Source: Candidatus Omnitrophota bacterium
Lineage (GTDB): Bacteria > Ratteibacteria > UBA8468 > B48-G9 > JAFGKM01
Length of the DNA stretch: 64,000 bases
Direction of reading: 5' to 3'
Assembly (NCBI GenBank): GCA_023819375.1
Contig: JAMWDI010000005.1
Coordinates: 1 to 64,000, forward strand
Every line of letters starts with the position of its first letter. Positions within the stretch are counted from its first letter, which is position 1. The translations under genes and the position numbers were made by a program. The notes beneath the pieces were generated by a model that did no database searches, was not told the origin of the DNA, and saw only the letters and a program-made list of their open reading frames with translations. Positions 1 through 64,000 of the stretch are shown here, in pieces.

Positions 1-24
1 GTATATTTTGTTATTTTAATTGAA

Positions 25-927
25 ATGATAAAGAAAGGGAATTTAAAGAAAGTTCTTTTAATTTTGGTTTTCTCATTATATGGAATAAGAACAATTTTGA
101 GAAATTATGACTGGAATGACCCTGAAAGGTTTTATCTGAAGTCCTTAAAATATTTCCCTAAATCTTATAAATTATGGAATAATCTGGGAGTTACTTATTT
201 TGAAAAAGGGTTATATGAAAAGGCAGTTGATTACTTCAAAAAAACACTTGAAATTTCTCCAGATGCAATTAAACCTTTAATTGGACTTGCCAAATCATAT
301 TATATGTTAGGAAAATATAAAGAAGCAGAAGAAACATGTAATAAAATACTTAAAATAAAACCAGATGAGGCAAATTCTTACAGCATTTTGGGATTAATTT
401 ATAAACACAAGGGAAATTACAAAAAGGGCTTTGAGTATCTTTTAAATTCAATAAAATATGACCCCCATCAAACACTTTCTTACTATTTTATTGGTAAATG
501 GTTTCTTGAATTGCATGACTATAAAAATGCAGGAATTTTTTTCAAAAAAGGAATTGAAATTGATCCAACAGAATCTTTAAATTATAATGGCCTTGGAATA
601 GTATACTTAGAATATTACAAAAATTATCCCTATGCATTATACCTATTTCAAAAAGCCCATAGAATTAAAAATAATGAGGCAAGTTATATGTTCAATATAG
701 GCAAGACATATCAAATTTTAAATGATCATAAAAGTGCTATTTTGTGGTTTGAAAAAGGGTTATCATTAGATAAGAATAATTTACAGGTTATGAATGATAT
801 GGCAATCTCATATTTAATGATTGGAGAAAAAGAAAAAGCAAAAAGAATACTGGAAGAAATAATTAAAAAAGATAAAAATTTCACAATAGCCATTGAAAAT
901 TTAAAAAAATTAGAAAGTTTAAAATGA
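25..927 (+). CDS. TPR-repeat protein with N-terminal membrane anchor
   Basis: About 300 residues. A short hydrophobic stretch near residues 8-25 is followed by tandem tetratricopeptide units, with the recurring pattern of a small residue, tyrosine and KA-x-xx-F/Y (for example LGVTYFEKGLYEKAVDYF near 53-70 and LGLIYKHKGNYKKGFEYL near 120-137). TPR arrays are protein-interaction scaffolds, and no enzyme motif is visible. The reading frame is open back to the window edge and there is no clear ribosome binding site before the ATG, so the true start may lie further upstream. The stop overlaps the next gene start as ATGA, which suggests co-translation with the two glycosyltransferases and a supporting role in that pathway (inference). 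Confidence 0.75.
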   Translation: MIKKGNLKKVLLILVFSLYGIRTILRNYDWNDPERFYLKSLKYFPKSYKLWNNLGVTYFEKGLYEKAVDYFKKTLEISPDAIKPLIGLAKSYYMLGKYKEAEETCNKILKIKPDEANSYSILGLIYKHKGNYKKGFEYLLNSIKYDPHQTLSYYFIGKWFLELHDYKNAGIFFKKGIEIDPTESLNYNGLGIVYLEYYKNYPYALYLFQKAHRIKNNEASYMFNIGKTYQILNDHKSAILWFEKGLSLDKNNLQVMNDMAISYLMIGEKEKAKRILEEIIKKDKNFTIAIENLKKLESLK

Positions 928-2618
928 AAAAAGTTATTCAGTATTTGTTATTCTTCTTATTTTTATTTTTCTTCATAAGAGAATTAAGTGTTATTTTTGA
1001 AAAATCAATAACTTGTGATGAAATTGTTCATATTCCTGCTGGCTATTTCTACGTTAAAAAAGGTGATTATTTTATAAATTATGCCCATCCTCCATTATGT
1101 AAAATTTTATCAGGCCTATTTCTCTCCTTTCTTAATATAAATTTTCCAGAAAAATTATATGAAAAATATAGATTTACTGAATGGGATTGGGGGCTTGGAT
1201 TGATGTTTTTTCTTATAAACAAAGGAATAGTTGAATATATTTCTTTTTTCTCTCGTTTTTCATTAATATTTCTTGGTATCTTACTTGGTTTTTTTATTTA
1301 TAAATGGAGTAAAGACTTATATGGTGTATTTGCTGGTCTTTTCTCACTTTTTTTATTTTCCTTTTGCCCAAATTTTCTTGCTTACAGTTGCCTTGTTATT
1401 ACGGATACAGGAATTACTTTGTTTTTTATTATGACAATTTATTTTTTGTGGAAATATTATAAAAGTCAAAATAAAAAAGATTTATATTTTTCTGGAATTT
1501 CCTTTGGTCTTGCTTTATCAACAAAATTTTCTGCTTTTTATATCCTATCCCTTGTAGTTCTTCTAATTTTCATTTATGGATTTTTTAAGAAAAGATTAAT
1601 AGTCAAAGAATTTCACTTCTATTTCCTAAGTTTTATTGTTATTCCCCTTTTTATTCTTTTTGCCTTTTATCAATTTAATCCTGAAAATTTAAAATGGTTT
1701 ATAAAAGGTGCAAAAAGGGTCTTCTCTGAAGTAGGAGAAACTGGACAGGAAGTATATCTAAATGGTGTATTTTCAAAAACAGGTTTCAGAACTTTCTTTT
1801 TATGGGTATTTCTATATAAAACACCTATATCTTTCATCATAATTCTTTTAATTTCTTTCTTAATTTATCCTAAAATTAATGAAAATGAAAAATTTTTATT
1901 ATTCCCAGCAATTCTTTATTTCATCATTGCTTCAATGAGCAAAAAACAAGTAGGTGGAGTTAGATATATATTGCCTTTTTACGCATTCCTTTATATTTTT
2001 GTGGGTAGATTATTTCTTTATCATGAAAAAATAAAATTGAACTTAAAATTTAAAAAAACTTTCATCTTAATTTTAATCTTATGGTATGCTTTTGTCTCTC
2101 TTAAAATTCATCCTCATTATCTTGCTTATTTTAACCAAATCGCCGGTGGACCTGATTACGGATGGAAAAGATTACTTAATATTGACTGGGGACAAGATTT
2201 AACAGGTTTAAAAGTATTTTTAGAAAAAGAAGGAAATCCTGAAATTATGCTAAATCATTTTGATGTTCTTCCTCCTGAAGTTTATGGTATTATAAATTAT
2301 GAACCATTTATGTATCAAGCATTTATGAGTATTTCAGAAGAAAAATATCATATAAATTCAGAAAATCCCAAGAAAGAATATCTTATAATAAGTGTTAATC
2401 CTCTTGCAGGACTTCATTATGAGGACCACAATATATTCTGGTATCTAAAGGAAAGGAAACCTGATAAAAAAATTGGATATAGTATTTTTGTATATGATAT
2501 AACAAATAATATTTATTTAAGGGAAAAAATTGCAGAGACACTTGAAAAATATGGATTTAAAAGGCAAGCAAAAAGACAAAGGAAAGTTATAGAAAATTTA
2601 AAAAAGATAGGTAAATGA
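924..2618 (+). CDS. GT39/PMT-like polytopic glycosyltransferase, copy 1
   Basis: 564 residues with about ten hydrophobic segments. An acidic motif follows the first membrane segment (TCDEIVHIPAGYFYVKKGD), then an HPP motif (YAHPPLCKILSG), as in the dolichyl-phosphate-mannose mannosyltransferase / ArnT-like superfamily. These enzymes use polyprenyl-phosphate sugars on the outer face of the inner membrane. The C-terminal part carries NIDWGQDL, but two residues (DS) present in the neighbouring paralogue are missing just before it (GWKRLLNIDWGQDL against GWRHLIDSNIDWGQDL). Copy 2 begins within the stop of this gene, so the pair is a tandem duplication. The sugar and acceptor cannot be read from the sequence. 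Confidence 0.75.
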   Translation: MKKVIQYLLFFLFLFFFIRELSVIFEKSITCDEIVHIPAGYFYVKKGDYFINYAHPPLCKILSGLFLSFLNINFPEKLYEKYRFTEWDWGLGLMFFLINKGIVEYISFFSRFSLIFLGILLGFFIYKWSKDLYGVFAGLFSLFLFSFCPNFLAYSCLVITDTGITLFFIMTIYFLWKYYKSQNKKDLYFSGISFGLALSTKFSAFYILSLVVLLIFIYGFFKKRLIVKEFHFYFLSFIVIPLFILFAFYQFNPENLKWFIKGAKRVFSEVGETGQEVYLNGVFSKTGFRTFFLWVFLYKTPISFIIILLISFLIYPKINENEKFLLFPAILYFIIASMSKKQVGGVRYILPFYAFLYIFVGRLFLYHEKIKLNLKFKKTFILILILWYAFVSLKIHPHYLAYFNQIAGGPDYGWKRLLNIDWGQDLTGLKVFLEKEGNPEIMLNHFDVLPPEVYGIINYEPFMYQAFMSISEEKYHINSENPKKEYLIISVNPLAGLHYEDHNIFWYLKERKPDKKIGYSIFVYDITNNIYLREKIAETLEKYGFKRQAKRQRKVIENLKKIGK

Positions 2619-4309
2619 AAAAGAAATTTTTTTCAATTATTTTAAGTTTGCTTTTTATATTTTTTTTAAGAGAAATCCATACTTCTTTAAGAAAATCTAT
2701 TACAGTTGATGAAACAGTTCATATACCTGCTGGTTATTTTTACGTCAAAAAAAGTGATTTTTTTATAAATTTTGAACATCCTCCTTTTTCAAAAAGCCTA
2801 TCTGGTCTCTTTATTTCTTGGATTGACATTTTCATGCCAGAGGATATTTATAATAACTTAAGAATAAATGAATGGGAACTTGGTATGGCTTTTTTTTACT
2901 TAAATAGAGATAAAATTGATAAAATCGTTTTTTTCTCTCGTTTACCTATGATATTTCTTTCCATTCTACTTGGTATTTTTATTTATTTGTGGTCAAAAAA
3001 TTTATATGGTGAAATTGCTGGATTATTTAGTTTATTTTTATTTACTTTCTGTCCTAATTTCCTTGCTCACAGTTTTCTTGTAACAACTGATGTTCCTTTC
3101 ACTTTATTTTTCATTGCAACACTTTATTTTTTATATAAATTTTTTGAAACAAAAAACAAAAAGTATCTAACTTTCTCTGGCATTTTTTTTGGATTTTCTT
3201 TATCAACCAAATTTACTGGCATTTTACTTTTACCTTTCATTTTATTGATTTTAATCTTAATAGAATTCAGTAAAAATCTTAAAAATGAATGGAAAGTAAA
3301 CTTGAAGAATTTTTTAATTTATTTAATTTTGCTTCCTTTTGGAATATTACTTCTTTCATATTTATTCTTTGGTTTTGGTAATTTTATACTTGGAATAAAA
3401 AGGATAATTTATGAAACAACAGAAAGAGGGCATATAAGTTATCTAAATGGAAAATTTTCAACAAAGGGATGGCCTTACTATTTTATTTTTGCCTTTTTTT
3501 ACAAAACACCAATTCCCATAATAATTTTTATTCTATTTTCCATCCTTATTTCATTGGAATTTGAAGAAAAAGAAAAATTTATAATTTTACCAGCAGTTAT
3601 ATATTTTATTTTTGCTTCTTTAAGCAAAAAACAAATTGGTATAAGGTACATATTGCCATTTTATGCTCTTTTATATATTTATGCAGGTAGAATATTTAAG
3701 TATCAAGGGAAAAAATTGAAATTAAATATTAAAAAATTTATCTTCTTTTTCTTCTTGTTTTGGTATTTTTTTGATTCTTTAAAAATTCATCCTCATTATA
3801 TTGCTTATTTTAATTATTTTGCAGGTGGTCCAAAAAATGGATGGAGGCATTTGATAGATAGCAATATTGACTGGGGCCAAGATTTAAAAGAATTAAAAAG
3901 ATATTTGGAAAAGGAAGGAAATCCAGAATTGATGTTAAATTACTTTGGAGTTATTTTCCCCGAAACATATGGTATAATTTATGAACCATTTTTATATCCT
4001 TATTTTATATTAAATGTCCCAGAAAAAAATTTTCATTTTAATTCTGATTTTCCCAAAAAGGAATATCTTGCTATAAGTATAAATCATTTATGTGGCCTTC
4101 CTTATGAAAAAACAGATATTTTGAAATATTTTTTAGAAATAGAACCAAAAGAAAGAATTGGTTTTAGTATTTACGTCTATGACATTACAGAAAACATTGA
4201 AATGAGAGAAAAAATAAAAGTACTTCTTGAATCGTGGGGATTTAAAAAACAAGCAGAAAGGCAAAGAAAGATAATTGAAAGATTAAAAGAAAAAACTACT
4301 TTAAGATAA
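2615..4309 (+). CDS. GT39/PMT-like polytopic glycosyltransferase, copy 2
   Basis: 564 residues, the same length as the gene before it and collinear with it throughout, with the same membrane topology. The catalytic-type acidic motif is TVDETVHIPAGYFYVKKSD and the HPP motif is FEHPPFSKSLSG. This copy keeps the full GWRHLIDSNIDWGQDL block. It overlaps copy 1 as ATGA and its 3-prime end overlaps the opposing gene by 14 bases. Family knowledge suggests transfer of a sugar from a lipid-phosphate donor to protein or lipid at the periplasmic face. The TPR protein upstream and this pair probably form one operon. Confidence 0.75.
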   Translation: MKKKFFSIILSLLFIFFLREIHTSLRKSITVDETVHIPAGYFYVKKSDFFINFEHPPFSKSLSGLFISWIDIFMPEDIYNNLRINEWELGMAFFYLNRDKIDKIVFFSRLPMIFLSILLGIFIYLWSKNLYGEIAGLFSLFLFTFCPNFLAHSFLVTTDVPFTLFFIATLYFLYKFFETKNKKYLTFSGIFFGFSLSTKFTGILLLPFILLILILIEFSKNLKNEWKVNLKNFLIYLILLPFGILLLSYLFFGFGNFILGIKRIIYETTERGHISYLNGKFSTKGWPYYFIFAFFYKTPIPIIIFILFSILISLEFEEKEKFIILPAVIYFIFASLSKKQIGIRYILPFYALLYIYAGRIFKYQGKKLKLNIKKFIFFFFLFWYFFDSLKIHPHYIAYFNYFAGGPKNGWRHLIDSNIDWGQDLKELKRYLEKEGNPELMLNYFGVIFPETYGIIYEPFLYPYFILNVPEKNFHFNSDFPKKEYLAISINHLCGLPYEKTDILKYFLEIEPKERIGFSIYVYDITENIEMREKIKVLLESWGFKKQAERQRKIIERLKEKTTLR

Positions 4310-5894
4310 AAATTTTGTCATAAAGAAAAATCAGATTATTTTTATACTTAAAAAGAAAATTTTGGAAATGAGAATTGTCTACCCCTTCTGTATTGTAAAA
4401 ATATAATGTCTTCTCAACTGTAAAATAGTTTTCAAATATATAAATTTGAAAAATCAAAACTGATATAGTTTCAATAAGATATAAAGTTAAAAGGACTTTT
4501 CTTTTTTCAAACTGAATAAATTCTTTAATCCCTATTGATAATATTAAACAAATCATAGGTAAAAACGTAACATGAGAAACACCACATAAATCTTTTGTCG
4601 GATTAACTACAAGAGCAAGAAAAAAAGAGAGAGGAATAAAAAAGAATAAAAATTCCTTATCAGTTTTTTCCAAATTCTTTCCTTTATATTTTAAAAAAAG
4701 CATGTAAAGAAGAAAAATTGTAAAGGATATTGTTAGATTACCTGGTATACTTGAAGAATAAAAAGGCAAAATGTAATTGAAAAATCTAAATTTTAAATCA
4801 CTATATATTTTTTTAAAAGCATCTATATACTCCTTACTTATTACTGGTAAAATTGTTTTATACAGATTATTCAAATCCTTTTCTATTCTTTGGACTATAT
4901 CTATTTTCATCTGTTGATAAGAAGTATTACTTAAAAATGTTTTTTTAACTCCGTAGTTTTTAATTGCCCATGAAAAATAGGTGAAAATAGTAATAAAAAA
5001 TATTAAATTGAAAATAAGGAAATTTTTTAAAATTTTTCTATCCTGAATTGACTTTAAAAAAAGGAAAATCATTAAAGGCAAAATATATGGACCTGCAGAG
5101 AAATGAGTAATAAATCCTGCTCCAAATAAAAAGGCTGAAAGGTATAGAAAAATCTCTTCTTTATTTTTCAAAAACTTAATATAAAAATAAAGACCACAAA
5201 CTGTATAATAAGCACAAAATGCCTTTGTCCAAGTATAAGTAATCTGTCTTAAAATATATGGATTTAAAAGTAATATTCCACAAAGAAGGGTGAATAAATT
5301 TTTATTTTCAATTTTAAAGATTTCTTTAGTGAATAAGTAAATAGAAAGCAATAAAAGAAAATTTAACAAAGTAGAAATAATTTGATATTTATAAAACTCA
5401 TCTCCAAAAATAGATTGATAAAAAAAACAAACAACATTAAATAAAGGTGGTCTGGCAGGAACAATATATCCCATAAAAGAAACATTTAGAGGCAATTTAT
5501 AAAGAAAAAAGACACATCTTAAATAATGCTCAAACCAATCAAAATACCACATTCCCCCTGAATAGAAAGGGATAAGAGATTGATAAAATATTAAAAGTAA
5601 AAAAAGGGCAAAGAAAATAAGTAATTCCTTCTCAATTACTAAATTATTTTTATAAATAAAAAAAGCAGAGATTATTAAAAAAATTAAGAGCAAAAAGGAA
5701 TTAAAAAGAAATGGCAGGTTTAAAACATAAATTAGAAAACCTAATATATAAAAAAGAAAACAACTAAAACCAAAACTTAAAACAAATTTTTCTGTGTCTT
5801 TTAACTTTAATTTTTCTGCAATAACTCTTCCTGGAAAATAACAACTAAAAAAAACAAAAATACTTAAAATCAAAACTTCCAGAAAATTAACCAT
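4296..5894 (-). CDS. Polytopic membrane protein, glycosyltransferase-like
   Basis: 532 residues, almost entirely hydrophobic helices (about 12) with a periplasmic-type loop containing WYFDWFEHYLRC and then VPARPPLFN near residues 118-152. The arrangement of an acidic/aromatic loop followed by RPP or HPP recalls lipid-linked sugar transferases of the GT-C fold, and the neighbours on the opposite strand belong to that fold. I do not recognise a specific family. The convergent overlap with the preceding plus-strand gene is 14 bases. There is no clear ribosome binding site before the ATG. Glycosyltransferase is an inference from fold-level features and context. Confidence 0.5.
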   Translation of the reverse strand: MVNFLEVLILSIFVFFSCYFPGRVIAEKLKLKDTEKFVLSFGFSCFLFYILGFLIYVLNLPFLFNSFLLLIFLIISAFFIYKNNLVIEKELLIFFALFLLLIFYQSLIPFYSGGMWYFDWFEHYLRCVFFLYKLPLNVSFMGYIVPARPPLFNVVCFFYQSIFGDEFYKYQIISTLLNFLLLLSIYLFTKEIFKIENKNLFTLLCGILLLNPYILRQITYTWTKAFCAYYTVCGLYFYIKFLKNKEEIFLYLSAFLFGAGFITHFSAGPYILPLMIFLFLKSIQDRKILKNFLIFNLIFFITIFTYFSWAIKNYGVKKTFLSNTSYQQMKIDIVQRIEKDLNNLYKTILPVISKEYIDAFKKIYSDLKFRFFNYILPFYSSSIPGNLTISFTIFLLYMLFLKYKGKNLEKTDKEFLFFFIPLSFFLALVVNPTKDLCGVSHVTFLPMICLILSIGIKEFIQFEKRKVLLTLYLIETISVLIFQIYIFENYFTVEKTLYFYNTEGVDNSHFQNFLFKYKNNLIFLYDKIFILK

Positions 5895-5952
5895 TTTCTA
5901 AAAATATGTTATTATTTTAAAAATTTTTTGTAAAGATGAATTGGGGAAAAAT

Positions 5953-6555
5953 ATGATTTTAAAAAGAATTATTGTTGGTAATTTTTTCACAAATTGTTAT
6001 ATAATTGGTTGTAAAAAAGAAAAACTTTGTGCTATTATTGATCCTGGAGACGAAGCAGAAAAAATAAAAAAAATAATTGAAAAACTTGAACTTAGACCAA
6101 TTATGATTATAAATACACATGGACATTTTGATCATATAGGAGGTAATAATTTTTTTGAACTTCCTGCATATATACATAAAAATGATTTGGTGTTTTTAAA
6201 AGATCCTGAAAAAAATTTATCCTCTTTTTTTTCTTTACCATACATATGTAAAAATGAAATTGTAGAATTAAGTGATGGAGAAAAGATACAAATTGGAGAA
6301 ATTATTTTAGAAGTCATACACACTCCTGGGCATACTCCTGGAAGTATCTGTTTAAAATTTAATAATATTTTATTTACTGGAGATACTGTTTTTTCTGATG
6401 GTATAGGAAGAACTGATTTCCCATTTGGAAATGAAGAAATGTTACTTAAATCTATAAAAGAAAAAATTTTAATTTTTCCAGATAATATAGAAATTTATCC
6501 TGGACATGGAGAAATTTCAAATATAGGGAATTTAAAAAAATGGCTTTTAATATAA
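5953..6555 (+). CDS. MBL-fold metallo-hydrolase, glyoxalase II-like
   Basis: 200 residues from the chosen ATG. The zinc-binding signature THGHFDH lies near residues 55-61, followed by HTPGHTPGS near 125-133, GDTVF and a C-terminal YPGHG, the full ligand set of small glyoxalase II-type metallo-beta-lactamase-fold hydrolases. Such proteins hydrolyse thioesters such as S-lactoylglutathione or related substrates, but the physiological substrate is unknown here. A TTG codon 12 bases upstream is in frame, but the GGGG ribosome binding site at 5943-5946 is correctly spaced for ATG at 5953. The 3-prime end overlaps the opposing phosphoesterase gene by 9 bases. Confidence 0.85.
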   Translation: MILKRIIVGNFFTNCYIIGCKKEKLCAIIDPGDEAEKIKKIIEKLELRPIMIINTHGHFDHIGGNNFFELPAYIHKNDLVFLKDPEKNLSSFFSLPYICKNEIVELSDGEKIQIGEIILEVIHTPGHTPGSICLKFNNILFTGDTVFSDGIGRTDFPFGNEEMLLKSIKEKILIFPDNIEIYPGHGEISNIGNLKKWLLI

Positions 6556-7968
6556 AATATTTTTCATAAAATCAATATGTTTAGAAAAATCTCCAAACTC
6601 AAGTAAATTATGAGAATCTGAACCAAAAACTATATCAACACCCTCTTCAATACATATTCTAAAAAATTCTGGTTCAGGAATATTTGTATGAAAATTCAAC
6701 TCTGCTTTTACATTGCCACTTTTTAATATTTTTGTAATTTCTCTATAGATATTTTTAGGACTTTCTAAATTATTCCTTATAAAAAACCTAAAGGGATGAG
6801 CAAGTATATCAATTTTATTTTCTACAAGTTTTTCAACTGCCCATATGAATTTTTTTTCAAGCAAACTCTTACTAACAAAGTATTCATCTGGCAAATAATG
6901 AACTGCTCCAATAATAATTTCAAAATATTTTCTGTCTTCATCCAATAAGGTTAGTTTTCCATCTTTATCAATTTCAACTTCAACTCCAAGTCCTGCTTTT
7001 TCTGTATTTAAATTTTTAAATTTTTCAACATACTCTTTGATTCTATCTTTTTTTCTCTCCCTTTCTCTTTTTAAAATATCTATTCCACTAAAAAATTTAT
7101 ATTTCCAGTAATCTTCTCTTGAAAGATATAATTGTCCAGCATGTTCAGTGAAGTAAACTTTTTTTACTCCTAACAAATCACATCTTTCAATAATTTTTTC
7201 CATACTGACATCCTCTGCACAATAACCAAATTCAGTATGACAGTGATAATCAACGAGTTCAACAGAATTTTTAAGAGATTCTGTTTTTATACTTGGTGGA
7301 TCTTTCAACTCAACAATATAATATTTAAAAGGCTCTTCACATACTGCTGATAAAGTGAAATAATAAATACCATCTATTTTTTTTAATTCAATTCCTTTAT
7401 GGTAATGAGCGCTTATTGAAAAAAAAACGTTATTTTTTTTGTATAAATTATGAATTTCTTTTGCATTACTTATATTGTAAGGATAATCACTTTCTATTTT
7501 GGGTAAAATTACATTATGTTGGATTACAATTACCTTTTTCCCCTTATTTTGAGAAATAATTTTTATAAAATCCTCTATTTCTTTCTCTTCCCTTAAACAG
7601 ACATCGCCTTCTAAATATTTATCACAAAAAACATAAAAAACATATTCCTCGTCAATGTAATATTTACTATTAGAGCCAAAAATATTATAAAATTTTTCAG
7701 GATTTTTATCGTGATTTCCAAAAACCCAGAGAGTTTTTTTTACATTAAAATCATCAATAACTTTTTTTATTTCATAATATTCTTTTTCATTTTCTGGATT
7801 CTCACCATCATCAAGAATATCTCCACACATTATTACAATATCTATATTTTCTTTTACCTTCCTTTTTATTCTTTTTAAAAATTCAAGTCCATATTTTGTT
7901 TTTCTCTCTGGAATTAAAGAAATACCATCACTTCTATAATGAAGATCACCAATCAATAGGATTCTCAT
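6547..7968 (-). CDS. Calcineurin-like phosphoesterase fused to PHP-domain phosphatase
   Basis: 473 residues with two metal-dependent phosphoesterase domains. Residues 1-230 carry the metallophosphoesterase signatures GDLH (7-10), GDILDDGE (near 50), GNHD (near 84), a QHN histidine and SAHYHKG. Residues 238-473 form a PHP domain: DYHCHTEFGYC, TEHAGQLY, GVEVEID, GAVHYLP, DILAHPFR and GSDSHN, resembling histidinol-phosphatase of the HisK/HisJ type. Both halves keep their metal ligands, so both may be active. The stop of purH lies 4 bases before its start region on the same strand, suggesting co-transcription. A histidinol-phosphatase role is possible, but the fusion points instead to a nucleotide or sugar-phosphate substrate (inference). 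Confidence 0.85.
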   Translation of the reverse strand: MRILLIGDLHYRSDGISLIPERKTKYGLEFLKRIKRKVKENIDIVIMCGDILDDGENPENEKEYYEIKKVIDDFNVKKTLWVFGNHDKNPEKFYNIFGSNSKYYIDEEYVFYVFCDKYLEGDVCLREEKEIEDFIKIISQNKGKKVIVIQHNVILPKIESDYPYNISNAKEIHNLYKKNNVFFSISAHYHKGIELKKIDGIYYFTLSAVCEEPFKYYIVELKDPPSIKTESLKNSVELVDYHCHTEFGYCAEDVSMEKIIERCDLLGVKKVYFTEHAGQLYLSREDYWKYKFFSGIDILKRERERKKDRIKEYVEKFKNLNTEKAGLGVEVEIDKDGKLTLLDEDRKYFEIIIGAVHYLPDEYFVSKSLLEKKFIWAVEKLVENKIDILAHPFRFFIRNNLESPKNIYREITKILKSGNVKAELNFHTNIPEPEFFRICIEEGVDIVFGSDSHNLLEFGDFSKHIDFMKNILY

Positions 7969-7971
7969 TTT

Positions 7972-9504
7972 TTAATGCTTAAAATGCCTTGTTCCTGTAA
8001 ATACCATTGAAATACCTAATTCATTACATTTTTTAATAATCTCTTGATCTGCTTTTGAACCACCTGGTTGAATTATTGCTGTCACACCTGCAGAGTGGGC
8101 AACTTCAATACTATCAGGAAAAGGGAAAAAAGCATCAGAAGCAAGAACAATTGGTTTTGGTAATTTTTTAAAATTATCCTTCATTTTCATTACCGCAATC
8201 CTTGTTGAATCATATCTTGACATCTGGCCTGCTCCAATACCAAGAGTTTGGTCTTTTGTCGTTATCACTATTCCATTTGATTTTACAAATTTGCAGACAA
8301 TCCATGCAAATTTCAAAGACTCTATTTCTTCTTCATTAGGTTTTTTTTCAGTAACAACTTCAAATTTCTCATAATTTATTTCATCTGGTGTTTGAATTAA
8401 AAATCCATCTGTAAGAGTTTTAAAGTCATATTCATATTTCATTTTTTCTGGACATTTTATAATTCTCAAATCTTTTTTTTCTTTAAAAATTTCAAGTGCA
8501 GTTTCATCATAATCTGGAGCAACAACTATTTCATAAAATCTTTTTATTAAAATTTCAGCAATTTCTCTATCAACCTTTCTATTAAATCCAACAATTCCAC
8601 CGAATGCGCTTAAAGGATCACATTCTAAGGCTTTTTCATAAGCAGAAATTAAATCGCCACCTTTGCCAACTCCACAGGGATTTGTATGTTTTATTATAAC
8701 ACAACAAGGTTCTTCAAACTGCCAGACAAGATTATACGCACTTTCCATATCAAGAAGATTATTAAATGATAATTCTTTCCCTTGAAGGATTTCTCTTTTA
8801 TACTCTCTGTTTACAAATTTGTACCAAGCCCCTTTTTGATGAGGATTTTCACCATATCTTAAATCCTGAACCTTTTCCAATCTCAAATAAATTTCCTTTG
8901 GTAAAATTTCTTTTTCTAATTTACTTTCAAAATAAGAAAAAATTAAAAAATCATATTTTGATGTTAATTTGAAAACCTCTTTTGCACATTTAAGTGAAAA
9001 TTCTTCACTTATATATCCATTATTTTTTTCCATCTCTTCAATGAATTCTCTATATAAAGATGGATTTGTTAAAACACAAACATATTTATAATTTTTAGCA
9101 CCTGCTCTAATTATAGTTGGGCCACCTATATCAATATTTTCAATTATTTCTTCTTCACCTTTCCCTTTTTTTAATGTTTCTTCAAAAGGATATAAATTAC
9201 AGACAATAAGTTGAATTGGTTTAATCTGATTTTCTTCCATTTGTCTTATATGTTCTGGTTTATCTTTAATAGAAAGTATTCCCCCATAAATCTTAGGATG
9301 GAGAGTTTTAACTCTACCATCAAGAATTTCAGGAAAACCAGTAAATTGACTAACCTCAATCAAATCTATTCCATTTTCTTTTAATATCTTTGAAGTACCA
9401 CCTGTTGATATAATTTCCACATTATATTTTTTTAAAAATTTTGCAAGTTCAACAATACCTGTCTTATCAGAGACACTCAAAATTGCCCTTTCTATTCTTA
9501 TCAT
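7972..9504 (-). CDS. purH: Bifunctional AICAR transformylase / IMP cyclohydrolase
   Basis: 510 residues, full family length. The N-terminal MGS-like cyclohydrolase domain shows ALLSVSDKTG-like residues (here AILSVSDKTGIVELAKFL), STGGTSKIL, EILDGRVKTLHPKI and NLYPF. The transformylase domain carries the KHTNPCG motif (near 265) and SDAFFPFPDS near 450. It performs the last two steps of IMP synthesis using 10-formyl-tetrahydrofolate. The divergently transcribed fhs next door makes exactly that cofactor. GGAG 8 bases before the ATG supports the start, and a sigma-70-like promoter lies upstream. Confidence 0.97.
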   Translation of the reverse strand: MIRIERAILSVSDKTGIVELAKFLKKYNVEIISTGGTSKILKENGIDLIEVSQFTGFPEILDGRVKTLHPKIYGGILSIKDKPEHIRQMEENQIKPIQLIVCNLYPFEETLKKGKGEEEIIENIDIGGPTIIRAGAKNYKYVCVLTNPSLYREFIEEMEKNNGYISEEFSLKCAKEVFKLTSKYDFLIFSYFESKLEKEILPKEIYLRLEKVQDLRYGENPHQKGAWYKFVNREYKREILQGKELSFNNLLDMESAYNLVWQFEEPCCVIIKHTNPCGVGKGGDLISAYEKALECDPLSAFGGIVGFNRKVDREIAEILIKRFYEIVVAPDYDETALEIFKEKKDLRIIKCPEKMKYEYDFKTLTDGFLIQTPDEINYEKFEVVTEKKPNEEEIESLKFAWIVCKFVKSNGIVITTKDQTLGIGAGQMSRYDSTRIAVMKMKDNFKKLPKPIVLASDAFFPFPDSIEVAHSAGVTAIIQPGGSKADQEIIKKCNELGISMVFTGTRHFKH

Positions 9505-9530
9505 CTTTTTTTCTCCTTTTTAACCTAATA

Positions 9531-9559
9531 ATATTAATAAAATTTAAAACCTATGTCAA
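9531..9559 (-). promoter_or_regulatory. Putative sigma-70 promoter of purH
   Basis: On the minus strand TTGACA (9559-9554) is followed after 17 bases by TAATAT (9536-9531). The distance to the purH ATG is about 27 bases. It is back to back with the fhs promoter; the two -35 boxes are 34 bases apart, so a shared regulator could bind between them. The -10 box is weak. Confidence 0.5.
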
Positions 9560-9593
9560 ACCCTATTTTTGTGAGGTCCTGCATTATAAAAAA

Positions 9594-9622
9594 TTGACAT
9601 ATTTTTTAAAAAAACTTAAACT
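9594..9622 (+). promoter_or_regulatory. Putative sigma-70 promoter of fhs-suf operon
   Basis: TTGACA (9594-9599), a 17-base spacer and TAAACT (9617-9622) stand just upstream of the GGGGGG ribosome binding site of fhs. The -35 box is perfect and the -10 box matches four of six positions. Confidence 0.55.
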
Positions 9623-9646
9623 ATTAATTTATAAAAGGGGGGATTT

Positions 9647-11341
9647 ATGTTAAGTGATCTTGAAATTGCTCAAAAAGCGAAGATTAAACATATTAAAGAA
9701 ATTGCAGAAATTGCAGGAATAGAAGAGGAATATCTTGAATTGTATGGTAATTACAAAGCAAAAGTTTCTCTTGAAATTCTCAAGAAAATAGAAAAAAATC
9801 CTAATGGCAAATATATAGATGTAACTGCTATAACCCCTACACCACTTGGAGAAGGAAAAACTGTTACTACGATTGGATTATCTCAGGCAATTGGAAGACT
9901 TGGAAAGAAAGTTTTCACCTGTATAAGACAACCATCTCTTGGACCTGTATTTGGAATTAAAGGAGGTGCTGCTGGAGGAGGTTATTCACAGGTTATTCCC
10001 ATGGAAGATTTTAATTTACATTTAACAGGGGATGTCCATGCTGTTGGTATAGCTCACAATTTACTTGCTGCTTTTGTTGACAATTCAGTCTATAAAGGCA
10101 ATCCTTTAAATATAGATCCTCTTTCAATAACTTGGCCAAGAGTTGTTGATGTTTCTGATAGATTTTTGAGACATATAATTATTGGTTTAGGTGGGAAAGA
10201 AAATGGATTTCCAAGAGAAACAGGATTTGATATTACAGTTGCTTCCGAAGTTATGGCTATTTTGGCTCTCACAACAGATCTCTTTGATTTAAGAAAACGT
10301 CTTGGAAAGATAATTGTTGCTCAAACTTATGATAAAAAACCTGTGACAGCAGAAGATGTAAAAGCAGCAGGAGCAATGACTGTTTTACTTAAAGATGCTA
10401 TTAAACCAAATTTAATGCAAACCCTTGAACACACTCCTGTTTTTGTCCATGCAGGCCCTTTTGCAAATATTGCTCATGGAAATAGTTCTATTATAGCAGA
10501 TCTTATTGCTATAAAACTTGCTGATTATGTTGTAACAGAAAGTGGATTTGGAGCAGATTGTGGAATGGAAAAATTTATGAATATTAAATGTAGATATAGT
10601 GGACTTAAACCAGACTGCGTTGTTCTGGTTTGTTCAATAAGAGCACTAAAAGCACACAGTGGAAAATTTAAGGTTATCCCTGGAAAACCACTTGACAAGG
10701 GACTTATTGAAGAAAATATACCTGCACTTGTAGAAGGTGCAAGTAACTTAAAAAAGCAAATTGAAAATGTTAAAATTTTTGGTATACCTGTTGTTGTTGC
10801 AATAAATAAATTCCAAACGGACACAGAAAAGGAAATAGAAAAGACAAAAGAACTTGCACTTGAATTCGGGGCTGATGATGTTGCAGTAAGTGAAGTATGG
10901 GAAAAGGGTGGAGAAGGTGGACTTGAACTTGCTGAAAAGGTAATAAAAGCATGTGAAAAAGAGAAAAATTTTCAGTTTTTATATGAACTTAACTGGCCGA
11001 TTAAGAAAAAAATTGAAACAATTGCAACTAAAATATATGGAGCAGAAAAGGTTGAATATTCTTCCTTAGCAGAAGAGAAAATAAAATTGTATACTAAATG
11101 GGGATTTGAAAATTTACCTATATGTATGGCAAAGACCCATCTTTCCCTTTCACATGATCCAAATTTAAAAGGTGCTCCAAAGGGATTTACATTACCTATA
11201 AGAGATATAAGAATTTCAGCAGGTGCAGGATTTTTATATCCTTTGTGTGGAGAAATGAGAACTATGCCAGGTCTTCCCAGTGAGCCTGCAGGGACAAAAG
11301 TTGATATAGATAAAAACGGCAAAATAATTGGACTCTTTTAA
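9647..11341 (+). CDS. fhs: Formate-tetrahydrofolate ligase
   Basis: 564 residues, the usual family length. Hallmarks include the ATP-binding [16 protein letters not shown] (near 64-79), [24 protein letters not shown], the [15 protein letters not shown] region, and the C-terminal [18 protein letters not shown] with GLPSEPAG. The enzyme makes 10-formyl-THF from formate, ATP and THF, feeding purine synthesis or the Wood-Ljungdahl methyl branch. It sits divergent to purH, a user of its product. A GGGGGG ribosome binding site precedes the ATG. No other Wood-Ljungdahl gene is in the window, so a purine-supply role is the safer reading. Confidence 0.97.
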
Positions 11342-11342
11342 A

Positions 11343-12068
11343 ATGCTTAAAATTGATAATTTAAGTGTTAAAAGTGGAGATAGTGTAATTTTAAAAAATA
11401 TAAATATTGAGATAAAAGAGAGTGAAAGAGTTTTTATTTTTGGCCCCAATGGCTCTGGAAAATCAACTTTAATAAAAACAATAATTGGAATTTCCAATTA
11501 TAAAATTTTGAATGGCAAAATTTTTTTTAAGAATAAAGATATTACAGAATTAAAAATAAGTGAAAGAGCCAAATTGGGAATAGGAATAATGTTTCAAAAT
11601 CCACCCAAAATTTATGGCATTAAAATTTATCAACTTGCAAAATATTTATGTAAAAATGAAAACGAGATAAAAGAATTGGCAGAGAAATTGAGAGTGGATG
11701 AATTATTAAGAAGAGATTTAAATGTTGACCTATCTGGTGGGGAAATTAAAAGAGTTGAACTTTTTCAAGTTTTATTACAGAAACCAAAACTTCTTTTACT
11801 TGATGAACCTGAATCTGGAGTAGATATAGAAAATATTTCTGTTATGGGAAAAACTCTAAATGATTATTTAGAAAGAGGAAATTGCTCTGCATTAATTATA
11901 ACTCATACAGGATATATTCTTGAATATATTAAAGGTAATAGAGGTTATGTTATGATTGATGGTAAAATTACATGTGAAAGTAATCCTGAAAAAATTTTAG
12001 AGATGATAAGAAAATATGGATATGAAAAATGTGAAAAATGCTATGGAAAAGAAAATGAAGGAATTTGA
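11343..12068 (+). CDS. sufC: Fe-S cluster assembly ATPase SufC
   Basis: 241 residues from ATG 11343; an in-frame TTG at 11328 lies inside fhs and is less likely. ABC ATPase motifs are Walker A GPNGSGKST (near 37-45), the Q-loop FQNPP, signature LSGGEIKRVELFQVLLQ, Walker B LLLLDEPESGVD and the H-loop THTG. The signature with E-x-KR and the ESGVD sequence are typical of SufC rather than of importers. SufC powers the SufB scaffold. It lies 1 base after fhs and overlaps the sufB-like gene. Confidence 0.9.
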   Translation: MLKIDNLSVKSGDSVILKNINIEIKESERVFIFGPNGSGKSTLIKTIIGISNYKILNGKIFFKNKDITELKISERAKLGIGIMFQNPPKIYGIKIYQLAKYLCKNENEIKELAEKLRVDELLRRDLNVDLSGGEIKRVELFQVLLQKPKLLLLDEPESGVDIENISVMGKTLNDYLERGNCSALIITHTGYILEYIKGNRGYVMIDGKITCESNPEKILEMIRKYGYEKCEKCYGKENEGI

Positions 12069-13113
12069 AGAAGCAAATTATGTGGGATACGATTTTAATG
12101 AAAAACAAAGAGCAGGAAGTTTTTTCCAGAAAGATAATGAAATTTTACTTTCAAAATCTTTGTATGAAGGAATTGAAATTTTAGCAATTGAAGAAGCAAT
12201 TAAAAAATATCCAGAAGTAAAAGAAAAATATTATGGAAAAGGTTTTGAAAAAATTTCCATTGATTTTGAAAAAGAAACAGAAGGAGGTTATTTTATACGT
12301 GTAAAAAAAGGAGTTAAAGTAATTTTCCCAATTCAAGTTTGCCTATATCTTAAAAAAAATAATTTTAAACAGAAAATACATAATATAGTAGTTGTAGAAG
12401 AAAAAGCAGAAGTTTATATAATTACAGGATGTACGAATGCAAAAGAAACTGAAAATGCCTATCATCTTGGAATATCTGAATTTTTTGTACACAGTGGCGG
12501 CTTTTTGAATTTTACAATGATACATTCATGGAAGGAAGACATAACAGTTGAACCTAAAGGGGTGACAGTAGTTGAAAAAGATGGAATTTTTGTATCAAAT
12601 TATATAAGTTTAAAGCCTGTAAAAAAAATTACAATGTATCCCTGTACAATACTTGAAGGAGAAAATTCAAAAGCAAGATTTAGTTCAATTATTATTTCTT
12701 ACCCAAATTCATATCATGATGTTGGAAGTAAATGTATTCTGGCAAATAAAAACACATCAGCAGAAATAATAAGTAGAAGTGTAAATTATGGAGGAACAGT
12801 TATAGCAAGAGGACACATAAAAGCAATTTCCCCATATGTTCGTGGACATCTTGAATGTAAAGGATTATTATTGACAGAAAAGGGGACAATTTACGCAATC
12901 CCAGAACTTGAAACATTATACCAGGATGTTGATTTAACTCATGAAGCAGCAATTGGTAAAATAAAAAAAGAAGAAATAGAGTATCTTGCAAGTAGAGGAA
13001 TTCCGGAAGAAGAAGCCCAATCGTTAATAATAAGAGGTTTCATTAATATTGAAATTCTTGGACTTCCTGATATAATAGAAAAAGAAATTACAAAAATATT
13101 GAATAAAATATAA
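12055..13113 (+). CDS. sufB: SufB/SufD-family Fe-S scaffold
   Basis: About 352 residues. The C-terminal beta-helix core shows ISPYVRGHLECKGLLLTEKG, whose cysteine aligns with the SufB scaffold cysteine, then AIPELE and the THEAAIGKI motif matching the family VEHEATTSKI-type block, and finally SRGIPEEEAQSLIIRGF. Starts at 12016 and 12043 are also in frame; GGA 6 bases upstream favours 12055. Only one SufB/D protein accompanies SufC, as in the minimal two-gene SUF (SMS-type) systems of anaerobes. No cysteine desulfurase or SufU/SufA is adjacent. The gene overlaps sufC, which indicates translational coupling. Confidence 0.88.
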   Translation: MKEFEEANYVGYDFNEKQRAGSFFQKDNEILLSKSLYEGIEILAIEEAIKKYPEVKEKYYGKGFEKISIDFEKETEGGYFIRVKKGVKVIFPIQVCLYLKKNNFKQKIHNIVVVEEKAEVYIITGCTNAKETENAYHLGISEFFVHSGGFLNFTMIHSWKEDITVEPKGVTVVEKDGIFVSNYISLKPVKKITMYPCTILEGENSKARFSSIIISYPNSYHDVGSKCILANKNTSAEIISRSVNYGGTVIARGHIKAISPYVRGHLECKGLLLTEKGTIYAIPELETLYQDVDLTHEAAIGKIKKEEIEYLASRGIPEEEAQSLIIRGFINIEILGLPDIIEKEITKILNKI

Positions 13114-13115
13114 AA

Positions 13116-13667
13116 ATGAGCAGAAAAAAAATATTGATTTATCTTTCTATCCTTATATCTGGTGTTATTCTTATTAAGTTTTATGAATTAAGAATAATCA
13201 ATATTCTATGGATTAAAGCAGACAGAGCATTTCATTTTGGAAAATATAATCTTGCTGAAAAATATTTAGGAAGAATAACAAAATTAAAACCTGAAGAAGT
13301 TGATGCCTATATTTTAAAAGCATGGCTTGAATGGAGTCAGGCAATTGCAAAAAAAGACGAAAAAAAATTAAATTCTGCTATAAAAACTTTAAAACTTGGA
13401 CAATGGTATAATCCTTTTAATTTTAAATTATATCTTGAAGAAGGTATAATGTGGAATGCTTTCGGCAATGACGAGGAAGCCCTTCGAGCATTTAAAATTG
13501 TTTACGTTATTGGGACAATTCCTTACGTTAGATTATATCCTCATAAATTAAAAAGTATGGGAAAAACTTATGAAGCATATAAGGCAATGAAAAAAATATA
13601 TGATAAATTTAAAGATGAGATAACTTATCAATGTTTAAAGAAAATTGAAAAAGAACTTAAAACATAA
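13116..13667 (+). CDS. Membrane-anchored TPR-like small protein
   Basis: 183 residues. A hydrophobic N-terminal segment (residues 5-24) anchors a helical domain with two or three TPR-like units (ADRAFHFGKYNLAEKYLGRI, then EEGIMWNAFGNDEEALRAFKIV). No catalytic motif is seen. It starts 2 bases after the sufB-like gene, so it is the last gene of the fhs-suf operon. Its 3-prime end stands 4 bases from the stop of the opposing isomerase. I do not know its function. Confidence 0.7.
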   Translation: MSRKKILIYLSILISGVILIKFYELRIINILWIKADRAFHFGKYNLAEKYLGRITKLKPEEVDAYILKAWLEWSQAIAKKDEKKLNSAIKTLKLGQWYNPFNFKLYLEEGIMWNAFGNDEEALRAFKIVYVIGTIPYVRLYPHKLKSMGKTYEAYKAMKKIYDKFKDEITYQCLKKIEKELKT

Positions 13668-13671
13668 CATA

Positions 13672-14502
13672 TCAATCCTTTAAAAGGTCCATTAATTTTC
13701 TACCGTATGTAATATAAGTTTTATATGTAATTTCTGGATCCCCTACTTTCCCTTCATGAACAACACTTGCTATATGTGGTTCAATTGAAATAAATCCATC
13801 ATAACCTGAATTTCTCAAATCAATAAGAATTTCCTTTACTTTTGCTTCTCCTTCTCCAGGGAAAGTTGCTTTTTCTTCTTTATTGTAATCTTTTATATGA
13901 ACATATTCAACATAAGGTTTTACTTTTAAATAAAAATCCCATGGATCAACTTCTTTATTATAATGAAGAACATTTCCTGTATCATATAATAATTTAAAAT
14001 TTGGAGAATTTATCTCTTTAACTAACCTTACCATATTTTCTGGACTTAAACCTCCCCATCCAGAGCAATTCTCGTGAACTATAATTATTCCCTCGTCTTC
14101 TGCTATTTTTGTCAATTCTTTCATCCTTCTTATTACTTCCTCTGCCCATTTTTCTTCTGACCAAGGATTATCAGGATCATTTGGCCAGGACATAACTCTT
14201 ATATATTTTGTATTAAATTTTTTCATTCTCGGGATTGCTCTTTTTAATTCGTCATAATCTTTTTTAAAATCGCCTGAAATTTTTGTTGCCCAGTTCGCTA
14301 TACAACTTGCAAAACAGGAAACTTTCATACCATTTTCATTTACTTTTCTATAAACTTCTTCAAATTTTTCATCGCTCATCATCGTCAAATTTTCTCCATC
14401 TACATTTCTTATTTCCATATATTCCCACCCAAGTTCTTTATGGGCTTTAATTTGAATTTCAATTGCCTGTCCTGCTTCGTCACTTATTCCTGAAAATTTC
14501 AT
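13672..14502 (-). CDS. Xylose-isomerase-like TIM-barrel sugar epimerase/isomerase
   Basis: 276 residues of the AP-endonuclease-2/sugar phosphate isomerase superfamily. Visible metal ligands are the glutamate in IIVHENCSGW, the aspartate in LLYDTGNVLHY, the histidine in VEYVHIKDY and the glutamate in FISIEPH, in the expected order along the barrel. The family includes hydroxypyruvate isomerases, L-ribulose-5-phosphate 3-epimerases and inosose enzymes, so the substrate is undefined. The AAGGGGGG ribosome binding site lies between the tRNA tail and the ATG. It may be co-transcribed from the tRNA promoter. Confidence 0.8.
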   Translation of the reverse strand: MKFSGISDEAGQAIEIQIKAHKELGWEYMEIRNVDGENLTMMSDEKFEEVYRKVNENGMKVSCFASCIANWATKISGDFKKDYDELKRAIPRMKKFNTKYIRVMSWPNDPDNPWSEEKWAEEVIRRMKELTKIAEDEGIIIVHENCSGWGGLSPENMVRLVKEINSPNFKLLYDTGNVLHYNKEVDPWDFYLKVKPYVEYVHIKDYNKEEKATFPGEGEAKVKEILIDLRNSGYDGFISIEPHIASVVHEGKVGDPEITYKTYITYGRKLMDLLKD

Positions 14503-14529
14503 TTTGTCCCCCCTTTATAAATCTAAAAA

Positions 14530-14601
14530 TGGACCCGGGCGGATTCGAACCACCAACCAACGGATTATGAGTCCGCTGCTCTGCCGTTGAGCTACGGGTC
14601 C
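14530..14601 (-). tRNA. tRNA with CAT anticodon (elongator Met or Ile2)
   Basis: 72 bases. The 7-bp acceptor GGACCCG pairs with CGGGTCC. There is a D-arm AGCTCAACGGCAGAGC, an anticodon arm with loop CTCATAA, and a T-loop TTCGAAT. The first pair is G-C, so this is not a bacterial initiator tRNA. Elongator Met and lysidine-modified Ile2 cannot be separated by eye. CCA is not encoded, and a run of five T follows the discriminator base. Confidence 0.93.
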
Positions 14602-14612
14602 TTTATTTATAT

Positions 14613-14641
14613 ATTATACTACTTTAAAAAAATTTTTTCAA
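14613..14641 (-). promoter_or_regulatory. Strong sigma-70-like promoter of the CAT tRNA
   Basis: On the minus strand TTGAAA (14641-14636), a 17-base spacer and a perfect TATAAT (14618-14613) lie 12 bases before the tRNA 5-prime end. Confidence 0.75.
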
Positions 14642-14692
14642 CCCTTTGTCAGTTTAAATATGATTATTTTTCTTTCTTATGTAAAGTTATTC

Positions 14693-17482
14693 TTAATTGA
14701 AAGAAATGACATAAAATTTAATTTCTCCTGGCAAAATCCTTATTTTTTCTTTATAGTTTTCTATATTTTCCTTTATTTTTATCTTTTCACCAGTTGATTT
14801 GAGAAGAAAAATTTTAAACTTTTCTTTTTTTTCTTCACTTTCTTCTCTGAAATCCTTAAACTCATAATCAAATACATATTCTTTTTCTGGATTTCTGTTA
14901 AAAAATATAATACCTATACTTCCATCTTTATAGGAAAGATAACATCTTCCATCAACAGCAGGAACTTCTATTTCCCCTAATTTATCATCAACATATTTTA
15001 TTTTTTCCTCAATTTTAACCAGCGGTGGTTTTAAAAATTTTCCTAACCTTAAATATTCAATACCTACAATTGAATAATCACATATTTCTTTTAATTTCTT
15101 CCACAATTTGTTATACATATTTAAATTCTTTTTAAACCCTTCTTTCAAAGGCAAATGCAAAATAATTTCATCTGCAAAAAGTCTACCTATTATACTTCCA
15201 TCAAGAAATAAGGTACTAACTTCAACATAGAATTTAACTGGATCTTTAAAGTGCTGTTCCGTTATTCTTCTTCCATGTCCCATTTGATAATCTCCAAATA
15301 CTGCTCTTCTTAATGGTATATAATTTGGTGTTATATTATTTGAGAAAAGAACAATGTCTATCAAATCACAATAAGTTTCTGTTCCACCCTCATTCAATAA
15401 TATAATATCCTTATCTATCCTTTTCAACTCTTCTCTTAATCTACTTGCAAATTTTCTCTGACTCATAACACACAAATTTCCTCCTCCTTGAAAATGACCA
15501 TGCTCTGCAGAAAAACATTCATTTTGTCTTCTCCCAAAACTATCAAGATATATTCCTTTCACTTTCAGTTTTTCAATTGCTTCTTTACATAAATTTAAAA
15601 ATCTATTTTGCCACCAGTCAGTATACCAGCACATATCCCAGAAAGGACTATTTTCACTATAAAGAGAGACTTTACCTTCTACATTTCTTACTGTCCATTT
15701 TTCTGCATTTTTGGCATCTTCTTCATCCCATTTATAGTCATACATTCTTGCATTTAAATAAGCAATAGTATAGATATCTTTTTTATTTAATCTTTCTACA
15801 ATTTCTGGAATAACATCTGTGATTAAGGGTATATCTAAATTACCATGGTGGGCTAAACAATCTGGTTTATCTCTTGCAGATTTTTCTTTATAAAATTTTT
15901 TCCATTGATATAGCACATTTACAAAAGGATATCTTATAAAATTATAAAGTTCAGAAATATTTTCAAATATATTCTCAAAAATAATCCTGTTTTCTTTTTC
16001 ATCTTTTTTCCAGTCCCCATTTATTTTGACTATTAAACACATTCTTTTTGCCCAATCGGGAATATCATTTCTAAAATATACAGGTCCTTTCCGGCACCAT
16101 TCCTGTTTTATAAACCAATTTCTATAAATCTGAGAGGCCTCATACCATGTCCCTTTGTAGAAAATTATTTTAAAAAGATACGGAGATTTATATTCTTTTG
16201 TACTTATTCTGTTTTCTGGAAATATTTTTAAATAAAAATTGATAGTTTTATTTTTCGGATATATATAAAAACCAAATTCTTTATCACTTGCAGAAGAATC
16301 TTCAGGTGAAAAATAAATACCTGTTTGGTTTTTATCATTATAAATTGCAAAAAATTGCATCAAACAGGAACCTGAAGGGTAAAGATATCTCTCAAAAATT
16401 TTTTCTTTATCTAAATATGAATAAAATGGATCTTTTAATAATTTCCCTCCATAACTATAAGGAAAAACAATATAATTATTTAGGGGCTCATTTCCAATAG
16501 GCATTATGAAAAAATTGGGATATATAATTTCCCATATGCTACTTTCCTTATCTTTAAAGTTAAAATGGCAATTAATATCAAAAGAAATTTCTGCAACCTT
16601 TTTTTTCAAAAAAATCCTATATTCAACAAATCCATCTATTTCTGGGAATATTAATTCTTTGTAATTCCATTTTATGTAATTTGTTTCTCCATCTTCATTT
16701 TTTTCAAAATTTACCTTTTTAAAAGTTTTAGGGGAAATTGCATATCTTTTTTCTTGCTTTTTTATATTAATTTTCCATAAATCTTCTCCGTTCCCTCTAA
16801 TAATTTCCTCATTTTTATAAAACACTCCATATAGATTGCCATCATTTTTAAACTTTATAATAATTTCTCTATTATTTATTTCAACTATATTTTCAACCTC
16901 TTCTATATTTTCATCAATTTTTATTTTCTTAATATATCCCAAAAAAGGTTGCTTTTTTGACACATCGTTTCCTAATATTTGCACACCATCCTCTACAAAA
17001 TTGAATTTTTTAAGTATTTTTTCACTACATTTTTTTTCATTGTTGAAATATATTTCAAAGCTCTCTCCTGATTTATATATCAACTTTATCTCATTCCATT
17101 TACCTATTTCTTCATCTTTAAGTTTAAAAGTCAAATATATCCATTTATTTTCACCTCTACAATAATATCCCCATGCCACACCTTTTCCATTAACTCCAAG
17201 AGAAAAACCATCTCCATTTTTGGTATAGATTCTCCATATTGTTTGATCTCTATATTTTGCTTCTGGAATTAAAAACTCTATTTTTACCATCCCTTTTTCT
17301 TTTGGAAAAAATTTATATGGAATTTCTATAAAATCTCCTTCTTTCTCAAATTTCGCTCCATTTTCACTATCTATAAAAGAAAAAACTTTCACTTCTGAAG
17401 GCAAGTTTTTTTCAATAAAATTAATTTCATAACAAAAACAAAATTTTAAAACTAAAAGAAACAAAATTATTTCTTTTCTCAT
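14693..17482 (-). CDS. Secreted glycoside-hydrolase-like protein with LamG-like N-terminal domain
   Basis: 929 residues with a signal peptide (hydrophobic residues 5-17 and a short CYEI border). Residues about 30-200 resemble a concanavalin/laminin-G-like beta-sandwich (WRIYTKNGDGFSLGVNGKG, KWNEIKLIYKSGESFEIYFN). The middle and C-terminal parts contain a TIM-barrel-like region with IYLDSFGRRQNECF (an aspartate at a strand end) and ILLNEGGTETYCDL (glutamate), then beta-rich sequence. This resembles the uncharacterised DUF6259-type proteins of planctomycete-related bacteria, but that label is from memory. It follows a LacI regulator and a prepilin in one operon, supporting a role in polysaccharide use outside the cytoplasm. 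Confidence 0.65.
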   Translation of the reverse strand: MRKEIILFLLVLKFCFCYEINFIEKNLPSEVKVFSFIDSENGAKFEKEGDFIEIPYKFFPKEKGMVKIEFLIPEAKYRDQTIWRIYTKNGDGFSLGVNGKGVAWGYYCRGENKWIYLTFKLKDEEIGKWNEIKLIYKSGESFEIYFNNEKKCSEKILKKFNFVEDGVQILGNDVSKKQPFLGYIKKIKIDENIEEVENIVEINNREIIIKFKNDGNLYGVFYKNEEIIRGNGEDLWKINIKKQEKRYAISPKTFKKVNFEKNEDGETNYIKWNYKELIFPEIDGFVEYRIFLKKKVAEISFDINCHFNFKDKESSIWEIIYPNFFIMPIGNEPLNNYIVFPYSYGGKLLKDPFYSYLDKEKIFERYLYPSGSCLMQFFAIYNDKNQTGIYFSPEDSSASDKEFGFYIYPKNKTINFYLKIFPENRISTKEYKSPYLFKIIFYKGTWYEASQIYRNWFIKQEWCRKGPVYFRNDIPDWAKRMCLIVKINGDWKKDEKENRIIFENIFENISELYNFIRYPFVNVLYQWKKFYKEKSARDKPDCLAHHGNLDIPLITDVIPEIVERLNKKDIYTIAYLNARMYDYKWDEEDAKNAEKWTVRNVEGKVSLYSENSPFWDMCWYTDWWQNRFLNLCKEAIEKLKVKGIYLDSFGRRQNECFSAEHGHFQGGGNLCVMSQRKFASRLREELKRIDKDIILLNEGGTETYCDLIDIVLFSNNITPNYIPLRRAVFGDYQMGHGRRITEQHFKDPVKFYVEVSTLFLDGSIIGRLFADEIILHLPLKEGFKKNLNMYNKLWKKLKEICDYSIVGIEYLRLGKFLKPPLVKIEEKIKYVDDKLGEIEVPAVDGRCYLSYKDGSIGIIFFNRNPEKEYVFDYEFKDFREESEEKKEKFKIFLLKSTGEKIKIKENIENYKEKIRILPGEIKFYVISFN

Positions 17483-17485
17483 TTT

Positions 17486-18184
17486 TTATCTATCTGGATA
17501 CCAATAATCTTCATTACTTATAATATAGCAAGGGAAATCGGCAATATAATCAACTGTTCCAACTCTGATTAATCTGGAAGGATTATATTTTCTCCATTCT
17601 ACATGAAAATCACACCATAGAACATTTACTCCACCTTCATAAGTGGTTCCACCAAAACTTCCGTGTCTGTTAGAAATATATATTCCATATCCCTGCCAAA
17701 CATCTCCAACTGTATGATAAGAGATTGTAGGCCAGCCGGTATCCATCATCAAAATTTTTTTATTTGGATTCTTTATTTTTGAATACTTCAACATTCTGTA
17801 AGGAGAAGAAGGAACTACTAAACGACAGTTGCCACCATAACTCCCCCAGGTTGTGGATGGTTTTCTATCAGAAGGACACGTTAAAATTTTAATGTAATGT
17901 TGAGGCTTATCTGCTCCTGATTTTAAATATTTCCCAAGGATATAAGGTTGATACCACATATGTTGCAAAGACATTTCCAATGGTCTAAATCCTGGCAAAT
18001 ATTCATCATAATCTTGAGTATACATATTTATTGCAAGTCCTATTTGTTTTAAATTGTTAATACATGCTGCTATCCTTGCTCTTTCCCTTGCTCTACTTAA
18101 GGCTGGCAATAACATTGCTGCCAAAATAGCGATTATTGCAACTACAACAAGTAATTCTATTAAAGTAAATCCTTTCTTTTTCAT
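17486..18184 (-). CDS. Type IV prepilin-like protein (DUF1559-type)
   Basis: 232 residues. The N-terminus [28 protein letters not shown] is the class III/type IV prepilin signal: cleavage after G, methylated F, and the conserved E5. It runs into [35 protein letters not shown], the common Planctomycetes/Lentisphaerae-type pseudopilin start. The C-terminus has [11 protein letters not shown], matching the family G/N-x-LFCDGHV motif with F in place of G. The ATG overlaps the LacI stop (ATGA), and the glycosidase-like gene starts 3 bases downstream. Confidence 0.88.
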
Positions 18185-19155
18185 ATTTTCACCCCCTTTC
18201 TTTTTTTATATCCACACGATTCTCTTATTATTAATTCAGGATCAATTAAAATTTGACTTCTTTCTGTTCTTTCATTTAATTTTTTTAGTAATATTTCAAC
18301 TATTTTCTCTGCTATTTTTTCCTTAGGTTGATTTACCGTTGTTAATGAAGGATAGATATATTTACTCTCTTCAATATTATCAAATCCAACTATTCCTATA
18401 TCCTCTGGGATTCTTACATTTTCCTCTTTTAATGCTCTTATTGCTCCTATTGCTGAAACATCATTTAAACAAAAAATTCCTTCAACACCCCTTTTTAACA
18501 ATTCTTTAGCACCTTTATATCCTTCTTCAAAATATCCTAAACCTGAAAATATAATTTTTTTGTCAATACTTATTCCATAATCACTTAATGCTTCAATATA
18601 ACCCCTTGTTCTTTCTTCCTCAAAATAAGGACTACATAAAAAACCAATTTTTCTATATCCAATTTTTATTAAATGCTCTGTTGCCTTATATCCACCTTCA
18701 AATTTATTAACAGATACATAATCACCCTCTTCAACTTTTTCATATAAAACAACAGGTATTCCTGTTTTAACTGCTCTCAATATTTCAAAACCAATCTTAT
18801 TCGTTATAATTCCTTCTACTCTCCATCTTAAAAACATCTCAATTATTTCTTTTATATTTTCTTTATTTCCTGACATAATTAAACTAAAAAAACCTTTCTT
18901 TCTTAAGTTGTTCTGTAGAGCATAGGCAAATTCAGTGTAATAAGTAATAGAAAAATTAGGGATTATAATTCCTATTATATTTGTTTTTTTACAAACCAAA
19001 CTTCTTGCAATTTCATTAGGTTTATAATTTAACAATTCTGCTATTCTCTTTATCTTCTCCTTTGTTTTCTTATTTACCTTGTCTGAATCCCTTAAAGCAA
19101 GTGAAACAGTAGCGACTGAAACCCCAACTAATTCTGCTATTTCTTTTTGTCTCAT
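18181..19155 (-). CDS. LacI/GalR-family transcriptional regulator
   Basis: 324 residues. The N-terminal helix-turn-helix and hinge are intact ([20 protein letters not shown] at 3-22, [11 protein letters not shown] near 48-58). A periplasmic-binding-protein-like effector domain follows ([33 protein letters not shown] near 260-280). It heads the operon with the prepilin and the glycosidase-like protein, and two matching palindromes flank its promoter, so autoregulation by a sugar effector is likely. The effector cannot be read from the sequence. Confidence 0.93.
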
Positions 19156-19169
19156 TTTAATCGTTTTAT
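19156..19169. promoter_or_regulatory. Candidate LacI-family operator O2
   Basis: On the minus strand ATAAAACGATTAAA matches 11 of 14 positions of the perfect palindrome O1, including the central AAAACG half. It lies directly before the lacI ATG, downstream of the -10 box, where binding would block initiation or elongation. Confidence 0.5.
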
Positions 19170-19178
19170 TTTATTTAA

Positions 19179-19207
19179 ATTATTGCATAAATTTTAATTT
19201 GTGTCAA
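19179..19207 (-). promoter_or_regulatory. Sigma-70-like promoter of the lacI-prepilin-glycosidase operon
   Basis: TTGACA (19207-19202), a 17-base spacer and AATAAT (19184-19179, five of six matches) are spaced correctly for the lacI-family gene starting at 19155. Confidence 0.72.
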
Positions 19208-19213
19208 ATATTT

Positions 19214-19227
19214 TTAAAACGTTTTAA
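19214..19227. promoter_or_regulatory. Candidate LacI-family operator O1
   Basis: Perfect 14-base palindrome TTAAAACGTTTTAA with a central CG, the usual symmetry of LacI/GalR-family operators, ending 6 bases upstream of the -35 box. Its centre is 58 bases from O2. Confidence 0.65.
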
Positions 19228-19242
19228 TTCTATTAAAAAAAT

Positions 19243-20166
19243 TTAGTCTTCCCTTTCACCAATTGGGTCTATATGAATAGAAACTTCAGAATTTTCTATA
19301 TTTTCTTTTATTTTATCTTGAATTTCAAGTGCTATATCATGTGCTTGTTTTAATGAAATATTTTTTTCCACTTCAATATGTAAAGATATTATTTTTTTAT
19401 TTCCATAATCGTGAACTTTTATATCATGAAAACTTAAAACGTCAGGATTTAAAGAAATTACTTCTTTTATCTTTTCAATTGTATTTTTATCAGGTGCCTC
19501 TCCAATTAAGAAACTTGATGTCTTTTTAATTAAGTCATAAGCAATCCATAAAAGGAGTAAGACCACAAAAATTCCTAAAATCCCATCTAAATGATAAAAA
19601 CCATATTTCATAAAAATTAAACCAATTCCAACAATAAATGAAGCAATGCCATCCAATCTATGATGCCATCCATCAGCAATTAAAATATCTGAATTTATTT
19701 TTTTACCAAGATAAAAAGAAAATTTTGTCATCCATTCTTTAAAAATAGTAGAAAAAAACATGAATAAAATTATAAAAATTCCTGGCTGGATTGTTTGAGG
19801 GTTTTTTATTCTTAAAATAGAAATCTTACAAAGGTCTATACAGGCAAAAATTAAAAGAAAAGATATAATCAAAGTACCAATTTTCTCAATCCTCCCATGA
19901 CCAAATGGATGTTTGCTATCTGGTGGTTTTTTACTTAATTTAAATGAAAAAATAACAACTATTGAAGTTAATACATCTGATAAAGAATGGAATGCTTCAC
20001 TAATTAATGAAATACTTTTTAAAATGATACCAAATAAAATTTTTATGAAAAAAAGAAACAAATTTCCACTTATACTTATCCATCCTTCTAAATAACCCAA
20101 AAATTCTCTTGAAATTTCTTTGTTTTTAGTTAATCTTTCAAAAATTAAATTGCTTAACTTTTCCAT
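19243..20166 (-). CDS. Cation diffusion facilitator (zinc/divalent metal exporter)
   Basis: 307 residues with six predicted membrane helices. The paired metal-site motifs are HSLSD in helix 2 and HHRLD in helix 5, preceded by KKPPDSKHPFGHGRIEKIG, a hallmark cytoplasmic loop. A cytoplasmic C-terminal domain follows (SFHDIKVHDYGNKKIISLHIEVE). The HxxxD/HxxxD type is usually associated with zinc. The protein exports divalent metal in exchange for protons. The gene stands alone between the lacI operon promoter and the restriction operon end; I found no convincing promoter in its 71-base upstream gap. Confidence 0.92.
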   Translation of the reverse strand: MEKLSNLIFERLTKNKEISREFLGYLEGWISISGNLFLFFIKILFGIILKSISLISEAFHSLSDVLTSIVVIFSFKLSKKPPDSKHPFGHGRIEKIGTLIISFLLIFACIDLCKISILRIKNPQTIQPGIFIILFMFFSTIFKEWMTKFSFYLGKKINSDILIADGWHHRLDGIASFIVGIGLIFMKYGFYHLDGILGIFVVLLLLWIAYDLIKKTSSFLIGEAPDKNTIEKIKEVISLNPDVLSFHDIKVHDYGNKKIISLHIEVEKNISLKQAHDIALEIQDKIKENIENSEVSIHIDPIGERED

Positions 20167-20237
20167 TCTAAAATTGTATAGAAAATTGAAGAAAAAGTAA
20201 AGGGAAATTTTTATCCTATTGCAATTGTATAAAATCC

Positions 20238-23200
20238 TTATTCGTAAAGTATTGTGGCATGTTCATATATTTTATTAGAGATTTTATCAATAATTTCATA
20301 CTCAACATTTTCCTCAACTATACTCCTTAAAATTTCTTTTACTTCCATCTTAATTTTTGCTCTTAATGTTTCTTTTTTGTTCCAATCAACTATTTTAGTG
20401 TAATAACCCAATCTTTTTACAATTTCTCTTGCAATCTCTATAATAACTTTTTCATTTATAAAGATATCTTTTTCATTTGAAAGTATATCATAAAATGCAA
20501 GTTCCTCTTCAGTTAAATTTAATTTTTCTCCTTCTGCAATGATTTTTTTAATTTCTTTTGCAATCTGTATCAATTCTTCAATAACTTCAGCGGTATCCAA
20601 AATTTTAAAATTGTATTTTTCTATTAATCTTTTGAGTTTATTGTATAGTGATTTGTATCTTAAAGGATTCTTTCTTATTTTTACCTTAAGTTCACCTTCT
20701 AAAAGTTTTCTAAGTAAATCAATCGCATAATTTTTATACTCTATATTTTTAAACTGTAAAAGGAATTCTTCATCAAGTATTGAAATATCAGGTTTTTCTT
20801 TTTGAAGAAGAGAAAATATATCTACAGGTTCTTCGGCTGATATACTTTTTGAAATCAATTGATTTATTTCGTACTCAATGTCCCTTGATATTTCCGGTCT
20901 TGGTGCTGAATACTTTACAATCATTTTTTTAATCATTTCAAAGAATCTTATATCATCCTTAATTTTGATTGTTTCAGGATGAGGGCTTGTAAGAGCATAA
21001 ATTTTCTTTAAAACAACAAAATTTTTTATAAAATTCTTCTTTTTCTCTTCAGTATCCAATAAATTATATGCTGAAACTGTTAATTGGGAAAGTTCTTCTG
21101 GTTTCAATATTTTCCAGTTTTTATAGTCAATACCATAAAACATTGAGGAGACAATATCGTATTTTTCTTTTAGTAAATTTATAACCTTTTCTATGTCAGT
21201 TAAAACTTTTTCAATAGTTTCAACTGTATATCTACTTAATGACTTTCTTAAATCATCAGCGATACCTATATAATCAACAATAAGACCTCCTGGCTTATCT
21301 TTAAAAACCCTGTTTACTCTTGCTATTGCTTGAATCAAGTTGTGGTCTTTCATCGGTTTATCAAAATACATTGTATGAAGGCAAGGAATATCAAAACCAG
21401 TCAAAAGCATATCAACTACTATTACCATTTTTGGGTCTTTATCTGGATTTTTGAATTTGTTAAGGACTTCCTCCATTTCATATTTATTTCTAATATGGGG
21501 ATGAAATTCCTTAGGATCTCTTTGCTTATTACCGGACATTACAATTTCAATAGAAGGGGCATCTGGAATCTTTTGAATTGCATTATAAAGTTCTACAGCA
21601 ACCTTCCTTGAAATAACAACGATCATACCTTTTCCTTCGAGTTCTTGAGTCCTTTTGTTAAAATGCTCTACTATATCTTTTGCTATCTTTTCTATTCTTT
21701 CGGGATTTAAAATCAATCTTTCAAGTGTTGCATATTTTCTTTTTAAATATTCCTTTTCTTCCTCTTCAAGAGATTCTGAGATTTCTTCAAATTCTTCATC
21801 AATAAATTCATTTGTGAGATGTAATTTCACAAGTCTTGCCTCATAATAAATGGGAACAATCACTTTATGTCTTAATGCTTTATCCATTGAATAAATACTT
21901 ATTGGCTCGCCAAATACAAGATATGTGTCTCGGTCAGCAAGTTCAATAGGTGTTGCTGTAAATCCCATAAAAGATGCATTTGGAATTGCATTTCTTAAAT
22001 TTTGAGCAAGTTCTCTATACTGGCTTCTGTGCGCCTCATCTGCTATCACAATTATATTTTTCCTATCTGTTAAAAATGGGTATTCCTCCACATTTCTTTT
22101 TCCAAATTTCTGGATTGTGGCAAAAATTATTCCTCCTGCTGTTTTTATAATAATTTCCTGTAAATCCTTTATACTTTCTGCCTGCTTTACAATCGGCATT
22201 TGAGAAAAAAGACTATAAAGTTGTTCATCAAGATTTTTTCTGTCAGTGATAAATAAAAGCAAGGGATTTTCAAGTTCTTTTACCTTTAAAGTTTTTCTTG
22301 CATAAAATAACATTGTAAGAGATTTTCCAGAACCCTGAGTATGCCAGATAACGCCTATCCTCCTTTCTTCAGGATTTTTCCCTTCTAATATACACTTTTT
22401 GGTTCTTTCAACCGCTTTTTTAACCGAATAAAACTGATGAAATATAGCAATCTTTTTCTCATAATTTTCTCCAATTTTTTCATAAAAAATAAAATCGTTG
22501 ATATAATCAATAATATGTTCTTTTCTGAAAAGCCCTTTTATTAAAACCTCAAGAGATGTTATTTCTTTTTCATTATAAAAATAGCGATTGAAACCTTCTG
22601 CAATTTCCTCTACTTTTAAATCATCATCACTTGAAATACCTTCCCAGATAAAAAATCTTTCCCAATCGCTTGTAGGTGAACCATATCTTGTTTCATACCC
22701 ATCTGAAGCAACAAGAATCTGAGAATATATATAAAGTTGTGGAATATTTTTCATCTTTATTTTATGGTCATTATACGCATCCTTTGCTGTTTCATTTGTA
22801 TTAAAATTTTTAAATTCAAAAATTGCAATTGGAAGACCATTTATAAAAACGACAAGGTCTGGTTTCCTATACCAATCTTTTTCATATTGATACTCAACTT
22901 TAAACTGGTTTGCGATAAGGAAATCGTTATTTTCTGGATTTTCAAAATCTATTAATTTAACAATTCTTGTTTTCTCTTCCTTTTCTTCTTTAAATGTAAT
23001 TCTTACTCCGTTTGTTAAAAGTTCATAAAAGATTTTACCTTTCATTATAAAATCAGGATGGTCAAGATCTTTAACTTTCTTATAAACTTCTTCTGATTTT
23101 CTATCATCAAGCCAAGGATTAATCTTTTTGATTGCTGATAAGAATCTTTTCTTTAAAATAACATCTCTATAGGATTCCCTTTCTTCATTATCTGGAATTA

Positions 23201-23294
23201 AATCTGAGCCATGAATATAACTATAGCCAATCTCCTTAAACCACTCTATAGCCGGCTGTTCAACCATATAATCTTCAGTAAGTTGTGCTCTCAT
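20238..23294 (-). CDS. hsdR: Type I restriction enzyme, R subunit
   Basis: 1018 residues, full length. The PD-(D/E)xK nuclease shows PDLVVF (D146) and AIFEFKN (E160, K162). The SF2 motor has Walker A QGSGKS (320-325), DEAH (419-422) and GFTATP (444-449), followed by the second RecA domain (VVDMLLTGFDIPCLHTMYFDKP and QAIARVNR). The protein translocates DNA and cleaves unmethylated targets in complex with HsdM and HsdS. It is the last gene of the operon, overlapping the DCD-AAA+ gene as ATGA. The catalytic residues are intact, so restriction is probably active. Confidence 0.96.
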   Translation of the reverse strand: MRAQLTEDYMVEQPAIEWFKEIGYSYIHGSDLIPDNEERESYRDVILKKRFLSAIKKINPWLDDRKSEEVYKKVKDLDHPDFIMKGKIFYELLTNGVRITFKEEKEEKTRIVKLIDFENPENNDFLIANQFKVEYQYEKDWYRKPDLVVFINGLPIAIFEFKNFNTNETAKDAYNDHKIKMKNIPQLYIYSQILVASDGYETRYGSPTSDWERFFIWEGISSDDDLKVEEIAEGFNRYFYNEKEITSLEVLIKGLFRKEHIIDYINDFIFYEKIGENYEKKIAIFHQFYSVKKAVERTKKCILEGKNPEERRIGVIWHTQGSGKSLTMLFYARKTLKVKELENPLLLFITDRKNLDEQLYSLFSQMPIVKQAESIKDLQEIIIKTAGGIIFATIQKFGKRNVEEYPFLTDRKNIIVIADEAHRSQYRELAQNLRNAIPNASFMGFTATPIELADRDTYLVFGEPISIYSMDKALRHKVIVPIYYEARLVKLHLTNEFIDEEFEEISESLEEEEKEYLKRKYATLERLILNPERIEKIAKDIVEHFNKRTQELEGKGMIVVISRKVAVELYNAIQKIPDAPSIEIVMSGNKQRDPKEFHPHIRNKYEMEEVLNKFKNPDKDPKMVIVVDMLLTGFDIPCLHTMYFDKPMKDHNLIQAIARVNRVFKDKPGGLIVDYIGIADDLRKSLSRYTVETIEKVLTDIEKVINLLKEKYDIVSSMFYGIDYKNWKILKPEELSQLTVSAYNLLDTEEKKKNFIKNFVVLKKIYALTSPHPETIKIKDDIRFFEMIKKMIVKYSAPRPEISRDIEYEINQLISKSISAEEPVDIFSLLQKEKPDISILDEEFLLQFKNIEYKNYAIDLLRKLLEGELKVKIRKNPLRYKSLYNKLKRLIEKYNFKILDTAEVIEELIQIAKEIKKIIAEGEKLNLTEEELAFYDILSNEKDIFINEKVIIEIAREIVKRLGYYTKIVDWNKKETLRAKIKMEVKEILRSIVEENVEYEIIDKISNKIYEHATILYE

Positions 23295-24565
23295 AATCGT
23301 CCCAATAAATTACGATTACGTGCCCACTCTTCGTATCTTTGAATTTCTTCATCACCAACTGATTTTGGAATTCTGTTAATAGCGTCAAGTATGAATTCCT
23401 TTTTTATTATGTCTTTTTTTTCAAAAGCTTTAAAACTAGCTTCATCAACTATATTTTCAATATCTGCCCCAGAATATCCTTCTAATTTTTTAGCGATTTC
23501 CTTAATATCTTCATCTCTAAGGTTATGTTTTCTATCTTTAAGTTGGAGTTTTAAAATTTCAATTCGTGCTTGCTCATTTGGCAATCTAACGTAAAAAACT
23601 CTATCAAATCTCCCTGGACGAAGAAAAGCAGGGTCTATAAGTTCTGGTTTATTGGTTGCAGCAATAACAATAATAGGTTTTGTTCTCTCTTTAAAAATTT
23701 TGCCCAATAGTGACAAAAGAAGAGGTTTAAGTCGTGTCATTATAGTTGATCCCTCACCTGTTCTTTCACTGAGTATCCATTCTGCTTCGTCGAGGAATAA
23801 GACTGCTCTTGGCTCTTTCTTTAAGTCATCAAAAATTTTTTCTAATCTTTTTTCCGCCTCACCGGGGTATCCTGCAATTACAGATGGACTAATTTCTATA
23901 AATTTTGCTTCTATACTTTTTGCAATAGCTTGTGAAATTAGCGTTTTTCCTGTTCCTGGAGGACCAACAAGTAATATTCCGCCTCCGATTTTAAGTTTTA
24001 GTCTATAGGCACGTTCTTCATCTTCAAAAGGTGCAATTATTCTCTGATAAACAAATTGCTTTATTTCATCTAAACCTGCTACATTAGCCAATGAAAATTC
24101 CGACGAAGCGGAAGTTGCTTTAAGTTCTTGCAATTCTGATTCAAAATTAGTAGGTATTATAAAAAGTGATAGAACCTTATTAGTAATGTCTGGACCATAC
24201 GTTTTCATTTTAGTAACAAAATATGAAAAAGCCCCTCTATCTACTTTTTTCAACTCAAGAAAGTCCTTCAGTTTTTGTGAAGCATTGCTTATTCTCTGTA
24301 ATTCACCGATGAGTTCAACTTTTATCTGGGCAGGAAATTCGCCTCCCCAAGCTTCAGGTTCTATATTGAGCGCAGCTTCACTTTTTGCGATAAATATACC
24401 GAGAAGTTCATCTTTAGAAACATTTAATAAAAATCCAATATCTCCAATTTTTATTGTTTTTAGATATGGTAAGGCCCACTCACGTTCACCAAATAAATTT
24501 CTTGTAAGACATTCTTCTTCTGTTGAATTGGTACATAACATAAAAAAACAAGATTTCTCTATCAT
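23291..24565 (-). CDS. DCD-like domain fused to classical AAA+ ATPase
   Basis: 424 residues. Residues 5-135 resemble the DCD (development and cell death) domain of the PUA/EVE-like superfamily: FFMLCTNSTEEECLTRNLFG, LLGIFIAKSEAALNIEPEAW and FPAQIKVEL align with the plant-type pattern of an N-terminal cysteine/EC, LFG, LxGIFxA and FPAQV. Residues 160-400 are a classical AAA module: Walker A GPPGTGKT (201-208), Walker B VLFLDE (255-260), sensor N304, arginine fingers in FLRPGRFDR (R316, R319) and YSGADIE. All ATPase residues are present. GGAGGTGA before the ATG is a strong ribosome binding site. It lies between hsdS and hsdR, overlapping hsdR. Its role is unknown; recognition of modified nucleic acid or remodelling of the restriction complex are possibilities. 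Confidence 0.85.
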   Translation of the reverse strand: MIEKSCFFMLCTNSTEEECLTRNLFGEREWALPYLKTIKIGDIGFLLNVSKDELLGIFIAKSEAALNIEPEAWGGEFPAQIKVELIGELQRISNASQKLKDFLELKKVDRGAFSYFVTKMKTYGPDITNKVLSLFIIPTNFESELQELKATSASSEFSLANVAGLDEIKQFVYQRIIAPFEDEERAYRLKLKIGGGILLVGPPGTGKTLISQAIAKSIEAKFIEISPSVIAGYPGEAEKRLEKIFDDLKKEPRAVLFLDEAEWILSERTGEGSTIMTRLKPLLLSLLGKIFKERTKPIIVIAATNKPELIDPAFLRPGRFDRVFYVRLPNEQARIEILKLQLKDRKHNLRDEDIKEIAKKLEGYSGADIENIVDEASFKAFEKKDIIKKEFILDAINRIPKSVGDEEIQRYEEWARNRNLLGRL

Positions 24566-24795
24566 GTTACTTCACCTCCATTTCGGAAATTTGTAAAACA
24601 TTCATTCACTCTCATAATAACATCTCCTATAATTTTGTCCATAATGGTAGCCGCACCCTTCAGGTGCGTTATGTCCTGCAGGCTAAAGCATGTTGCTACC
24701 AAAAATATTAAATCCAAAATATTAAACAGGTAGCCGCAACCTTTAGATTGCGCAAATACCAATATTTTTAAAATATTATTTCCATCCTTCTTCAT
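24562..24795 (-). CDS. Small ORF of the RM operon carrying palindromic repeat DNA
   Basis: 77 codons. It overlaps the hsdS stop as ATGA at its start and the DCD-AAA+ start as ATGA at its end, as its neighbours do, and has GGAGG 4 bases before the ATG. Much of its middle (24646-24760) is repeat DNA. The last 26 codons (from MDKIIGDV) contain no repeat. It could be a small gene invaded in frame by the repeat, a remnant of a longer gene, or a chance frame. I recognise no family. Confidence 0.3.
   Translation of the reverse strand: MKKDGNNILKILVFAQSKGCGYLFNILDLIFLVATCFSLQDITHLKGAATIMDKIIGDVIMRVNECFTNFRNGGEVT
24646..24700. repeat. Palindromic interspersed repeat, unit 1
   Basis: 55 bases bounded by GGTAGCCGCA and TGTTGCTACC, which are near-inverted (8 of 10). 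Inside are two hairpins: a perfect CGCACC/GGTGCG stem, and a decayed one, GCAGGCTAAAGCATGTTGC. It is GC-rich compared with its surroundings and resembles REP/MITE-like palindromic elements. Confidence 0.8.
24729..24760. repeat. Palindromic interspersed repeat, partial unit 2
   Basis: 32 bases in the same orientation as unit 1, beginning GGTAGCCGCAACCTTTAG and forming the imperfect hairpin CGCAACC/GATTGCG, ending ATACC. It looks like a decayed half-unit separated from unit 1 by 28 AT-rich bases. Confidence 0.7.
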
Positions 24796-26045
24796 ACCTC
24801 CTCCACCCTTAATTTTCCAAAAACAAGTAAAGGCAAAAGTTTATCCCTGATTTTTCTTAAAAGCATAATTTGTTTTTGATTAAAAATGATTTTTTGAAAT
24901 AATGGTTCAACAAGGGAATGGAATTTTTGGAGGATGGGAGGAGGGGGAAGAACTATTATTTTATTTTGCATAAACAATCTTACATTGAGATGTAAAACAT
25001 TTACACCATTAGCAAAAGTAGAATTTTCTTCTTGTGTTTGTTTTAAATGTAAATATAGATATAATTTAAGATACTCATAATTGGGCTGCAATTTCATACA
25101 ATCTAAAGATATAATACCAAAATCATATTCTTCTGGTAAAAAAACAAATGCTGGAGCACCAACAACCTTTGCTTCATAAGTTATATCAGTGAGTGCTATA
25201 ATTAAATCCCCTTCTTTTACTTTATGTTGCTCTTTCGCTCTATTTCCAATATAATAAATGTATTCTGTTTTAAAACCACCTCCACGAATAAAATTATTTA
25301 AGGTAATAAAAATATCTCCTTGTGGTTCTGAACAAGTATCGGGTGAATTATAAGATACACCTTTAAATCCTATTGTAATTTCACCTAATCTCTTCACTTC
25401 CCACCCCTTAGGTATCTTTCCTAACTCACTATCAACAAATTCGCCATCTTTAAATGGTTCAAAGTCAATGAACCAGTTTTTGAATATTGCCATTGCTGTT
25501 TTTTCCAAAATTTCATTCTGCCTTTTCTTGTTTTCTATCAAATCATCAAAATAGGATAAAACAGTCGCAATGCGATTTTGTTCAGGAAGGGGTGGATATG
25601 GGATAGAGATCGCTAAAAGATAATCTTTATCAACATGCCTATCATCTGTACCTGACTTGGCATCTTTTAGTTTATCCTCATTTAATTTTAATCCAAAGTA
25701 GAGAAAATTCTTCTCAATATTTTTTTCAAAAACAAATTTACACATTGTAGAAGCAAGTAACCCTTTTTCCCCCTTAAAAATTTCACCAGCATTTGAACCA
25801 TCCCATAAAATTATAATATCACTTTTATCCGCAAGTATTCCTGCATTCTCCTCATAATATCCTTCAGGCTCTTCTTCACCTCTTAAATATTTTGCTGATA
25901 AATATGGGACATTTCCATATATTTTCCGAGGAGTTCTACCCTTGATAATATCTATTACTAAAGTCCTTAATTCTCTAACTTCCCAATCCCTCGGTATCTC
26001 TCCAATTTCTGTTTCCTTAAATTCGGTTTCCCAGTGGAATTTCAT
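24792..26045 (-). CDS. hsdS: Type I restriction enzyme, specificity subunit
   Basis: 417 residues with the two-repeat layout of HsdS. Each half begins with a target recognition domain introduced by IGEIPRDWEVRELRTLV (near 13) and LGKIPKGWEVKRLGEIT (near 208). Each ends in a conserved helical spacer, PPLPEQNRIATVLSYFDDLI (near 156) and PPILQKFHSLVEPLFQKI (near 374). The two domains differ, so the target is probably bipartite and asymmetric. It shares an ATGA junction with the HEPN gene. Confidence 0.95.
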   Translation of the reverse strand: MKFHWETEFKETEIGEIPRDWEVRELRTLVIDIIKGRTPRKIYGNVPYLSAKYLRGEEEPEGYYEENAGILADKSDIIILWDGSNAGEIFKGEKGLLASTMCKFVFEKNIEKNFLYFGLKLNEDKLKDAKSGTDDRHVDKDYLLAISIPYPPLPEQNRIATVLSYFDDLIENKKRQNEILEKTAMAIFKNWFIDFEPFKDGEFVDSELGKIPKGWEVKRLGEITIGFKGVSYNSPDTCSEPQGDIFITLNNFIRGGGFKTEYIYYIGNRAKEQHKVKEGDLIIALTDITYEAKVVGAPAFVFLPEEYDFGIISLDCMKLQPNYEYLKLYLYLHLKQTQEENSTFANGVNVLHLNVRLFMQNKIIVLPPPPILQKFHSLVEPLFQKIIFNQKQIMLLRKIRDKLLPLLVFGKLRVEEV

Positions 26046-26452
26046 TTTAAATCTCTTTCACTTATTTTTAACTTTTTAAAAATAAATTCTTTTACTTTTT
26101 GTGCTGATTCAAATGCCTTTTTTGCTTCCTCAATTGTTGGTATATAAAATTCATCAGGATATCTTACATCTATTGCATAATCGGTTAAATTTGCTGTTAT
26201 ATCGTAGAGAAATTCAAATTCTTTATCTATCTTTTCACAAAGTTTAATCAAATACTCAATACTATGAACTCTTCCAAATTCTACACTTGAAGCAACAAGA
26301 AAAGCCTTCAAAAATTTCTCAACAGCCTGCTGGCAATGAAAACATAAAGTATCTGTAACTATCTCTTCTTCAGGTAAATTTATTAAAATTTCAGCAGTTT
26401 TTAAATCATTTAATCCCTTTGTTAACCATTTTTTAATTTCTTCTTCTATCAT
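26042..26452 (-). CDS. HEPN-domain protein
   Basis: 136 residues, all helical. The core HCQQAVEKFLKAFL (39-52), VHSIEYLIKLC and the late VRYPDEFY (96-103) match the PF05168-type HEPN domain. The usual Rx4-6H ribonuclease motif is not present, since the only nearby pair is R61-V-H63. It may be a non-catalytic or diverged HEPN. It is paired with a minimal nucleotidyltransferase immediately upstream (ATGA overlap), the classical HEPN/MNT arrangement often behaving as toxin and antitoxin. Its position inside a restriction operon is unusual. Confidence 0.9.
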   Translation of the reverse strand: MIEEEIKKWLTKGLNDLKTAEILINLPEEEIVTDTLCFHCQQAVEKFLKAFLVASSVEFGRVHSIEYLIKLCEKIDKEFEFLYDITANLTDYAIDVRYPDEFYIPTIEEAKKAFESAQKVKEFIFKKLKISERDLK

Positions 26453-26766
26453 AAAATAATCCCTTCTCCAATCGCACTTCTTATAACACTACCAATTACA
26501 CCTTTCCTTTTTTCAAACTCCTCTTCTGACTTAATTAGAACATCACAGGGTATAAATTCATCGGCAAGTGCCTTTCTTATAAGATGGGAAATTTTTAACC
26601 TTTCTTCTCTTAAAAGTTTCTTATTAATTACAATAAGTAAATCCCAGTCGCTTCTTTCCTTATAATCTCCCCTTGCTCGTGAACCAAAGAGAATAATCTT
26701 CAAAACCTTAATTTTATTCTCTTCACATATTCTATTCACAATTTTTTTAATTATTTCTTCTGTCAT
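26449..26766 (-). CDS. Minimal nucleotidyltransferase (MNT)
   Basis: 105 residues. The polymerase-beta-like signature LFGSRARGDYKERSDWDLL (27-44) supplies the GS motif and metal-binding D40 and D42; the third carboxylate is D75 in PCDVLIKS. All catalytic residues are present. MNT proteins of HEPN/MNT pairs can AMPylate or otherwise modify the HEPN partner. It starts 3 bases downstream of hsdM and overlaps the HEPN gene, so it is translated with the RM genes. Confidence 0.92.
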   Translation of the reverse strand: MTEEIIKKIVNRICEENKIKVLKIILFGSRARGDYKERSDWDLLIVINKKLLREERLKISHLIRKALADEFIPCDVLIKSEEEFEKRKGVIGSVIRSAIGEGIIL

Positions 26767-26769
26767 TTT

Positions 26770-28293
26770 TCATATCTCCCATCCTAATGCTTTAAAAACT
26801 TCTTTAATCTTTTCTTTAAGTTTTTCTTCTTCCTCTAAAAGTTTGGAAAGTTCTTCTGAATAGTTTTTCATTGCTTCTTCAAAAGGAATATCCTCTTCCT
26901 CAAGTTTAACACCCACATACCTACCAGGAGTTAAAACATAGCCATTTTTTGCAACTTCTTCTAAACTGGCAACCTTTGAAAATCCAACTTCGTTTATCTT
27001 TTCTTCATTTTCTCCTTTTTCAAACATCCTGAATTTTTCAACAATCTTTTTTATATGTTCTTCTACAAAAATATTTTGTCTCCTTGATATTGGTTTAAAT
27101 AATTTTTTAGCATAGATAAAAAGAATTTTCCCTCTCATATGTTCTGGCTTTGATTTCCTCAAAAACCATAAGGAAGCAGGAAGAGAAACAGTGTAAAACA
27201 TCTTTGGTGGAGTTGCTATTATTCCATAAACAAGGTCATCTTCAATTATCTTTTTTCTTATTTCTCCTTCAATCCCTCCCACAGATAAAGCTCCGTTTGC
27301 CATAACAAAACCTGCTTTTCCATTAGGTGCAAGATGATAAATATAATGTTGTATCCATACATAATTTGCATTGTTTTCTGGCGGAAGGCCATATTTAAAT
27401 CTTGGATCATTTTCTTTTATTCTATCTCTTCCCCAGCCACTATCATTAAAAGGTGGATTTGAGACAACATATTCTGCTCTTAAATCAAAAAATTTATCAT
27501 CATGATAAGAATCACCCCATCTTATATCTCCTTCTGTACCTCTTATTACCAAATTCATCTTGCACATTTTCCAGACAAATTCCTTTGATTCCTGTCCATA
27601 AATTGATAATCTTTCTTTCTCAATTTCTTCTTTTTCAAGTTTTTCTAAGGCAGATACAAAAAATCCTCCAGAACCGCAGGCAGGGTCAAAAATTCTACCT
27701 TCTTTTACATCAAGGATTTCTACAATAAGTTTTGTTAATGAACGAGGAGTATAAAACTCACCACCTTTTCTTCCTTCTGCTTCAGTGAATTTACCAAGGA
27801 AATACTCATAAATTCTTCCAAAGATGTCTTTGCCAAAGTGATCATCATCAAATTCAATTTCAGAGAAAAGATTTATGAGATAAGATAAATCATAAGGATC
27901 AAGATTTACTTTTGAATAAATTTTTGGAATAATGTCTTTTAGTTGCCTTGGATATTCTTCTTCAAGAATTTCTATTGCTTTGTCTATTATTTCTCCAATA
28001 TTTGGTTGATTGGCGTTTTTCTTTATATATTCCCATCTTGCCTTTTCAGGGACATAAAGAGTGCCATTTGCAAGATAAACGTCTTTATCTTCACAAATTT
28101 TCTCTATGAATTTCTCAGATGAAGATTTTTCTTTTAAAATTTTTATCTTTTTTTCTTCAAAGGCAAATGATAAATACTTTAAAAATATAAGTCCTAAAAC
28201 AACATACTTATACTCGTGAACCTCGATCTTTTTTCTTAACTTATCAGCTCCCTTCCAAAGTTTATCTTCAAAATCTAATTCTTTTCCCTTCAT
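26770..28293 (-). CDS. hsdM: Type I restriction enzyme, N6-adenine methyltransferase subunit
   Basis: 507 residues. An N-terminal helical domain (KLWKGADKLRKKIEVHEYKYVVLGLIFLKYLS-type start) precedes the methyltransferase: the GGEFYTPRSLTKLIVE pocket (178-193), motif I DPACGSGGFF (203-212) and motif IV NPPF (279-282). It methylates adenine in the HsdS-defined target. It is the first RM gene and begins only 4 bases after the aminotransferase gene, so no separate promoter is evident. Confidence 0.96.
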   Translation of the reverse strand: MKGKELDFEDKLWKGADKLRKKIEVHEYKYVVLGLIFLKYLSFAFEEKKIKILKEKSSSEKFIEKICEDKDVYLANGTLYVPEKARWEYIKKNANQPNIGEIIDKAIEILEEEYPRQLKDIIPKIYSKVNLDPYDLSYLINLFSEIEFDDDHFGKDIFGRIYEYFLGKFTEAEGRKGGEFYTPRSLTKLIVEILDVKEGRIFDPACGSGGFFVSALEKLEKEEIEKERLSIYGQESKEFVWKMCKMNLVIRGTEGDIRWGDSYHDDKFFDLRAEYVVSNPPFNDSGWGRDRIKENDPRFKYGLPPENNANYVWIQHYIYHLAPNGKAGFVMANGALSVGGIEGEIRKKIIEDDLVYGIIATPPKMFYTVSLPASLWFLRKSKPEHMRGKILFIYAKKLFKPISRRQNIFVEEHIKKIVEKFRMFEKGENEEKINEVGFSKVASLEEVAKNGYVLTPGRYVGVKLEEEDIPFEEAMKNYSEELSKLLEEEEKLKEKIKEVFKALGWEI

Positions 28294-28297
28294 AAAA

Positions 28298-29437
28298 TTA
28301 ATGAGAAAATAAAATCTCTTTGGCTTTTTCTATTCCTTTTTCAATATTAAGTTTATAACCAAATTTTTCAAGTCCAACACCAACAGCAGTTATTGCAGTC
28401 AAAACATCAAATTCGTCTTGCCATCCAAGATGTGAAATTCTTACAATTTTACCTTTAAGTTTATCCTGTCCTCCTGCTATTGAAATACCATATGTTTTCC
28501 TTATGAATTTTATAAGTTCATCTCCATTTATACCTTCCGGCAATATAACTCCAGTAACTGCATCTGATGGACAGGAAGAAAGAAGCGATAATCCCATTGC
28601 TAAAATACCCTCTCGTGTCGCAGTTGCCCTTTTTTTGTGCTCCTCCCATATTTTTTCAAGAGTGTATTCTTTTATTATCTGTATTGATTTCCTTAAGCCC
28701 ACAATTAAAGATACTGGTATTGTAAATGGAAAATCAAATTTTTCAAGTGATTTTTTATATTTTTTAAGATCAAAATAATATTTTGGAAGATTTGATTTTT
28801 CAACTCTTTCCCATGCTTTTTCACTTAATGAAATAAAAGAAAGTCCTGGTGGAAGCATAAATGCTTTCTGAGATCCAGTTAATAAACAATCTATTTTCCA
28901 TTCATCCATATAACATGGAATTGCTCCAAGAGAACTAATTGCATCAACAATAAAAACTATATCTGGATATTTAGATATAATTTCTCCATATCCTTTTACA
29001 TCAAAATGGGTTGCTGTTGAGGTTTCACATAAATTTACACAAACTCCTTTTGCATCTCTATTTTCTTCTATTATTTTTTCAAGTTCTTCTTTAGATAAGG
29101 ATTTTCCCCATTCTACTTTGATATCAACAACATTGAGTTCATATGCTTTTCCTATTTCTACAAATCTTTCTCCAAACTTACCTCCATTTATTACAATTAT
29201 CTTTTCGCTTTTAGAAAAAAGATTAACTATACTACTTTCCATTGCTCCTGTCCCTGAAGATGCGAGAATAAAAACATCATTTTTTGTTTGAAATAAATAT
29301 TTAAGTCCCTCAAAAACTTCTTTCGCTATTTTTAAAAATTCTTCTGTCCTATGATGCATAATAGGTTTTGCCATTTCAAGAAGGACTTCTTCTGGAATAC
29401 TTGTTGGCCCTGGTGTGAAAAGTTTATGTTTTTTCAT
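28298..29437 (-). CDS. Class V aminotransferase (alanine-glyoxylate / serine-pyruvate type)
   Basis: 379 residues. The N-terminal LFTPGPTSIPEEVL (6-19), IMHHRTEEF, the ASSGTGAMESSIVNLFS phosphate-binding loop (60-76), VDAISSLGAIP and the PLP lysine in TGSQKAFMLPPGLSF are typical of SgaA/AGT-like enzymes. It could serve glycine, serine or glyoxylate metabolism, or the archaeal-type phosphoserine route; phylogeny is needed to decide. A strong GGAGGG lies inside the 3-prime end of lon, which it overlaps by 14 bases. Confidence 0.88.
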   Translation of the reverse strand: MKKHKLFTPGPTSIPEEVLLEMAKPIMHHRTEEFLKIAKEVFEGLKYLFQTKNDVFILASSGTGAMESSIVNLFSKSEKIIVINGGKFGERFVEIGKAYELNVVDIKVEWGKSLSKEELEKIIEENRDAKGVCVNLCETSTATHFDVKGYGEIISKYPDIVFIVDAISSLGAIPCYMDEWKIDCLLTGSQKAFMLPPGLSFISLSEKAWERVEKSNLPKYYFDLKKYKKSLEKFDFPFTIPVSLIVGLRKSIQIIKEYTLEKIWEEHKKRATATREGILAMGLSLLSSCPSDAVTGVILPEGINGDELIKFIRKTYGISIAGGQDKLKGKIVRISHLGWQDEFDVLTAITAVGVGLEKFGYKLNIEKGIEKAKEILFSH

Positions 29438-31781
29438 ATTCCCTCCTGTTTAATAAAGCATGCTCTAAAACTTCCTTTACATCTTCAACTTCAATTATTT
29501 CAAGAGACTCCTTTATTTTTTTTGGTATTTCAACGAGATCTTTATCATTTTCCTTAGGAATAATTACCTTTTTAATGCCTGCTCTCTGGGCAGCAAGAAT
29601 CTTCGCCTTAAGACCACCAATTTTTAAAACCTTTCCCTGTAATGTAATTTCTCCTGTCATAGCCAAATTTGCATCAACAGGTCTTTTTGTTAAAGAAGAA
29701 ACAAGAGCAGTAATAATTGTAACTCCTGCAGAAGGACCATCTTTTGGTATTGCTCCCTCAGGGACATGAATATGAATATCAACCTCTTTATAAAAATCTG
29801 GACTTATACCAAATTCTTCTGAATGAGCCCTTACATAACTTAAAGCTGCACGAGCAGATTCTTTCATTACATCTCCAAGTTGTCCTGTTAAAATTAAATC
29901 TCCTTTTCCTTTCATAATTAAAACTTCTGTAAAAATAATTTCTCCTCCATATTCTGTCCATGCCATACCTGTTGCAACTCCAATTTTGTTTTCTTTTTCA
30001 ATTTCAATAGATGAATATTTTTCTGGTCCAAGATATTTTTCTAAGTTTTTTACTGTTATTAAATAAGGACCTTCTTTCTTTGTTTCTACAATTTTCTTTG
30101 TTACTTTCCTGCATATATTAGCAATTTCTCTTTCTAAATTTCTCACACCTGCTTCTCTTGTATAATTTTTAATAATTTTAAAAATGGCCTCATCTGAAAA
30201 TTTTATGTTATTTTCTGTAAGTCCATGTTCTTTCATTTGTTTTGGTATAAGAAAATTTTTCGCAATCTCTTTTTTTTCCCAGACAGTATAACCAGGAAGA
30301 TGTATAACTTCCATTCTATCAAGAAGAGGTGGAGGAATTGTAAATTCTGTATTTGCTGTTGTTATAAAAAGAACTTTTGAAAGGTCAAATTCAACTTCAA
30401 GATAATGGTCAGAAAAATTTTTATTTTGTTCAGGATCTAAAACTTCAAGTAAAGCACTTGCAGGATCGCCTCTAAAATCTTTTCCCAGTTTATCTATTTC
30501 GTCTAACAAAAATACAGGATTATTTACTCCTGCTTTCCTTATTGATTGAATTATTCTGCCAGGTAAAGAACCAATATATGTTCTTCTATGCCCTCTTATT
30601 TCTGCTTCATCCCTAACCCCGCCAAGAGAAACTCTTACAAATTTTCTTCCAAGGGCGCGTGCAATTGATTTGCCAAGGGAAGTTTTACCAACACCAGGAG
30701 GACCTACAAAACACAAAATTGGACCTCTTAAAGAATCTGTTCTACTTCTTACTGCAAGATATTCAAGTATTCTTTCTTTAACTTTTTCAAGTCCATAATG
30801 GTCTTCATCCAATATTTTTTTGGCATGATTTATATCAAGATTATCTTCTGTTGAAATACTCCAGGGTAAACTACATAACCATTCAATATAAGTTCTTGAA
30901 ACTGTCGCTTCAGGAGAAAGAGGCATCATTTTACTCAACCTATTTAATTCTTCAAGAGCCTTTTCTTCAACGTTTTTTGGCATATTGGCTTTTTTAATTT
31001 TTTCTCTCAATTCTGCAATTTCTGGAGTTTCCTCTTCTTTCCCAAGTTCTCTTTGAATCTGTTTAAGTTGCTCTGTTAATATGTACTGTCTTTGTGTATC
31101 TTCAATTTTTTTAACAACCTTATCCTGTATTTTTTTCTGAATTTCAAGAATCTCAACTTCTTTATTTAAAATGTCAATTAAAATACTTATTCTTTCTCTC
31201 AAAGATATTGTTTCAAGAACTTTTCCTTTATCCTTCAATTTTAAAGGTAGATATCCTGCTATAGCATCACATATTCTATAAGGATTTTCCATCGTAGAAA
31301 TTGTTGCATATAGTTCTTTTGGAACTGATAGATTAAGAGAAAGATACTTTTGGAGTAAATCAAGTAAAAGACGTACCATTGCCTCTATTTCTGTATTCAT
31401 CTCATATTCTTCTTTTATAAATTCAAAATTAACAGCAAAATAATTTTTATAAGTTGTAAAATCAATTATTTTTACTCTATCTGTAACCTCAACAAGTATT
31501 TTCATAACTCCTGTGGTTTCCTTTAAACTCTGTATAATTTTTGAAAATACCCCTATGGAATATATATCTTCATATTTTGGATCTTCAATATTAGGATCTC
31601 TTTGAAAAACTATTATAAGATTCCCATCATTTGATATTGCCTCTTCAATTGCATTAAGTGATTTTGTCCTACCAACAAAAAGAGGAACAACCATATGAGG
31701 GAAAATTATAAGGTCTCTTAAAGGTAAAGCAGGGGCATTTTTCTTTTTTATTTTTGTTTCTGATTTTTTTAATAATGCCAT
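29424..31781 (-). CDS. lon: ATP-dependent protease Lon
   Basis: 785 residues, complete. It has an N-terminal LON substrate domain (LPLRDLIIFPHMVVPLFVGR), a coiled middle, Walker A GPPGVGKTSLGK (near 365), Walker B VFLLDEIDK, and the serine-lysine protease domain with KDGPSAGVT near 680. It degrades damaged and regulatory proteins in the cytoplasm. It lies one base after the clpP stop, and clpX, which commonly separates clpP from lon, is absent. Confidence 0.98.
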   Translation of the reverse strand: MALLKKSETKIKKKNAPALPLRDLIIFPHMVVPLFVGRTKSLNAIEEAISNDGNLIIVFQRDPNIEDPKYEDIYSIGVFSKIIQSLKETTGVMKILVEVTDRVKIIDFTTYKNYFAVNFEFIKEEYEMNTEIEAMVRLLLDLLQKYLSLNLSVPKELYATISTMENPYRICDAIAGYLPLKLKDKGKVLETISLRERISILIDILNKEVEILEIQKKIQDKVVKKIEDTQRQYILTEQLKQIQRELGKEEETPEIAELREKIKKANMPKNVEEKALEELNRLSKMMPLSPEATVSRTYIEWLCSLPWSISTEDNLDINHAKKILDEDHYGLEKVKERILEYLAVRSRTDSLRGPILCFVGPPGVGKTSLGKSIARALGRKFVRVSLGGVRDEAEIRGHRRTYIGSLPGRIIQSIRKAGVNNPVFLLDEIDKLGKDFRGDPASALLEVLDPEQNKNFSDHYLEVEFDLSKVLFITTANTEFTIPPPLLDRMEVIHLPGYTVWEKKEIAKNFLIPKQMKEHGLTENNIKFSDEAIFKIIKNYTREAGVRNLEREIANICRKVTKKIVETKKEGPYLITVKNLEKYLGPEKYSSIEIEKENKIGVATGMAWTEYGGEIIFTEVLIMKGKGDLILTGQLGDVMKESARAALSYVRAHSEEFGISPDFYKEVDIHIHVPEGAIPKDGPSAGVTIITALVSSLTKRPVDANLAMTGEITLQGKVLKIGGLKAKILAAQRAGIKKVIIPKENDKDLVEIPKKIKESLEIIEVEDVKEVLEHALLNRREYEKT

Positions 31782-31782
31782 T

Positions 31783-32382
31783 TTATTTAGAAAGTTTTGT
31801 GGGTTGTATTATTTTATCAGCAAGTCCATAGTTTATTGCTTCTTCTGCGTCCATAAAATAATCTCTTTCCGTATCTTTTTCTATTTTTTCTATTGGTTGA
31901 CCTGTATGCTTTGAAAGAATTTTATTTATAATTTCTCTCAATCTAATCATTTCTTTTGTATGAATACTAACATCAATAACACTTCCTTCTACTCCTCCCC
32001 ACGGTTGATGAATTAAAATTCTACTATGTGGTAATAAAAATCTTTTTCCTTTTGTTCCTCCTGCCAGTAAAACAGCCCCCATACTTGCTGCCTGTCCTAT
32101 GCAATAAGTACAAACATCGCAAGAAACATATTGCATAGTATCATATATTGCAAGTCCTGCTGTTATGGATCCACCAGGAGTGTTCAAATATAAATGTATA
32201 TCTTTTTTGGGATCTTCATTTTGAAGAAAAAGAAACTCAGCAATTACAATATTTGCCACGTGGTCTGTTATTGGAGAACCTATAAATATAATTCTGTCTT
32301 TCAACAATCTTGAATAAATATCATATGCTCTTTCCCCTCTTTCAGTTGTTTCTATAACATAAGGTATTAATTGGTCTTTCAT
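31783..32382 (-). CDS. clpP: ATP-dependent Clp protease proteolytic subunit
   Basis: 199 residues. The catalytic triad is the serine in [14 protein letters not shown] (near 98), the histidine in [12 protein letters not shown] (near 123) and the aspartate in [11 protein letters not shown] (near 172). ClpP forms the tetradecameric chamber used with an unfoldase; ClpC encoded at 54.4-56.9 kb is a candidate partner. It overlaps the trigger factor gene as ATGA. Confidence 0.98.
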
Positions 32383-33380
32383 GGGTTTTTATCCTGCCCT
32401 GGAATTACAATCCTTTCAATGTAATTTATATTATTTTTGACTATTTGATATGCTTTATTAATTTTTATTTCATCTCTTATATTTTCAATCTCATCTTTCT
32501 CCTCAAGTAATCTTTTCACTTCTTCAAAAGGTTTACCAATGCTTCTACTATAAATTTCTATTTTTTCATCTATTTCTTTTTCGTCAACCTTTACATTTTC
32601 AATTTCAGCGATTTTATCAAGAATGAAATATTTTTTAACTTCTTCTTCAGCATAAACTTTCACAATTTTATAAATTTCATTTACCAATTTTTCTATTTCT
32701 TCTTTTGTTTTTCCACTCAAATTCATTCTCTTTAAGTAATCTTCTGTATATCTTTGAGCCCTTTTATTAACAAGTTTTTCAGGAAGAGGAAATTCTGAAT
32801 TTTTAAATAATTCATTCCAAAGTTGCTTTTCTTCTTCTAATTTTGCATTATTTTTTTCTCTTTCTTCAAGTTCTTCTCTTATTCTTTTTTTCCACATTTG
32901 TCTTTTTTCAATATCTATTATTGATGCAGTAAATTCTGGTCTTTTTTCAAGTTCCATTAATGCTTTTTCCACATCTTCTTCTTTAACTTCCTTGGGTTGA
33001 ACTTTCTTTATCGTTATTCCCTTATATTTTTTTATTTTTACATTTGGTTTCAATTCAATACCAATTTTAAAAAGAAGTCTTTCTTCTGAAAATTCAACAT
33101 CATAGATTTCTGGTTCTACAACTGGAATAAAATTTTCTTTTTTTATAACATCAAAATATGCTTTTGAAATTAAATTTTTCAAAATTTCTTCTCTTATTAC
33201 ATCAAAAAATTTTTTTTCAATTATTTCCTCTGGAACTTTCCCTTTTCTAAAACCCTCTACTTCTGTTTCTTTTTTCAATTTTTTAATTATTAACTTTTTT
33301 TCTTCTTCTATCTCATTTTTTTCTGCTTCACAAATTAATTCAACTTCTATTTCACTTTTTCTTTTTATTTCTATTTTCAT
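32379..33380 (-). CDS. tig: Trigger factor lacking the PPIase domain
   Basis: 333 residues, about 100 shorter than usual trigger factors. The ribosome-binding N-domain is present ([14 protein letters not shown], near 38-51), as is the helical C-terminal chaperone domain ([23 protein letters not shown] onwards). After [21 protein letters not shown] the FKBP-like peptidyl-prolyl isomerase sequence is missing and replaced by a charged helix. It is a holdase for nascent chains at the ribosome tunnel. AAGGAG precedes the ATG. It lies between the tRNA cluster and clpP. Confidence 0.93.
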
Positions 33381-33405
33381 ATTTCTCCTTTAATTAAATT
33401 TTAAA

Positions 33406-33476
33406 AGCGGGGTACGGGAATCGAACCCGTATCCTCAGCTTGGAAGGCTGATGTTTTACCATTAAACCAACCCCGC
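33406..33476 (-). tRNA. tRNA-Gly (TCC anticodon)
   Basis: 71 bases. Acceptor GCGGGGT pairs with ACCCCGC, the D-arm includes TTTAATGGTAAAA, the anticodon loop is CTTCCAA (anticodon TCC), the T-loop is TTCGATT and the discriminator is T. CCA is not encoded. Confidence 0.95.
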
Positions 33477-33496
33477 TTCTCTTAATTAATGAAAAG

Positions 33497-33580
33497 TGGG
33501 CAGGGAAGGATTCGAACCTCCGAAGGCATAACGCCGGCAGATTTACAGTCTGCTGCCATTGTCCACTCGGCCACCTGCCC
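33497..33580 (-). tRNA. tRNA-Tyr (GTA anticodon)
   Basis: 84 bases, class II with a long variable arm (CGGCGTTATGCCTTCG region). Acceptor GGGCAGG pairs with CCTGCCC, the anticodon loop is CTGTAAA (anticodon GTA), the T-loop is TTCGAAT and the discriminator is A. Confidence 0.95.
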
Positions 33581-33591
33581 ACTTATATATA

Positions 33592-33597
33592 ATTATA
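33592..33597 (-). promoter_or_regulatory. Possible -10 element before tRNA-Tyr
   Basis: TATAAT on the minus strand 11 bases before the tRNA-Tyr 5-prime end, between it and the 6S RNA. No matching -35 box is seen, so it could be chance or serve as an extended -10 promoter. Confidence 0.35.
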
Positions 33598-33600
33598 CCA

Positions 33601-33779
33601 TACGCCCGTTCCGGCGTAGAGATTTTACCCTTTGAGACCCGTATTTTAAGGTGGGTGCCTCCCCGGATAGTTTTGACTTTCCGCTCTAAGGCGGACCTGT
33701 CAGCCCTATCCGGCCTTGGCTCCCAACATACAGGCGTTGGCTCAAGGGTTTCTCTCATCTCCGCGACCGGAACAGGCAC
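33601..33779 (-). ncRNA. ssrS: 6S RNA
   Basis: About 180 bases of GC-richer sequence on the minus strand. The ends pair over 12 positions (TGCCTGTTCCGG with CCGGAACGGGCG, with G-T wobbles). The 5-prime half has CCCTTGAGCCAACGCCTG and GGGAGCC; the 3-prime half has GGCACCCACCTTAAAATACG and then GGTCTCAAAGGG. This order and spacing match bacterial 6S RNA around its central bubble. 6S RNA sequesters sigma-70 RNA polymerase in stationary phase. Ends are approximate by about 10 bases. Confidence 0.88.
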
Positions 33780-33785
33780 ATTATA
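33780..33785 (-). promoter_or_regulatory. Putative -10 box of the 6S RNA gene
   Basis: TATAAT immediately before the paired 5-prime end of the 6S RNA. The close spacing means transcription may start a few bases inside the drawn feature. The -35 region is only AT-rich. Confidence 0.45.
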
Positions 33786-33822
33786 ATTTTACCTTTTTTT
33801 AAATAAAAAGTAAAATTTTTTT

Positions 33823-34254
33823 ATGATATTTTACACAAAAAATTCAAGGGAGACAATAAAACTTGGGAAAAAAATTGCAAATTATTTAAAAAAGGGAGAT
33901 ATTATTGGATTGGTTGGAGAACTTGGAAGTGGAAAAACTACAATAATAAAAGGAATTGTAAAACATTTTTCTGAATGTGAAGTTTCAAGTCCTTCTTTTG
34001 TAATAGTTAACGAATATGAAGGCAAAATTCCAGTATTTCATTTTGATCTTTATAGGATTGAAAATTTTGATGAAATTGTTGATATTGGATGGAATGATTA
34101 TATTGATAAAGGAATTATTTTAATTGAATGGGCTGAAAAAATAAAAAAAAATTTGCCAAAAAAAACGATTTGGATAAAAATAAATATAATTGGAAAAAAT
34201 AAAAGAAAGATTGAAATTGAAAATTTAAAAATGGGGGAAAAAAATGACAAGTAG
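33823..34254 (+). CDS. tsaE: tRNA threonylcarbamoyladenosine biosynthesis ATPase TsaE
   Basis: 143 residues. Walker A GELGSGKTT (35-43), SSPSFVIVNEYEG (near 57-69) and HFDLYRI followed by EWAEKI are the family signature. TsaE cycles ATP in the TsaB-TsaD-TsaE complex that makes t6A37 on ANN-decoding tRNAs. It is divergent from the 6S RNA and overlaps the following gene by 11 bases. Confidence 0.95.
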   Translation: MIFYTKNSRETIKLGKKIANYLKKGDIIGLVGELGSGKTTIIKGIVKHFSECEVSSPSFVIVNEYEGKIPVFHFDLYRIENFDEIVDIGWNDYIDKGIILIEWAEKIKKNLPKKTIWIKINIIGKNKRKIEIENLKMGEKNDK

Positions 34255-35413
34255 AGAAAGGGTTTTAAAAGCTCTGAATCATCAAATTCCAGATAGAGTT
34301 CCAATTCATGATAGCCCATGGCAAGCAACAATAAAAAGATGGCATAAAGAAGGATTACCAGAAGATACAACACCTGCTGAATATTTTGGCTATGAATTTG
34401 AATTTTTTGGTGCAGATACAACTCCAAGATTACCAACAAAGATAATTGAAAAAAACGAAGAATATGTCCTTATGACCACACCTTTTGGTGGGAAAAGAAA
34501 AAATTTTAGAGATTATTCAACAACTCCTGAGATTATTGACTGGCCAATAAAAACAAAAGATGACTGGAAAGAAATAAAAAAACTTTTAAAACCTGACTGG
34601 ACAAGAGTTGACTGGGCAAGTGGTCTTGCCAGAAATAAAACTGCATATGAAGAAGGGAAATTCTGTGTTTTTTCTGGGGGATATGGTTATGATATACTAC
34701 AAAATTATATGAAGTCAGAACAACTCTTAATTACAATGGTTGAAGATCCTGATTGGATTGCTGAAATGATTATGACACTCGCTGAACTTACAATAATAAT
34801 GGCTGATTTAATGATGAGAAATGGATTTAAATTTGATGGTGCCTTTTTATATAATGATATGGGATATAGAAATGGCCTTTTATTTTCACCTGAAACATAT
34901 ATGAAAACTCATTATCAAGCAGACAAAATTGTATTTGAATATTTTCATTCAAAAGGAATGAAGGTTATTCTTCATAGTTGTGGGAATATTAAAGAATTAA
35001 TACCCATTCTGATAGAAGTTGGCCTTGATTGTCTTCAACCACTTGAAGTAAAGGCAGGTATGGATTTGATAGAATTAAAAGAAAAATTTGGAGATAAACT
35101 TTCATTTATGGGTGGAATAGATGTAAGATTAATGTCAGATCCAGATCCAACAAAAATTGAAGAAGAGATAAAAAGAAAATTTGAAGTTGCAAAGAAAAAT
35201 GGAGGTTATATTTATCATTCAGACCATTCAGTACCAAAGGATGTAAGTTTCCAGCAATACTGTTATGTAATGGAACTTGTTAAAAAATATGGTGTATATC
35301 CAGAATATGAAGAAATTGAAAAACAAGAAAGAGAAAAAATAGAAGTTAATGAAGGAAAAAAGGAAGAAAAAAGGAAAATTGCTTTATTTAGCAGAAAGAA
35401 AGGAGAAAAATGA
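34244..35413 (+). CDS. URO-D-family protein (methyltransferase-like)
   Basis: 389 residues of the uroporphyrinogen decarboxylase/MtaA-like superfamily: N-terminal SRERVLKALNHQIPDRVPI, a VILHSCGNIKELIPILIEVG block (near 243) and LDCLQPLEVKAGMDL. True HemE N-terminal active-site residues are not obvious, and the HSCG motif suits the corrinoid or hypothetical branch. A lysine/glutamate-rich tail of about 35 residues is extra. GGGGG before the ATG supports the start. The sugar isomerase downstream overlaps as ATGA. The substrate is unknown. Confidence 0.8.
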   Translation: MTSRERVLKALNHQIPDRVPIHDSPWQATIKRWHKEGLPEDTTPAEYFGYEFEFFGADTTPRLPTKIIEKNEEYVLMTTPFGGKRKNFRDYSTTPEIIDWPIKTKDDWKEIKKLLKPDWTRVDWASGLARNKTAYEEGKFCVFSGGYGYDILQNYMKSEQLLITMVEDPDWIAEMIMTLAELTIIMADLMMRNGFKFDGAFLYNDMGYRNGLLFSPETYMKTHYQADKIVFEYFHSKGMKVILHSCGNIKELIPILIEVGLDCLQPLEVKAGMDLIELKEKFGDKLSFMGGIDVRLMSDPDPTKIEEEIKRKFEVAKKNGGYIYHSDHSVPKDVSFQQYCYVMELVKKYGVYPEYEEIEKQEREKIEVNEGKKEEKRKIALFSRKKGEK

Positions 35414-36165
35414 AAATAGGGCTTCAACTTTATACTTTAAGAGATTTCTGTAAAACAGTTGAAGATACAAAAAATACTTTTAAAAAAATTAAAGAGATTG
35501 GTTATAATTATGTTCAAATTTCTGCTGTCAGCGAACCAAAGGATGTAAAAGAACTTAAGAAAATACTTGACGATAATGGCTTATGTGCTATTTCAACACA
35601 TACAGGGTATGAAAGAATAATAAGGGAATTAGAAAAAGTTATAGAAGAGCATAAAATCCTTAATTGTGAAGTAATTTTCTGTCCTGCTTTACCCTTAGAA
35701 TTACATAATAAAGAAGGATATCTAAAAGCAGCAGAAGAATTCAATAAGGTTATTGAAAAAATAAAAAAAAGTGGACTTTGCCTTGGATATCATAATCATG
35801 CAATTGAATTAGAAAAATATGACGGAAAAACAGGACTTGAAATTTTACTTGATAATTGCCCTGAATTACTTGCTGAAATAGATACTTACTGGATCCAATT
35901 TGGTGGTGGAGACCCCTCTTTCTGGATAGAAAAATATAAAGAAAGAGTGAGTCAAGTACATTTTAAAGATATGGGGATAATAAAAAACAAACAGGTTATG
36001 CCACCTATAGGAGATGGGAATTTAAACTGGGAAAGAATTATAAAGAGTTGCAAAAAAAGTAAAGTTAAATATTGTCTTGTTGAAATGGACAATCCAACAA
36101 TTGAACCTTTCTCTGCTATTCAAAAAAGTCTTGAATACCTTAAAAAGTTCAATCTTAATCCTTAA
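35410..36165 (+). CDS. Xylose-isomerase-like TIM-barrel sugar isomerase/epimerase
   Basis: 251 residues. It has [15 protein letters not shown] at the start, [10 protein letters not shown] (near 123), [17 protein letters not shown] (near 156), [10 protein letters not shown] and CLVEMDNP, i.e. the E, D, H and E metal ligands of the superfamily. The sequence recalls inosose-type or IolE/IolI-like enzymes, but the specific reaction is not assignable. Its 3-prime end overlaps opposing pyrG by 11 bases. Confidence 0.8.
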
Positions 36166-37753
36166 ACTGACAGGATGCTTTTATAAATTCAGAAAATAAA
36201 GGATGTGGTTTAAATGGTTTTGATTTAAATTCTGGATGGAATTGTGTTGCCACAAAAAATGGATGATTTTTAAGTTCTATAATTTCAACAAGATCTTTTT
36301 CAGGATAAATACCTGCAATTACCATTCCATTTTTTTCAAAAATTTCCCTGTATTTATTGTTAAATTCATATCTATGTCTGTGTCTTTCATATATTATTTT
36401 TCTTTTATAGGCATTATAAGAAATAGTCCCTTTTTTTAAAACACAAGGATAAGCTCCAAGTCGCATAGTTCCACCTTTTTCTTTAATTCTTCTTTGTTCA
36501 GGTAATAGATATATAACAGGATTTTTTGTTCTGGGATTGAATTCTGTGCTTGAAGCATCTTTTAAACCACAAACATTTCTTGCAAATTCAATTGAAGCAC
36601 ATTGTAATCCAAGACATATTCCTAAAAAGGGTATTTTATTTTCTCTTGCATATTTTATTCCTTCAATTATTCCTTCTGTTCCTCTAATTCCAAAACCTCC
36701 TGGGACAATTATACCTGAAACATCTTTTAAAAATTTTTCTGCTCCTTCTTTTTCAATCAATTCAGAATCAACTTTTTCAAAAATTACTCTACATTTATTT
36801 GCAATACCCCCATGAATAAGTGCTTCATATATTGATTTATAAGAATCCTGTAATTTTATATACTTCCCAACAACCCCTATTTTAACTTCTTTTTCTGGAT
36901 TTCTTAAAATATAAACAATTTCTCTCCATTTTTCTAAATCATTTTTGGGATTTTTCTTTAAATTAAGATATTTAAGAAGTATCAAATCAAGTTTCTGTCT
37001 TGCAAAAATTAAAGGTATTTCATAAATAAGATCAGTATCAATCGCTTCTATAACTGCTTCCTTTTTTACATTACAGAAAAGAGCAATCTTTTCTTTTATT
37101 TCATCTGTTAGTGGCTTTTCTGTTCTGCATAAAAGTATTTTTGGTTGAATTCCTATTTCTCTTAACCTGCCTACACTATGTTGAGTTGGTTTTGTCTTTA
37201 TTTCATCTGCTGCTTTTATATAAGGAACAAGGGTTAAATGAATATGAATTGTATCTTCTTCTGGAAGTGTTATTTGAATCTGTCTTATGGCTTCAAGAAA
37301 TGGCAAACTCTCAATATCACCAACGGTTCCACCTATTTCAGTTATTATAATATCTCCTTCTTTTTTTAAAGCAAAAATTCTTTCTTTTATTTCATTTGTT
37401 ACATGAGGAACTACCTGAACTGTTTTACCAAGATACTCTCCTTTTCTTTCTTTTTGTATAACAGAATAATAAATCTGTCCACTTGTTGCATTATTTTTAT
37501 GTGTCATTTTTGCGTTTGTAAATCTTTCATAATGTCCAAGGTCAAGATCTGTTTCTGCTCCATCTTCAGTAACATAAACTTCTCCATGTTGAAAAGGACT
37601 CATTGTTCCAGGATCAACATTTATATATGGATCAAACTTCAAAAATGTAACCTTATAACCATGAGATTCAAGTAATGCTCCTATTGATGCAGAAGCAATA
37701 CCTTTTCCTAAAGAAGATACTACTCCACCTGTTACAAAAATAAACTTCTTCAT
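36155..37753 (-). CDS. pyrG: CTP synthase
   Basis: 532 residues. The synthetase domain begins [20 protein letters not shown] (3-22) with [19 protein letters not shown]. The class I glutaminase domain has the catalytic cysteine in [18 protein letters not shown] (near 385) and the HPEF histidine and glutamate near 513. It converts UTP to CTP using glutamine and ATP. It stands 34 bases downstream of the OPT-like membrane protein gene. Confidence 0.98.
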
Positions 37754-37787
37754 TTTTACTCTATTTTTATTTTAATATTTTCACTTA

Positions 37788-39704
37788 TTAAATCCAAAAG
37801 ATCTGATTTCCTTGTTTCCCTGTGAAAAGATCAATTATAAACCATATACCCGCACAAGTATAAAGTCCAAGAGGTAATCCAAGGAAGAAATATTTAAATT
37901 TATTATAAACTTGAACACCTCCATACTTTAAAATAAGTTTTTTAACAACCCATACGACAAAAATTGAAAACCATAGTTGATCCATAAGCCATACAGGTCC
38001 AATAAGGAAACCAATTGGATGTAGAGGCCACCATAAAAAATTCTGTCTTGCGAAAATTAAAATTCCCATAACAATAAATCCTATTCCTCTGCAGAGCCAC
38101 CCGATTTTATTTGGAGAAGTTGGATTTTTTATAACGTCTGCAGCATACTTATAAGGCGCCTGAGGTCCTCCAATAAAATACCAACTTGTAAGATTGATTC
38201 CCCCATACTTATAAGCAAGATATAATTGCAAAATTAAAGTTGTTATTATGTTTATTAAAAGTGCCAGAAATAAATACCAGAAAAATTTCTTTCTGTCTTT
38301 CTCTGAATTTTCAATTATTTTCAAACTCATTGATCCTGAAGCGAGAGGAAAGGTCCTTAAATCTGCGGCATAGACATAAGTCAAAGCAAGTGCCAGAATA
38401 ACAAAAGGTGTCAAATTTTTTGAACCAAACATAGAGACAATCTGAACAGAAGCGATTGTTGTTGCAACAAGTGTAGGAATGCCCCCTTCACATACAATTC
38501 TTGTCAATGTAATCCAGATAACAAAAGCAAATATTAAAAACAATAAAGCAATATACCAACTCATTCCTGAAATTAAAAGCCAGATGATCATAAATAGACA
38601 ACCAAAAACAATTCCCCAAAAAGATGCTTTATAAGATAATATCTCTTCACTATCATCTACTTTCTTCCCAATTGCACCTCGCCATACATCTTTTAAATGG
38701 TGTCTCCATAAAAATAAACTATACCCAACCATCATTATCATTGCTCCCATCCCCAAATGGGCAAATATTGCTTCTCCTGAACAACCATAAATTCCAACAT
38801 TTTCTGTACTTGCAATTCCTGCAATATTGAAAATTCCTTTTATTACTTTAAAAAATATATTAAAAAACCAGAGTGAAAAGATAACTTCAAGATTAACAAA
38901 ATAAACAAAACCTATAACTGGAAAACTAATTCTAAATGACAATGTTAACGTTCTTCTAAAAATAGGGATACCTTTAACAAGTGTAATTTTAGGGAATGCT
39001 GGAAAATAAAAATTTAATGCATTTATTGTTCCTATTAAAAAGGCAATTGAAAAACCTATCCACATTAATGGATTTTTGAAAAATTTAGGCAATATCCCAT
39101 CTCCTTCTTCTACCATTTCTCTTGGTAATATTGTCAAAGGATAAACAAGTTTTTCCCTCTCTATCCATTGTTTTCTTAAAATTGAAGATATACAGAACAT
39201 AACAAAATATAGAACAAGTATAAAAGGTATCCAGAAACTTAATGGCAAAATCCATACTCTCCATGGTATTGACATTCCTTTTGGTAACCCTTCATAAAAA
39301 TATTTGATCGCTTCCCTATCATTAACAATCAAAAATTTCTTTAAATAGGGGATGATAAGTTTATCCCATTCATTTTCAGGTGAAGCATAATAATATGGTG
39401 CTGAAATTATCGGTAAGATTTGACTCCCAAAACCCATCTCGGTTACAGAAGAAGCAACAAGCATCATACAGTAAATAACAAGCAATTCCCCAGAAGAAAA
39501 GGCAATTTTTCTTTTTATCTTTTTTAAAATTGTATTTACAAAAAATACGAGTATAAAAAATATAAAAATTGCTCCACAAGGCATATGATCGATAGCCATA
39601 TAGGAAGCGTGAACAACATCGGTTGAATAATGGTCAACAAAGGCAACAAGAATTGAAAATAATATACCAGCAATAAAACTTCTTTTTGTAAAAAACCTAT
39701 TCAT
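37788..39704 (-). CDS. Large polytopic membrane protein, OPT-like (DUF6785/6784 type)
   Basis: 638 residues with about 14 hydrophobic segments. [25 protein letters not shown] near the N-terminus, [17 protein letters not shown] in the middle, and [14 protein letters not shown] and [15 protein letters not shown] later resemble an uncharacterised family related to oligopeptide transporters seen in planctomycete-like bacteria (assigned from memory). AAGGAGGA at 39711-39718 sets the start at ATG 39704 rather than 27 bases upstream. It overlaps gatA by 8 bases. The transported substrate is unknown. Confidence 0.7.
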
Positions 39705-41145
39705 ATTTTTCCTCCTTAATATTCTTTTCAATTACATATCCAACTTTCAAAATTTCTTCTTCTTTAAAAAAATTACCAATTATCTGAAGCCCTATTGGTA
39801 ATTTATTTAATGAAAACCCAATAGGAATGTTAATTGCAGGCAATCCTGAAAGATTTACATTAACTGTGAAAATATCAGAAAGATACATTTTTAAAGGGTC
39901 ATCTTTTTTCTCACCAATTTTAAAAGGAAGTTCAGGAGTTGTTGGAGTAATTATTACATCAACTTTTTCAAATGCCAATTCAAAATCTTTTTTTATTAAA
40001 GTTCTAACTTTCTGGGCTTTCAAGTAATATGCTTCATAATAACCTGAAGAAAGAACATATGTTCCAAGAATAATTCTTCTCTTAACTTCTTCTCCAAATC
40101 CTTCGCCTCTTGTTTTTGTATACATTTCAAATAAATTTTTATAATTTTTACTTCTATAACCATATTTCACACCATCAAATCTTGCTAAATTTGAACTTGC
40201 TTCTGCTGTGGCTATTATATAGTATGTTGCTATGCCATAAGATGTGTGGGGTAAAGTAATTTCTTCAATTATTGCTCCTTCTTTTTCTAACAATTTTAAT
40301 ACTTTAAAAATTTTTTCTTTAATTTCTCTGTCTATTCCTTCAATAAAGTATTCTTTAGGAACACCTATTTTTAAATTTTTTATTTCTTCTCCAAGATGCT
40401 TTTCATAATCAGGAACTTCAATATTGACGCTTGTTGAATCTTTTTTGTCTTTCCCTGAAATAATTTTAAGTAAGATTGTATTATCTCTAACATTTTTTGT
40501 TATTGGTCCTATCTGATCAAGAGAAGAAGCAAAAGCAACAAGTCCATATCTTGATACTCTACCATAAGTTGGCTTCATACCTACAACCCCACAGAAAGCA
40601 GATGGCTGTCTAATTGAACCTCCAGTATCTGAACCAAGAGAAGCAAAACACAAATTTGAAGCCACCGAAGCAGTAGAACCACCGGAAGAACCACCAGGAA
40701 CTCTATTTAAATCAAAAGGATTTTTTGTTGGGCCAAAAGCAGAATTTTCAGTTGAGGAACCAAAAGCAAATTCATCCATATTTGTTTTTCCAATTATTAT
40801 AGCACCTGCATTTTTTAATCTTTCAATAACAGTTGCATCATAAGGTGGGATAAAATTTTGAAGTATTTTTGAAGCACATGTTGTTGGTATTTCTTTTGTA
40901 CAGATATTATCTTTTATTGAAATTGGTATTCCTTCAAGTTCTCTTAAGTTTTCACTCTTTGCTATCTTTTCATCTACCTTTTTTGCTTGCTCAATTGCTT
41001 TTTCATTTATATATAAATAGGAATGAATTTCTTTATCTTTTTTGTAAATTTCCTCAATTAATGACATAACAACTTCTGATGGCTTAACCTCTTTTTTTTT
41101 ATACAATTCTCTTAATTGCCATATACTTAGTTTTAATGTCTCCAT
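39697..41145 (-). CDS. gatA: Glu-tRNA(Gln)/Asp-tRNA(Asn) amidotransferase subunit A
   Basis: 482 residues. The amidase signature Lys-cisSer-Ser triad is visible: [11 protein letters not shown] (lysine near 77), [20 protein letters not shown] and [18 protein letters not shown] (near 168-183). The C-terminal [13 protein letters not shown] is typical of GatA. It releases ammonia from glutamine for tRNA-dependent amidation. gatB and gatC are not in the window, so the complex is encoded at dispersed loci. The stop lies inside the next gene start. Confidence 0.95.
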
Positions 41146-42399
41146 CTATAAATATTTCCTTGGGTCTGTTATTTTCCCTTCTATACAACTTGCCGCCACT
41201 GTCGCAGGAGATGCAAGATAAATAAAAGCATTCGGATTACCCATTCTTCCTTTAAAATTCCTATTTGCAGTTGATATTACAACTTCTCCATCAGATGGTA
41301 TTCCTTGATGAGTTCCTACACACGGACCACAACCAGGATTTGTAACACAGGCTCCACTCTCAATAAGAATTTCAATGTACCCTCTTTTCAAACACTCAAG
41401 ATAGATTTCTCGTGAACCAGGAGAACATATTAATCTTACACCTTTTTTTATTTTTTTCCCTTTCAGTATTTTTGCTACAATTTCAAAATCACTCAATCTT
41501 CCATTTGTACAAGTCCCTATAAATCCTTGATTTATTTCTATTCCTTCAACTTCGTCTATGTCACAAACATTATCAACCTGATGTGGTTTTGCAACTTGTG
41601 GATTTAAATTGGAAATATCAAGAAAAATCTCTTTCTCATAAATAGCATCTTTATCTGGAAAAACTGGTTCATAATCCTTTATTCTTTTACTCTCAAGATA
41701 TTCTTTTGTTTTTTCATCAAATTCCATTATCCCGCATTTTGCTCCAATTTCTGTTGTTAAATTACATATTGTAAATCTCTCATCCATTGAAATCTCATTT
41801 ATTACGTTTCCTTTGATCTCAACTGATTTATATATTGCTCCTTCAGATGTTAAATTTTTCACCATATATAAAGCAATATCCTTGCCAAAAATACCAAATG
41901 GAATTTTTCCAGTTATTTCAATTTTTATTGTTTCCGGAACTTTAAACCATAAAGAACCTGTCGCAAGAGCAATTGCAAGATCTGTTGAACCAACGCCAGA
42001 AGCAAAACAATTTAAAGCACCATAAGTTGGGGTATGGCTATCTGCACCTAAAATTAGATTTCCTGGTTTAACCTTGCCTCTTTCAGGTAAAAGGATATGG
42101 CAAATTCCTTCTCCTATATCATAAATTTCTATTCTATATTTTTTTGCAAAATCCCTTATTAATTTATGTAACGAAGAAACTCCTTCATTTGGACTTGGAC
42201 TGTTGTGGTCAATTACAAATATAATTTTTTCTGGATCAAAAACTTTATCAATACCAAGATTCTCAAAATTTCTAATAACAAGTGGAGCAGTCCCATCTTG
42301 AGCCATTAAAAAATCAACTTTTGCAAGAACAATATCACCTGCTTTAACATCTCTTTCAGAATGGGAGGCCAAAATTTTTTCAACAATAGTTTTTCCCAT
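41146..42399 (-). CDS. Aconitase/isopropylmalate-dehydratase family, large subunit
   Basis: 417 residues, the HacA/LeuC2 type. Fe-S ligand regions are GFIGTCTNGRLSDFEIVAKI (near 291) and NPGCGPCVGTHQGIP (near 353), and the substrate loop GADSHTPTYGALNCFASGVG (near 118) is intact. The small swivelling subunit is not nearby. The gene follows the DRE-TIM synthase by 2 bases, so the two probably act in sequence: citrate/aconitate, homocitrate or isopropylmalate. If the upstream enzyme is a Re-citrate synthase this would be the aconitase (inference). Confidence 0.88.
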   Translation of the reverse strand: MGKTIVEKILASHSERDVKAGDIVLAKVDFLMAQDGTAPLVIRNFENLGIDKVFDPEKIIFVIDHNSPSPNEGVSSLHKLIRDFAKKYRIEIYDIGEGICHILLPERGKVKPGNLILGADSHTPTYGALNCFASGVGSTDLAIALATGSLWFKVPETIKIEITGKIPFGIFGKDIALYMVKNLTSEGAIYKSVEIKGNVINEISMDERFTICNLTTEIGAKCGIMEFDEKTKEYLESKRIKDYEPVFPDKDAIYEKEIFLDISNLNPQVAKPHQVDNVCDIDEVEGIEINQGFIGTCTNGRLSDFEIVAKILKGKKIKKGVRLICSPGSREIYLECLKRGYIEILIESGACVTNPGCGPCVGTHQGIPSDGEVVISTANRNFKGRMGNPNAFIYLASPATVAASCIEGKITDPRKYL

Positions 42400-42401
42400 T
42401 T

Positions 42402-43631
42402 TTAGGGTGTCATTGTCATTATCAATTTTGCCTCTTCAGGAAAATTATAGATAAAAATTAACTCATCCTCAGTAACTGGTTTTTGTTTATGTACATTTGC
42501 ATACCTTGCGAGTTCAAGAATTTTCCTTGCTTCTTCCTCATCTTTAAATTCAATCTCAAGTTTTCCATAAACATTCCTTAAACCTTTAATTCCACTGTAT
42601 TCACCAAGTATTATCATTCTTCCTGTTTCTACAATTTCTGGTTCTCCTCTTCCAAGTTCTTCAAAATCATATAGTTCATAATTTCTTCTATCTTTTAAAG
42701 CACCATCAACGTGAATACCAGAAGAATGAGCAAAAGCATTTTTACCAACTCCAACTTGATTTATAGGGATTGGAACTTTAAAAGCATAAGAAGCATAGTG
42801 AGCAATTTTCCAAGCCATTTTTAAATTTATATTTTCGTCAAGTTTATATTTTTCCATACCAGCACCATATTTAATAGCAAGAATACAGGAGACTAAATCA
42901 GCATTTCCAGTTCTTTCTCCCATACCATTTATAGTTGTATTTATATAAGCATCAACTCCTGCATCTATTGCTGCTTTTGCTCCTGCCACAGAACAGGCAA
43001 CAGCCATCCCAAGATCATTATGACAATGAAGTTCCACAGGCATCTTTGTGCTTTCAGCAAGTTTATAAACCTTTTCATATATTGTAAAAGGAGTATCATA
43101 TCCAAGTGTATCACAATATCTAATCCTATCCGCTCCTGCTTCCTTTGCAGCCAGAGTAAATTCAATTAAATTTTCTATTTTAGTCCTTGATGCATCTTCA
43201 GCATTTACTCCAACTGTTTCTGCACCAAGTGCTTTTGCTGCCTTCACTGCTTCTACCATTGTCTTGATAACATCTTTGAAACTCATTTTACCTTGAAATT
43301 TACCCATTATCATTTGTTCTGAAGTTGAAATTGAAAGATTAACATGTTTGAGTTTAGGAACATTTTTAAAACCTTCTTCCACATCACTTATAACTGCTCT
43401 CATCCAACCTGAAATTCTTATTGGTTTTAGAAACCCTTTTTCAACAAGAGACATATTTGCATTTAAGTAATTAATTTCATGTTTGGTAACAGGAAATCCT
43501 GCTTCACTTTGAAAAATCCCCATTTGATTTAAATAGATATTAATCATTGTTTTTTCAAGTTTTGCCAATCCAAGATGTGCTGTTTGAACACCATCCCTAT
43601 TTGTTACATCAATGATATAAATTTTATTCAT
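42402..43631 (-). CDS. DRE-TIM acyltransferase: candidate Re-citrate or homocitrate synthase
   Basis: 409 residues of the isopropylmalate/homocitrate synthase superfamily. Metal-binding [12 protein letters not shown] (near 5-16) has V where the family norm has E (RDGEQ). The second metal site is [13 protein letters not shown] (near 200), then [16 protein letters not shown] and [18 protein letters not shown]. The divergent first motif and overall look recall the Re-citrate synthases of anaerobes such as Clostridium kluyveri as I remember them. Homocitrate synthase is the main alternative. There is no C-terminal leucine regulatory domain, arguing against classical LeuA. It shares an ATGA junction with rplM. 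Confidence 0.78.
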
Positions 43632-44074
43632 AATTTTACCTCCTCCAAATTCAATATTTCTGGTTTTTGAGCAATATGGGGATGTTCTGGTCCTCTATAA
43701 ACCTTCAATTTTTTAAGCATTTTTCTTCCCAAAGAATTTTTGGGTAACATCCCCTTTACTGCTAATTTTATAACTGTTTCTGGTTTTCTGCTTAATAAAG
43801 AAGCAAGAGTTTCTTCTTTTAAATGACCAAGATACCCACTATGTTTGTAATAAATTTTATCTTTTAGTTTTTTACCTGTAACCCTAATTTTTTCAGCGTT
43901 AATTACAATAACATAATCTCCTGTATCAACATGAGGTGTATATATTGGTTTATGTTTTCCCATTAAAATTTTTGCCACTTTACTTGCGAGTCTCCCAAGA
44001 ATTTGACCATCTGCATCAATAAGATACCACTTTCTACTAATTTTTTCTTTTTTTGCCATTTGTGTTTTTACCAT
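43628..44074 (-). CDS. rplM: 50S ribosomal protein L13
   Basis: 148 residues from ATG 44074. The L13 core is clear: [60 protein letters not shown] and [22 protein letters not shown] longer frame to 44173 exists, but GGAGG at 44080-44084 and a promoter whose -10 lies at 44150-44145 rule it out. Instead of the usual rpsI, the next gene is the DRE-TIM synthase. Confidence 0.97.
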
Positions 44075-44144
44075 TTTATCCTCCAGAAAATTTCTTACAA
44101 TTAAAAATTTTTGTCTAAAAGTAGATTTCATAAAATTAAGTTTA

Positions 44145-44173
44145 ATTTTAACTGAAAATTTAAGTTTCGTCAA
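44145..44173 (-). promoter_or_regulatory. Sigma-70-like promoter of rplM
   Basis: TTGACG (44173-44168), a 17-base spacer and TAAAAT (44150-44145), each matching five of six consensus positions. The leader would be about 60-65 bases; I see no strong structure in it. Confidence 0.7.
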
Positions 44174-44222
44174 TAAATGAATTTATTTATTTTTAAAAAT
44201 TAGTTGGGTATTATTTTTAAAT

Positions 44223-47144
44223 ATGCAGATTAATCTTTTAAGTAAGAATCAAAAATTTAAAGAAGTTTTAGATTTATTAGAATGTGACAAAAATATAAAC
44301 ATCTTTGGGGGAACTTTGTCTTTTTTTGCGTATCTTATTTCTCAAATATTTAATTTTGTAAGTAAAAATTTGATTATAATCTTACCAGACGAAAAAAAAG
44401 CAGAAACATTTTATGCTGATATTTTAAATTTTATAGACAAAAAGAATGCAAAATTTCTTCCATCTCCTGATTTTAAAGAAGAAATTTCTGAGGCAAATTT
44501 TGAAAGAATAAAAACACTTATAGATATTTCAAATTTAAATGCTAAATTTATTCTTATTTCTTATCCCTCTGGCATTATCAAAAAAATTCCTCAATTTAAT
44601 GAAATAAGAGAAAAAGTAATTTTGGTTGAAAAAAATAAGGAAATAAAAAGAGATTTATTATTAAATTTTCTTTTTTCGTCTGGTTATGAGGAAAAAGAAA
44701 TAGTTGAAATGCCAGGAGAATTTGCAAGGAGAGGTGGAGTAATTGATGTTTTTCCCCTTAACTCACCTTTCCCAATTAGAATAAATTTTGAAGGTAATAA
44801 AATTGAATCAATAAGATATTTTGAAGTTTCTTCACAAAAATCATTTGAAAAAATTGAAAGATTTTTAATTTATCCTTTAAGTGAATATTTTGTTGGAAAA
44901 GAGACATCTGATATTTTCACTGAAATAGGCAAAAATAAAATAATTTTTTTTATAAATCCTGATGAAACAAAATTAGAATATATTGAGTTTATCGGAGAAA
45001 AGAGAAACGATATCAACATTGATAAAATAGAAGAAATTAAAAAAACTTGTGTATTTCTGACAGAAAGAATTTACAGTTTTGCTGAAAAATTTATATCATT
45101 TAAAGTACTTCCAGTTAACGAAAGATTCAAAGTTTTGCCAGATAAGGTATTATGGTTTCAAAATCCTGAAGAGAAAATTTTTTTATTTTATGAAAATACC
45201 TCTGATATTGAAAGATTAAAAACTCATCTAAAAGAAAATGAAATCCTTTATCAGTTTGAAGAAATTGAAGGGAACTTATCAAGTGGATTTTCTCTGCCAG
45301 AAGAGAATTTTACCTTTTTAACCATAAATGAAATATTTTCAAGATATAAACCAAAACATCCACTTTTAAAAAGATATAAAACAGTACCACTTACAAGCTG
45401 GGCTGAAATAAAAGAAGGTGATTATGTTGTTCATGTAAATGAAGGAATTGGTATATTTAGAGGGATAGAGAAAATAAAAATAAATGATAAAGAGGAAGAA
45501 TTTATAATGATTGAATATGAAGGAAAGGATAAAATCTATGTTCCCTTATCACAGATTTCATTAATTCATAAATATGTTGGAAGCAAAGAACCTAAACTTT
45601 CAAAACTTGGAGATAAACTTTGGAAAAAAATCAAAGAGAAAGTTAAAAATTCAATAAGAGATATAGCAAATGAACTTTATAAATTATATACTGAAAGGAA
45701 AAAGGAAAAAGGTTTTAAATTTTTGCCAGATGATGATTTACAAAAAGAATTTGAAGATGATTTTATTTATGAAGAAACAGAAGATCAATTAAAAGCAATA
45801 GAGGAAGTAAAAAAGGATATGACTACAGATAAAATAATGGATAGAATTGTTTGTGGTGATTCTGGTTATGGAAAGACAGAAGTAGCAATGAGAGCAAGTT
45901 TTAAATGTGTTTTAAGTGGGAAACAAGTAGTTGTCCTTGTTCCAACAACTGTTCTTGCTCTTCAACATTATCTAACTTTTAAAGATAGATTTTCAAAATT
46001 TCCTGTAATAATTGAAATGCTTTCACGACTTGTACCAGAAAAAGAACAAAAAGAGATTTTAAAAAGGTTAAAAGAAGGGAAAATTGATATAATAATAGGC
46101 ACACATAGACTTTTACAGAATGATGTTGAATTCAAAGATGTAGGCCTTCTAATAATAGATGAAGAACAAAGATTTGGAGTTTTGCAAAAGGAAAAAATAA
46201 AAACAATCTTTAGAAATATAGATGTTTTAACAATAACTGCAACTCCAATACCAAGAACTTTAAATATGGCTTTAAGTGGAATTATGGATATCTCATTAAT
46301 AGAAACTCCTCCTGTTGGAAGATTATCTGTTATTACATATGTAGGGAAATATAATGAAAATATAGTAAAAGAAGCAATCTTAAAAGAAATGGAAAGGGAT
46401 GGACAGGTTTTTTATTTACACAACTATATTTATGACATCCACAAAGTAAAAGAAAAATTAAAAGTTCTTGTTCCCTCTGCAAGAATTGATATTGCTCATG
46501 GTAGAATGAAACCAGAAGAAATAGCAGATGTCATGAGTAGATTTTCAGAAGGTAAAATTGATGTTCTTGTTGCAACAACAATAGTAGAAAATGGGCTTGA
46601 TTTTCCAAATGCAAATACATTAATAGTAGATAATGCTTTAAAATATGGACTTGCAGATCTTTATCAATTAAGAGGAAGGATTGGAAGATATAAATATCGT
46701 GCTTACGCTTATTTTTTATTTCCCCCAGGTGCTTCTTTAAGTGAAAAAGCAAAAAAAAGATTAAAAGCAATTACTGAATTTACAAATCCAGGAAGTGGTT
46801 ATAAAATTGCTTTAAAGGATCTTGAAATAAGAGGTGCTGGAAACATACTCGGAAAAGAACAACATGGATTTATAGATATGGTTGGATTTAACTTATACTG
46901 TCAATTCTGGAAAGAAATTATGGAAGAAGTCAAAGGCAAAAAAATAGAAGAAAAACCAAGAGAGATTAAAATAAAAATACCGGATAATTATGTAAAATCG
47001 CCTTCTATGAAATTTTATCTCTATAAGGAGATATCAAAAATAAAAAATAAAACAGATGCTGAAAACCTTATAAATGACTTAATCGATAAATTTGGATATA
47101 TACCTGAGGATTTTAAAAATCAAATTTTATCTTTACAACTTTAA
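44223..47144 (+). CDS. mfd: Transcription-repair coupling factor
   Basis: 973 residues, shorter than the usual 1100-1150. The UvrB-like N-terminal region (EMPGEFARRGGVIDVFPLNS near 160-180), the RNA-polymerase-interaction domain (SWAEIKEGDYVVHVNEGIGIF near 393), Walker A GDSGYGKTE (near 544), the DEEQ box and the TRG motif (DLYQLRGRIGRYKYRAYAYF) are all present, as is a C-terminal TRCF domain. It releases stalled RNA polymerase and recruits UvrA. No ribosome binding site is seen before the ATG. Transcription is divergent from rplM. Confidence 0.95.
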   Translation: MQINLLSKNQKFKEVLDLLECDKNINIFGGTLSFFAYLISQIFNFVSKNLIIILPDEKKAETFYADILNFIDKKNAKFLPSPDFKEEISEANFERIKTLIDISNLNAKFILISYPSGIIKKIPQFNEIREKVILVEKNKEIKRDLLLNFLFSSGYEEKEIVEMPGEFARRGGVIDVFPLNSPFPIRINFEGNKIESIRYFEVSSQKSFEKIERFLIYPLSEYFVGKETSDIFTEIGKNKIIFFINPDETKLEYIEFIGEKRNDINIDKIEEIKKTCVFLTERIYSFAEKFISFKVLPVNERFKVLPDKVLWFQNPEEKIFLFYENTSDIERLKTHLKENEILYQFEEIEGNLSSGFSLPEENFTFLTINEIFSRYKPKHPLLKRYKTVPLTSWAEIKEGDYVVHVNEGIGIFRGIEKIKINDKEEEFIMIEYEGKDKIYVPLSQISLIHKYVGSKEPKLSKLGDKLWKKIKEKVKNSIRDIANELYKLYTERKKEKGFKFLPDDDLQKEFEDDFIYEETEDQLKAIEEVKKDMTTDKIMDRIVCGDSGYGKTEVAMRASFKCVLSGKQVVVLVPTTVLALQHYLTFKDRFSKFPVIIEMLSRLVPEKEQKEILKRLKEGKIDIIIGTHRLLQNDVEFKDVGLLIIDEEQRFGVLQKEKIKTIFRNIDVLTITATPIPRTLNMALSGIMDISLIETPPVGRLSVITYVGKYNENIVKEAILKEMERDGQVFYLHNYIYDIHKVKEKLKVLVPSARIDIAHGRMKPEEIADVMSRFSEGKIDVLVATTIVENGLDFPNANTLIVDNALKYGLADLYQLRGRIGRYKYRAYAYFLFPPGASLSEKAKKRLKAITEFTNPGSGYKIALKDLEIRGAGNILGKEQHGFIDMVGFNLYCQFWKEIMEEVKGKKIEEKPREIKIKIPDNYVKSPSMKFYLYKEISKIKNKTDAENLINDLIDKFGYIPEDFKNQILSLQL

Positions 47145-47160
47145 AATTTATAAATTCTCC

Positions 47161-48594
47161 TTACACTTGATATAAATAACTTCTGGGGAAAATATTATCA
47201 AGTCCAAGAATAAGGTGAGGATCAAATATTTTTTTTATTTTGACCATATCAAGAATTCCTTGTTTTCCATACATCATTTCAAGATATTTGTGTTTTAACT
47301 TTCCAATCCCATGTTCTGCAAAACCCGTTCCTCCAAGAGATACTGCTTTTTTAATACACTCTTCGTAAATTCTATAGGCTATTTCTTTTTCTTTTTCATT
47401 TTTAGGGAAAAGATTAAAATGAAGATGACTTTCTCCTATATGTCCAAAAAGAATTGAATATATGTTGGGATTTTCATCCATAATTTTTTTATAAAACCTG
47501 AATAGTTCTTCAAATTTGCTTTCTGGAACTGCTGCATCAATTGCTATTTTGACACTACCAATTTTCTTAAAATAGGAATTCACATTCTCAGGAAGACGGT
47601 GTCTGAAATCAATAAGTTTTTTGTAGTTTAGTAAATCATCTCCAATAACTGTTTCAACAATTTTAATTTCTTCTACAAATTCAACCCATCTTTCCATTTT
47701 TTCTGTATCATTAACTCCTTCAATATATAATGCACAAGTATCTTCTGGTATAAAAGAAAAATCATCTTTTAAAAATAAAAGGGACCTTTTGTCAAAAAAT
47801 TCAAGTGAGTATATTTCAAGTTCATCTTTTTTTTCCTTTATTTTTTTTACAATTTCAGGAATATTTTCTTCATCTTTTAAAAACGTAATCATAATAAATC
47901 TTGGAGGTAATTCTTCAATCAGGGATACTTCAACCTCTGTTATAAACCCTAAGGTCCCTTCAGAACCTATAATTAAATCAATCCCATCCATTCCATTTTT
48001 TGAATAATAACCAGCAGAACATTTAACATCTGGAGTTCTATATGAAGGAAGTGGGATTTTAAATAAACCATAATCTATAAAACCATTTTTTTCAAAAATT
48101 TCACCTCTTTTTATATCTAAAATTTTTCCAGTTGTTAAAACCATTCTTATTCTTTGAACATAATTCCTTGTCGGCCCAAATCTGAAACTATATTCACCAG
48201 AAGCGTTTGTAGCAACATTTCCACCTATAAAAGCAGTTCTTTCTGTTGGAAATGGTGGATAGAAAAGATTTTGTTTTTCTAAAATTTTCAAAAAATCATC
48301 AATTACAACTCCTGCCTGTAATGTGGCTTTCTTTTTGTTCCTGTCAATCTCAATTATTTTGTTTAAATATTCTGCCGAAATTATAACACCATCCAATGGA
48401 ATTCTACCTGCAACAGTTCCTGTTCCTCCACCAGAAATAGTAATTGGAGTTTTTGTTTTTACACAAAAATTAAAAATTTCAAAAACTTCATCTTCATTTT
48501 CTGGAATAAAAACTTTCTCTGCTCTTCCAGATTTAAAGTTTGAAGAATCTTCAAGATAAGAAATTATTTCTTCCTGATTTTCTTTTACTTTCAT
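47161..48594 (-). CDS. FAD-linked oxidase, GlcD / D-lactate dehydrogenase-like
   Basis: 477 residues. The PCMH-type FAD-binding domain shows PITISGGGTGTVAGRIP (near 52), the FIGGNVATNASGEYSFRFG loop and IIGSEGTLGFITEVEVSL. The C-terminal oxidase domain has ILFGHIGESHLHFNLFP (histidines near 390) and GTGFAEHGIGKLKHKYL. Likely substrates are D-lactate or glycolate; no partner Fe-S subunit is adjacent. It follows lpxA by one base at the end of the envelope run. Confidence 0.9.
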   Translation of the reverse strand: MKVKENQEEIISYLEDSSNFKSGRAEKVFIPENEDEVFEIFNFCVKTKTPITISGGGTGTVAGRIPLDGVIISAEYLNKIIEIDRNKKKATLQAGVVIDDFLKILEKQNLFYPPFPTERTAFIGGNVATNASGEYSFRFGPTRNYVQRIRMVLTTGKILDIKRGEIFEKNGFIDYGLFKIPLPSYRTPDVKCSAGYYSKNGMDGIDLIIGSEGTLGFITEVEVSLIEELPPRFIMITFLKDEENIPEIVKKIKEKKDELEIYSLEFFDKRSLLFLKDDFSFIPEDTCALYIEGVNDTEKMERWVEFVEEIKIVETVIGDDLLNYKKLIDFRHRLPENVNSYFKKIGSVKIAIDAAVPESKFEELFRFYKKIMDENPNIYSILFGHIGESHLHFNLFPKNEKEKEIAYRIYEECIKKAVSLGGTGFAEHGIGKLKHKYLEMMYGKQGILDMVKIKKIFDPHLILGLDNIFPRSYLYQV

Positions 48595-49374
48595 TTATTC
48601 TCTTTCTCTTGCAATTCCTCTTTCAGAAGTTTTTATAAATTGAATTATATCTCTAATTTCTTCATAACTGTTTAACTCTTCAAGTTTTTTTAATGCCTCT
48701 TCTGTATTTAGACCAGATTTAAAAATTATTTTATATGCAAGGTGCAAAATTTCAATCTTTTCTTTTGTAAAATTTCTTCTTTTTAATCCAATTACATTTA
48801 CACCGTACGGCCTTGCTGGATGTCCATCTGCTGTGATATAAGGTATTATATCCATTGTAACTTTTGAACACCCTCCAATCATTGAGTGTTTCCCAATTCT
48901 ACAAAATTGATGAATTCCAACAAAACCACCTATAACAGCAAAATCTTCAATTATCACATGTCCAGCAAGTCCTCCATAATTTGCTATTATCACATTATTC
49001 CCAATTTTACAATTATGTGCAATATGTGAATATGCCATCAATAAATTATTATCACCAATCACAGTTTCCTCACCTTCAAAAGTTCCTGGATTAATTGTAA
49101 CAAATTCTCTAATTATGTTATTTTTCCCTATTTTTAAATATGTAACTCCACCTTTATATTTTAAATCCTGTGGTATACTACCAATTACTGCACCTGTGAA
49201 AATCTTTGTATTTTCTCCTATTTCAGTATATCCCTGTAAATGAACATATGGCCCAATTTTACAACCATTACTTATTTTAACCTTACCCTCAATAACTACA
49301 TACGGCCCTATTTCAACGTCTTTTCCTATTTCTGCTTCTTTTGAAATTATTGCTGTTGGATGGATTTTATTCAT
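48595..49374 (-). CDS. lpxA: UDP-N-acetylglucosamine O-acyltransferase
   Basis: 259 residues from the ATG giving MNKIHPTAIISKEAEIGKDV; an in-frame TTG at 49389 lies inside lpxC-fabZ and is unlikely. Left-handed parallel beta-helix hexapeptide repeats continue through GDNNLLMAYSHIAHNCKIGN (catalytic histidine region) and GGFVGIHQFCRIGKHSMIGG. The C-terminal helical part is short. It performs the first step of lipid A synthesis. The start lies directly behind the lpxC-fabZ stop, so translation is coupled. Confidence 0.96.
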   Translation of the reverse strand: MNKIHPTAIISKEAEIGKDVEIGPYVVIEGKVKISNGCKIGPYVHLQGYTEIGENTKIFTGAVIGSIPQDLKYKGGVTYLKIGKNNIIREFVTINPGTFEGEETVIGDNNLLMAYSHIAHNCKIGNNVIIANYGGLAGHVIIEDFAVIGGFVGIHQFCRIGKHSMIGGCSKVTMDIIPYITADGHPARPYGVNVIGLKRRNFTKEKIEILHLAYKIIFKSGLNTEEALKKLEELNSYEEIRDIIQFIKTSERGIARERE

Positions 49375-49375
49375 C

Positions 49376-50698
49376 TTATGGTTCAACAACTGTAAACATT
49401 AAAAGCGCCTCTGCTGCGAGTTTACCATCAACGTAAGTTTTACCTTGAATTTGCCCAACTTTACTTCTTAATTTCACAACTTCAACCTCTATAACCAATT
49501 GATCTCCTGGTCTTACAGTTTTTCTAAATTTAACCTTATCAACACTCATAAAATAAGCAAGTTTCCCTTTATTCTCTTCTTTATTTAACATTAAAACTCC
49601 ACCAACTTGTGCCATTGCTTCAATAATTAAAACACCAGGCATTACAGGTTTTCCAGGAAAATGTCCTTCAAAAAACCATTCATTTATTGTTACATTTTTT
49701 ATTCCAACTGCTCTTGTTTCACTTATTTCAACAATTCTATCAACCAGTAAAAATGGATATCTATGAGGAATAATTTTTTCAATATCTTCAATTTCAAGTT
49801 GAGAACCACTAATTGGTGATAAAATAGGAGAACCAACGCCACTAATTTTTTCTCTTCTTATATATTCTCTTATTTTTCTTACAAGTTTTGTATTTATTGA
49901 ATGTCCACTTTTAATTCCAATTATATGTGCAATAAGATATTTTTTTAACAAAGCAATATCTCCTATTAAATCAACAATTTTGTGTCTAACTAGTTCATCA
50001 TTAAATCTAAATTCATTATTTATAACTCCATTTTTATCAATAATAAGTGTATTATCATAATTGGAACCCTTACCAAGTCCCATATTTCTTAAAATATCAA
50101 TTTCTTCTTTTAAACAAAAAGTCCTTGCTGGGGCTATTTCTTTTTCATATATTTCAGGGGTTATGACAAAAGAGGCAAATTGAGAATTAATATATGTATT
50201 TGGATAATCAAGCGTATAAGAAATTCTGAAATCCTTAGATGGTAAAGCAATTATATGAGAACCATTTTCTGAAATATAAACTGGCTCTTTCAAATAAAAA
50301 ACATCCTTTTCTTCATTTAATTCTTTTATTCCTGCTTCTTTTATTAAATCAACAAAACCTTTTGAACTTCCATCTAAACCAGGACATTCACTCCCATAAA
50401 CTTCAATAAAAACATTATCAATTTCCATTGCATATAAAGCCGAGAGAAGATGTTCTACCGTATGTATTTGAATTCTGTCATTTCCAATAGATGTTCTTCT
50501 TGGATACTTATTTGTATCAAGAAGATTGTCTATATCAACAGATATTATTTCTGTATTATCAATATCTTTTTTTAAAAAAACAATGCCAGTATTTGGTGGT
50601 GCAGGCTTAAAAACTAATTTACAGTTTTCTCCAGTATGTAATCCTATTCCTTCAACACTAACGGATTTTTCAATGGTCTTCTGAAGTTTTCTTTCCAT
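49376..50698 (-). CDS. lpxC-fabZ: LpxC deacetylase fused to FabZ dehydratase
   Basis: 440 residues from ATG 50698 (the upstream TTG is less likely). Residues 1-285 are Lpx[15 protein letters not shown], zinc ligands in [13 protein letters not shown] (near 77) and [13 protein letters not shown] (near 235). Residues 300-440 are Fab[14 protein letters not shown] (near 308) and [20 protein letters not shown] with the catalytic H and E. It joins the committed step of lipid A synthesis to the hydroxyacyl-ACP pathway competing for the same precursor. It overlaps lpxD by 29 bases. Confidence 0.97.
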
Positions 50699-51725
50699 TT
50701 TTTTCAAGTTCTTTTATCCTTTCCTCAAGTTTTTTAATTCTTTCTATTAACTCAGGGACTTTTCTTATATATGCCTGATACCTCATATCTTCCCATTTTT
50801 CTCTTGCAGGAAAACCCGTGACATGAGTATTTGGTGGAACATTTTTGGTAACACCTGCTTTACCACCAATAATTGCATTATCACCAATATTTATATGACC
50901 TATTATACCTGCTTGTCCAGCAATTATTACGTTTTTTCCTATTACTGTACTTCCCGAAATACCTACTTGCGCAACAATTATTGAATTATCTCCTATATAC
51001 ACATTATGAGCAATTTGAACAAGGTTATCTATTTTAACACCATTACCGATATATGTTTTATCAAATCTTGCTCTATCAATTGTAACATTAGAACCAATTT
51101 CAACATCATTTCCAATTTCAACAGTTCCAATTTGTGGAATTTTATGATGAACTCCTTTTACAGTCGCAAAACCAAATCCATCCCCTCCTATGACCGTTCC
51201 AGGATGTATTATAACACGGTCTCCTATTTTAATCCTTTCTCTTATTACCACATGAGGATAAATTAAACAATCACATCCAATTTTAGTATAATGTCCTATA
51301 TATACTCCTGCTCCAATTACTGTTCTATCACCAATTTTGGCATAATCTTCTATAACTGCAAAAGGCTGAATTGAAACATCTTTTCCAATAGAAACATTTT
51401 TTCCTATAATTGCTGTTGGGTGAATCCCAGGAGGAAAAGTAATTGGTTCAGGACCTACAAGTGACATTATTTTTGCAAATGCAAGCGATGGATTTTCCAC
51501 TTGAATTAATGTTATTCCATTTACATAATCACTTATATCATATCCAACAATTATAGCAGATGCTTTTGTTGTATATAAAAGATTTTTGTATTTTTTATTT
51601 GCTATAAAAGTTAAATCCCCAGGTTTTGCCTCTTTTATTCCAGAAATACCTGTAATAACAACATTTTCATCTCCTATAATTTTACCACCAACAATTTCTG
51701 CTATTTCTCTTACTGTTTTGTTCAT
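50670..51725 (-). CDS. lpxD: UDP-3-O-acylglucosamine N-acyltransferase
   Basis: 351 residues. It has an N-terminal uridine-binding domain ([19 protein letters not shown]), hexapeptide beta-helix repeats with the [20 protein letters not shown] catalytic region (near 235), and a C-terminal coiled helix ([19 protein letters not shown]). It is the third enzyme of lipid A synthesis. It overlaps skp upstream as ATGA and lpxC-fabZ downstream. Confidence 0.96.
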
Positions 51726-52222
51726 TTTTTATTCAATATTTTTATTATTTCATCTGTAATATCAACTGAATTTTCTCCATAAAGAATCAATCTTGAATCT
51801 ATAACAACCAAATATCCATTCTTTTTAGCATATTCAGATATTGCAGATTTAATCTCATTGAAAAGTTGTTCTTCCAGCGCATTACCTTTTTCATCAAGTT
51901 TTCTTTTAGTCTCTGTCCATCTTTTTGAAAATTCTTGAATTTTATTTTTAATTTCATTTTCTCTTTTAGTTCTCTCTTCTGGTTTTAACATATCTTTCTT
52001 TTTTTCATATTCTTCCTGTAATTTTTTTATTTCTTCCTGCAATTTATCCATATTTTTCTGTTCCTCATCAACTTCTTTCCTGAAAGATTCCTGAACTTTC
52101 TTTGCTTTTTCATAATTTTCAAAAACTTTTTTTATATCTACATATCCAATTTTACCGCTTTGAGAAAAAACACTTAAACAGAAAAACCCCAAAAAAACTA
52201 ATAAAATCTTTTTCACTTTCAT
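51722..52222 (-). CDS. skp: Periplasmic chaperone Skp/OmpH-like
   Basis: 166 residues with a signal peptide ([19 protein letters not shown]). The mature start [20 protein letters not shown] is followed by a long charged coiled coil (about residues 40-110) and a C-terminal strand region ([13 protein letters not shown]), the tentacle fold of Skp. It holds unfolded outer membrane proteins for BamA, which is encoded 22 bases upstream. Confidence 0.92.
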
Positions 52223-52244
52223 TTCCTCCTTTCTTTTTTAATTT

Positions 52245-54431
52245 TTAAAATCCAAAACTTATCCCAATATGAAATCTTCCTTTCTTCTCTCCTGGCTCAG
52301 CGTCTAAACCATAACCATAATATATCTCAATTGGAAAAAATGGATAATTAACTTTTATACCTATACCTATCCCTTTTTTCAATTCATCAATACCGCTCCA
52401 ATCTTTAAAAACATTTCCTATATCAAAAAATAAAATCCCATAAAAAATATCTTGATATAAAGGATATAATATTTCAAAATTCTGTGCAAATATAACATTT
52501 CCTCCAACATTATATCCATATTCTTTTGGGCCCAGCCCTCTTTCTATATATCCTCTAACTGTTCCAATTCCACCCCCAAAAAATCTTTCATAAAGTGGGA
52601 CATCTCTATCTATATATCCTGCAAGAGTTTTACTATGAAAAATAATATTTCTAAATGGATAATAATAATGATTTTCTATCGTTGTCTTCATAAAATTTAA
52701 ATCTCCTCCAATTCCTGCATATTCAATTGCAAATCTTAACTTATCACCCTTTTTGGGAAATCTTTCACTATCAAGATTGGAAAAAGTTAAACTTGTTACT
52801 AAACTATTCTTTTTCCATTCTCCTTCTTCATAGAAAGGAATTTCAATATCTGTAAGTTCTGTATTTTCACTTATAAATTTAAATCCTAATGTAAAGTTTT
52901 CCCATCTTCTACCTATTCTCAGATCAAAACCGGTTGCTCTTTCAGTCCAATCATCCCATATCTTTGTCAATCTGTAAATATCTGGACCAAAATAAACAGG
53001 CCTATCAAAAAGATATGGTTCTGTAAAACTAAACATATAGTTTCTTTTTGTTGAACCTATCTCAAAAGTAAGTGCTATTTGTTGTCCTCCACCAACAAAT
53101 TTTGGTGGATTTGTTATATCAAAATTTAATTGTTGAATACTTACCATTCCAATAAACTTATCTATACTGCTATATCCTCCTCCAATTAGAAAAAAACCAG
53201 TTTTTTCTCTTTCCTTAACATCAACAATAATATTTGCTTTACCTTCTTCCACAGTTTCAGGATAAATTTTTATTTCTTCAAAATAATTAGTATCTCTTAA
53301 ATTATTGAAACTTTTTCTTATTTTTTCTCCTGTAATCTCATCTCCAGGTTCAATTTTAATTTCCCGTCTTATAACTTTATCCTTTGTTATTCTATTTCCC
53401 TTTATTTTGATCTCCTCTGTATAATATTTACTCTCAGGTTCTATGAAATATGTAATATTTATTTTATTTTCTTTCACTTCAGGAAAATATTCTACATTAC
53501 ACTTTATATATCCTTTATCCGAATAAAACTGATGTAAATTTCTAATACTTTCTTCATTTTTCTTTGAATTAAAAACTTCACCCTCTTTTAACAAAATGTT
53601 TTTTTTAACTTCTTCAATATCAAAAATTAAATTCCCTTCAAGTTTAATATCCCCTGTATAATAAATCTTCCCTTCATTTATAAGAAATTTAACAATCAAT
53701 CCTTTCTCCCCAGATTCAACAACCTGATCAACTTTTACTTCCATAAATCCATTTTCAGTATAAAAATTTTTAATCTTCTCAACATCTGCCTTTAATGTTT
53801 CTTCTTTATAAGTCCCTTTAATAAATGGCATTCTTCTTTCTTTTGTTTTAATTAATTTTTTCAATCTTTTACTAGTAAACTTCTCATTACCTTCAAACAA
53901 AATTTTTTCAACAAAGATTTTACCTTTTTCGTTTATCTTTATAAAAATCACGCTTTTTCCTTCGCTTTCTTTTATTTCATATCCTATTTCACATAAAGGA
54001 TAACCTTTTTTATAATATTCATTTTTTATTTTTTCTATGCCTTCTTCAAGTTTTTCTTTAATTAAAATTTCACCCTCTTTAATTCCGATAAGGTTCTTTA
54101 ATTTTTTTGTTTTGAAAACTTTGTTTCCTTCAAAATTTATTTTTTCTATAATTGGATTTTCTTCAAGTTTAATATTTACCATTAATCCCTCTTCAGTTTC
54201 CTCTATAGAATAATCAATTTTTCTAAAATATCCTGTTTTAATTAAATTTTCTATATCTTTTTTTAGCATTTCCTCATTAAAATCACTACCTTTTCTCATT
54301 TTCATTATTAAAAAAATTTTTTCTTCCGAAATATTCTTATTGCCAATTATATTTATTTTTGAAATTTTTAATGAAGAAAAAAGTGGAAAGTTAAGTATGA
54401 AAAGCACCAACAGGGCTTTCTTTATTTTCAC
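52245..54431 (-). CDS. bamA: Outer membrane protein assembly factor BamA
   Basis: 728 residues from a GTG start with GGAG 7 bases before it. It has a short signal peptide (to about residue 20), five POTRA-like repeats (for example ISKINIIGNKNISEEKIFLI, and VEKILFEGNEKFTSKRLKKL), and from about residue 400 an Omp85 beta-barrel with the VRGYIERGLGPKEYG lid-lock type motif and a terminal phenylalanine (GISFGF). It inserts beta-barrel proteins into the outer membrane. Its 5-prime end overlaps clpC by 41 bases. Confidence 0.96.
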   Translation of the reverse strand: MKIKKALLVLFILNFPLFSSLKISKINIIGNKNISEEKIFLIMKMRKGSDFNEEMLKKDIENLIKTGYFRKIDYSIEETEEGLMVNIKLEENPIIEKINFEGNKVFKTKKLKNLIGIKEGEILIKEKLEEGIEKIKNEYYKKGYPLCEIGYEIKESEGKSVIFIKINEKGKIFVEKILFEGNEKFTSKRLKKLIKTKERRMPFIKGTYKEETLKADVEKIKNFYTENGFMEVKVDQVVESGEKGLIVKFLINEGKIYYTGDIKLEGNLIFDIEEVKKNILLKEGEVFNSKKNEESIRNLHQFYSDKGYIKCNVEYFPEVKENKINITYFIEPESKYYTEEIKIKGNRITKDKVIRREIKIEPGDEITGEKIRKSFNNLRDTNYFEEIKIYPETVEEGKANIIVDVKEREKTGFFLIGGGYSSIDKFIGMVSIQQLNFDITNPPKFVGGGQQIALTFEIGSTKRNYMFSFTEPYLFDRPVYFGPDIYRLTKIWDDWTERATGFDLRIGRRWENFTLGFKFISENTELTDIEIPFYEEGEWKKNSLVTSLTFSNLDSERFPKKGDKLRFAIEYAGIGGDLNFMKTTIENHYYYPFRNIIFHSKTLAGYIDRDVPLYERFFGGGIGTVRGYIERGLGPKEYGYNVGGNVIFAQNFEILYPLYQDIFYGILFFDIGNVFKDWSGIDELKKGIGIGIKVNYPFFPIEIYYGYGLDAEPGEKKGRFHIGISFGF

Positions 54432-56922
54432 CTATATCTCCTTTCTCTTTTTTAGAAAATATAAGAATCTCTCCTTTTCTCTCAACAATTATAACATCCC
54501 CTTCCTGAAAATTTCCTTTTAGAATTTCATCTGATATGGGATCTTCTATATATCTTGAAATAGTTCTTCTTAAAGGTCTTGCCCCAAATTCTGGATTTGT
54601 TCCTTTTTCTATAAGAAATTTTTTGACTTCTTCATTTACAATCATATCTACCTTCATTTCTTTCAATCTTTCTCTTACTTTTTCAAGTTCAATTTCAACA
54701 ATTTTCATAAGATGTTCTTGTGTTAAAGGATGGAATATAATTATTTCATCAAGTCTATTAAGAAATTCTGGCCTAAATGTTTTTTTAACTCTATCAAAAA
54801 TATCTCTCTTTAATTCTTCGAAAGAGAATTTTTCTTCAGGAGAAAGAAAACCTATGATTGATTTATTTTTAAAAACATCTGTTCCTATATTTGAAGTCAT
54901 AATAATAATTGCATTTTTAAAACTTACACTTCTTCCAAAACTATCTGTTAATCTCCCATCCTCAAGTATCTGTAATAATAAATTGAAAACATCTGGATGG
55001 GCTTTTTCAATCTCATCAAAAAGAACTACACAATAAGGTCTTCTTCTAACTCTTTCAGTTAACTGTCCTCCTTCTTCATACCCAACATATCCCGGAGGTG
55101 CACCTATAAGCCGACTAATAGAAAATTTCTCCATATATTCTGACATATCAATCTGAATTAATGCATTTTCATTCCCAAAAAGGAATTCTGCAAGTGCACG
55201 AGCAAGAAGTGTCTTCCCTACACCTGTTGGCCCAAGAAATAAGAAACTACCTATGGGTTTTCGTGGATCTTTCAAGCCTGCCCTTGATCTTCTTATTGCC
55301 TTACTAATTGAAATTATTGCCTCATCTTGTCCAACAACTATTTTATGTAAATAAGATTCCATTTCAATTAACTTTTCCTTTTCTTCTTTGCATAATTGAG
55401 AAATAGGAATTCCTGTCCATTGAGAAACAACTTCAGCAATATTTTCTTTACGAACAACTTTTTCTTCTTCTGGAATTAGATTCATCCAATTTTCTCTTAA
55501 GAAATCAATTTTATTTTTCAATTCTCTTTCTTTATCCCTCAATGAAGTTAAAAGTTCATAATTCTGCTCTCTCATTGCTTTTATTTTCTCTTCTTCAACA
55601 TATTTAAGTTCCTCTAACATTTTCTCTATCTCTGGAGGTTCTTTATAAAGTTTTAATCTCTTCTGGCTTGCTGCTTCATCTATAAGGTCTATCGCTTTAT
55701 CTGGAAGAAATCTATCCGAAATATATCTATCACTTAATTTTGCTGCTGCTTCTATTGCCTCATCTGAAATTTTCAGTTTATGATGACTTTCATATTTTTC
55801 TCTCAAGCCTTTTAAAATTTCTATTGTATCTTCAACACTTGGTGGATTAATAATAACCGGTTGAAATCTTCTTTCAAGTGCACCATCTCTTTCTATATAT
55901 TTTCTGTATTCATCAAGAGTTGTTGCTCCAATACATTGAATTTCTCCTCTCGCAAGAAATGGTTTTAGAATATTTGAAGCATCAATTGCTCCTTCTGCTC
56001 CACCCGCACCTACAAGAGTATGTATTTCATCTATAAAAATTATTACATTTCCTGAATTTCTAATTTCATCAAGAACAACTTTTACTCTCTGTTCAAATTC
56101 TCCTCTATATTTAGTCCCCGCAACCATACCAGGAAGATCAAGCATAACAATTCTTTTGTCTTTCAAAAGTTCAGGCGCTTTACCACTGGCAATTTTTTGA
56201 GCAAGTCCTTCTACTATTGCTGTTTTTCCAACCCCTGGTTCTCCAAGTAAAACTGGATTGTTTTTCTTTCTTCTACACAATATCTGAATAACTCTCTCAA
56301 TTTCCTTTTCTCTTCCTATAACTGGGTCAAGTTTCCCTTCAAGAGCAAGTTTTGTTAAATCTTTCCCAAAAGTATCAAGTGCAGGAGTTTTCAATTTTTT
56401 CTGAATATGTGGTTGTTTATAAGTTGACTCTCTTTTATAGTCATATCCTTCTTTATCATCAATTGTATATGGTGCAATCCCAGGTTCAGAATCCTTCAAA
56501 AGTTCATCAAGTATACTCCTTGCTCTATCAGCAGTAACACCATATTTTTTCAAGATTTGAGCAGGTAGTGAATCTGCTTCAAGTAAAATACCTATAAGCA
56601 AATGCTCACTTCCAATATAAGAATGTCCTAAATATTGAGCCTCTCTAACAGAATATTCAAGAACTCTTTTTGAAGCAGGACTTAAAGGTAGATCTCCTTT
56701 GTAAAAAGGAACGCCTATCTTTATTACCTTCTCTATTTCATATTTCAATCTTTCAATTTCAACTCCAAGATAATGTAATATTGCAACCCCCATTCCTTCA
56801 CCTTCATATAGCATGGCGAGAAAGATATGTTCAGGCTCAACTCTGTTGTGGCCATATTTAACTGCTTCTTTTCTTGCCATTTCAAGTATTACTTTTACTC
56901 TGTTTGTAAATCTCTCAAACAT
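54391..56922 (-). CDS. clpC: AAA+ unfoldase ClpC
   Basis: 843 residues. It has two N-terminal Clp repeats (VEPEHIFLAMLYEGEGMGVA, and YIGSEHLLIGILLEADSLPA), AAA1 with Walker A GEPGVGKT (near 208), a UVR-like middle coil (KYVEEEKIKAMREQNYELLTSL-type), AAA2 with GPTGVGKT (near 555), and an IIGFLSPEE loop of the IGF type that docks ClpP. It unfolds substrates, including arginine-phosphorylated ones, for ClpP. It overlaps mcsB upstream and bamA downstream. Confidence 0.97.
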   Translation of the reverse strand: MFERFTNRVKVILEMARKEAVKYGHNRVEPEHIFLAMLYEGEGMGVAILHYLGVEIERLKYEIEKVIKIGVPFYKGDLPLSPASKRVLEYSVREAQYLGHSYIGSEHLLIGILLEADSLPAQILKKYGVTADRARSILDELLKDSEPGIAPYTIDDKEGYDYKRESTYKQPHIQKKLKTPALDTFGKDLTKLALEGKLDPVIGREKEIERVIQILCRRKKNNPVLLGEPGVGKTAIVEGLAQKIASGKAPELLKDKRIVMLDLPGMVAGTKYRGEFEQRVKVVLDEIRNSGNVIIFIDEIHTLVGAGGAEGAIDASNILKPFLARGEIQCIGATTLDEYRKYIERDGALERRFQPVIINPPSVEDTIEILKGLREKYESHHKLKISDEAIEAAAKLSDRYISDRFLPDKAIDLIDEAASQKRLKLYKEPPEIEKMLEELKYVEEEKIKAMREQNYELLTSLRDKERELKNKIDFLRENWMNLIPEEEKVVRKENIAEVVSQWTGIPISQLCKEEKEKLIEMESYLHKIVVGQDEAIISISKAIRRSRAGLKDPRKPIGSFLFLGPTGVGKTLLARALAEFLFGNENALIQIDMSEYMEKFSISRLIGAPPGYVGYEEGGQLTERVRRRPYCVVLFDEIEKAHPDVFNLLLQILEDGRLTDSFGRSVSFKNAIIIMTSNIGTDVFKNKSIIGFLSPEEKFSFEELKRDIFDRVKKTFRPEFLNRLDEIIIFHPLTQEHLMKIVEIELEKVRERLKEMKVDMIVNEEVKKFLIEKGTNPEFGARPLRRTISRYIEDPISDEILKGNFQEGDVIIVERKGEILIFSKKEKGDIGENKESPVGAFHT

Positions 56923-57958
56923 TTAATTTCTCCATAAGAATTCTTTTTAATATTTTACCCTCATTTTTATAAAAAAGATAGATTAATTTTTTCTCATATT
57001 TTGAAAGAAAAGTGAAAAATATATTTTTAAATTCTTCCCTTCCAATTTTTAAGATTTTTGTTTTATAGGCAAGAAAAAGAAGAGAATAAAAATCTCCAAA
57101 ATTTTTATCCATTTCTCTTTTTGTAAATAATCCATTTTTCAGTGTTATAAATATTTTTTTTCTCAAATTTTTATCCATTTCTATTTCTTTGATACATTTT
57201 TTTTCTTCATCTGTAAGTAATTTTACCACACTCTCAAGTTCTTCCACAATTTCTTCTTCTGTTTTACCTGTGGTCTCTGTTGAGGAAATCTGATAAATAC
57301 TTCCAAAAGGTAAACTTCCTTCTCCGTAAAAACCTCTGATTGCAATTCCAACTTTTTCAATTACCTTAAATATAATTTTATCCCTTTTTAAAAATTTTAT
57401 TCCAGGAATATTCATTAAAACAGATGCTCTTAAACCAGTTCCAACATTTGTTAAACAGGTTGTCAAATATCCAATATGTGGTAAAAATGCATATTCAACC
57501 TTTTCACCAATATAATCATCTATTTCATTGACAATCTTTAAACATCTTTTAAGATTTAAACCAGGAAAAATTGACTGTATTCTTAAATGGTCCTCTTCAT
57601 TTATCATAATAGTTGCTTTTTTCTTAGGTATAATTATAACCTTACCACAAGTATAATTTTCTGAAAATTCTCTACTTATTAAATGTTTTTCAAGAAGAAT
57701 ATTTCTTTCTTTATCAGTAAGTGAGGAAATATCAACAATAAAAACCTTATCAAAAGGAGAACTAAAGAAAAGGGAAGTCAATATTTCTTCAATCTTTTTA
57801 CTTTCATGATGGTTCATATTATATGGAAATGGAAATCCTCTGATATTTCTAGCAATCCTTACTCTTGAACTTATCACAATTTTGTCAAAATTTGAATATA
57901 TCCAATCAATATCTTTTTTTATTGACTCAAAAGGAAGAAATTTATATACTTTTTCCAT
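56915..57958 (-). CDS. mcsB: Protein-arginine kinase McsB
   Basis: 347 residues of the guanido-kinase fold: VISSRVRIARNIRGFPFP (near 29-46), VNEEDHLRI-like INEEDHLRIQSIFPG (near 118), NVGTGLRASVLMNIPG (near 170) and GSIYQISSTETTGKTEEEIV. It lacks an N-terminal creatine-kinase lobe, as McsB does. It phosphorylates protein arginines, marking them for ClpC-ClpP. It lies between mcsA and clpC, overlapping both, the arrangement known from Firmicutes but without a ctsR gene in view. Confidence 0.95.
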   Translation of the reverse strand: MEKVYKFLPFESIKKDIDWIYSNFDKIVISSRVRIARNIRGFPFPYNMNHHESKKIEEILTSLFFSSPFDKVFIVDISSLTDKERNILLEKHLISREFSENYTCGKVIIIPKKKATIMINEEDHLRIQSIFPGLNLKRCLKIVNEIDDYIGEKVEYAFLPHIGYLTTCLTNVGTGLRASVLMNIPGIKFLKRDKIIFKVIEKVGIAIRGFYGEGSLPFGSIYQISSTETTGKTEEEIVEELESVVKLLTDEEKKCIKEIEMDKNLRKKIFITLKNGLFTKREMDKNFGDFYSLLFLAYKTKILKIGREEFKNIFFTFLSKYEKKLIYLFYKNEGKILKRILMEKLNV

Positions 57959-58328
57959 TTAATTTTACACTTTTAATTAAAAAACCTTTAATATCATTCA
58001 AAAAATTTTTAATTTTTTCTACATTTTTAAATTCTTTTGGGAATTTCCCTTTATAGATGATACTTGTGTGAATTTTTTTCATATACTTTATTACATCTTC
58101 GTAAAAATACTCATAACAGAAACTACAACCTAAAAATCTATATTCTCTAAAATCATCAACGGTATATCCACAAAAAGGACATTTTTTCTTTTTGTTTTTT
58201 ACTTTTTTATCCTTGAAAATAAATTTTTTATAACAATTTTCACAAAAATTTAATAATCGTCTCTTCTTTCCGTTTGAAAGTTTAAATCTTATGTAAATTT
58301 TGTCTCCACAAATAGAGCATTTATTCAT
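57942..58328 (-). CDS. mcsA: McsA-like zinc-finger activator
   Basis: 128 residues from ATG 58328; a TTG 24 bases upstream is in frame but lies in the aminotransferase gene. It has four CxxC pairs: CSICGD, CENCYK, CPFCGY and CSFCYE, arranged as two zinc modules like McsA. The C-terminal half is helical and charged; the usual UVR motif is not obvious. It is expected to activate McsB and adapt substrates. It overlaps mcsB. Confidence 0.85.
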   Translation of the reverse strand: MNKCSICGDKIYIRFKLSNGKKRRLLNFCENCYKKFIFKDKKVKNKKKKCPFCGYTVDDFREYRFLGCSFCYEYFYEDVIKYMKKIHTSIIYKGKFPKEFKNVEKIKNFLNDIKGFLIKSVKLNGKSI

Positions 58329-59199
58329 AAATTGGTATTCCCTCTTCTTCAATTATTTTATGGAATTCATCCCTGATTTTTAATGTAATTTTACCCGGTT
58401 TACCATCACCTATAATTCTTCCATCCACTTTTACAACTGGAACAATTTCTGCAGCAGTTCCTGTAAGGAAACACTCATCACTTATAAATATATCATATCT
58501 TGTTATATTTTCTTCTTTAACTTCAAGACCAATTTTATCTCCTATATTAATAACTACTTCTCTTGTTATGCCTGGTAAAGCACCTGCAGAAATAGGAGGA
58601 GTAATAAGTTTATTTTTTTTAATTATAAAAATATTTTCTCCTGTGCATTCACTAACATAGCCAAACTGATTTAAAATTAAGCCCTCTGTTGCGCCTGAAT
58701 TATTTGCTTCTATCTTTGCAAGTATATTGTTAAGATAATTCAACGATTTTATTGCAGGATTTAAAGTTTCACTCATATTTCTTCTTGTGGGAACTGTCAC
58801 AACATCAATTCCCTTTTCATAAAGAGATTCTGGATATAATTGAATTTTGCTTGCAATTATAAAAATTGTCGGCTTTTTACATTTTCTCGGATCAAGTCCA
58901 AGATCTCCTACCCCTCGTGTAACAACAATCCTTATATAACTATCTTTCAAGTTGTTTTTCCTAACAGTCTCTATTACTGCTTTTTTAAATTCTTCAAATT
59001 TTAAAGGGATTTCAAGAGATATTGCTTTTGCTGAATTATAAAGTCTTAAAAGATGTTCATCAAGTTTAAAAATTTTACCATTATAACTTCTCAATCCTTC
59101 AAAAACACCATCTCCATATAAAAGCCCATGATCAAAAACAGAAATTTTTGCTTCTTCTTCAGTAACGTATTTCCCATTTAAATATATCAAAAGTCCCAT
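58321..59199 (-). CDS. ilvE: Class IV aminotransferase (branched-chain type)
   Basis: 292 residues. YLNGKYVTEEEAKISVFDHGLLYGDGVFEGLRSYNGKIF starts the fold; the PLP lysine is in IKSLNYLNNI (near 147), followed by GLILNQFGYVSECTGENIFI and DECFLTGTAAEIVPV. This suits branched-chain aminotransferase; D-alanine aminotransferase and ADC lyase are alternatives. It lies between lolD (3 bases) and mcsA (overlap). Confidence 0.88.
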   Translation of the reverse strand: MGLLIYLNGKYVTEEEAKISVFDHGLLYGDGVFEGLRSYNGKIFKLDEHLLRLYNSAKAISLEIPLKFEEFKKAVIETVRKNNLKDSYIRIVVTRGVGDLGLDPRKCKKPTIFIIASKIQLYPESLYEKGIDVVTVPTRRNMSETLNPAIKSLNYLNNILAKIEANNSGATEGLILNQFGYVSECTGENIFIIKKNKLITPPISAGALPGITREVVINIGDKIGLEVKEENITRYDIFISDECFLTGTAAEIVPVVKVDGRIIGDGKPGKITLKIRDEFHKIIEEEGIPIYE

Positions 59200-59202
59200 C
59201 CC

Positions 59203-59880
59203 TTATCTCCCTTTTTCAATTCTTTCAATTTTTCCATCCTTTAAATATACTATTTTTGAGGCAAATTGTAAAAATATTTCATTATGAGTTGCAATAACAA
59301 AGGTTATATCTTTTTCTTTATTTAATTTTTCCATAAAATTGAAAAAAGTTAAAGCAGAATTTTTGTCTATACTACCTGTTGGCTCATCTGCAAAAATAAC
59401 TTCAGGTTCACATATTAAACTTCTACATATTGCAACCCTTTGCATTTCCCCACCTGAAAGTTCAGAAGGGAAAGCATTTTTCTTATTCAAAATTCCAAAA
59501 TCGGAAAGAAACTTTTCACCTTTTTCAACAAAATCTTTATTAAATTTCTTTTCCTTTATCCACAACGGAAGAATGACATTCTCAATAACTGTAAGTTCAG
59601 GGATTAAATAAAAGAATTGGAAGACGAATCCAAACTTTTTATTTCTTATTTCTGCAAGTTCTTTCTCTGTAAAATTTCCTGTATATTTTCCATCAATGTA
59701 TATTTTTCCATCTGTCGGTTTATCTATTAAACCAAGAATATTTAAAAGTGTCGTTTTACCAGAGCCTGATGGTCCAATAATAACAACAATCTCTCCTTTT
59801 TCAATTTCAATATTTATACCATTTAAAGCAAGTGTTCCATTATAATTTTTAATTATGTTTTCACCTTTAATTTTACTCAT
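59203..59880 (-). CDS. lolD: Lipoprotein-releasing ABC transporter ATPase
   Basis: 225 residues. Walker A GPSGSGKTTLLN (near 36), Q-loop FQFFYLIPELTVIENV, signature LSGGEMQRVAICRSLI and Walker B VIFADEPTGSID are typical of the LolD/MacB branch. It powers transfer of lipoproteins from the inner membrane to LolA. It overlaps the lolC-like gene by 8 bases. Confidence 0.93.
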   Translation of the reverse strand: MSKIKGENIIKNYNGTLALNGINIEIEKGEIVVIIGPSGSGKTTLLNILGLIDKPTDGKIYIDGKYTGNFTEKELAEIRNKKFGFVFQFFYLIPELTVIENVILPLWIKEKKFNKDFVEKGEKFLSDFGILNKKNAFPSELSGGEMQRVAICRSLICEPEVIFADEPTGSIDKNSALTFFNFMEKLNKEKDITFVIATHNEIFLQFASKIVYLKDGKIERIEKGR

Positions 59881-61060
59881 TTCTTATTGCCTCCGCTGGA
59901 TTAAGTAGAGATGCTCTTTGTGCTGGATAAATACTTGCAATTCCACTTATCAATAAAACAAGCAAAGAAATCCAGAAAATATCAAAAAGAGAAACTTCAA
60001 CAGGTAATTTAGAAATATCATAAACAAATTCAGGTAAATTTATAAACTTGTATTTTTTTAATAAACCAGCAAGAAAAAGGCCAAGAATAATTCCAGAAAT
60101 CAATCCTTTAATTCCAAGATAAATCCCTTGATAAAGAAAGATTTTTTTTATTTCTCCTGACGTTAAACCAAGCGCTTTAAGTATACCTATTTCTTTTATT
60201 TTTCTATAAACTGAAATCATTAACGTTGAGAGAATATTAAATGACGCAACAATTATTATTAAACTTAAAATTATTGACATTGCTTTCTTTTCAAGAGATA
60301 TGGCAGAAAAAAGAATTTTATTTTTTTCTATCCATGTAGAAACCTCATATTTATCTCCTATCAATTTTTTTATCTCTTGAGCAATAACAGGGGTTCTATA
60401 AATATCATCAATTTTTATCCCTATTCCATGAACTCCTCTCATAAAATAAAATTGCCATAGATTTTCAATAGATGTAAATCCCATACTAACATCAAAACTA
60501 TAAACTCCATATTCAACAATTGCCACAATTTTAAATATATTTTCTTTAGGAATTAATCCAATAATGACAGAAATATAATCACCAACATCTACACCAAGTT
60601 CTTTTGCAAGTTCACTTCCCAGTATTATTCCATTTTTTTCAATTTCTTCTAAGTTTCCTTTTTTGATAAACTGGTGAATATTTGTTACTTCTCTCTCCCT
60701 TTTTAGGTCAATCCCTTTAATAATACCACCTATAATATACTTATTTGATTTATAAATCACCTGAGATATTATAAATGGTGAAATTCCTTTTATTTCTTCT
60801 AAATTTTTAATCTTTTTGATTATCTCCTCATATTCATAGATATAGGGCTTTCCTTCTATTGTTATTAAGGGATTTGCTCCTATTATTTTTCTTTTTAAAT
60901 CATTTGAAAAGCCATTCATAACTCCAACAACAAGTATAAGGGCTATAACACCAATTGCTATTCCAACAACAGTAAAAAAACTTATAAACCACAAAAATCT
61001 ATCGTGACTTTTACTTCCTATAAGTTTTTTGGCAAGAAAGAAATTATACGATTTTATCAT
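59873..61060 (-). CDS. lolC: Lipoprotein-releasing permease LolC/LolE family
   Basis: 395 residues with the four-helix MacB/FtsX-like topology: one N-terminal helix (LWFISFFTVVGIAIGVIALILVVGVMNGF region), a large periplasmic domain (about 50-265), and three C-terminal helices with SFNILSTLMISVYRKIKEIGILKALGLT. Only one permease gene is present, as in organisms with a single LolCE/LolF-type homodimer. Confidence 0.93.
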   Translation of the reverse strand: MIKSYNFFLAKKLIGSKSHDRFLWFISFFTVVGIAIGVIALILVVGVMNGFSNDLKRKIIGANPLITIEGKPYIYEYEEIIKKIKNLEEIKGISPFIISQVIYKSNKYIIGGIIKGIDLKREREVTNIHQFIKKGNLEEIEKNGIILGSELAKELGVDVGDYISVIIGLIPKENIFKIVAIVEYGVYSFDVSMGFTSIENLWQFYFMRGVHGIGIKIDDIYRTPVIAQEIKKLIGDKYEVSTWIEKNKILFSAISLEKKAMSIILSLIIIVASFNILSTLMISVYRKIKEIGILKALGLTSGEIKKIFLYQGIYLGIKGLISGIILGLFLAGLLKKYKFINLPEFVYDISKLPVEVSLFDIFWISLLVLLISGIASIYPAQRASLLNPAEAIRNE

Positions 61061-61063
61061 TTT

Positions 61064-61948
61064 TTACAAGTTTAACAATTTCTCCACATTTTCTCTGGCA
61101 ATTTTTTTAAATACTTTTTCACTTATTTTCCCTTTTTCAACAAGATTTATAAGAAAACTCACAAGTGGTACCTCTGCATCAGGTCTACATATATCAGTTC
61201 CAAATAAAAGTTTATCTGCAAATTCATTCAAAAATTTTACAGCATATTCAGGATCCCGAGCAAGAGCGTTATATCCACTTTGTGCAGAGAGATCTCCGTA
61301 TAAATTAGGATATTTTCTCATAAGTTTAGGGACAACACCTTCTTCAATTACAGGATAATCAGGATACGTATATCTATCATTTACATTTTTAAGAACAGAT
61401 ATCTCTGCCCAGAAAGCAGGACCATGTCCTATAAATTTTAGTTTTGGAAATAAATTTAAACATTTTTCAAGTTGTGGAAGTCCTGGTTCATCATAAAGTC
61501 CATAAGTATTTCCAATTTTACCATTACTATCAAAAATTAAAGGAAATCCAACTTTTTCTACATATTTAAATAAATTCAAAACTCTTTCGTCTAAAAAAGG
61601 TAAATTTGGCATTACTTCGCCTATTCCTTTACATCCAAGGTTTTTATAATAATCTAAAATTATTTCAAAATTGCTTTCTGGTGAATTTGTTAAAGCACGC
61701 GGATCTATATTACAAAAAGGAATAAATCTATCAGGATATTTCTCGCATATTTCAAGAATTTCCTCATTTGATTGTGGCAAATAAACTTCAGAATTAACAA
61801 TTGGAAGTAAAACTCCTTTTTCTATTCCCAATTCATCATATTTTTTTAAAATTTGTTCTGGTGTTGAAAAAAGCGGTCTCCCATCTATCCAAACATAAGG
61901 TCTTTTAAAAGCATGTACATGGATATCTATAAAAAATTTTTCCATCAT
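61064..61948 (-). CDS. Amidohydrolase-2 family TIM-barrel protein
   Basis: 294 residues. The first strand carries FIDIHVHAFKRP with the HxH metal motif (residues 10-12), then PIVNSEVYLPQSNEEILEIC, FIGHGPAFW (histidine near 174) and LLFGTDICRPDAEVPL (aspartate near 249). The set resembles the ACMSD-like amidohydrolase_2 group, with decarboxylase or lactone hydrolase members. The substrate is unknown. It sits between a lipid A modification gene and lolC. Confidence 0.8.
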   Translation of the reverse strand: MMEKFFIDIHVHAFKRPYVWIDGRPLFSTPEQILKKYDELGIEKGVLLPIVNSEVYLPQSNEEILEICEKYPDRFIPFCNIDPRALTNSPESNFEIILDYYKNLGCKGIGEVMPNLPFLDERVLNLFKYVEKVGFPLIFDSNGKIGNTYGLYDEPGLPQLEKCLNLFPKLKFIGHGPAFWAEISVLKNVNDRYTYPDYPVIEEGVVPKLMRKYPNLYGDLSAQSGYNALARDPEYAVKFLNEFADKLLFGTDICRPDAEVPLVSFLINLVEKGKISEKVFKKIARENVEKLLNL

Positions 61949-62451
61949 TAAAAATTATAACTTAATCCTATAAGAAAAATTTTAGAATTAATACCTTCAT
62001 TTGGCTCTTTTATTCCTGCATTTGAAACATGCCTAATTCTTCCTTCTGTATAAAAGGAAATTCTTTTTAAACCAAATTTTATACCGAAACAGGCTGAAGA
62101 AACAAAATTAAAATGGGTTGATTGCTCAACAAAATCTGTTGAAAGATAAATAATACCTGTTCCTACTTTTATATAAGGTTGTATATTACCACTACTAAAT
62201 TTATAAAGTGTAAAAAAAGACAATCCAATTTCAAAATTATCGGAAGGGCTCTCAACATAAGATATAAAAGGTTCTATCTGAAAGAAAAAATTTTTACTAC
62301 TTCTAATTGGCCTTGAAAAGTCAAACATTAATGTATAAAATTTGTAATTTTTAGGATTTTTTATTTTTCCAAAACCATATCCAAAAAAGAAATCTTCAGT
62401 AAATGCATAAATAGCAAAAAGGAAAAAAGAAATAACGATAATTTTTTTCAT
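61948..62451 (-). CDS. Outer membrane lipid A 3-O-deacylase, PagL-like
   Basis: 167 residues with a signal peptide (KKIIVISFFLFAIYAF). The mature protein is rich in alternating aromatic strands ending in YNF, as in an eight-stranded outer membrane barrel. RHVSNAGIKEPNEGINS near 137-153 matches the catalytic His-x-Ser-Asn ... Pro-Asn-x-Gly-Asn/Ile-Asn block of the PagL/acyloxyacyl-hydrolase family, with a glutamate available as the third catalytic residue. It would remove the 3-O acyl chain of lipid A. It overlaps both neighbours by a few bases. Confidence 0.78.
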   Translation of the reverse strand: MKKIIVISFFLFAIYAFTEDFFFGYGFGKIKNPKNYKFYTLMFDFSRPIRSSKNFFFQIEPFISYVESPSDNFEIGLSFFTLYKFSSGNIQPYIKVGTGIIYLSTDFVEQSTHFNFVSSACFGIKFGLKRISFYTEGRIRHVSNAGIKEPNEGINSKIFLIGLSYNF

Positions 62452-64000
62452 TTTATCTCCTTTTCAAACTTTTTATTCATAACAAAATAGATTACTGGCA
62501 CCAAAAACAGAGTTATAATCCAAGAAGTTAAAAATCCACCAAGAGCGGTTATACCAAAATTTTGCCAAACTTCTCCACCTGTTCCTCTTCCAATTGCAAG
62601 TGGAATCATACCAAAAATTGTTGTTAAAGAAGTCATCATAATAGGTCTTAATCTTGTTCGTCCTCCTTCTATTATTGCGTCAATTAAGGATAAATTTCTT
62701 TTTCTTAATGTGTTTATATAATCTACAAGGACAATAGCATTGTTAACAACAACACCCATAAGCATTATCATACCCATAAAAGAAACAATTGAAAATATCT
62801 GCCCTGTTAGAAGTAAAAACCATATGACACCGATGAAAGTGAAAGGAATAGAGAAAAATATGATAAAAGGAGTTTTAAAAGATTCATAGAGACCAACCAT
62901 TACCATATATACAAGGATAATACCAAGAATTAATAGGGTTCTCAAATCAGAAAAACTTTCTTTTTGTTCTTTTACCATTCCTCCTATTTTTATTCTTATA
63001 TCAGATGGAATATCCTGATTTTTAATTTCTTTTTCAATATCCTTTAATACTTCACTCATTGGCCTTTTATAAGTATCACATCCAACCTTTATAATTCTCT
63101 CCCTGTTTTTTCTATCTATTTGAATTGGACCTGTCCCTAATTCAATCTTTGCTATATCTTTTAATTTAATAATACCTCTACTGGTAAAAATAGGAAGGTT
63201 TCCAATGTCTTCTATATTATATCTTTGATTTTCCTTTAATTGCATAAAGATATCAAAATCTTCACCACTTTCTCTATATTTTGTTGGTGTAAGTCCATAA
63301 ATATAACCTCTTACCGTTTGAGAAATTTGACCTGTCGAAATACCAAGTGTTTTTGCCTTTTCTCTATCAACTGTTATATGAAATTCAATTCTTTCTCCCT
63401 TATAAGAAGAATTCACATTAATTGCTCCTGGAATTTTTTCAATTCTTTCTTTTAATATTTCTGCATACTTAATCAATTTTTCAAAATCATTTCCATATAT
63501 TTCAACCTCAATTTCTCTTGCTCCTCCCATAAAAATTGCTTCCATTCCACTTCCAGTTTTAACAGAAAATCTTTCTATTCCAGGAATTTCTTTTACTTTC
63601 CTTCTAACAAATTCTGCTATTTCTTTATCACTTCTCTTCCTCTCTTCTCTCCAGACAAGCATTGCACTTACACTTCCAGCGTAAGAACCTTCCTCTCTCC
63701 CCATTGCAATACCAAATCCTGTTTCAGTTTCTCCAACATTCGCAAACCATTCCTTCATTTCAGGGATCTCTTCTTCATAGATCCTCCCTATCATCTTTGC
63801 AATTTTATCTGTTTCTTCCAGTCTACTTGAAGGATTTAAAACAAAATCTGTTTCTATTCTCCTCATATCTTGCGAAGGGAAAAATTCTGTTCCTATAAGT
63901 TTGAATAGTGAAAGAGAGAATATAAAGACTAGAAAAATAATTGTTAAAAATTTTCTATAATTTTCAATTGTCCATCTTAAGGCATTTGTATAAATATTAT
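62448..64000 (-). CDS. RND-family efflux transporter, C-terminal half (partial)
   Basis: The frame is open to the window edge, so about the last 517 residues are seen; the first internal ATG at 63866 is not the start, since LIGTEFFPSQD precedes it. A periplasmic porter region (DFVLNPSSRLEETDKIA, NVGETETGFG) is followed by six C-terminal helices with GIILVYMVMVGLYESFKTPFII, SFMGMIMLMGVVVNNAIVLVD and GGRTRLRPIMMTSLTTIFGMIPLA, all AcrB/HAE1 signatures. It pumps lipophilic compounds across the outer membrane with a fusion protein and TolC. It overlaps the PagL-like gene. Confidence 0.95.
   Translation of the reverse strand, partial: NIYTNALRWTIENYRKFLTIIFLVFIFSLSLFKLIGTEFFPSQDMRRIETDFVLNPSSRLEETDKIAKMIGRIYEEEIPEMKEWFANVGETETGFGIAMGREEGSYAGSVSAMLVWREERKRSDKEIAEFVRRKVKEIPGIERFSVKTGSGMEAIFMGGAREIEVEIYGNDFEKLIKYAEILKERIEKIPGAINVNSSYKGERIEFHITVDREKAKTLGISTGQISQTVRGYIYGLTPTKYRESGEDFDIFMQLKENQRYNIEDIGNLPIFTSRGIIKLKDIAKIELGTGPIQIDRKNRERIIKVGCDTYKRPMSEVLKDIEKEIKNQDIPSDIRIKIGGMVKEQKESFSDLRTLLILGIILVYMVMVGLYESFKTPFIIFFSIPFTFIGVIWFLLLTGQIFSIVSFMGMIMLMGVVVNNAIVLVDYINTLRKRNLSLIDAIIEGGRTRLRPIMMTSLTTIFGMIPLAIGRGTGGEVWQNFGITALGGFLTSWIITLFLVPVIYFVMNKKFEKEIK

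Follow-up and report, generated by a model that had tools for sequence, protein, structure and literature searches.

Gene content and setting of the operon

A type I restriction-modification (RM) operon occupies positions 20238-28293 on the minus strand of a 64,000-nucleotide stretch of DNA from an Omnitrophota bacterium (the whole stretch is referred to here as the window). Its order is hsdM, MNT, HEPN, hsdS, a 77-aa open frame, DCD-AAA+ and hsdR. A first-pass annotation had read seven coding frames in this arrangement. The order and the identities of six genes are confirmed by Pfam, and all six are open and full length with clear matches. The seventh frame is probably a foreign spacer and not a gene. 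The features are listed in the direction of transcription.

26770-28293, minus strand: hsdM, DNA methyltransferase subunit of the type I enzyme, 507 aa; Pfam N6_Mtase (1e-107) and HsdM_N (4e-24)
26449-26766, minus strand: MNT, minimal nucleotidyltransferase, 105 aa; Pfam NTP_transf_2 (4e-13), PADLOC PDC-S09 (7e-15)
26042-26452, minus strand: HEPN protein of the PF05168 (HEPN-T) subclass, 136 aa; Pfam HEPN PF05168 (2e-25), PDB 1ufb
24792-26045, minus strand: hsdS, specificity subunit, 417 aa; Pfam Methylase_S (2e-27) in two stretches
24562-24795, minus strand: 77-aa open frame, likely a spacer that arrived with or beside the DCD-AAA+ gene; no Pfam match
23291-24565, minus strand: DCD-AAA+, 424 aa; Pfam Dev_Cell_Death (5e-17) and AAA (1e-31)
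20238-23294, minus strand: hsdR, restriction and translocase subunit, 1018 aa; Pfam HSDR_N (7e-47), SWI2_SNF2 (2e-74) and T1RH-like_C (1e-85), PADLOC REase_I (3e-248)

The description of the locus as an intact type I system with extra genes is upheld. Pfam, PADLOC and the open frames together identify hsdM, hsdS and hsdR, each full length with its usual domains. HsdM carries the FDPACGSGGF and NPPF motifs, and HsdS has two target-recognition domains. As far as its sequence can tell, this is probably an ordinary, working type I operon in which an HsdM2S complex would methylate host DNA and HsdR would cut DNA that lacks the methylation.

The genes are tightly packed. Only three bases separate hsdM from MNT, and ATGA overlaps join MNT to HEPN, HEPN to hsdS, hsdS to the 77-aa frame, this frame to DCD-AAA+, and DCD-AAA+ to hsdR. 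Promoter-like and terminator-like sites within the operon show no excess over chance.

Upstream of hsdM lie lon and a class V aminotransferase gene, and downstream of hsdR lies a cation-efflux gene; the host clpP and lon genes are neighbours of the operon. Four sister species from the genus of the window species (G001-G004) have the aminotransferase gene directly next to the cation-efflux gene, with no RM genes in between; the two are spaced by about 8 bases or overlap, depending on the choice of start codon. A fifth contig (G005) stops at this very point. Since none of the four sisters has anything inserted here, the roughly 8-kb block is most simply explained as an insertion acquired by the window species.

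Related type I operons and the MNT-HEPN pair

The closest related operon belongs to a member of the same order but another family (G021). It starts in the same way as the operon in the window and reads hsdM-MNT-HEPN-hsdS-hsdR, with identities of 88% for HsdM, 67% for MNT, 68% for HEPN and 81% for HsdR. This operon is divided between two contigs, one of which ends with hsdM-MNT-HEPN-hsdS while the other starts inside hsdS; we infer the join within hsdS because the two ends of the operon lie on different contigs. It contains no DCD-AAA+ gene, and a search of the G021 genome for DCD domains was negative. This counts against a fixed composition that includes DCD-AAA+.

The next closest relative (G112), from outside the class of the window species, has a plain hsdM-hsdS-hsdR operon with no insert (80% identity for HsdM and 71% for HsdR). 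A HEPN-MNT pair of the same families sits about 0.5 kb upstream of its hsdM gene. One sister species (G002) carries a fragment, MNT-HEPN-MNT-HEPN-hsdS, without hsdM. The expectation that hsdM, MNT, HEPN and hsdS would co-occur in unrelated taxa was not borne out: the intact order was found only in G021 and the hsdM-less fragment only in G002, and these two belong to the same order of bacteria.

Embedded genes are common in type I operons of other composition. Twelve other loci have hsdM and hsdS readable together, and ten of these carry at least one additional gene in the M/S or the S/R gap. The families represented include RhuM-Fic, an NTase substrate-binding protein, ORF6N, AAA_13, DUF1016/YhcG, AAA_15, Abi_C, DUF3644 and Mrr. 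One further hsdM locus, without a readable hsdS, has an extra 316-aa frame together with MNT and HepT. Embedded genes that have been put to experimental test in published work are TgvAB (PMC11411939), DarTG2, which lies between hsdS and hsdR (PMC12255303), and PrrC (PMC3874165). On these gene contents, the embedding of defence genes is a known habit of type I operons.

The MNT protein retains its catalytic residues, with a GS...SDxD motif and a third Asp conserved across 16 aligned sequences. Its HEPN partner lacks the canonical Rx4-6H RNase motif. In a 25-sequence alignment it keeps R97 and two other conserved His residues (39 and 63), and R97 of the window protein has no His at the expected spacing. 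The arrangement of an MNT with GS...DxD adjoining a HEPN gene is that of HepT/MntA (type VII) systems. Assignment to HepT itself, a family (DUF86, PF01934) with Rx4-6H, was rejected, as the HEPN protein matches PF05168 and not PF01934. It fits, by sequence, the HEPN-T class of PMC3710099, a class with a proposed alternative active site, and a toxin role is therefore plausible. The same source puts on record the clustering of MNT-HEPN pairs and HEPN-T proteins with RM operons; in HEPN family, MNT pairing and association with RM genes, the pair in the window shows no essential difference from those described there (PMC3710099).

These pairs also occur in their own right. Among the 28 loci examined for relatives of HEPN (best matches from 340 genomes), MNT adjoins most, and hsd genes lie within 1.5 kb of the HEPN gene only in G021 and G002. 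The MNT-HEPN pair may act as a back-up of the toxin-antitoxin type, in which MNT would likely restrain HEPN. By analogy with PrrC and HepT/MntA, HEPN would act upon perturbation of the cell or of the RM complex.

The DCD-AAA+ insertion, protein and relatives

Direct comparison of the hsdS/hsdR junctions locates the second module precisely. The G021 junction reads ...GGAAAATTAAGGGTGGAGAAGATATGA-hsdR, with a 4-base ATGA overlap between the two genes. The window junction reads ...GGAAAATTAAGGGTGGAGGAGGTATGA-spacer-DCD-AAA+-ATGA-hsdR. This comparison places an insert of about 1.5 kb, made up of a 226-bp spacer and the DCD-AAA+ gene, exactly at a border whose G021 counterpart is an uninterrupted ATGA overlap; by the same comparison, the 77-aa frame starts at an ATGA that is a relic of the ancestral hsdS/hsdR overlap. 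A Shine-Dalgarno-like GGAGAAGA precedes hsdR in G021. In the window it is replaced by DCD-AAA+ codons, and translation of hsdR is therefore probably coupled to the DCD-AAA+ gene.

The 77-aa frame is composed of the old hsdS/hsdR ATGA and the 226-bp stretch. The latter holds two REP-like 'AAGG(G)TTGCGGCTACC' units that end in TGCGGCTACC, and its GC content is 35%, compared with 29% for the window. It was considered as a member of a repeat family of its own genome or of relatives, and this was rejected. It is single copy, with no second found in its own genome; no copy was found in viral contigs; and one of its REP-like units is absent from all 98 related genomes searched. A very similar unit was found in one contig of another lineage (L144) and only there. 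GC content is slightly higher in the DCD-AAA+ gene (33.6%) than in hsdR (28.8%), although neither codon use nor GC is decisive.

DCD-AAA+ consists of an N-terminal DCD domain (approximately residues 1-140) and a single AAA module resembling Cdc48 D2 (approximately residues 155-420). The DCD domain scores 62.2 bits against PF10539, for which the curated cut-off is 27.8. An AlphaFold2 model of the isolated domain has a pLDDT of 94.5, while that of the full-length protein has lower confidence (pLDDT 81, pTM 0.60). The best structural matches of the domain model are PH1033 (Z 13.8, 120 residues aligned) and MJECL36 (Z 12.8), which we take to be EVE-type proteins. YTH readers follow, among them YTHDC2 with m6A DNA (Z 12.2, 125 residues aligned), and the modification-dependent endonuclease VcaM4I is also among the Foldseek matches. 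These matches span the whole domain, as in the EVE/YTH-like fold of the PUA superfamily. Sequence profiles of the DCD part against solved EVE/YTH structures gave no match beyond one weak, unrelated hit, so the link rests on fold. W73 of the AWxG motif is invariant; it may, we presume, match the Trp of the YTH base cage.

The AAA module matches a VCP-like ATPase profile (2e-108) and, by Foldseek, p97/Cdc48, and is nearest to VCP/Cdc48 D2. Its Walker A (GPPGTGKT), Walker B (DEAEW), RPGRF and GYPGEAE motifs are invariant or nearly so in a nine-member alignment, the last placing an aromatic Tyr at the pore-loop-1 position, and Pfam identifies AAA_lid_3. Walker A and B, arginine fingers, an aromatic pore loop and a C-terminal lid are thus all present, as in Cdc48/p97-type ATPases. 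Unlike Cdc48/p97, which has an N-domain and two AAA modules, this protein has an N-terminal DCD domain and one AAA module. It has no nuclease domain. IetA is its best PADLOC match (6e-34), but an IetAS system was rejected because the genes of the operon include no subtilisin-like protease (IetS).

The first-pass annotation had suggested a modified-base reader or a remodeller. The modelled fold supports this in part. The DCD domain models as an EVE/YTH modified-base-reader fold and the motor as a Cdc48-type AAA module, with base binding itself at the level of prediction. On these models, DCD-AAA+ would look like a protein-threading ring capped by a nucleic-acid reader.

Eight other full-length DCD-AAA+ proteins were found by scanning 84,980 species genomes with a DCD-AAA+ alignment; the scan relied on two short peptide patterns that divergent members may escape. 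They are 48-62% identical to the window protein, with which they form a family of nine, and their hosts belong to distant phyla: Omnitrophota, Kryptonia, Planctomycetota, Bacteroidales, Lokiarchaeota and unclassified bacteria. Searches with PF10539 of 386 and then 336 genomes added no member to this family; they yielded two DCD-methylase fusions, one sub-threshold match and nothing else. No relative was confirmed in viral contigs. No plasmid or phage record spans the full-length protein, the matches being mostly FtsH/Cdc48-type AAA modules; haloarchaeal plasmid ATPases reach at most 80% coverage at about 30% identity. On this sampling, DCD-AAA+ is rare yet widely scattered.

Contrary to the expectation of a recurrent type I context, none of the eight relatives lies in a type I operon or beside type I genes, although several are on short contigs and some contexts are cut off. 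One is the last gene of a cluster that resembles type III RM and includes an N6_N4 methylase (N6_N4_Mtase) and a ResIII helicase, and one directly precedes a type III-B CRISPR cluster (RAMP/Cmr1, Cas10/Cmr2); such defence clusters were seen on two long contigs. Another is 1.8 kb from a DUF4365 gene, one comes after ParA-like and replication-like frames, a transposase remnant precedes yet another, and some have no recognised defence gene nearby.

These contexts bear on whether the locus encodes one integrated new defence system of all seven frames, with DCD-AAA+ as reader and remodeller and MNT-HEPN as a killer switch. A single tightly spaced operon in which every component is of a defence type is what such a system would look like. 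Its composition was seen only once: the set hsdM-MNT-HEPN-hsdS-(DCD-AAA+)-hsdR recurs in none of the 8 other DCD-AAA+ loci and none of the 14 other hsdM loci. At least one of the two modules is missing from each of the nearest operons, each module has a distribution of its own, mostly elsewhere, and the empty sites weaken the case further. The earlier proposal that this is a new system with a constant set of genes is accordingly not supported, and we regard an integrated system as very unlikely.

The position of DCD-AAA+ directly before hsdR, with an ATGA overlap, could also mark it as a dedicated safety device whose ring removes HsdR, or a stalled R2M2S complex, from unmodified or mismodified self DNA. 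An unfoldase-type AAA module of the Cdc48-D2 kind with an invariant aromatic pore loop would suit this task, and a precedent is established in the ClpXP-driven alleviation of restriction by EcoKI (PMC4231737). The likeness is that of an AAA+ unfoldase possibly acting on HsdR; ClpX, a housekeeping unfoldase, works together with a protease (PMC4231737), whereas the operon in the window encodes no protease. No other family member lies near HsdR, an 81%-identical HsdR in G021 has no DCD-AAA+ beside it in a genome where no DCD domain was found, and the host retains its own clpP and lon nearby. A dedicated role in protecting self DNA is for these reasons improbable.

The insert might instead be selfish or neutral cargo, a passenger like the MNT-HEPN pair in a transcribed and tolerant gap, with no defence role here. 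Insertion precisely between two genes with their coupling preserved agrees with this, as do the relatives found by a transposase remnant and by ParA/replication-like genes. Yet DCD-AAA+ has kept its catalytic motifs intact, and these are invariant; other defence clusters adjoin members of the family on the two long contigs. A cargo role seems improbable.

A probably acquired operon with embedded modules and its parallels

We lean, with modest confidence, towards a type I RM operon that came from elsewhere and whose two embedded modules were gained separately. DCD-AAA+ would most likely be an autonomous remodeller that reads modified DNA. The operon would have been acquired as one block of about 8 kb bearing both modules. 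Embedded genes would share the expression of the operon, and membership in the R-M-S complex would not be required. As a mobile, defence-associated factor, DCD-AAA+ would bind a modified base in nucleic acid through its DCD domain, and the Cdc48-like ring would then thread and dismantle protein bound at the modified site. This would cover phages whose modified DNA evades the type I enzyme. The ATGA overlap between DCD-AAA+ and hsdR could reflect functional coupling, which counts against autonomy. The missing RNase motif of HEPN likewise weighs against this reading.

A bolder version is rather doubtful. In it, DCD-AAA+ would be antiviral on its own, as a new factor encoded by a single gene: its YTH/EVE-like domain would read modified DNA or RNA of phages, and the Cdc48-like ring fused to it would strip or unfold proteins bound there. 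Horizontal transfer would have carried the gene between bacteria and Asgard archaea and placed it next to type I RM, type III RM and type III CRISPR systems.

The operon shows cleanly how type I operons gather defence genes within them, and sites without the insertion are seen both for the whole operon and for the DCD-AAA+ insert. Of most interest is whether DCD-AAA+ by itself can recognise modified nucleic acid and remodel the proteins bound to it. If both functions are confirmed, modified-base reading would serve protein unfolding rather than DNA cutting, which would be unusual.

Prokaryotic DCD/EVE restriction proteins (PMC7641849) share with DCD-AAA+ the DCD domain, the EVE-like fold and an association with type I RM and defence genes. 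The text of that paper names fusions to methyltransferases, PD-(D/E)xK nucleases and McrB-like domains, and the text searched mentions none to a Cdc48-type AAA module (PMC7641849).

In EcoprrI/PrrC (PMC3874165), a latent killer gene in a type I operon likewise forms a second line of defence. PrrC is a single ABC-ATPase/HEPN anticodon nuclease; the operon in the window instead encodes MNT and HEPN as two proteins, and the canonical catalytic motif is missing from HEPN. Assignment of the operon to this system was rejected, the gene between hsdS and hsdR being DCD-AAA+.

Insertions into the gap between hsdS and hsdR have been described (PMC12255303, PMC11411939), and one of these papers calls the gap a potential recombination hotspot (PMC12255303). 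The RptR-RMS-DarTG2 island of enteropathogenic E. coli carries a toxin-antitoxin or ATPase gene there (PMC12255303). Its toxin is different; in the window the toxin-antitoxin-like pair separates hsdM from hsdS, and it is DCD-AAA+ that provides the ATPase. Vibrio cholerae VPI-2 has a type I operon that resembles the present one in having extra genes inside it; these genes, TgvAB, are autonomous, target modified phage DNA and complement the type I enzyme (PMC11411939). TgvAB is a GmrSD-like type IV nuclease pair, whereas the operon described here combines a nuclease-less DCD-AAA+ with an MNT-HEPN pair.

DCD genes in other settings

A DCD-AAA+ gene directly precedes the type III-B CRISPR cluster of genome G245 (L057:9813-19901), with a short frame of 65 aa between the two. 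Other DCD genes encode fusion proteins:

L054:8295-9497, genome G020, DCD-methyltransferase fusion
L055:8408-9829, genome G295, DCD-methyltransferase fusion, in what looks like a mur/fts cell-division cluster

MNT relatives and pairs

Among solved structures, the top match to the window MNT (26449-26766) is PDB 9z7q, a chain whose name, Cmr1-MntA, points to a fusion elsewhere between MNT and a subunit of a type III CRISPR system. A second MNT-like/HEPN pair, flanked by housekeeping genes, resides on contig C13 of the window's own genome (L118:6495-7241).

Pairs beside type I genes

In the sister species G002, of the same genus, the order MNT-HEPN-MNT-HEPN-hsdS (L153:149-3086), which has no hsdM ahead of it, is apparently what is left of a related type I operon. 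In genome G112, from outside the class, a HEPN-MNT pair and a 132-aa frame with no Pfam match (L105:3736-4902) immediately precede an hsdM-hsdS-hsdR operon that is itself plain. The partners are the same as in the window operon, but their location, upstream of hsdM, is different.

Follow-up and report, generated by a model that had tools for sequence, protein, structure and literature searches.

The dcd-aaa gene and its operon

Based on Pfam matches we found a complete type I restriction-modification (RM) operon on the minus strand of the window, a stretch of 64,000 nucleotides from a Candidatus Omnitrophota bacterium, with hsdM, hsdS and hsdR all of full length. In minus-strand order it consists of hsdM, a gene for a minimal nucleotidyltransferase (MNT), a HEPN-domain gene, hsdS, a stretch of 226 bp, the gene that we call dcd-aaa, and hsdR (Table 1). 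An earlier note on this DNA, made from the letters alone, had placed a DCD-like domain at positions 24155-24565, which correspond to residues 1-137 of the dcd-aaa protein, and had described the gene as coded next to HsdR. The two genes are in fact closer still, with the dcd-aaa stop and the hsdR start sharing 4 bp (ATGA).

Table 1. Features of the RM operon and of the dcd-aaa protein, with positions in the window
Feature	Position	Strand	Remarks
hsdM	26770..28293	-	N6-adenine methyltransferase (Pfam)
MNT gene (PF01909)	26449..26766	-	minimal nucleotidyltransferase, within RM operon
HEPN-domain gene (PF05168)	26042..26452	-	within RM operon
hsdS	24792..26045	-	two Methylase_S stretches (Pfam)
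hsdS/dcd-aaa intervening stretch	24562..24795	-	open for 77 codons; overlaps hsdS stop and dcd-aaa start; insertion boundary
dcd-aaa	23291..24565	-	424 aa; DCD, linker and classic AAA module
Predicted EVE-like barrel	24158-24565	-	residues ~1-136, from model
DCD domain (PF10539)	24281..24544	-	residues 8-95, Pfam match
AAA core (PF00004)	23585..23977	-	residues 197-327, 110 bits
Walker A, GPPGTGKT	23942..23965	-	residues 201-208; G201 and P203-T208 invariant in seven fusions
Pore-loop-1 region, AGYPGEAE	23852..23875	-	residues 231-238
Walker B, LFLDEAE	23780..23800	-	residues 256-262
Arginine-finger segment, RPGRFDR	23600..23620	-	residues 316-322
AAA_lid_3 (PF17862)	23417..23515	-	residues 351-383
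hsdR	20238..23294	-	type I restriction subunit, 1018 aa; start overlaps dcd-aaa stop

Some further features of the surroundings were observed. The MNT and HEPN genes form a pair (26042-26766) between hsdM and hsdS; a VRYPDEF segment is present in the HEPN protein, and the R-x4-6-H RNase motif was absent from it when judged by eye. The RM operon follows directly behind tig, clpP, lon and aminotransferase genes on the same strand (28298-33380); clpP and lon have no clpX between them. Genes resembling mcsA, mcsB and clpC are located at 54391-58352.

Domains of the dcd-aaa protein

DCD domains are known mainly from plant proteins involved in stress and cell death. The N-terminal part of the dcd-aaa protein matched PF10539 with 62.2 bits (E 5e-17) against a curated cut-off of 27.8, and all four motifs that had been listed for it earlier were present, namely CTNSTEEEC (residues 11-19), LFG (24-26), LLGIFIA (54-60) and FPAQ (77-80). 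Judged by its sequence, dcd-aaa begins with a true DCD domain, as had been claimed, and the domains of the protein as a whole are certain. A single DCD copy was found in this 1.73-Mb genome (PF10539, 65 bits), and PF10539 was not found in 14 control genomes.

Residues 1-145 were modelled with AlphaFold2, with two homologues included, and the model had a mean pLDDT of 91.9, being confident in only two of the five models. Its best structural matches were two EVE proteins, PH1033 at Z 13.1 (rmsd 2.4 over 120 residues) and MJECL36 at Z 12.3; m6A-bound YTH domains came next, together with the EVE part of VcaM4I, a modification-dependent restriction enzyme (Z 11.2). The EVE-like fold that the earlier note had proposed was thus recovered in the prediction, with matches to both EVE and YTH at Z 11-13, and the DCD is predicted to have the EVE/YTH (PUA-like) fold. 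A search with the DCD as a single sequence against PDB sequences found nothing, and there was no viral fold match with E < 0.001. With a profile of 18 prokaryotic DCDs searched against whole PDB sequences, MJECL36 (E 0.003) and PH1033 (E 0.019) were the best matches, which gives independent support to the kinship of EVE and DCD reported with HHpred in the main text of Bell, Wolf and Koonin 2020 (PMC7641849).

The EVE domain of VcaM4I reads 5mC and 5hmC, and its pocket residues are P24, W82 and Y130 (PMC7897488). In the seven intact DCD-AAA fusions described below, Y123 and G124 are invariant and W73 is not. It is plausible, from what is known of the family, that the DCD senses modified bases. 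At a pI of 5.3 the DCD of this genome is acidic, in contrast to the basic DCDs of six relatives (pI 8.4-9.7), and this is a mild caution against such a base-reading function. VcaM4I resembles the dcd-aaa protein in having an N-terminal reader of the same fold but carries an HNH nuclease as effector (PMC7897488), where dcd-aaa has an AAA ATPase; no nuclease domain was found in the dcd-aaa protein with Pfam.

The AAA module has all of its motifs intact (Walker A, Walker B, sensor 1, arginine finger and the SGAD lid), and 117 positions are invariant across the seven fusions, the catalytic motifs among them. In pore loop 1, position 233 is an aromatic Y or F in six aligned members, and P234-E238 (PGEAE) is invariant in all seven fusions. 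By sequence the nearest relative is p97/VCP (E 5e-78), and a less confident model of the whole protein (pLDDT 74) matched FIGL-1, p97 D2, Vps4 and spastin with Z around 25. These are ATPases that act on proteins. An AAA+ motor had been named correctly in the earlier note, and AAA_lid_3 can now be added to the PF00004 core, but its type has to be corrected to the protein-acting one: according to sequence comparison and model, the module is of the classic Cdc48/Vps4/spastin type. Its homology suggests that the protein would form a hexamer that remodels proteins. The dcd-aaa protein shares AAA sequence, fold, motifs and lid with Cdc48/p97, Vps4, spastin and FIGL-1 but differs from this group in having a single AAA module with the DCD as its N-domain; we know of no DCD among the N-domains of these proteins.

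Other identities were considered for the protein and rejected. McrB does not fit, as AAA_5 gave only 25.8 bits against 110 for PF00004, and the neighbours are HsdS and HsdR, with no McrC. IetA of the IetAS system, an AAA protein from the same broad group that is linked to defence as well, gave 116 bits with the PADLOC IetA model, but the match of 103.5 bits was far below the NCBIfam equivalog cut-off of 510, and among the operon genes Pfam found no IetS-like subtilisin protease that could act as its partner. PrrC and RloC do not fit either, since Pfam gave significant matches to DCD, AAA and AAA lid, and to no ABC ATPase or anticodon nuclease.

Probable insertion at the hsdS/hsdR junction and spread of the fusion

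The stretch between hsdS and dcd-aaa holds two GCGGCTACC repeats (24646-24740). As the frame of 77 codons at this place contains these repeats, its coding status is doubtful, and it is probably not a gene. Within the window GCGGCTACC is confined to the hsdS-hsdR junction, and it also occurs before hsdR in a related genome, G026 (L081 9650-9886). A close HsdR was detected in two of the 35 genomes of the phylum, G005 (81% identity) and G026 (66%). In G005, hsdS runs directly into hsdR with the same ATGA overlap and without dcd-aaa. The hsdR of G026 is directly preceded by what is left of the hsdS end and, before that, by several copies of the short repeat, again with no dcd-aaa there. A DCD search of both genomes found none. 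The junctions of G005 and G026 identify dcd-aaa as a separable module, and its gain in the present operon is a simpler reading than its loss elsewhere.

Additionally, we surveyed the distribution of the fusion by PF10539 searches and one contig scan, comprising 1,976 genome look-ups, a figure that includes repeats and other queries. Seven intact DCD-AAA fusions were obtained, in this genome and in G002, G013, G519, G640, G404 and G1380, together with one decayed copy in Candidatus Kryptonium; this host range is a lower bound, with Archaea outside the survey. Haloarchaeal plasmid matches to the whole protein were AAA proteins without a DCD match and were rejected, and no DCD relatives were found in viral contigs, plasmids or phages.

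As a plain count, four of the eight copies are at defence loci, and these are of four kinds (type I, type II and type III RM, and Cmr CRISPR). In G519 the fusion follows a type III RM operon at a distance of 67 bp (Mod matched with 859 bits and Res with 84 bits), and in G640 the fusion (L053 9313-10605) is separated by 350 bp from the Cmr type III-B CRISPR operon that comes after it (10956-19901). The Kryptonium remnant has an MNT gene and a HEPN remnant on one side (L011 9391-9990) and an N4/N6 methyltransferase with an MjaI-type endonuclease on the other, with a ParA gene near. Two copies (G013 and G404) have no recognised defence neighbour, the G013 contig being only 6.5 kb long, and the remaining two were too fragmentary for their context to be judged; the G002 fusion is at a contig end, and the G1380 fusion, on a contig of 3.4 kb, adjoins an HTH gene similar to one of the Kryptonium element. 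An obligatory link to type I RM was rejected, since the other copies are located elsewhere. The tree of the fusions conflicts with taxonomy, as G002, which belongs to the order of this genome, pairs with G640 from another phylum at 72-78% identity, and this conflict points to horizontal transfer.

Possible roles in restriction and defence

Since the AAA is of the protein-acting type, the fusion looks like a protein remodeller that is guided by a reader. Our preferred explanation, which we hold tentatively, is that dcd-aaa is a mobile defence accessory in which the reader would bring an unfoldase to DNA-bound complexes, those of restriction or others. The AAA modules would assemble into a ring, which would attach through its DCD domains to nucleic acid that carries a particular modified base. 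Protein complexes at this site would then be dismantled by the ring, which has a conserved aromatic pore loop. In this operon the likeliest client would be HsdR or the assembled RM complex, and the outcome could be a built-in, modification-dependent control of restriction, comparable to the action of ClpXP on the HsdR of EcoKI. ClpXP, an AAA+ unfoldase-protease, acts on translocating EcoKI HsdR and in this way alleviates restriction, and the authors of that work considered such control to suit motor-driven systems (PMC4231737). This precedent makes HsdR a sensible client; the argument on motors applies to the type I and type III loci, though not to the Cmr one. The likeness to ClpXP on EcoKI is a functional analogy only, as ClpX is from a different clade of AAA+ proteins, lacks a base reader, acts together with a protease and is coded outside the RM operon. 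Restriction control by dcd-aaa is, on this analogy, a leading guess. It has against it that the sister RM operons do without dcd-aaa, and HsdR cannot be the universal client, as the copies of G013 and G404 have no recognised defence genes near them and the CRISPR genes of G640 are without HsdR.

A narrower version, which we consider rather unlikely, is that of an RM-encoded ring unfoldase, mobile between RM systems of types I and III, the DCDs of which would read a base mark, e.g. the operon's own m6A, and which would strip HsdR motors off self DNA, resulting in restriction alleviation. If the ring does act on HsdR, a type I RM system would have a self-contained way to spare its host, and protein remodelling would join the outputs that are wired to modified-base readers. 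The cell may use base modification as a signal for starting or stopping its restriction enzyme or some other defence. Additionally, the combination of a compact bacterial DCD, a well-understood ATPase and restriction as a readout may offer a practical route to the ligand of DCD.

It is possible, if on the unlikely side, that the protein is instead a defence effector resembling type IV restriction, in which the DCD would recognise the modified DNA of a foreign phage, and HsdR or other nucleases would be recruited or activated against it by the AAA ring. Restriction would in this way be extended to DNA that otherwise escapes the RM enzyme. The base-reading EVE of VcaM4I (PMC7897488) and the occurrence of the fusion at varied defence loci agree with this, as does the main text of Bell, Wolf and Koonin, where DCD and EVE domains fused to nucleases and McrB-like motors are proposed as modification-dependent specificity modules (PMC7641849). 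It speaks against an effector of this kind that the protein has no nuclease domain, that its ATPase is of the protein-remodelling type and that there is no McrC-like partner among the genes of the operon.

Unlikely, in our opinion, is an independent selfish or housekeeping gene that stands in the RM operon by chance, with a DCD that may bind RNA or tRNA and an AAA for general protein quality control. The copies without recognised defence neighbours and the sister RM operons without dcd-aaa agree with it, and according to the main text of Bell, Wolf and Koonin RNA binding is known for YTH and predicted for eukaryotic DCD (PMC7641849). Against it stand the four of eight copies at defence loci of four kinds and the ATGA overlap with hsdR.

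Most doubtful is a guard resembling PrrC or RloC, silenced by the RM complex and released on phage block to hit a cell component: the genetically linked type I RM enzyme holds PrrC inactive, rlo genes are found inserted into RM loci of type I and also into some of type III (PMC2610378), and the present operon also carries the MNT-HEPN pair, but dcd-aaa encodes an unrelated protein with no recognisable toxic domain, such as an anticodon nuclease, and with an ATPase that differs from the ABC ATPase of PrrC.

The earlier note had regarded the setting as little studied, which holds in part. Prokaryotic DCDs, their rarity, their kinship with EVE and their location near type I RM are already known from the main text of Bell, Wolf and Koonin (PMC7641849), and the present DCD resembles theirs in family, rarity and the type I RM link. 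The fusion partners named in that main text are methyltransferase, PD-(D/E)XK and McrB-like domains, and a Cdc48-type AAA fusion is not named there (PMC7641849). In comparison with that main text, the fusion to a Cdc48-type AAA, its occurrence at several kinds of defence loci and the comparison with empty sites appear to be new. The other prokaryotic DCDs that we met were for the most part either DCD-methyltransferases with a restriction-nuclease-like gene behind them or short proteins, architectures that agree with the same main text (PMC7641849); one of the short proteins, a stand-alone DCD (G306, 269 aa, L055 9024-9833), is encoded downstream of hsdR in a type I RM locus.
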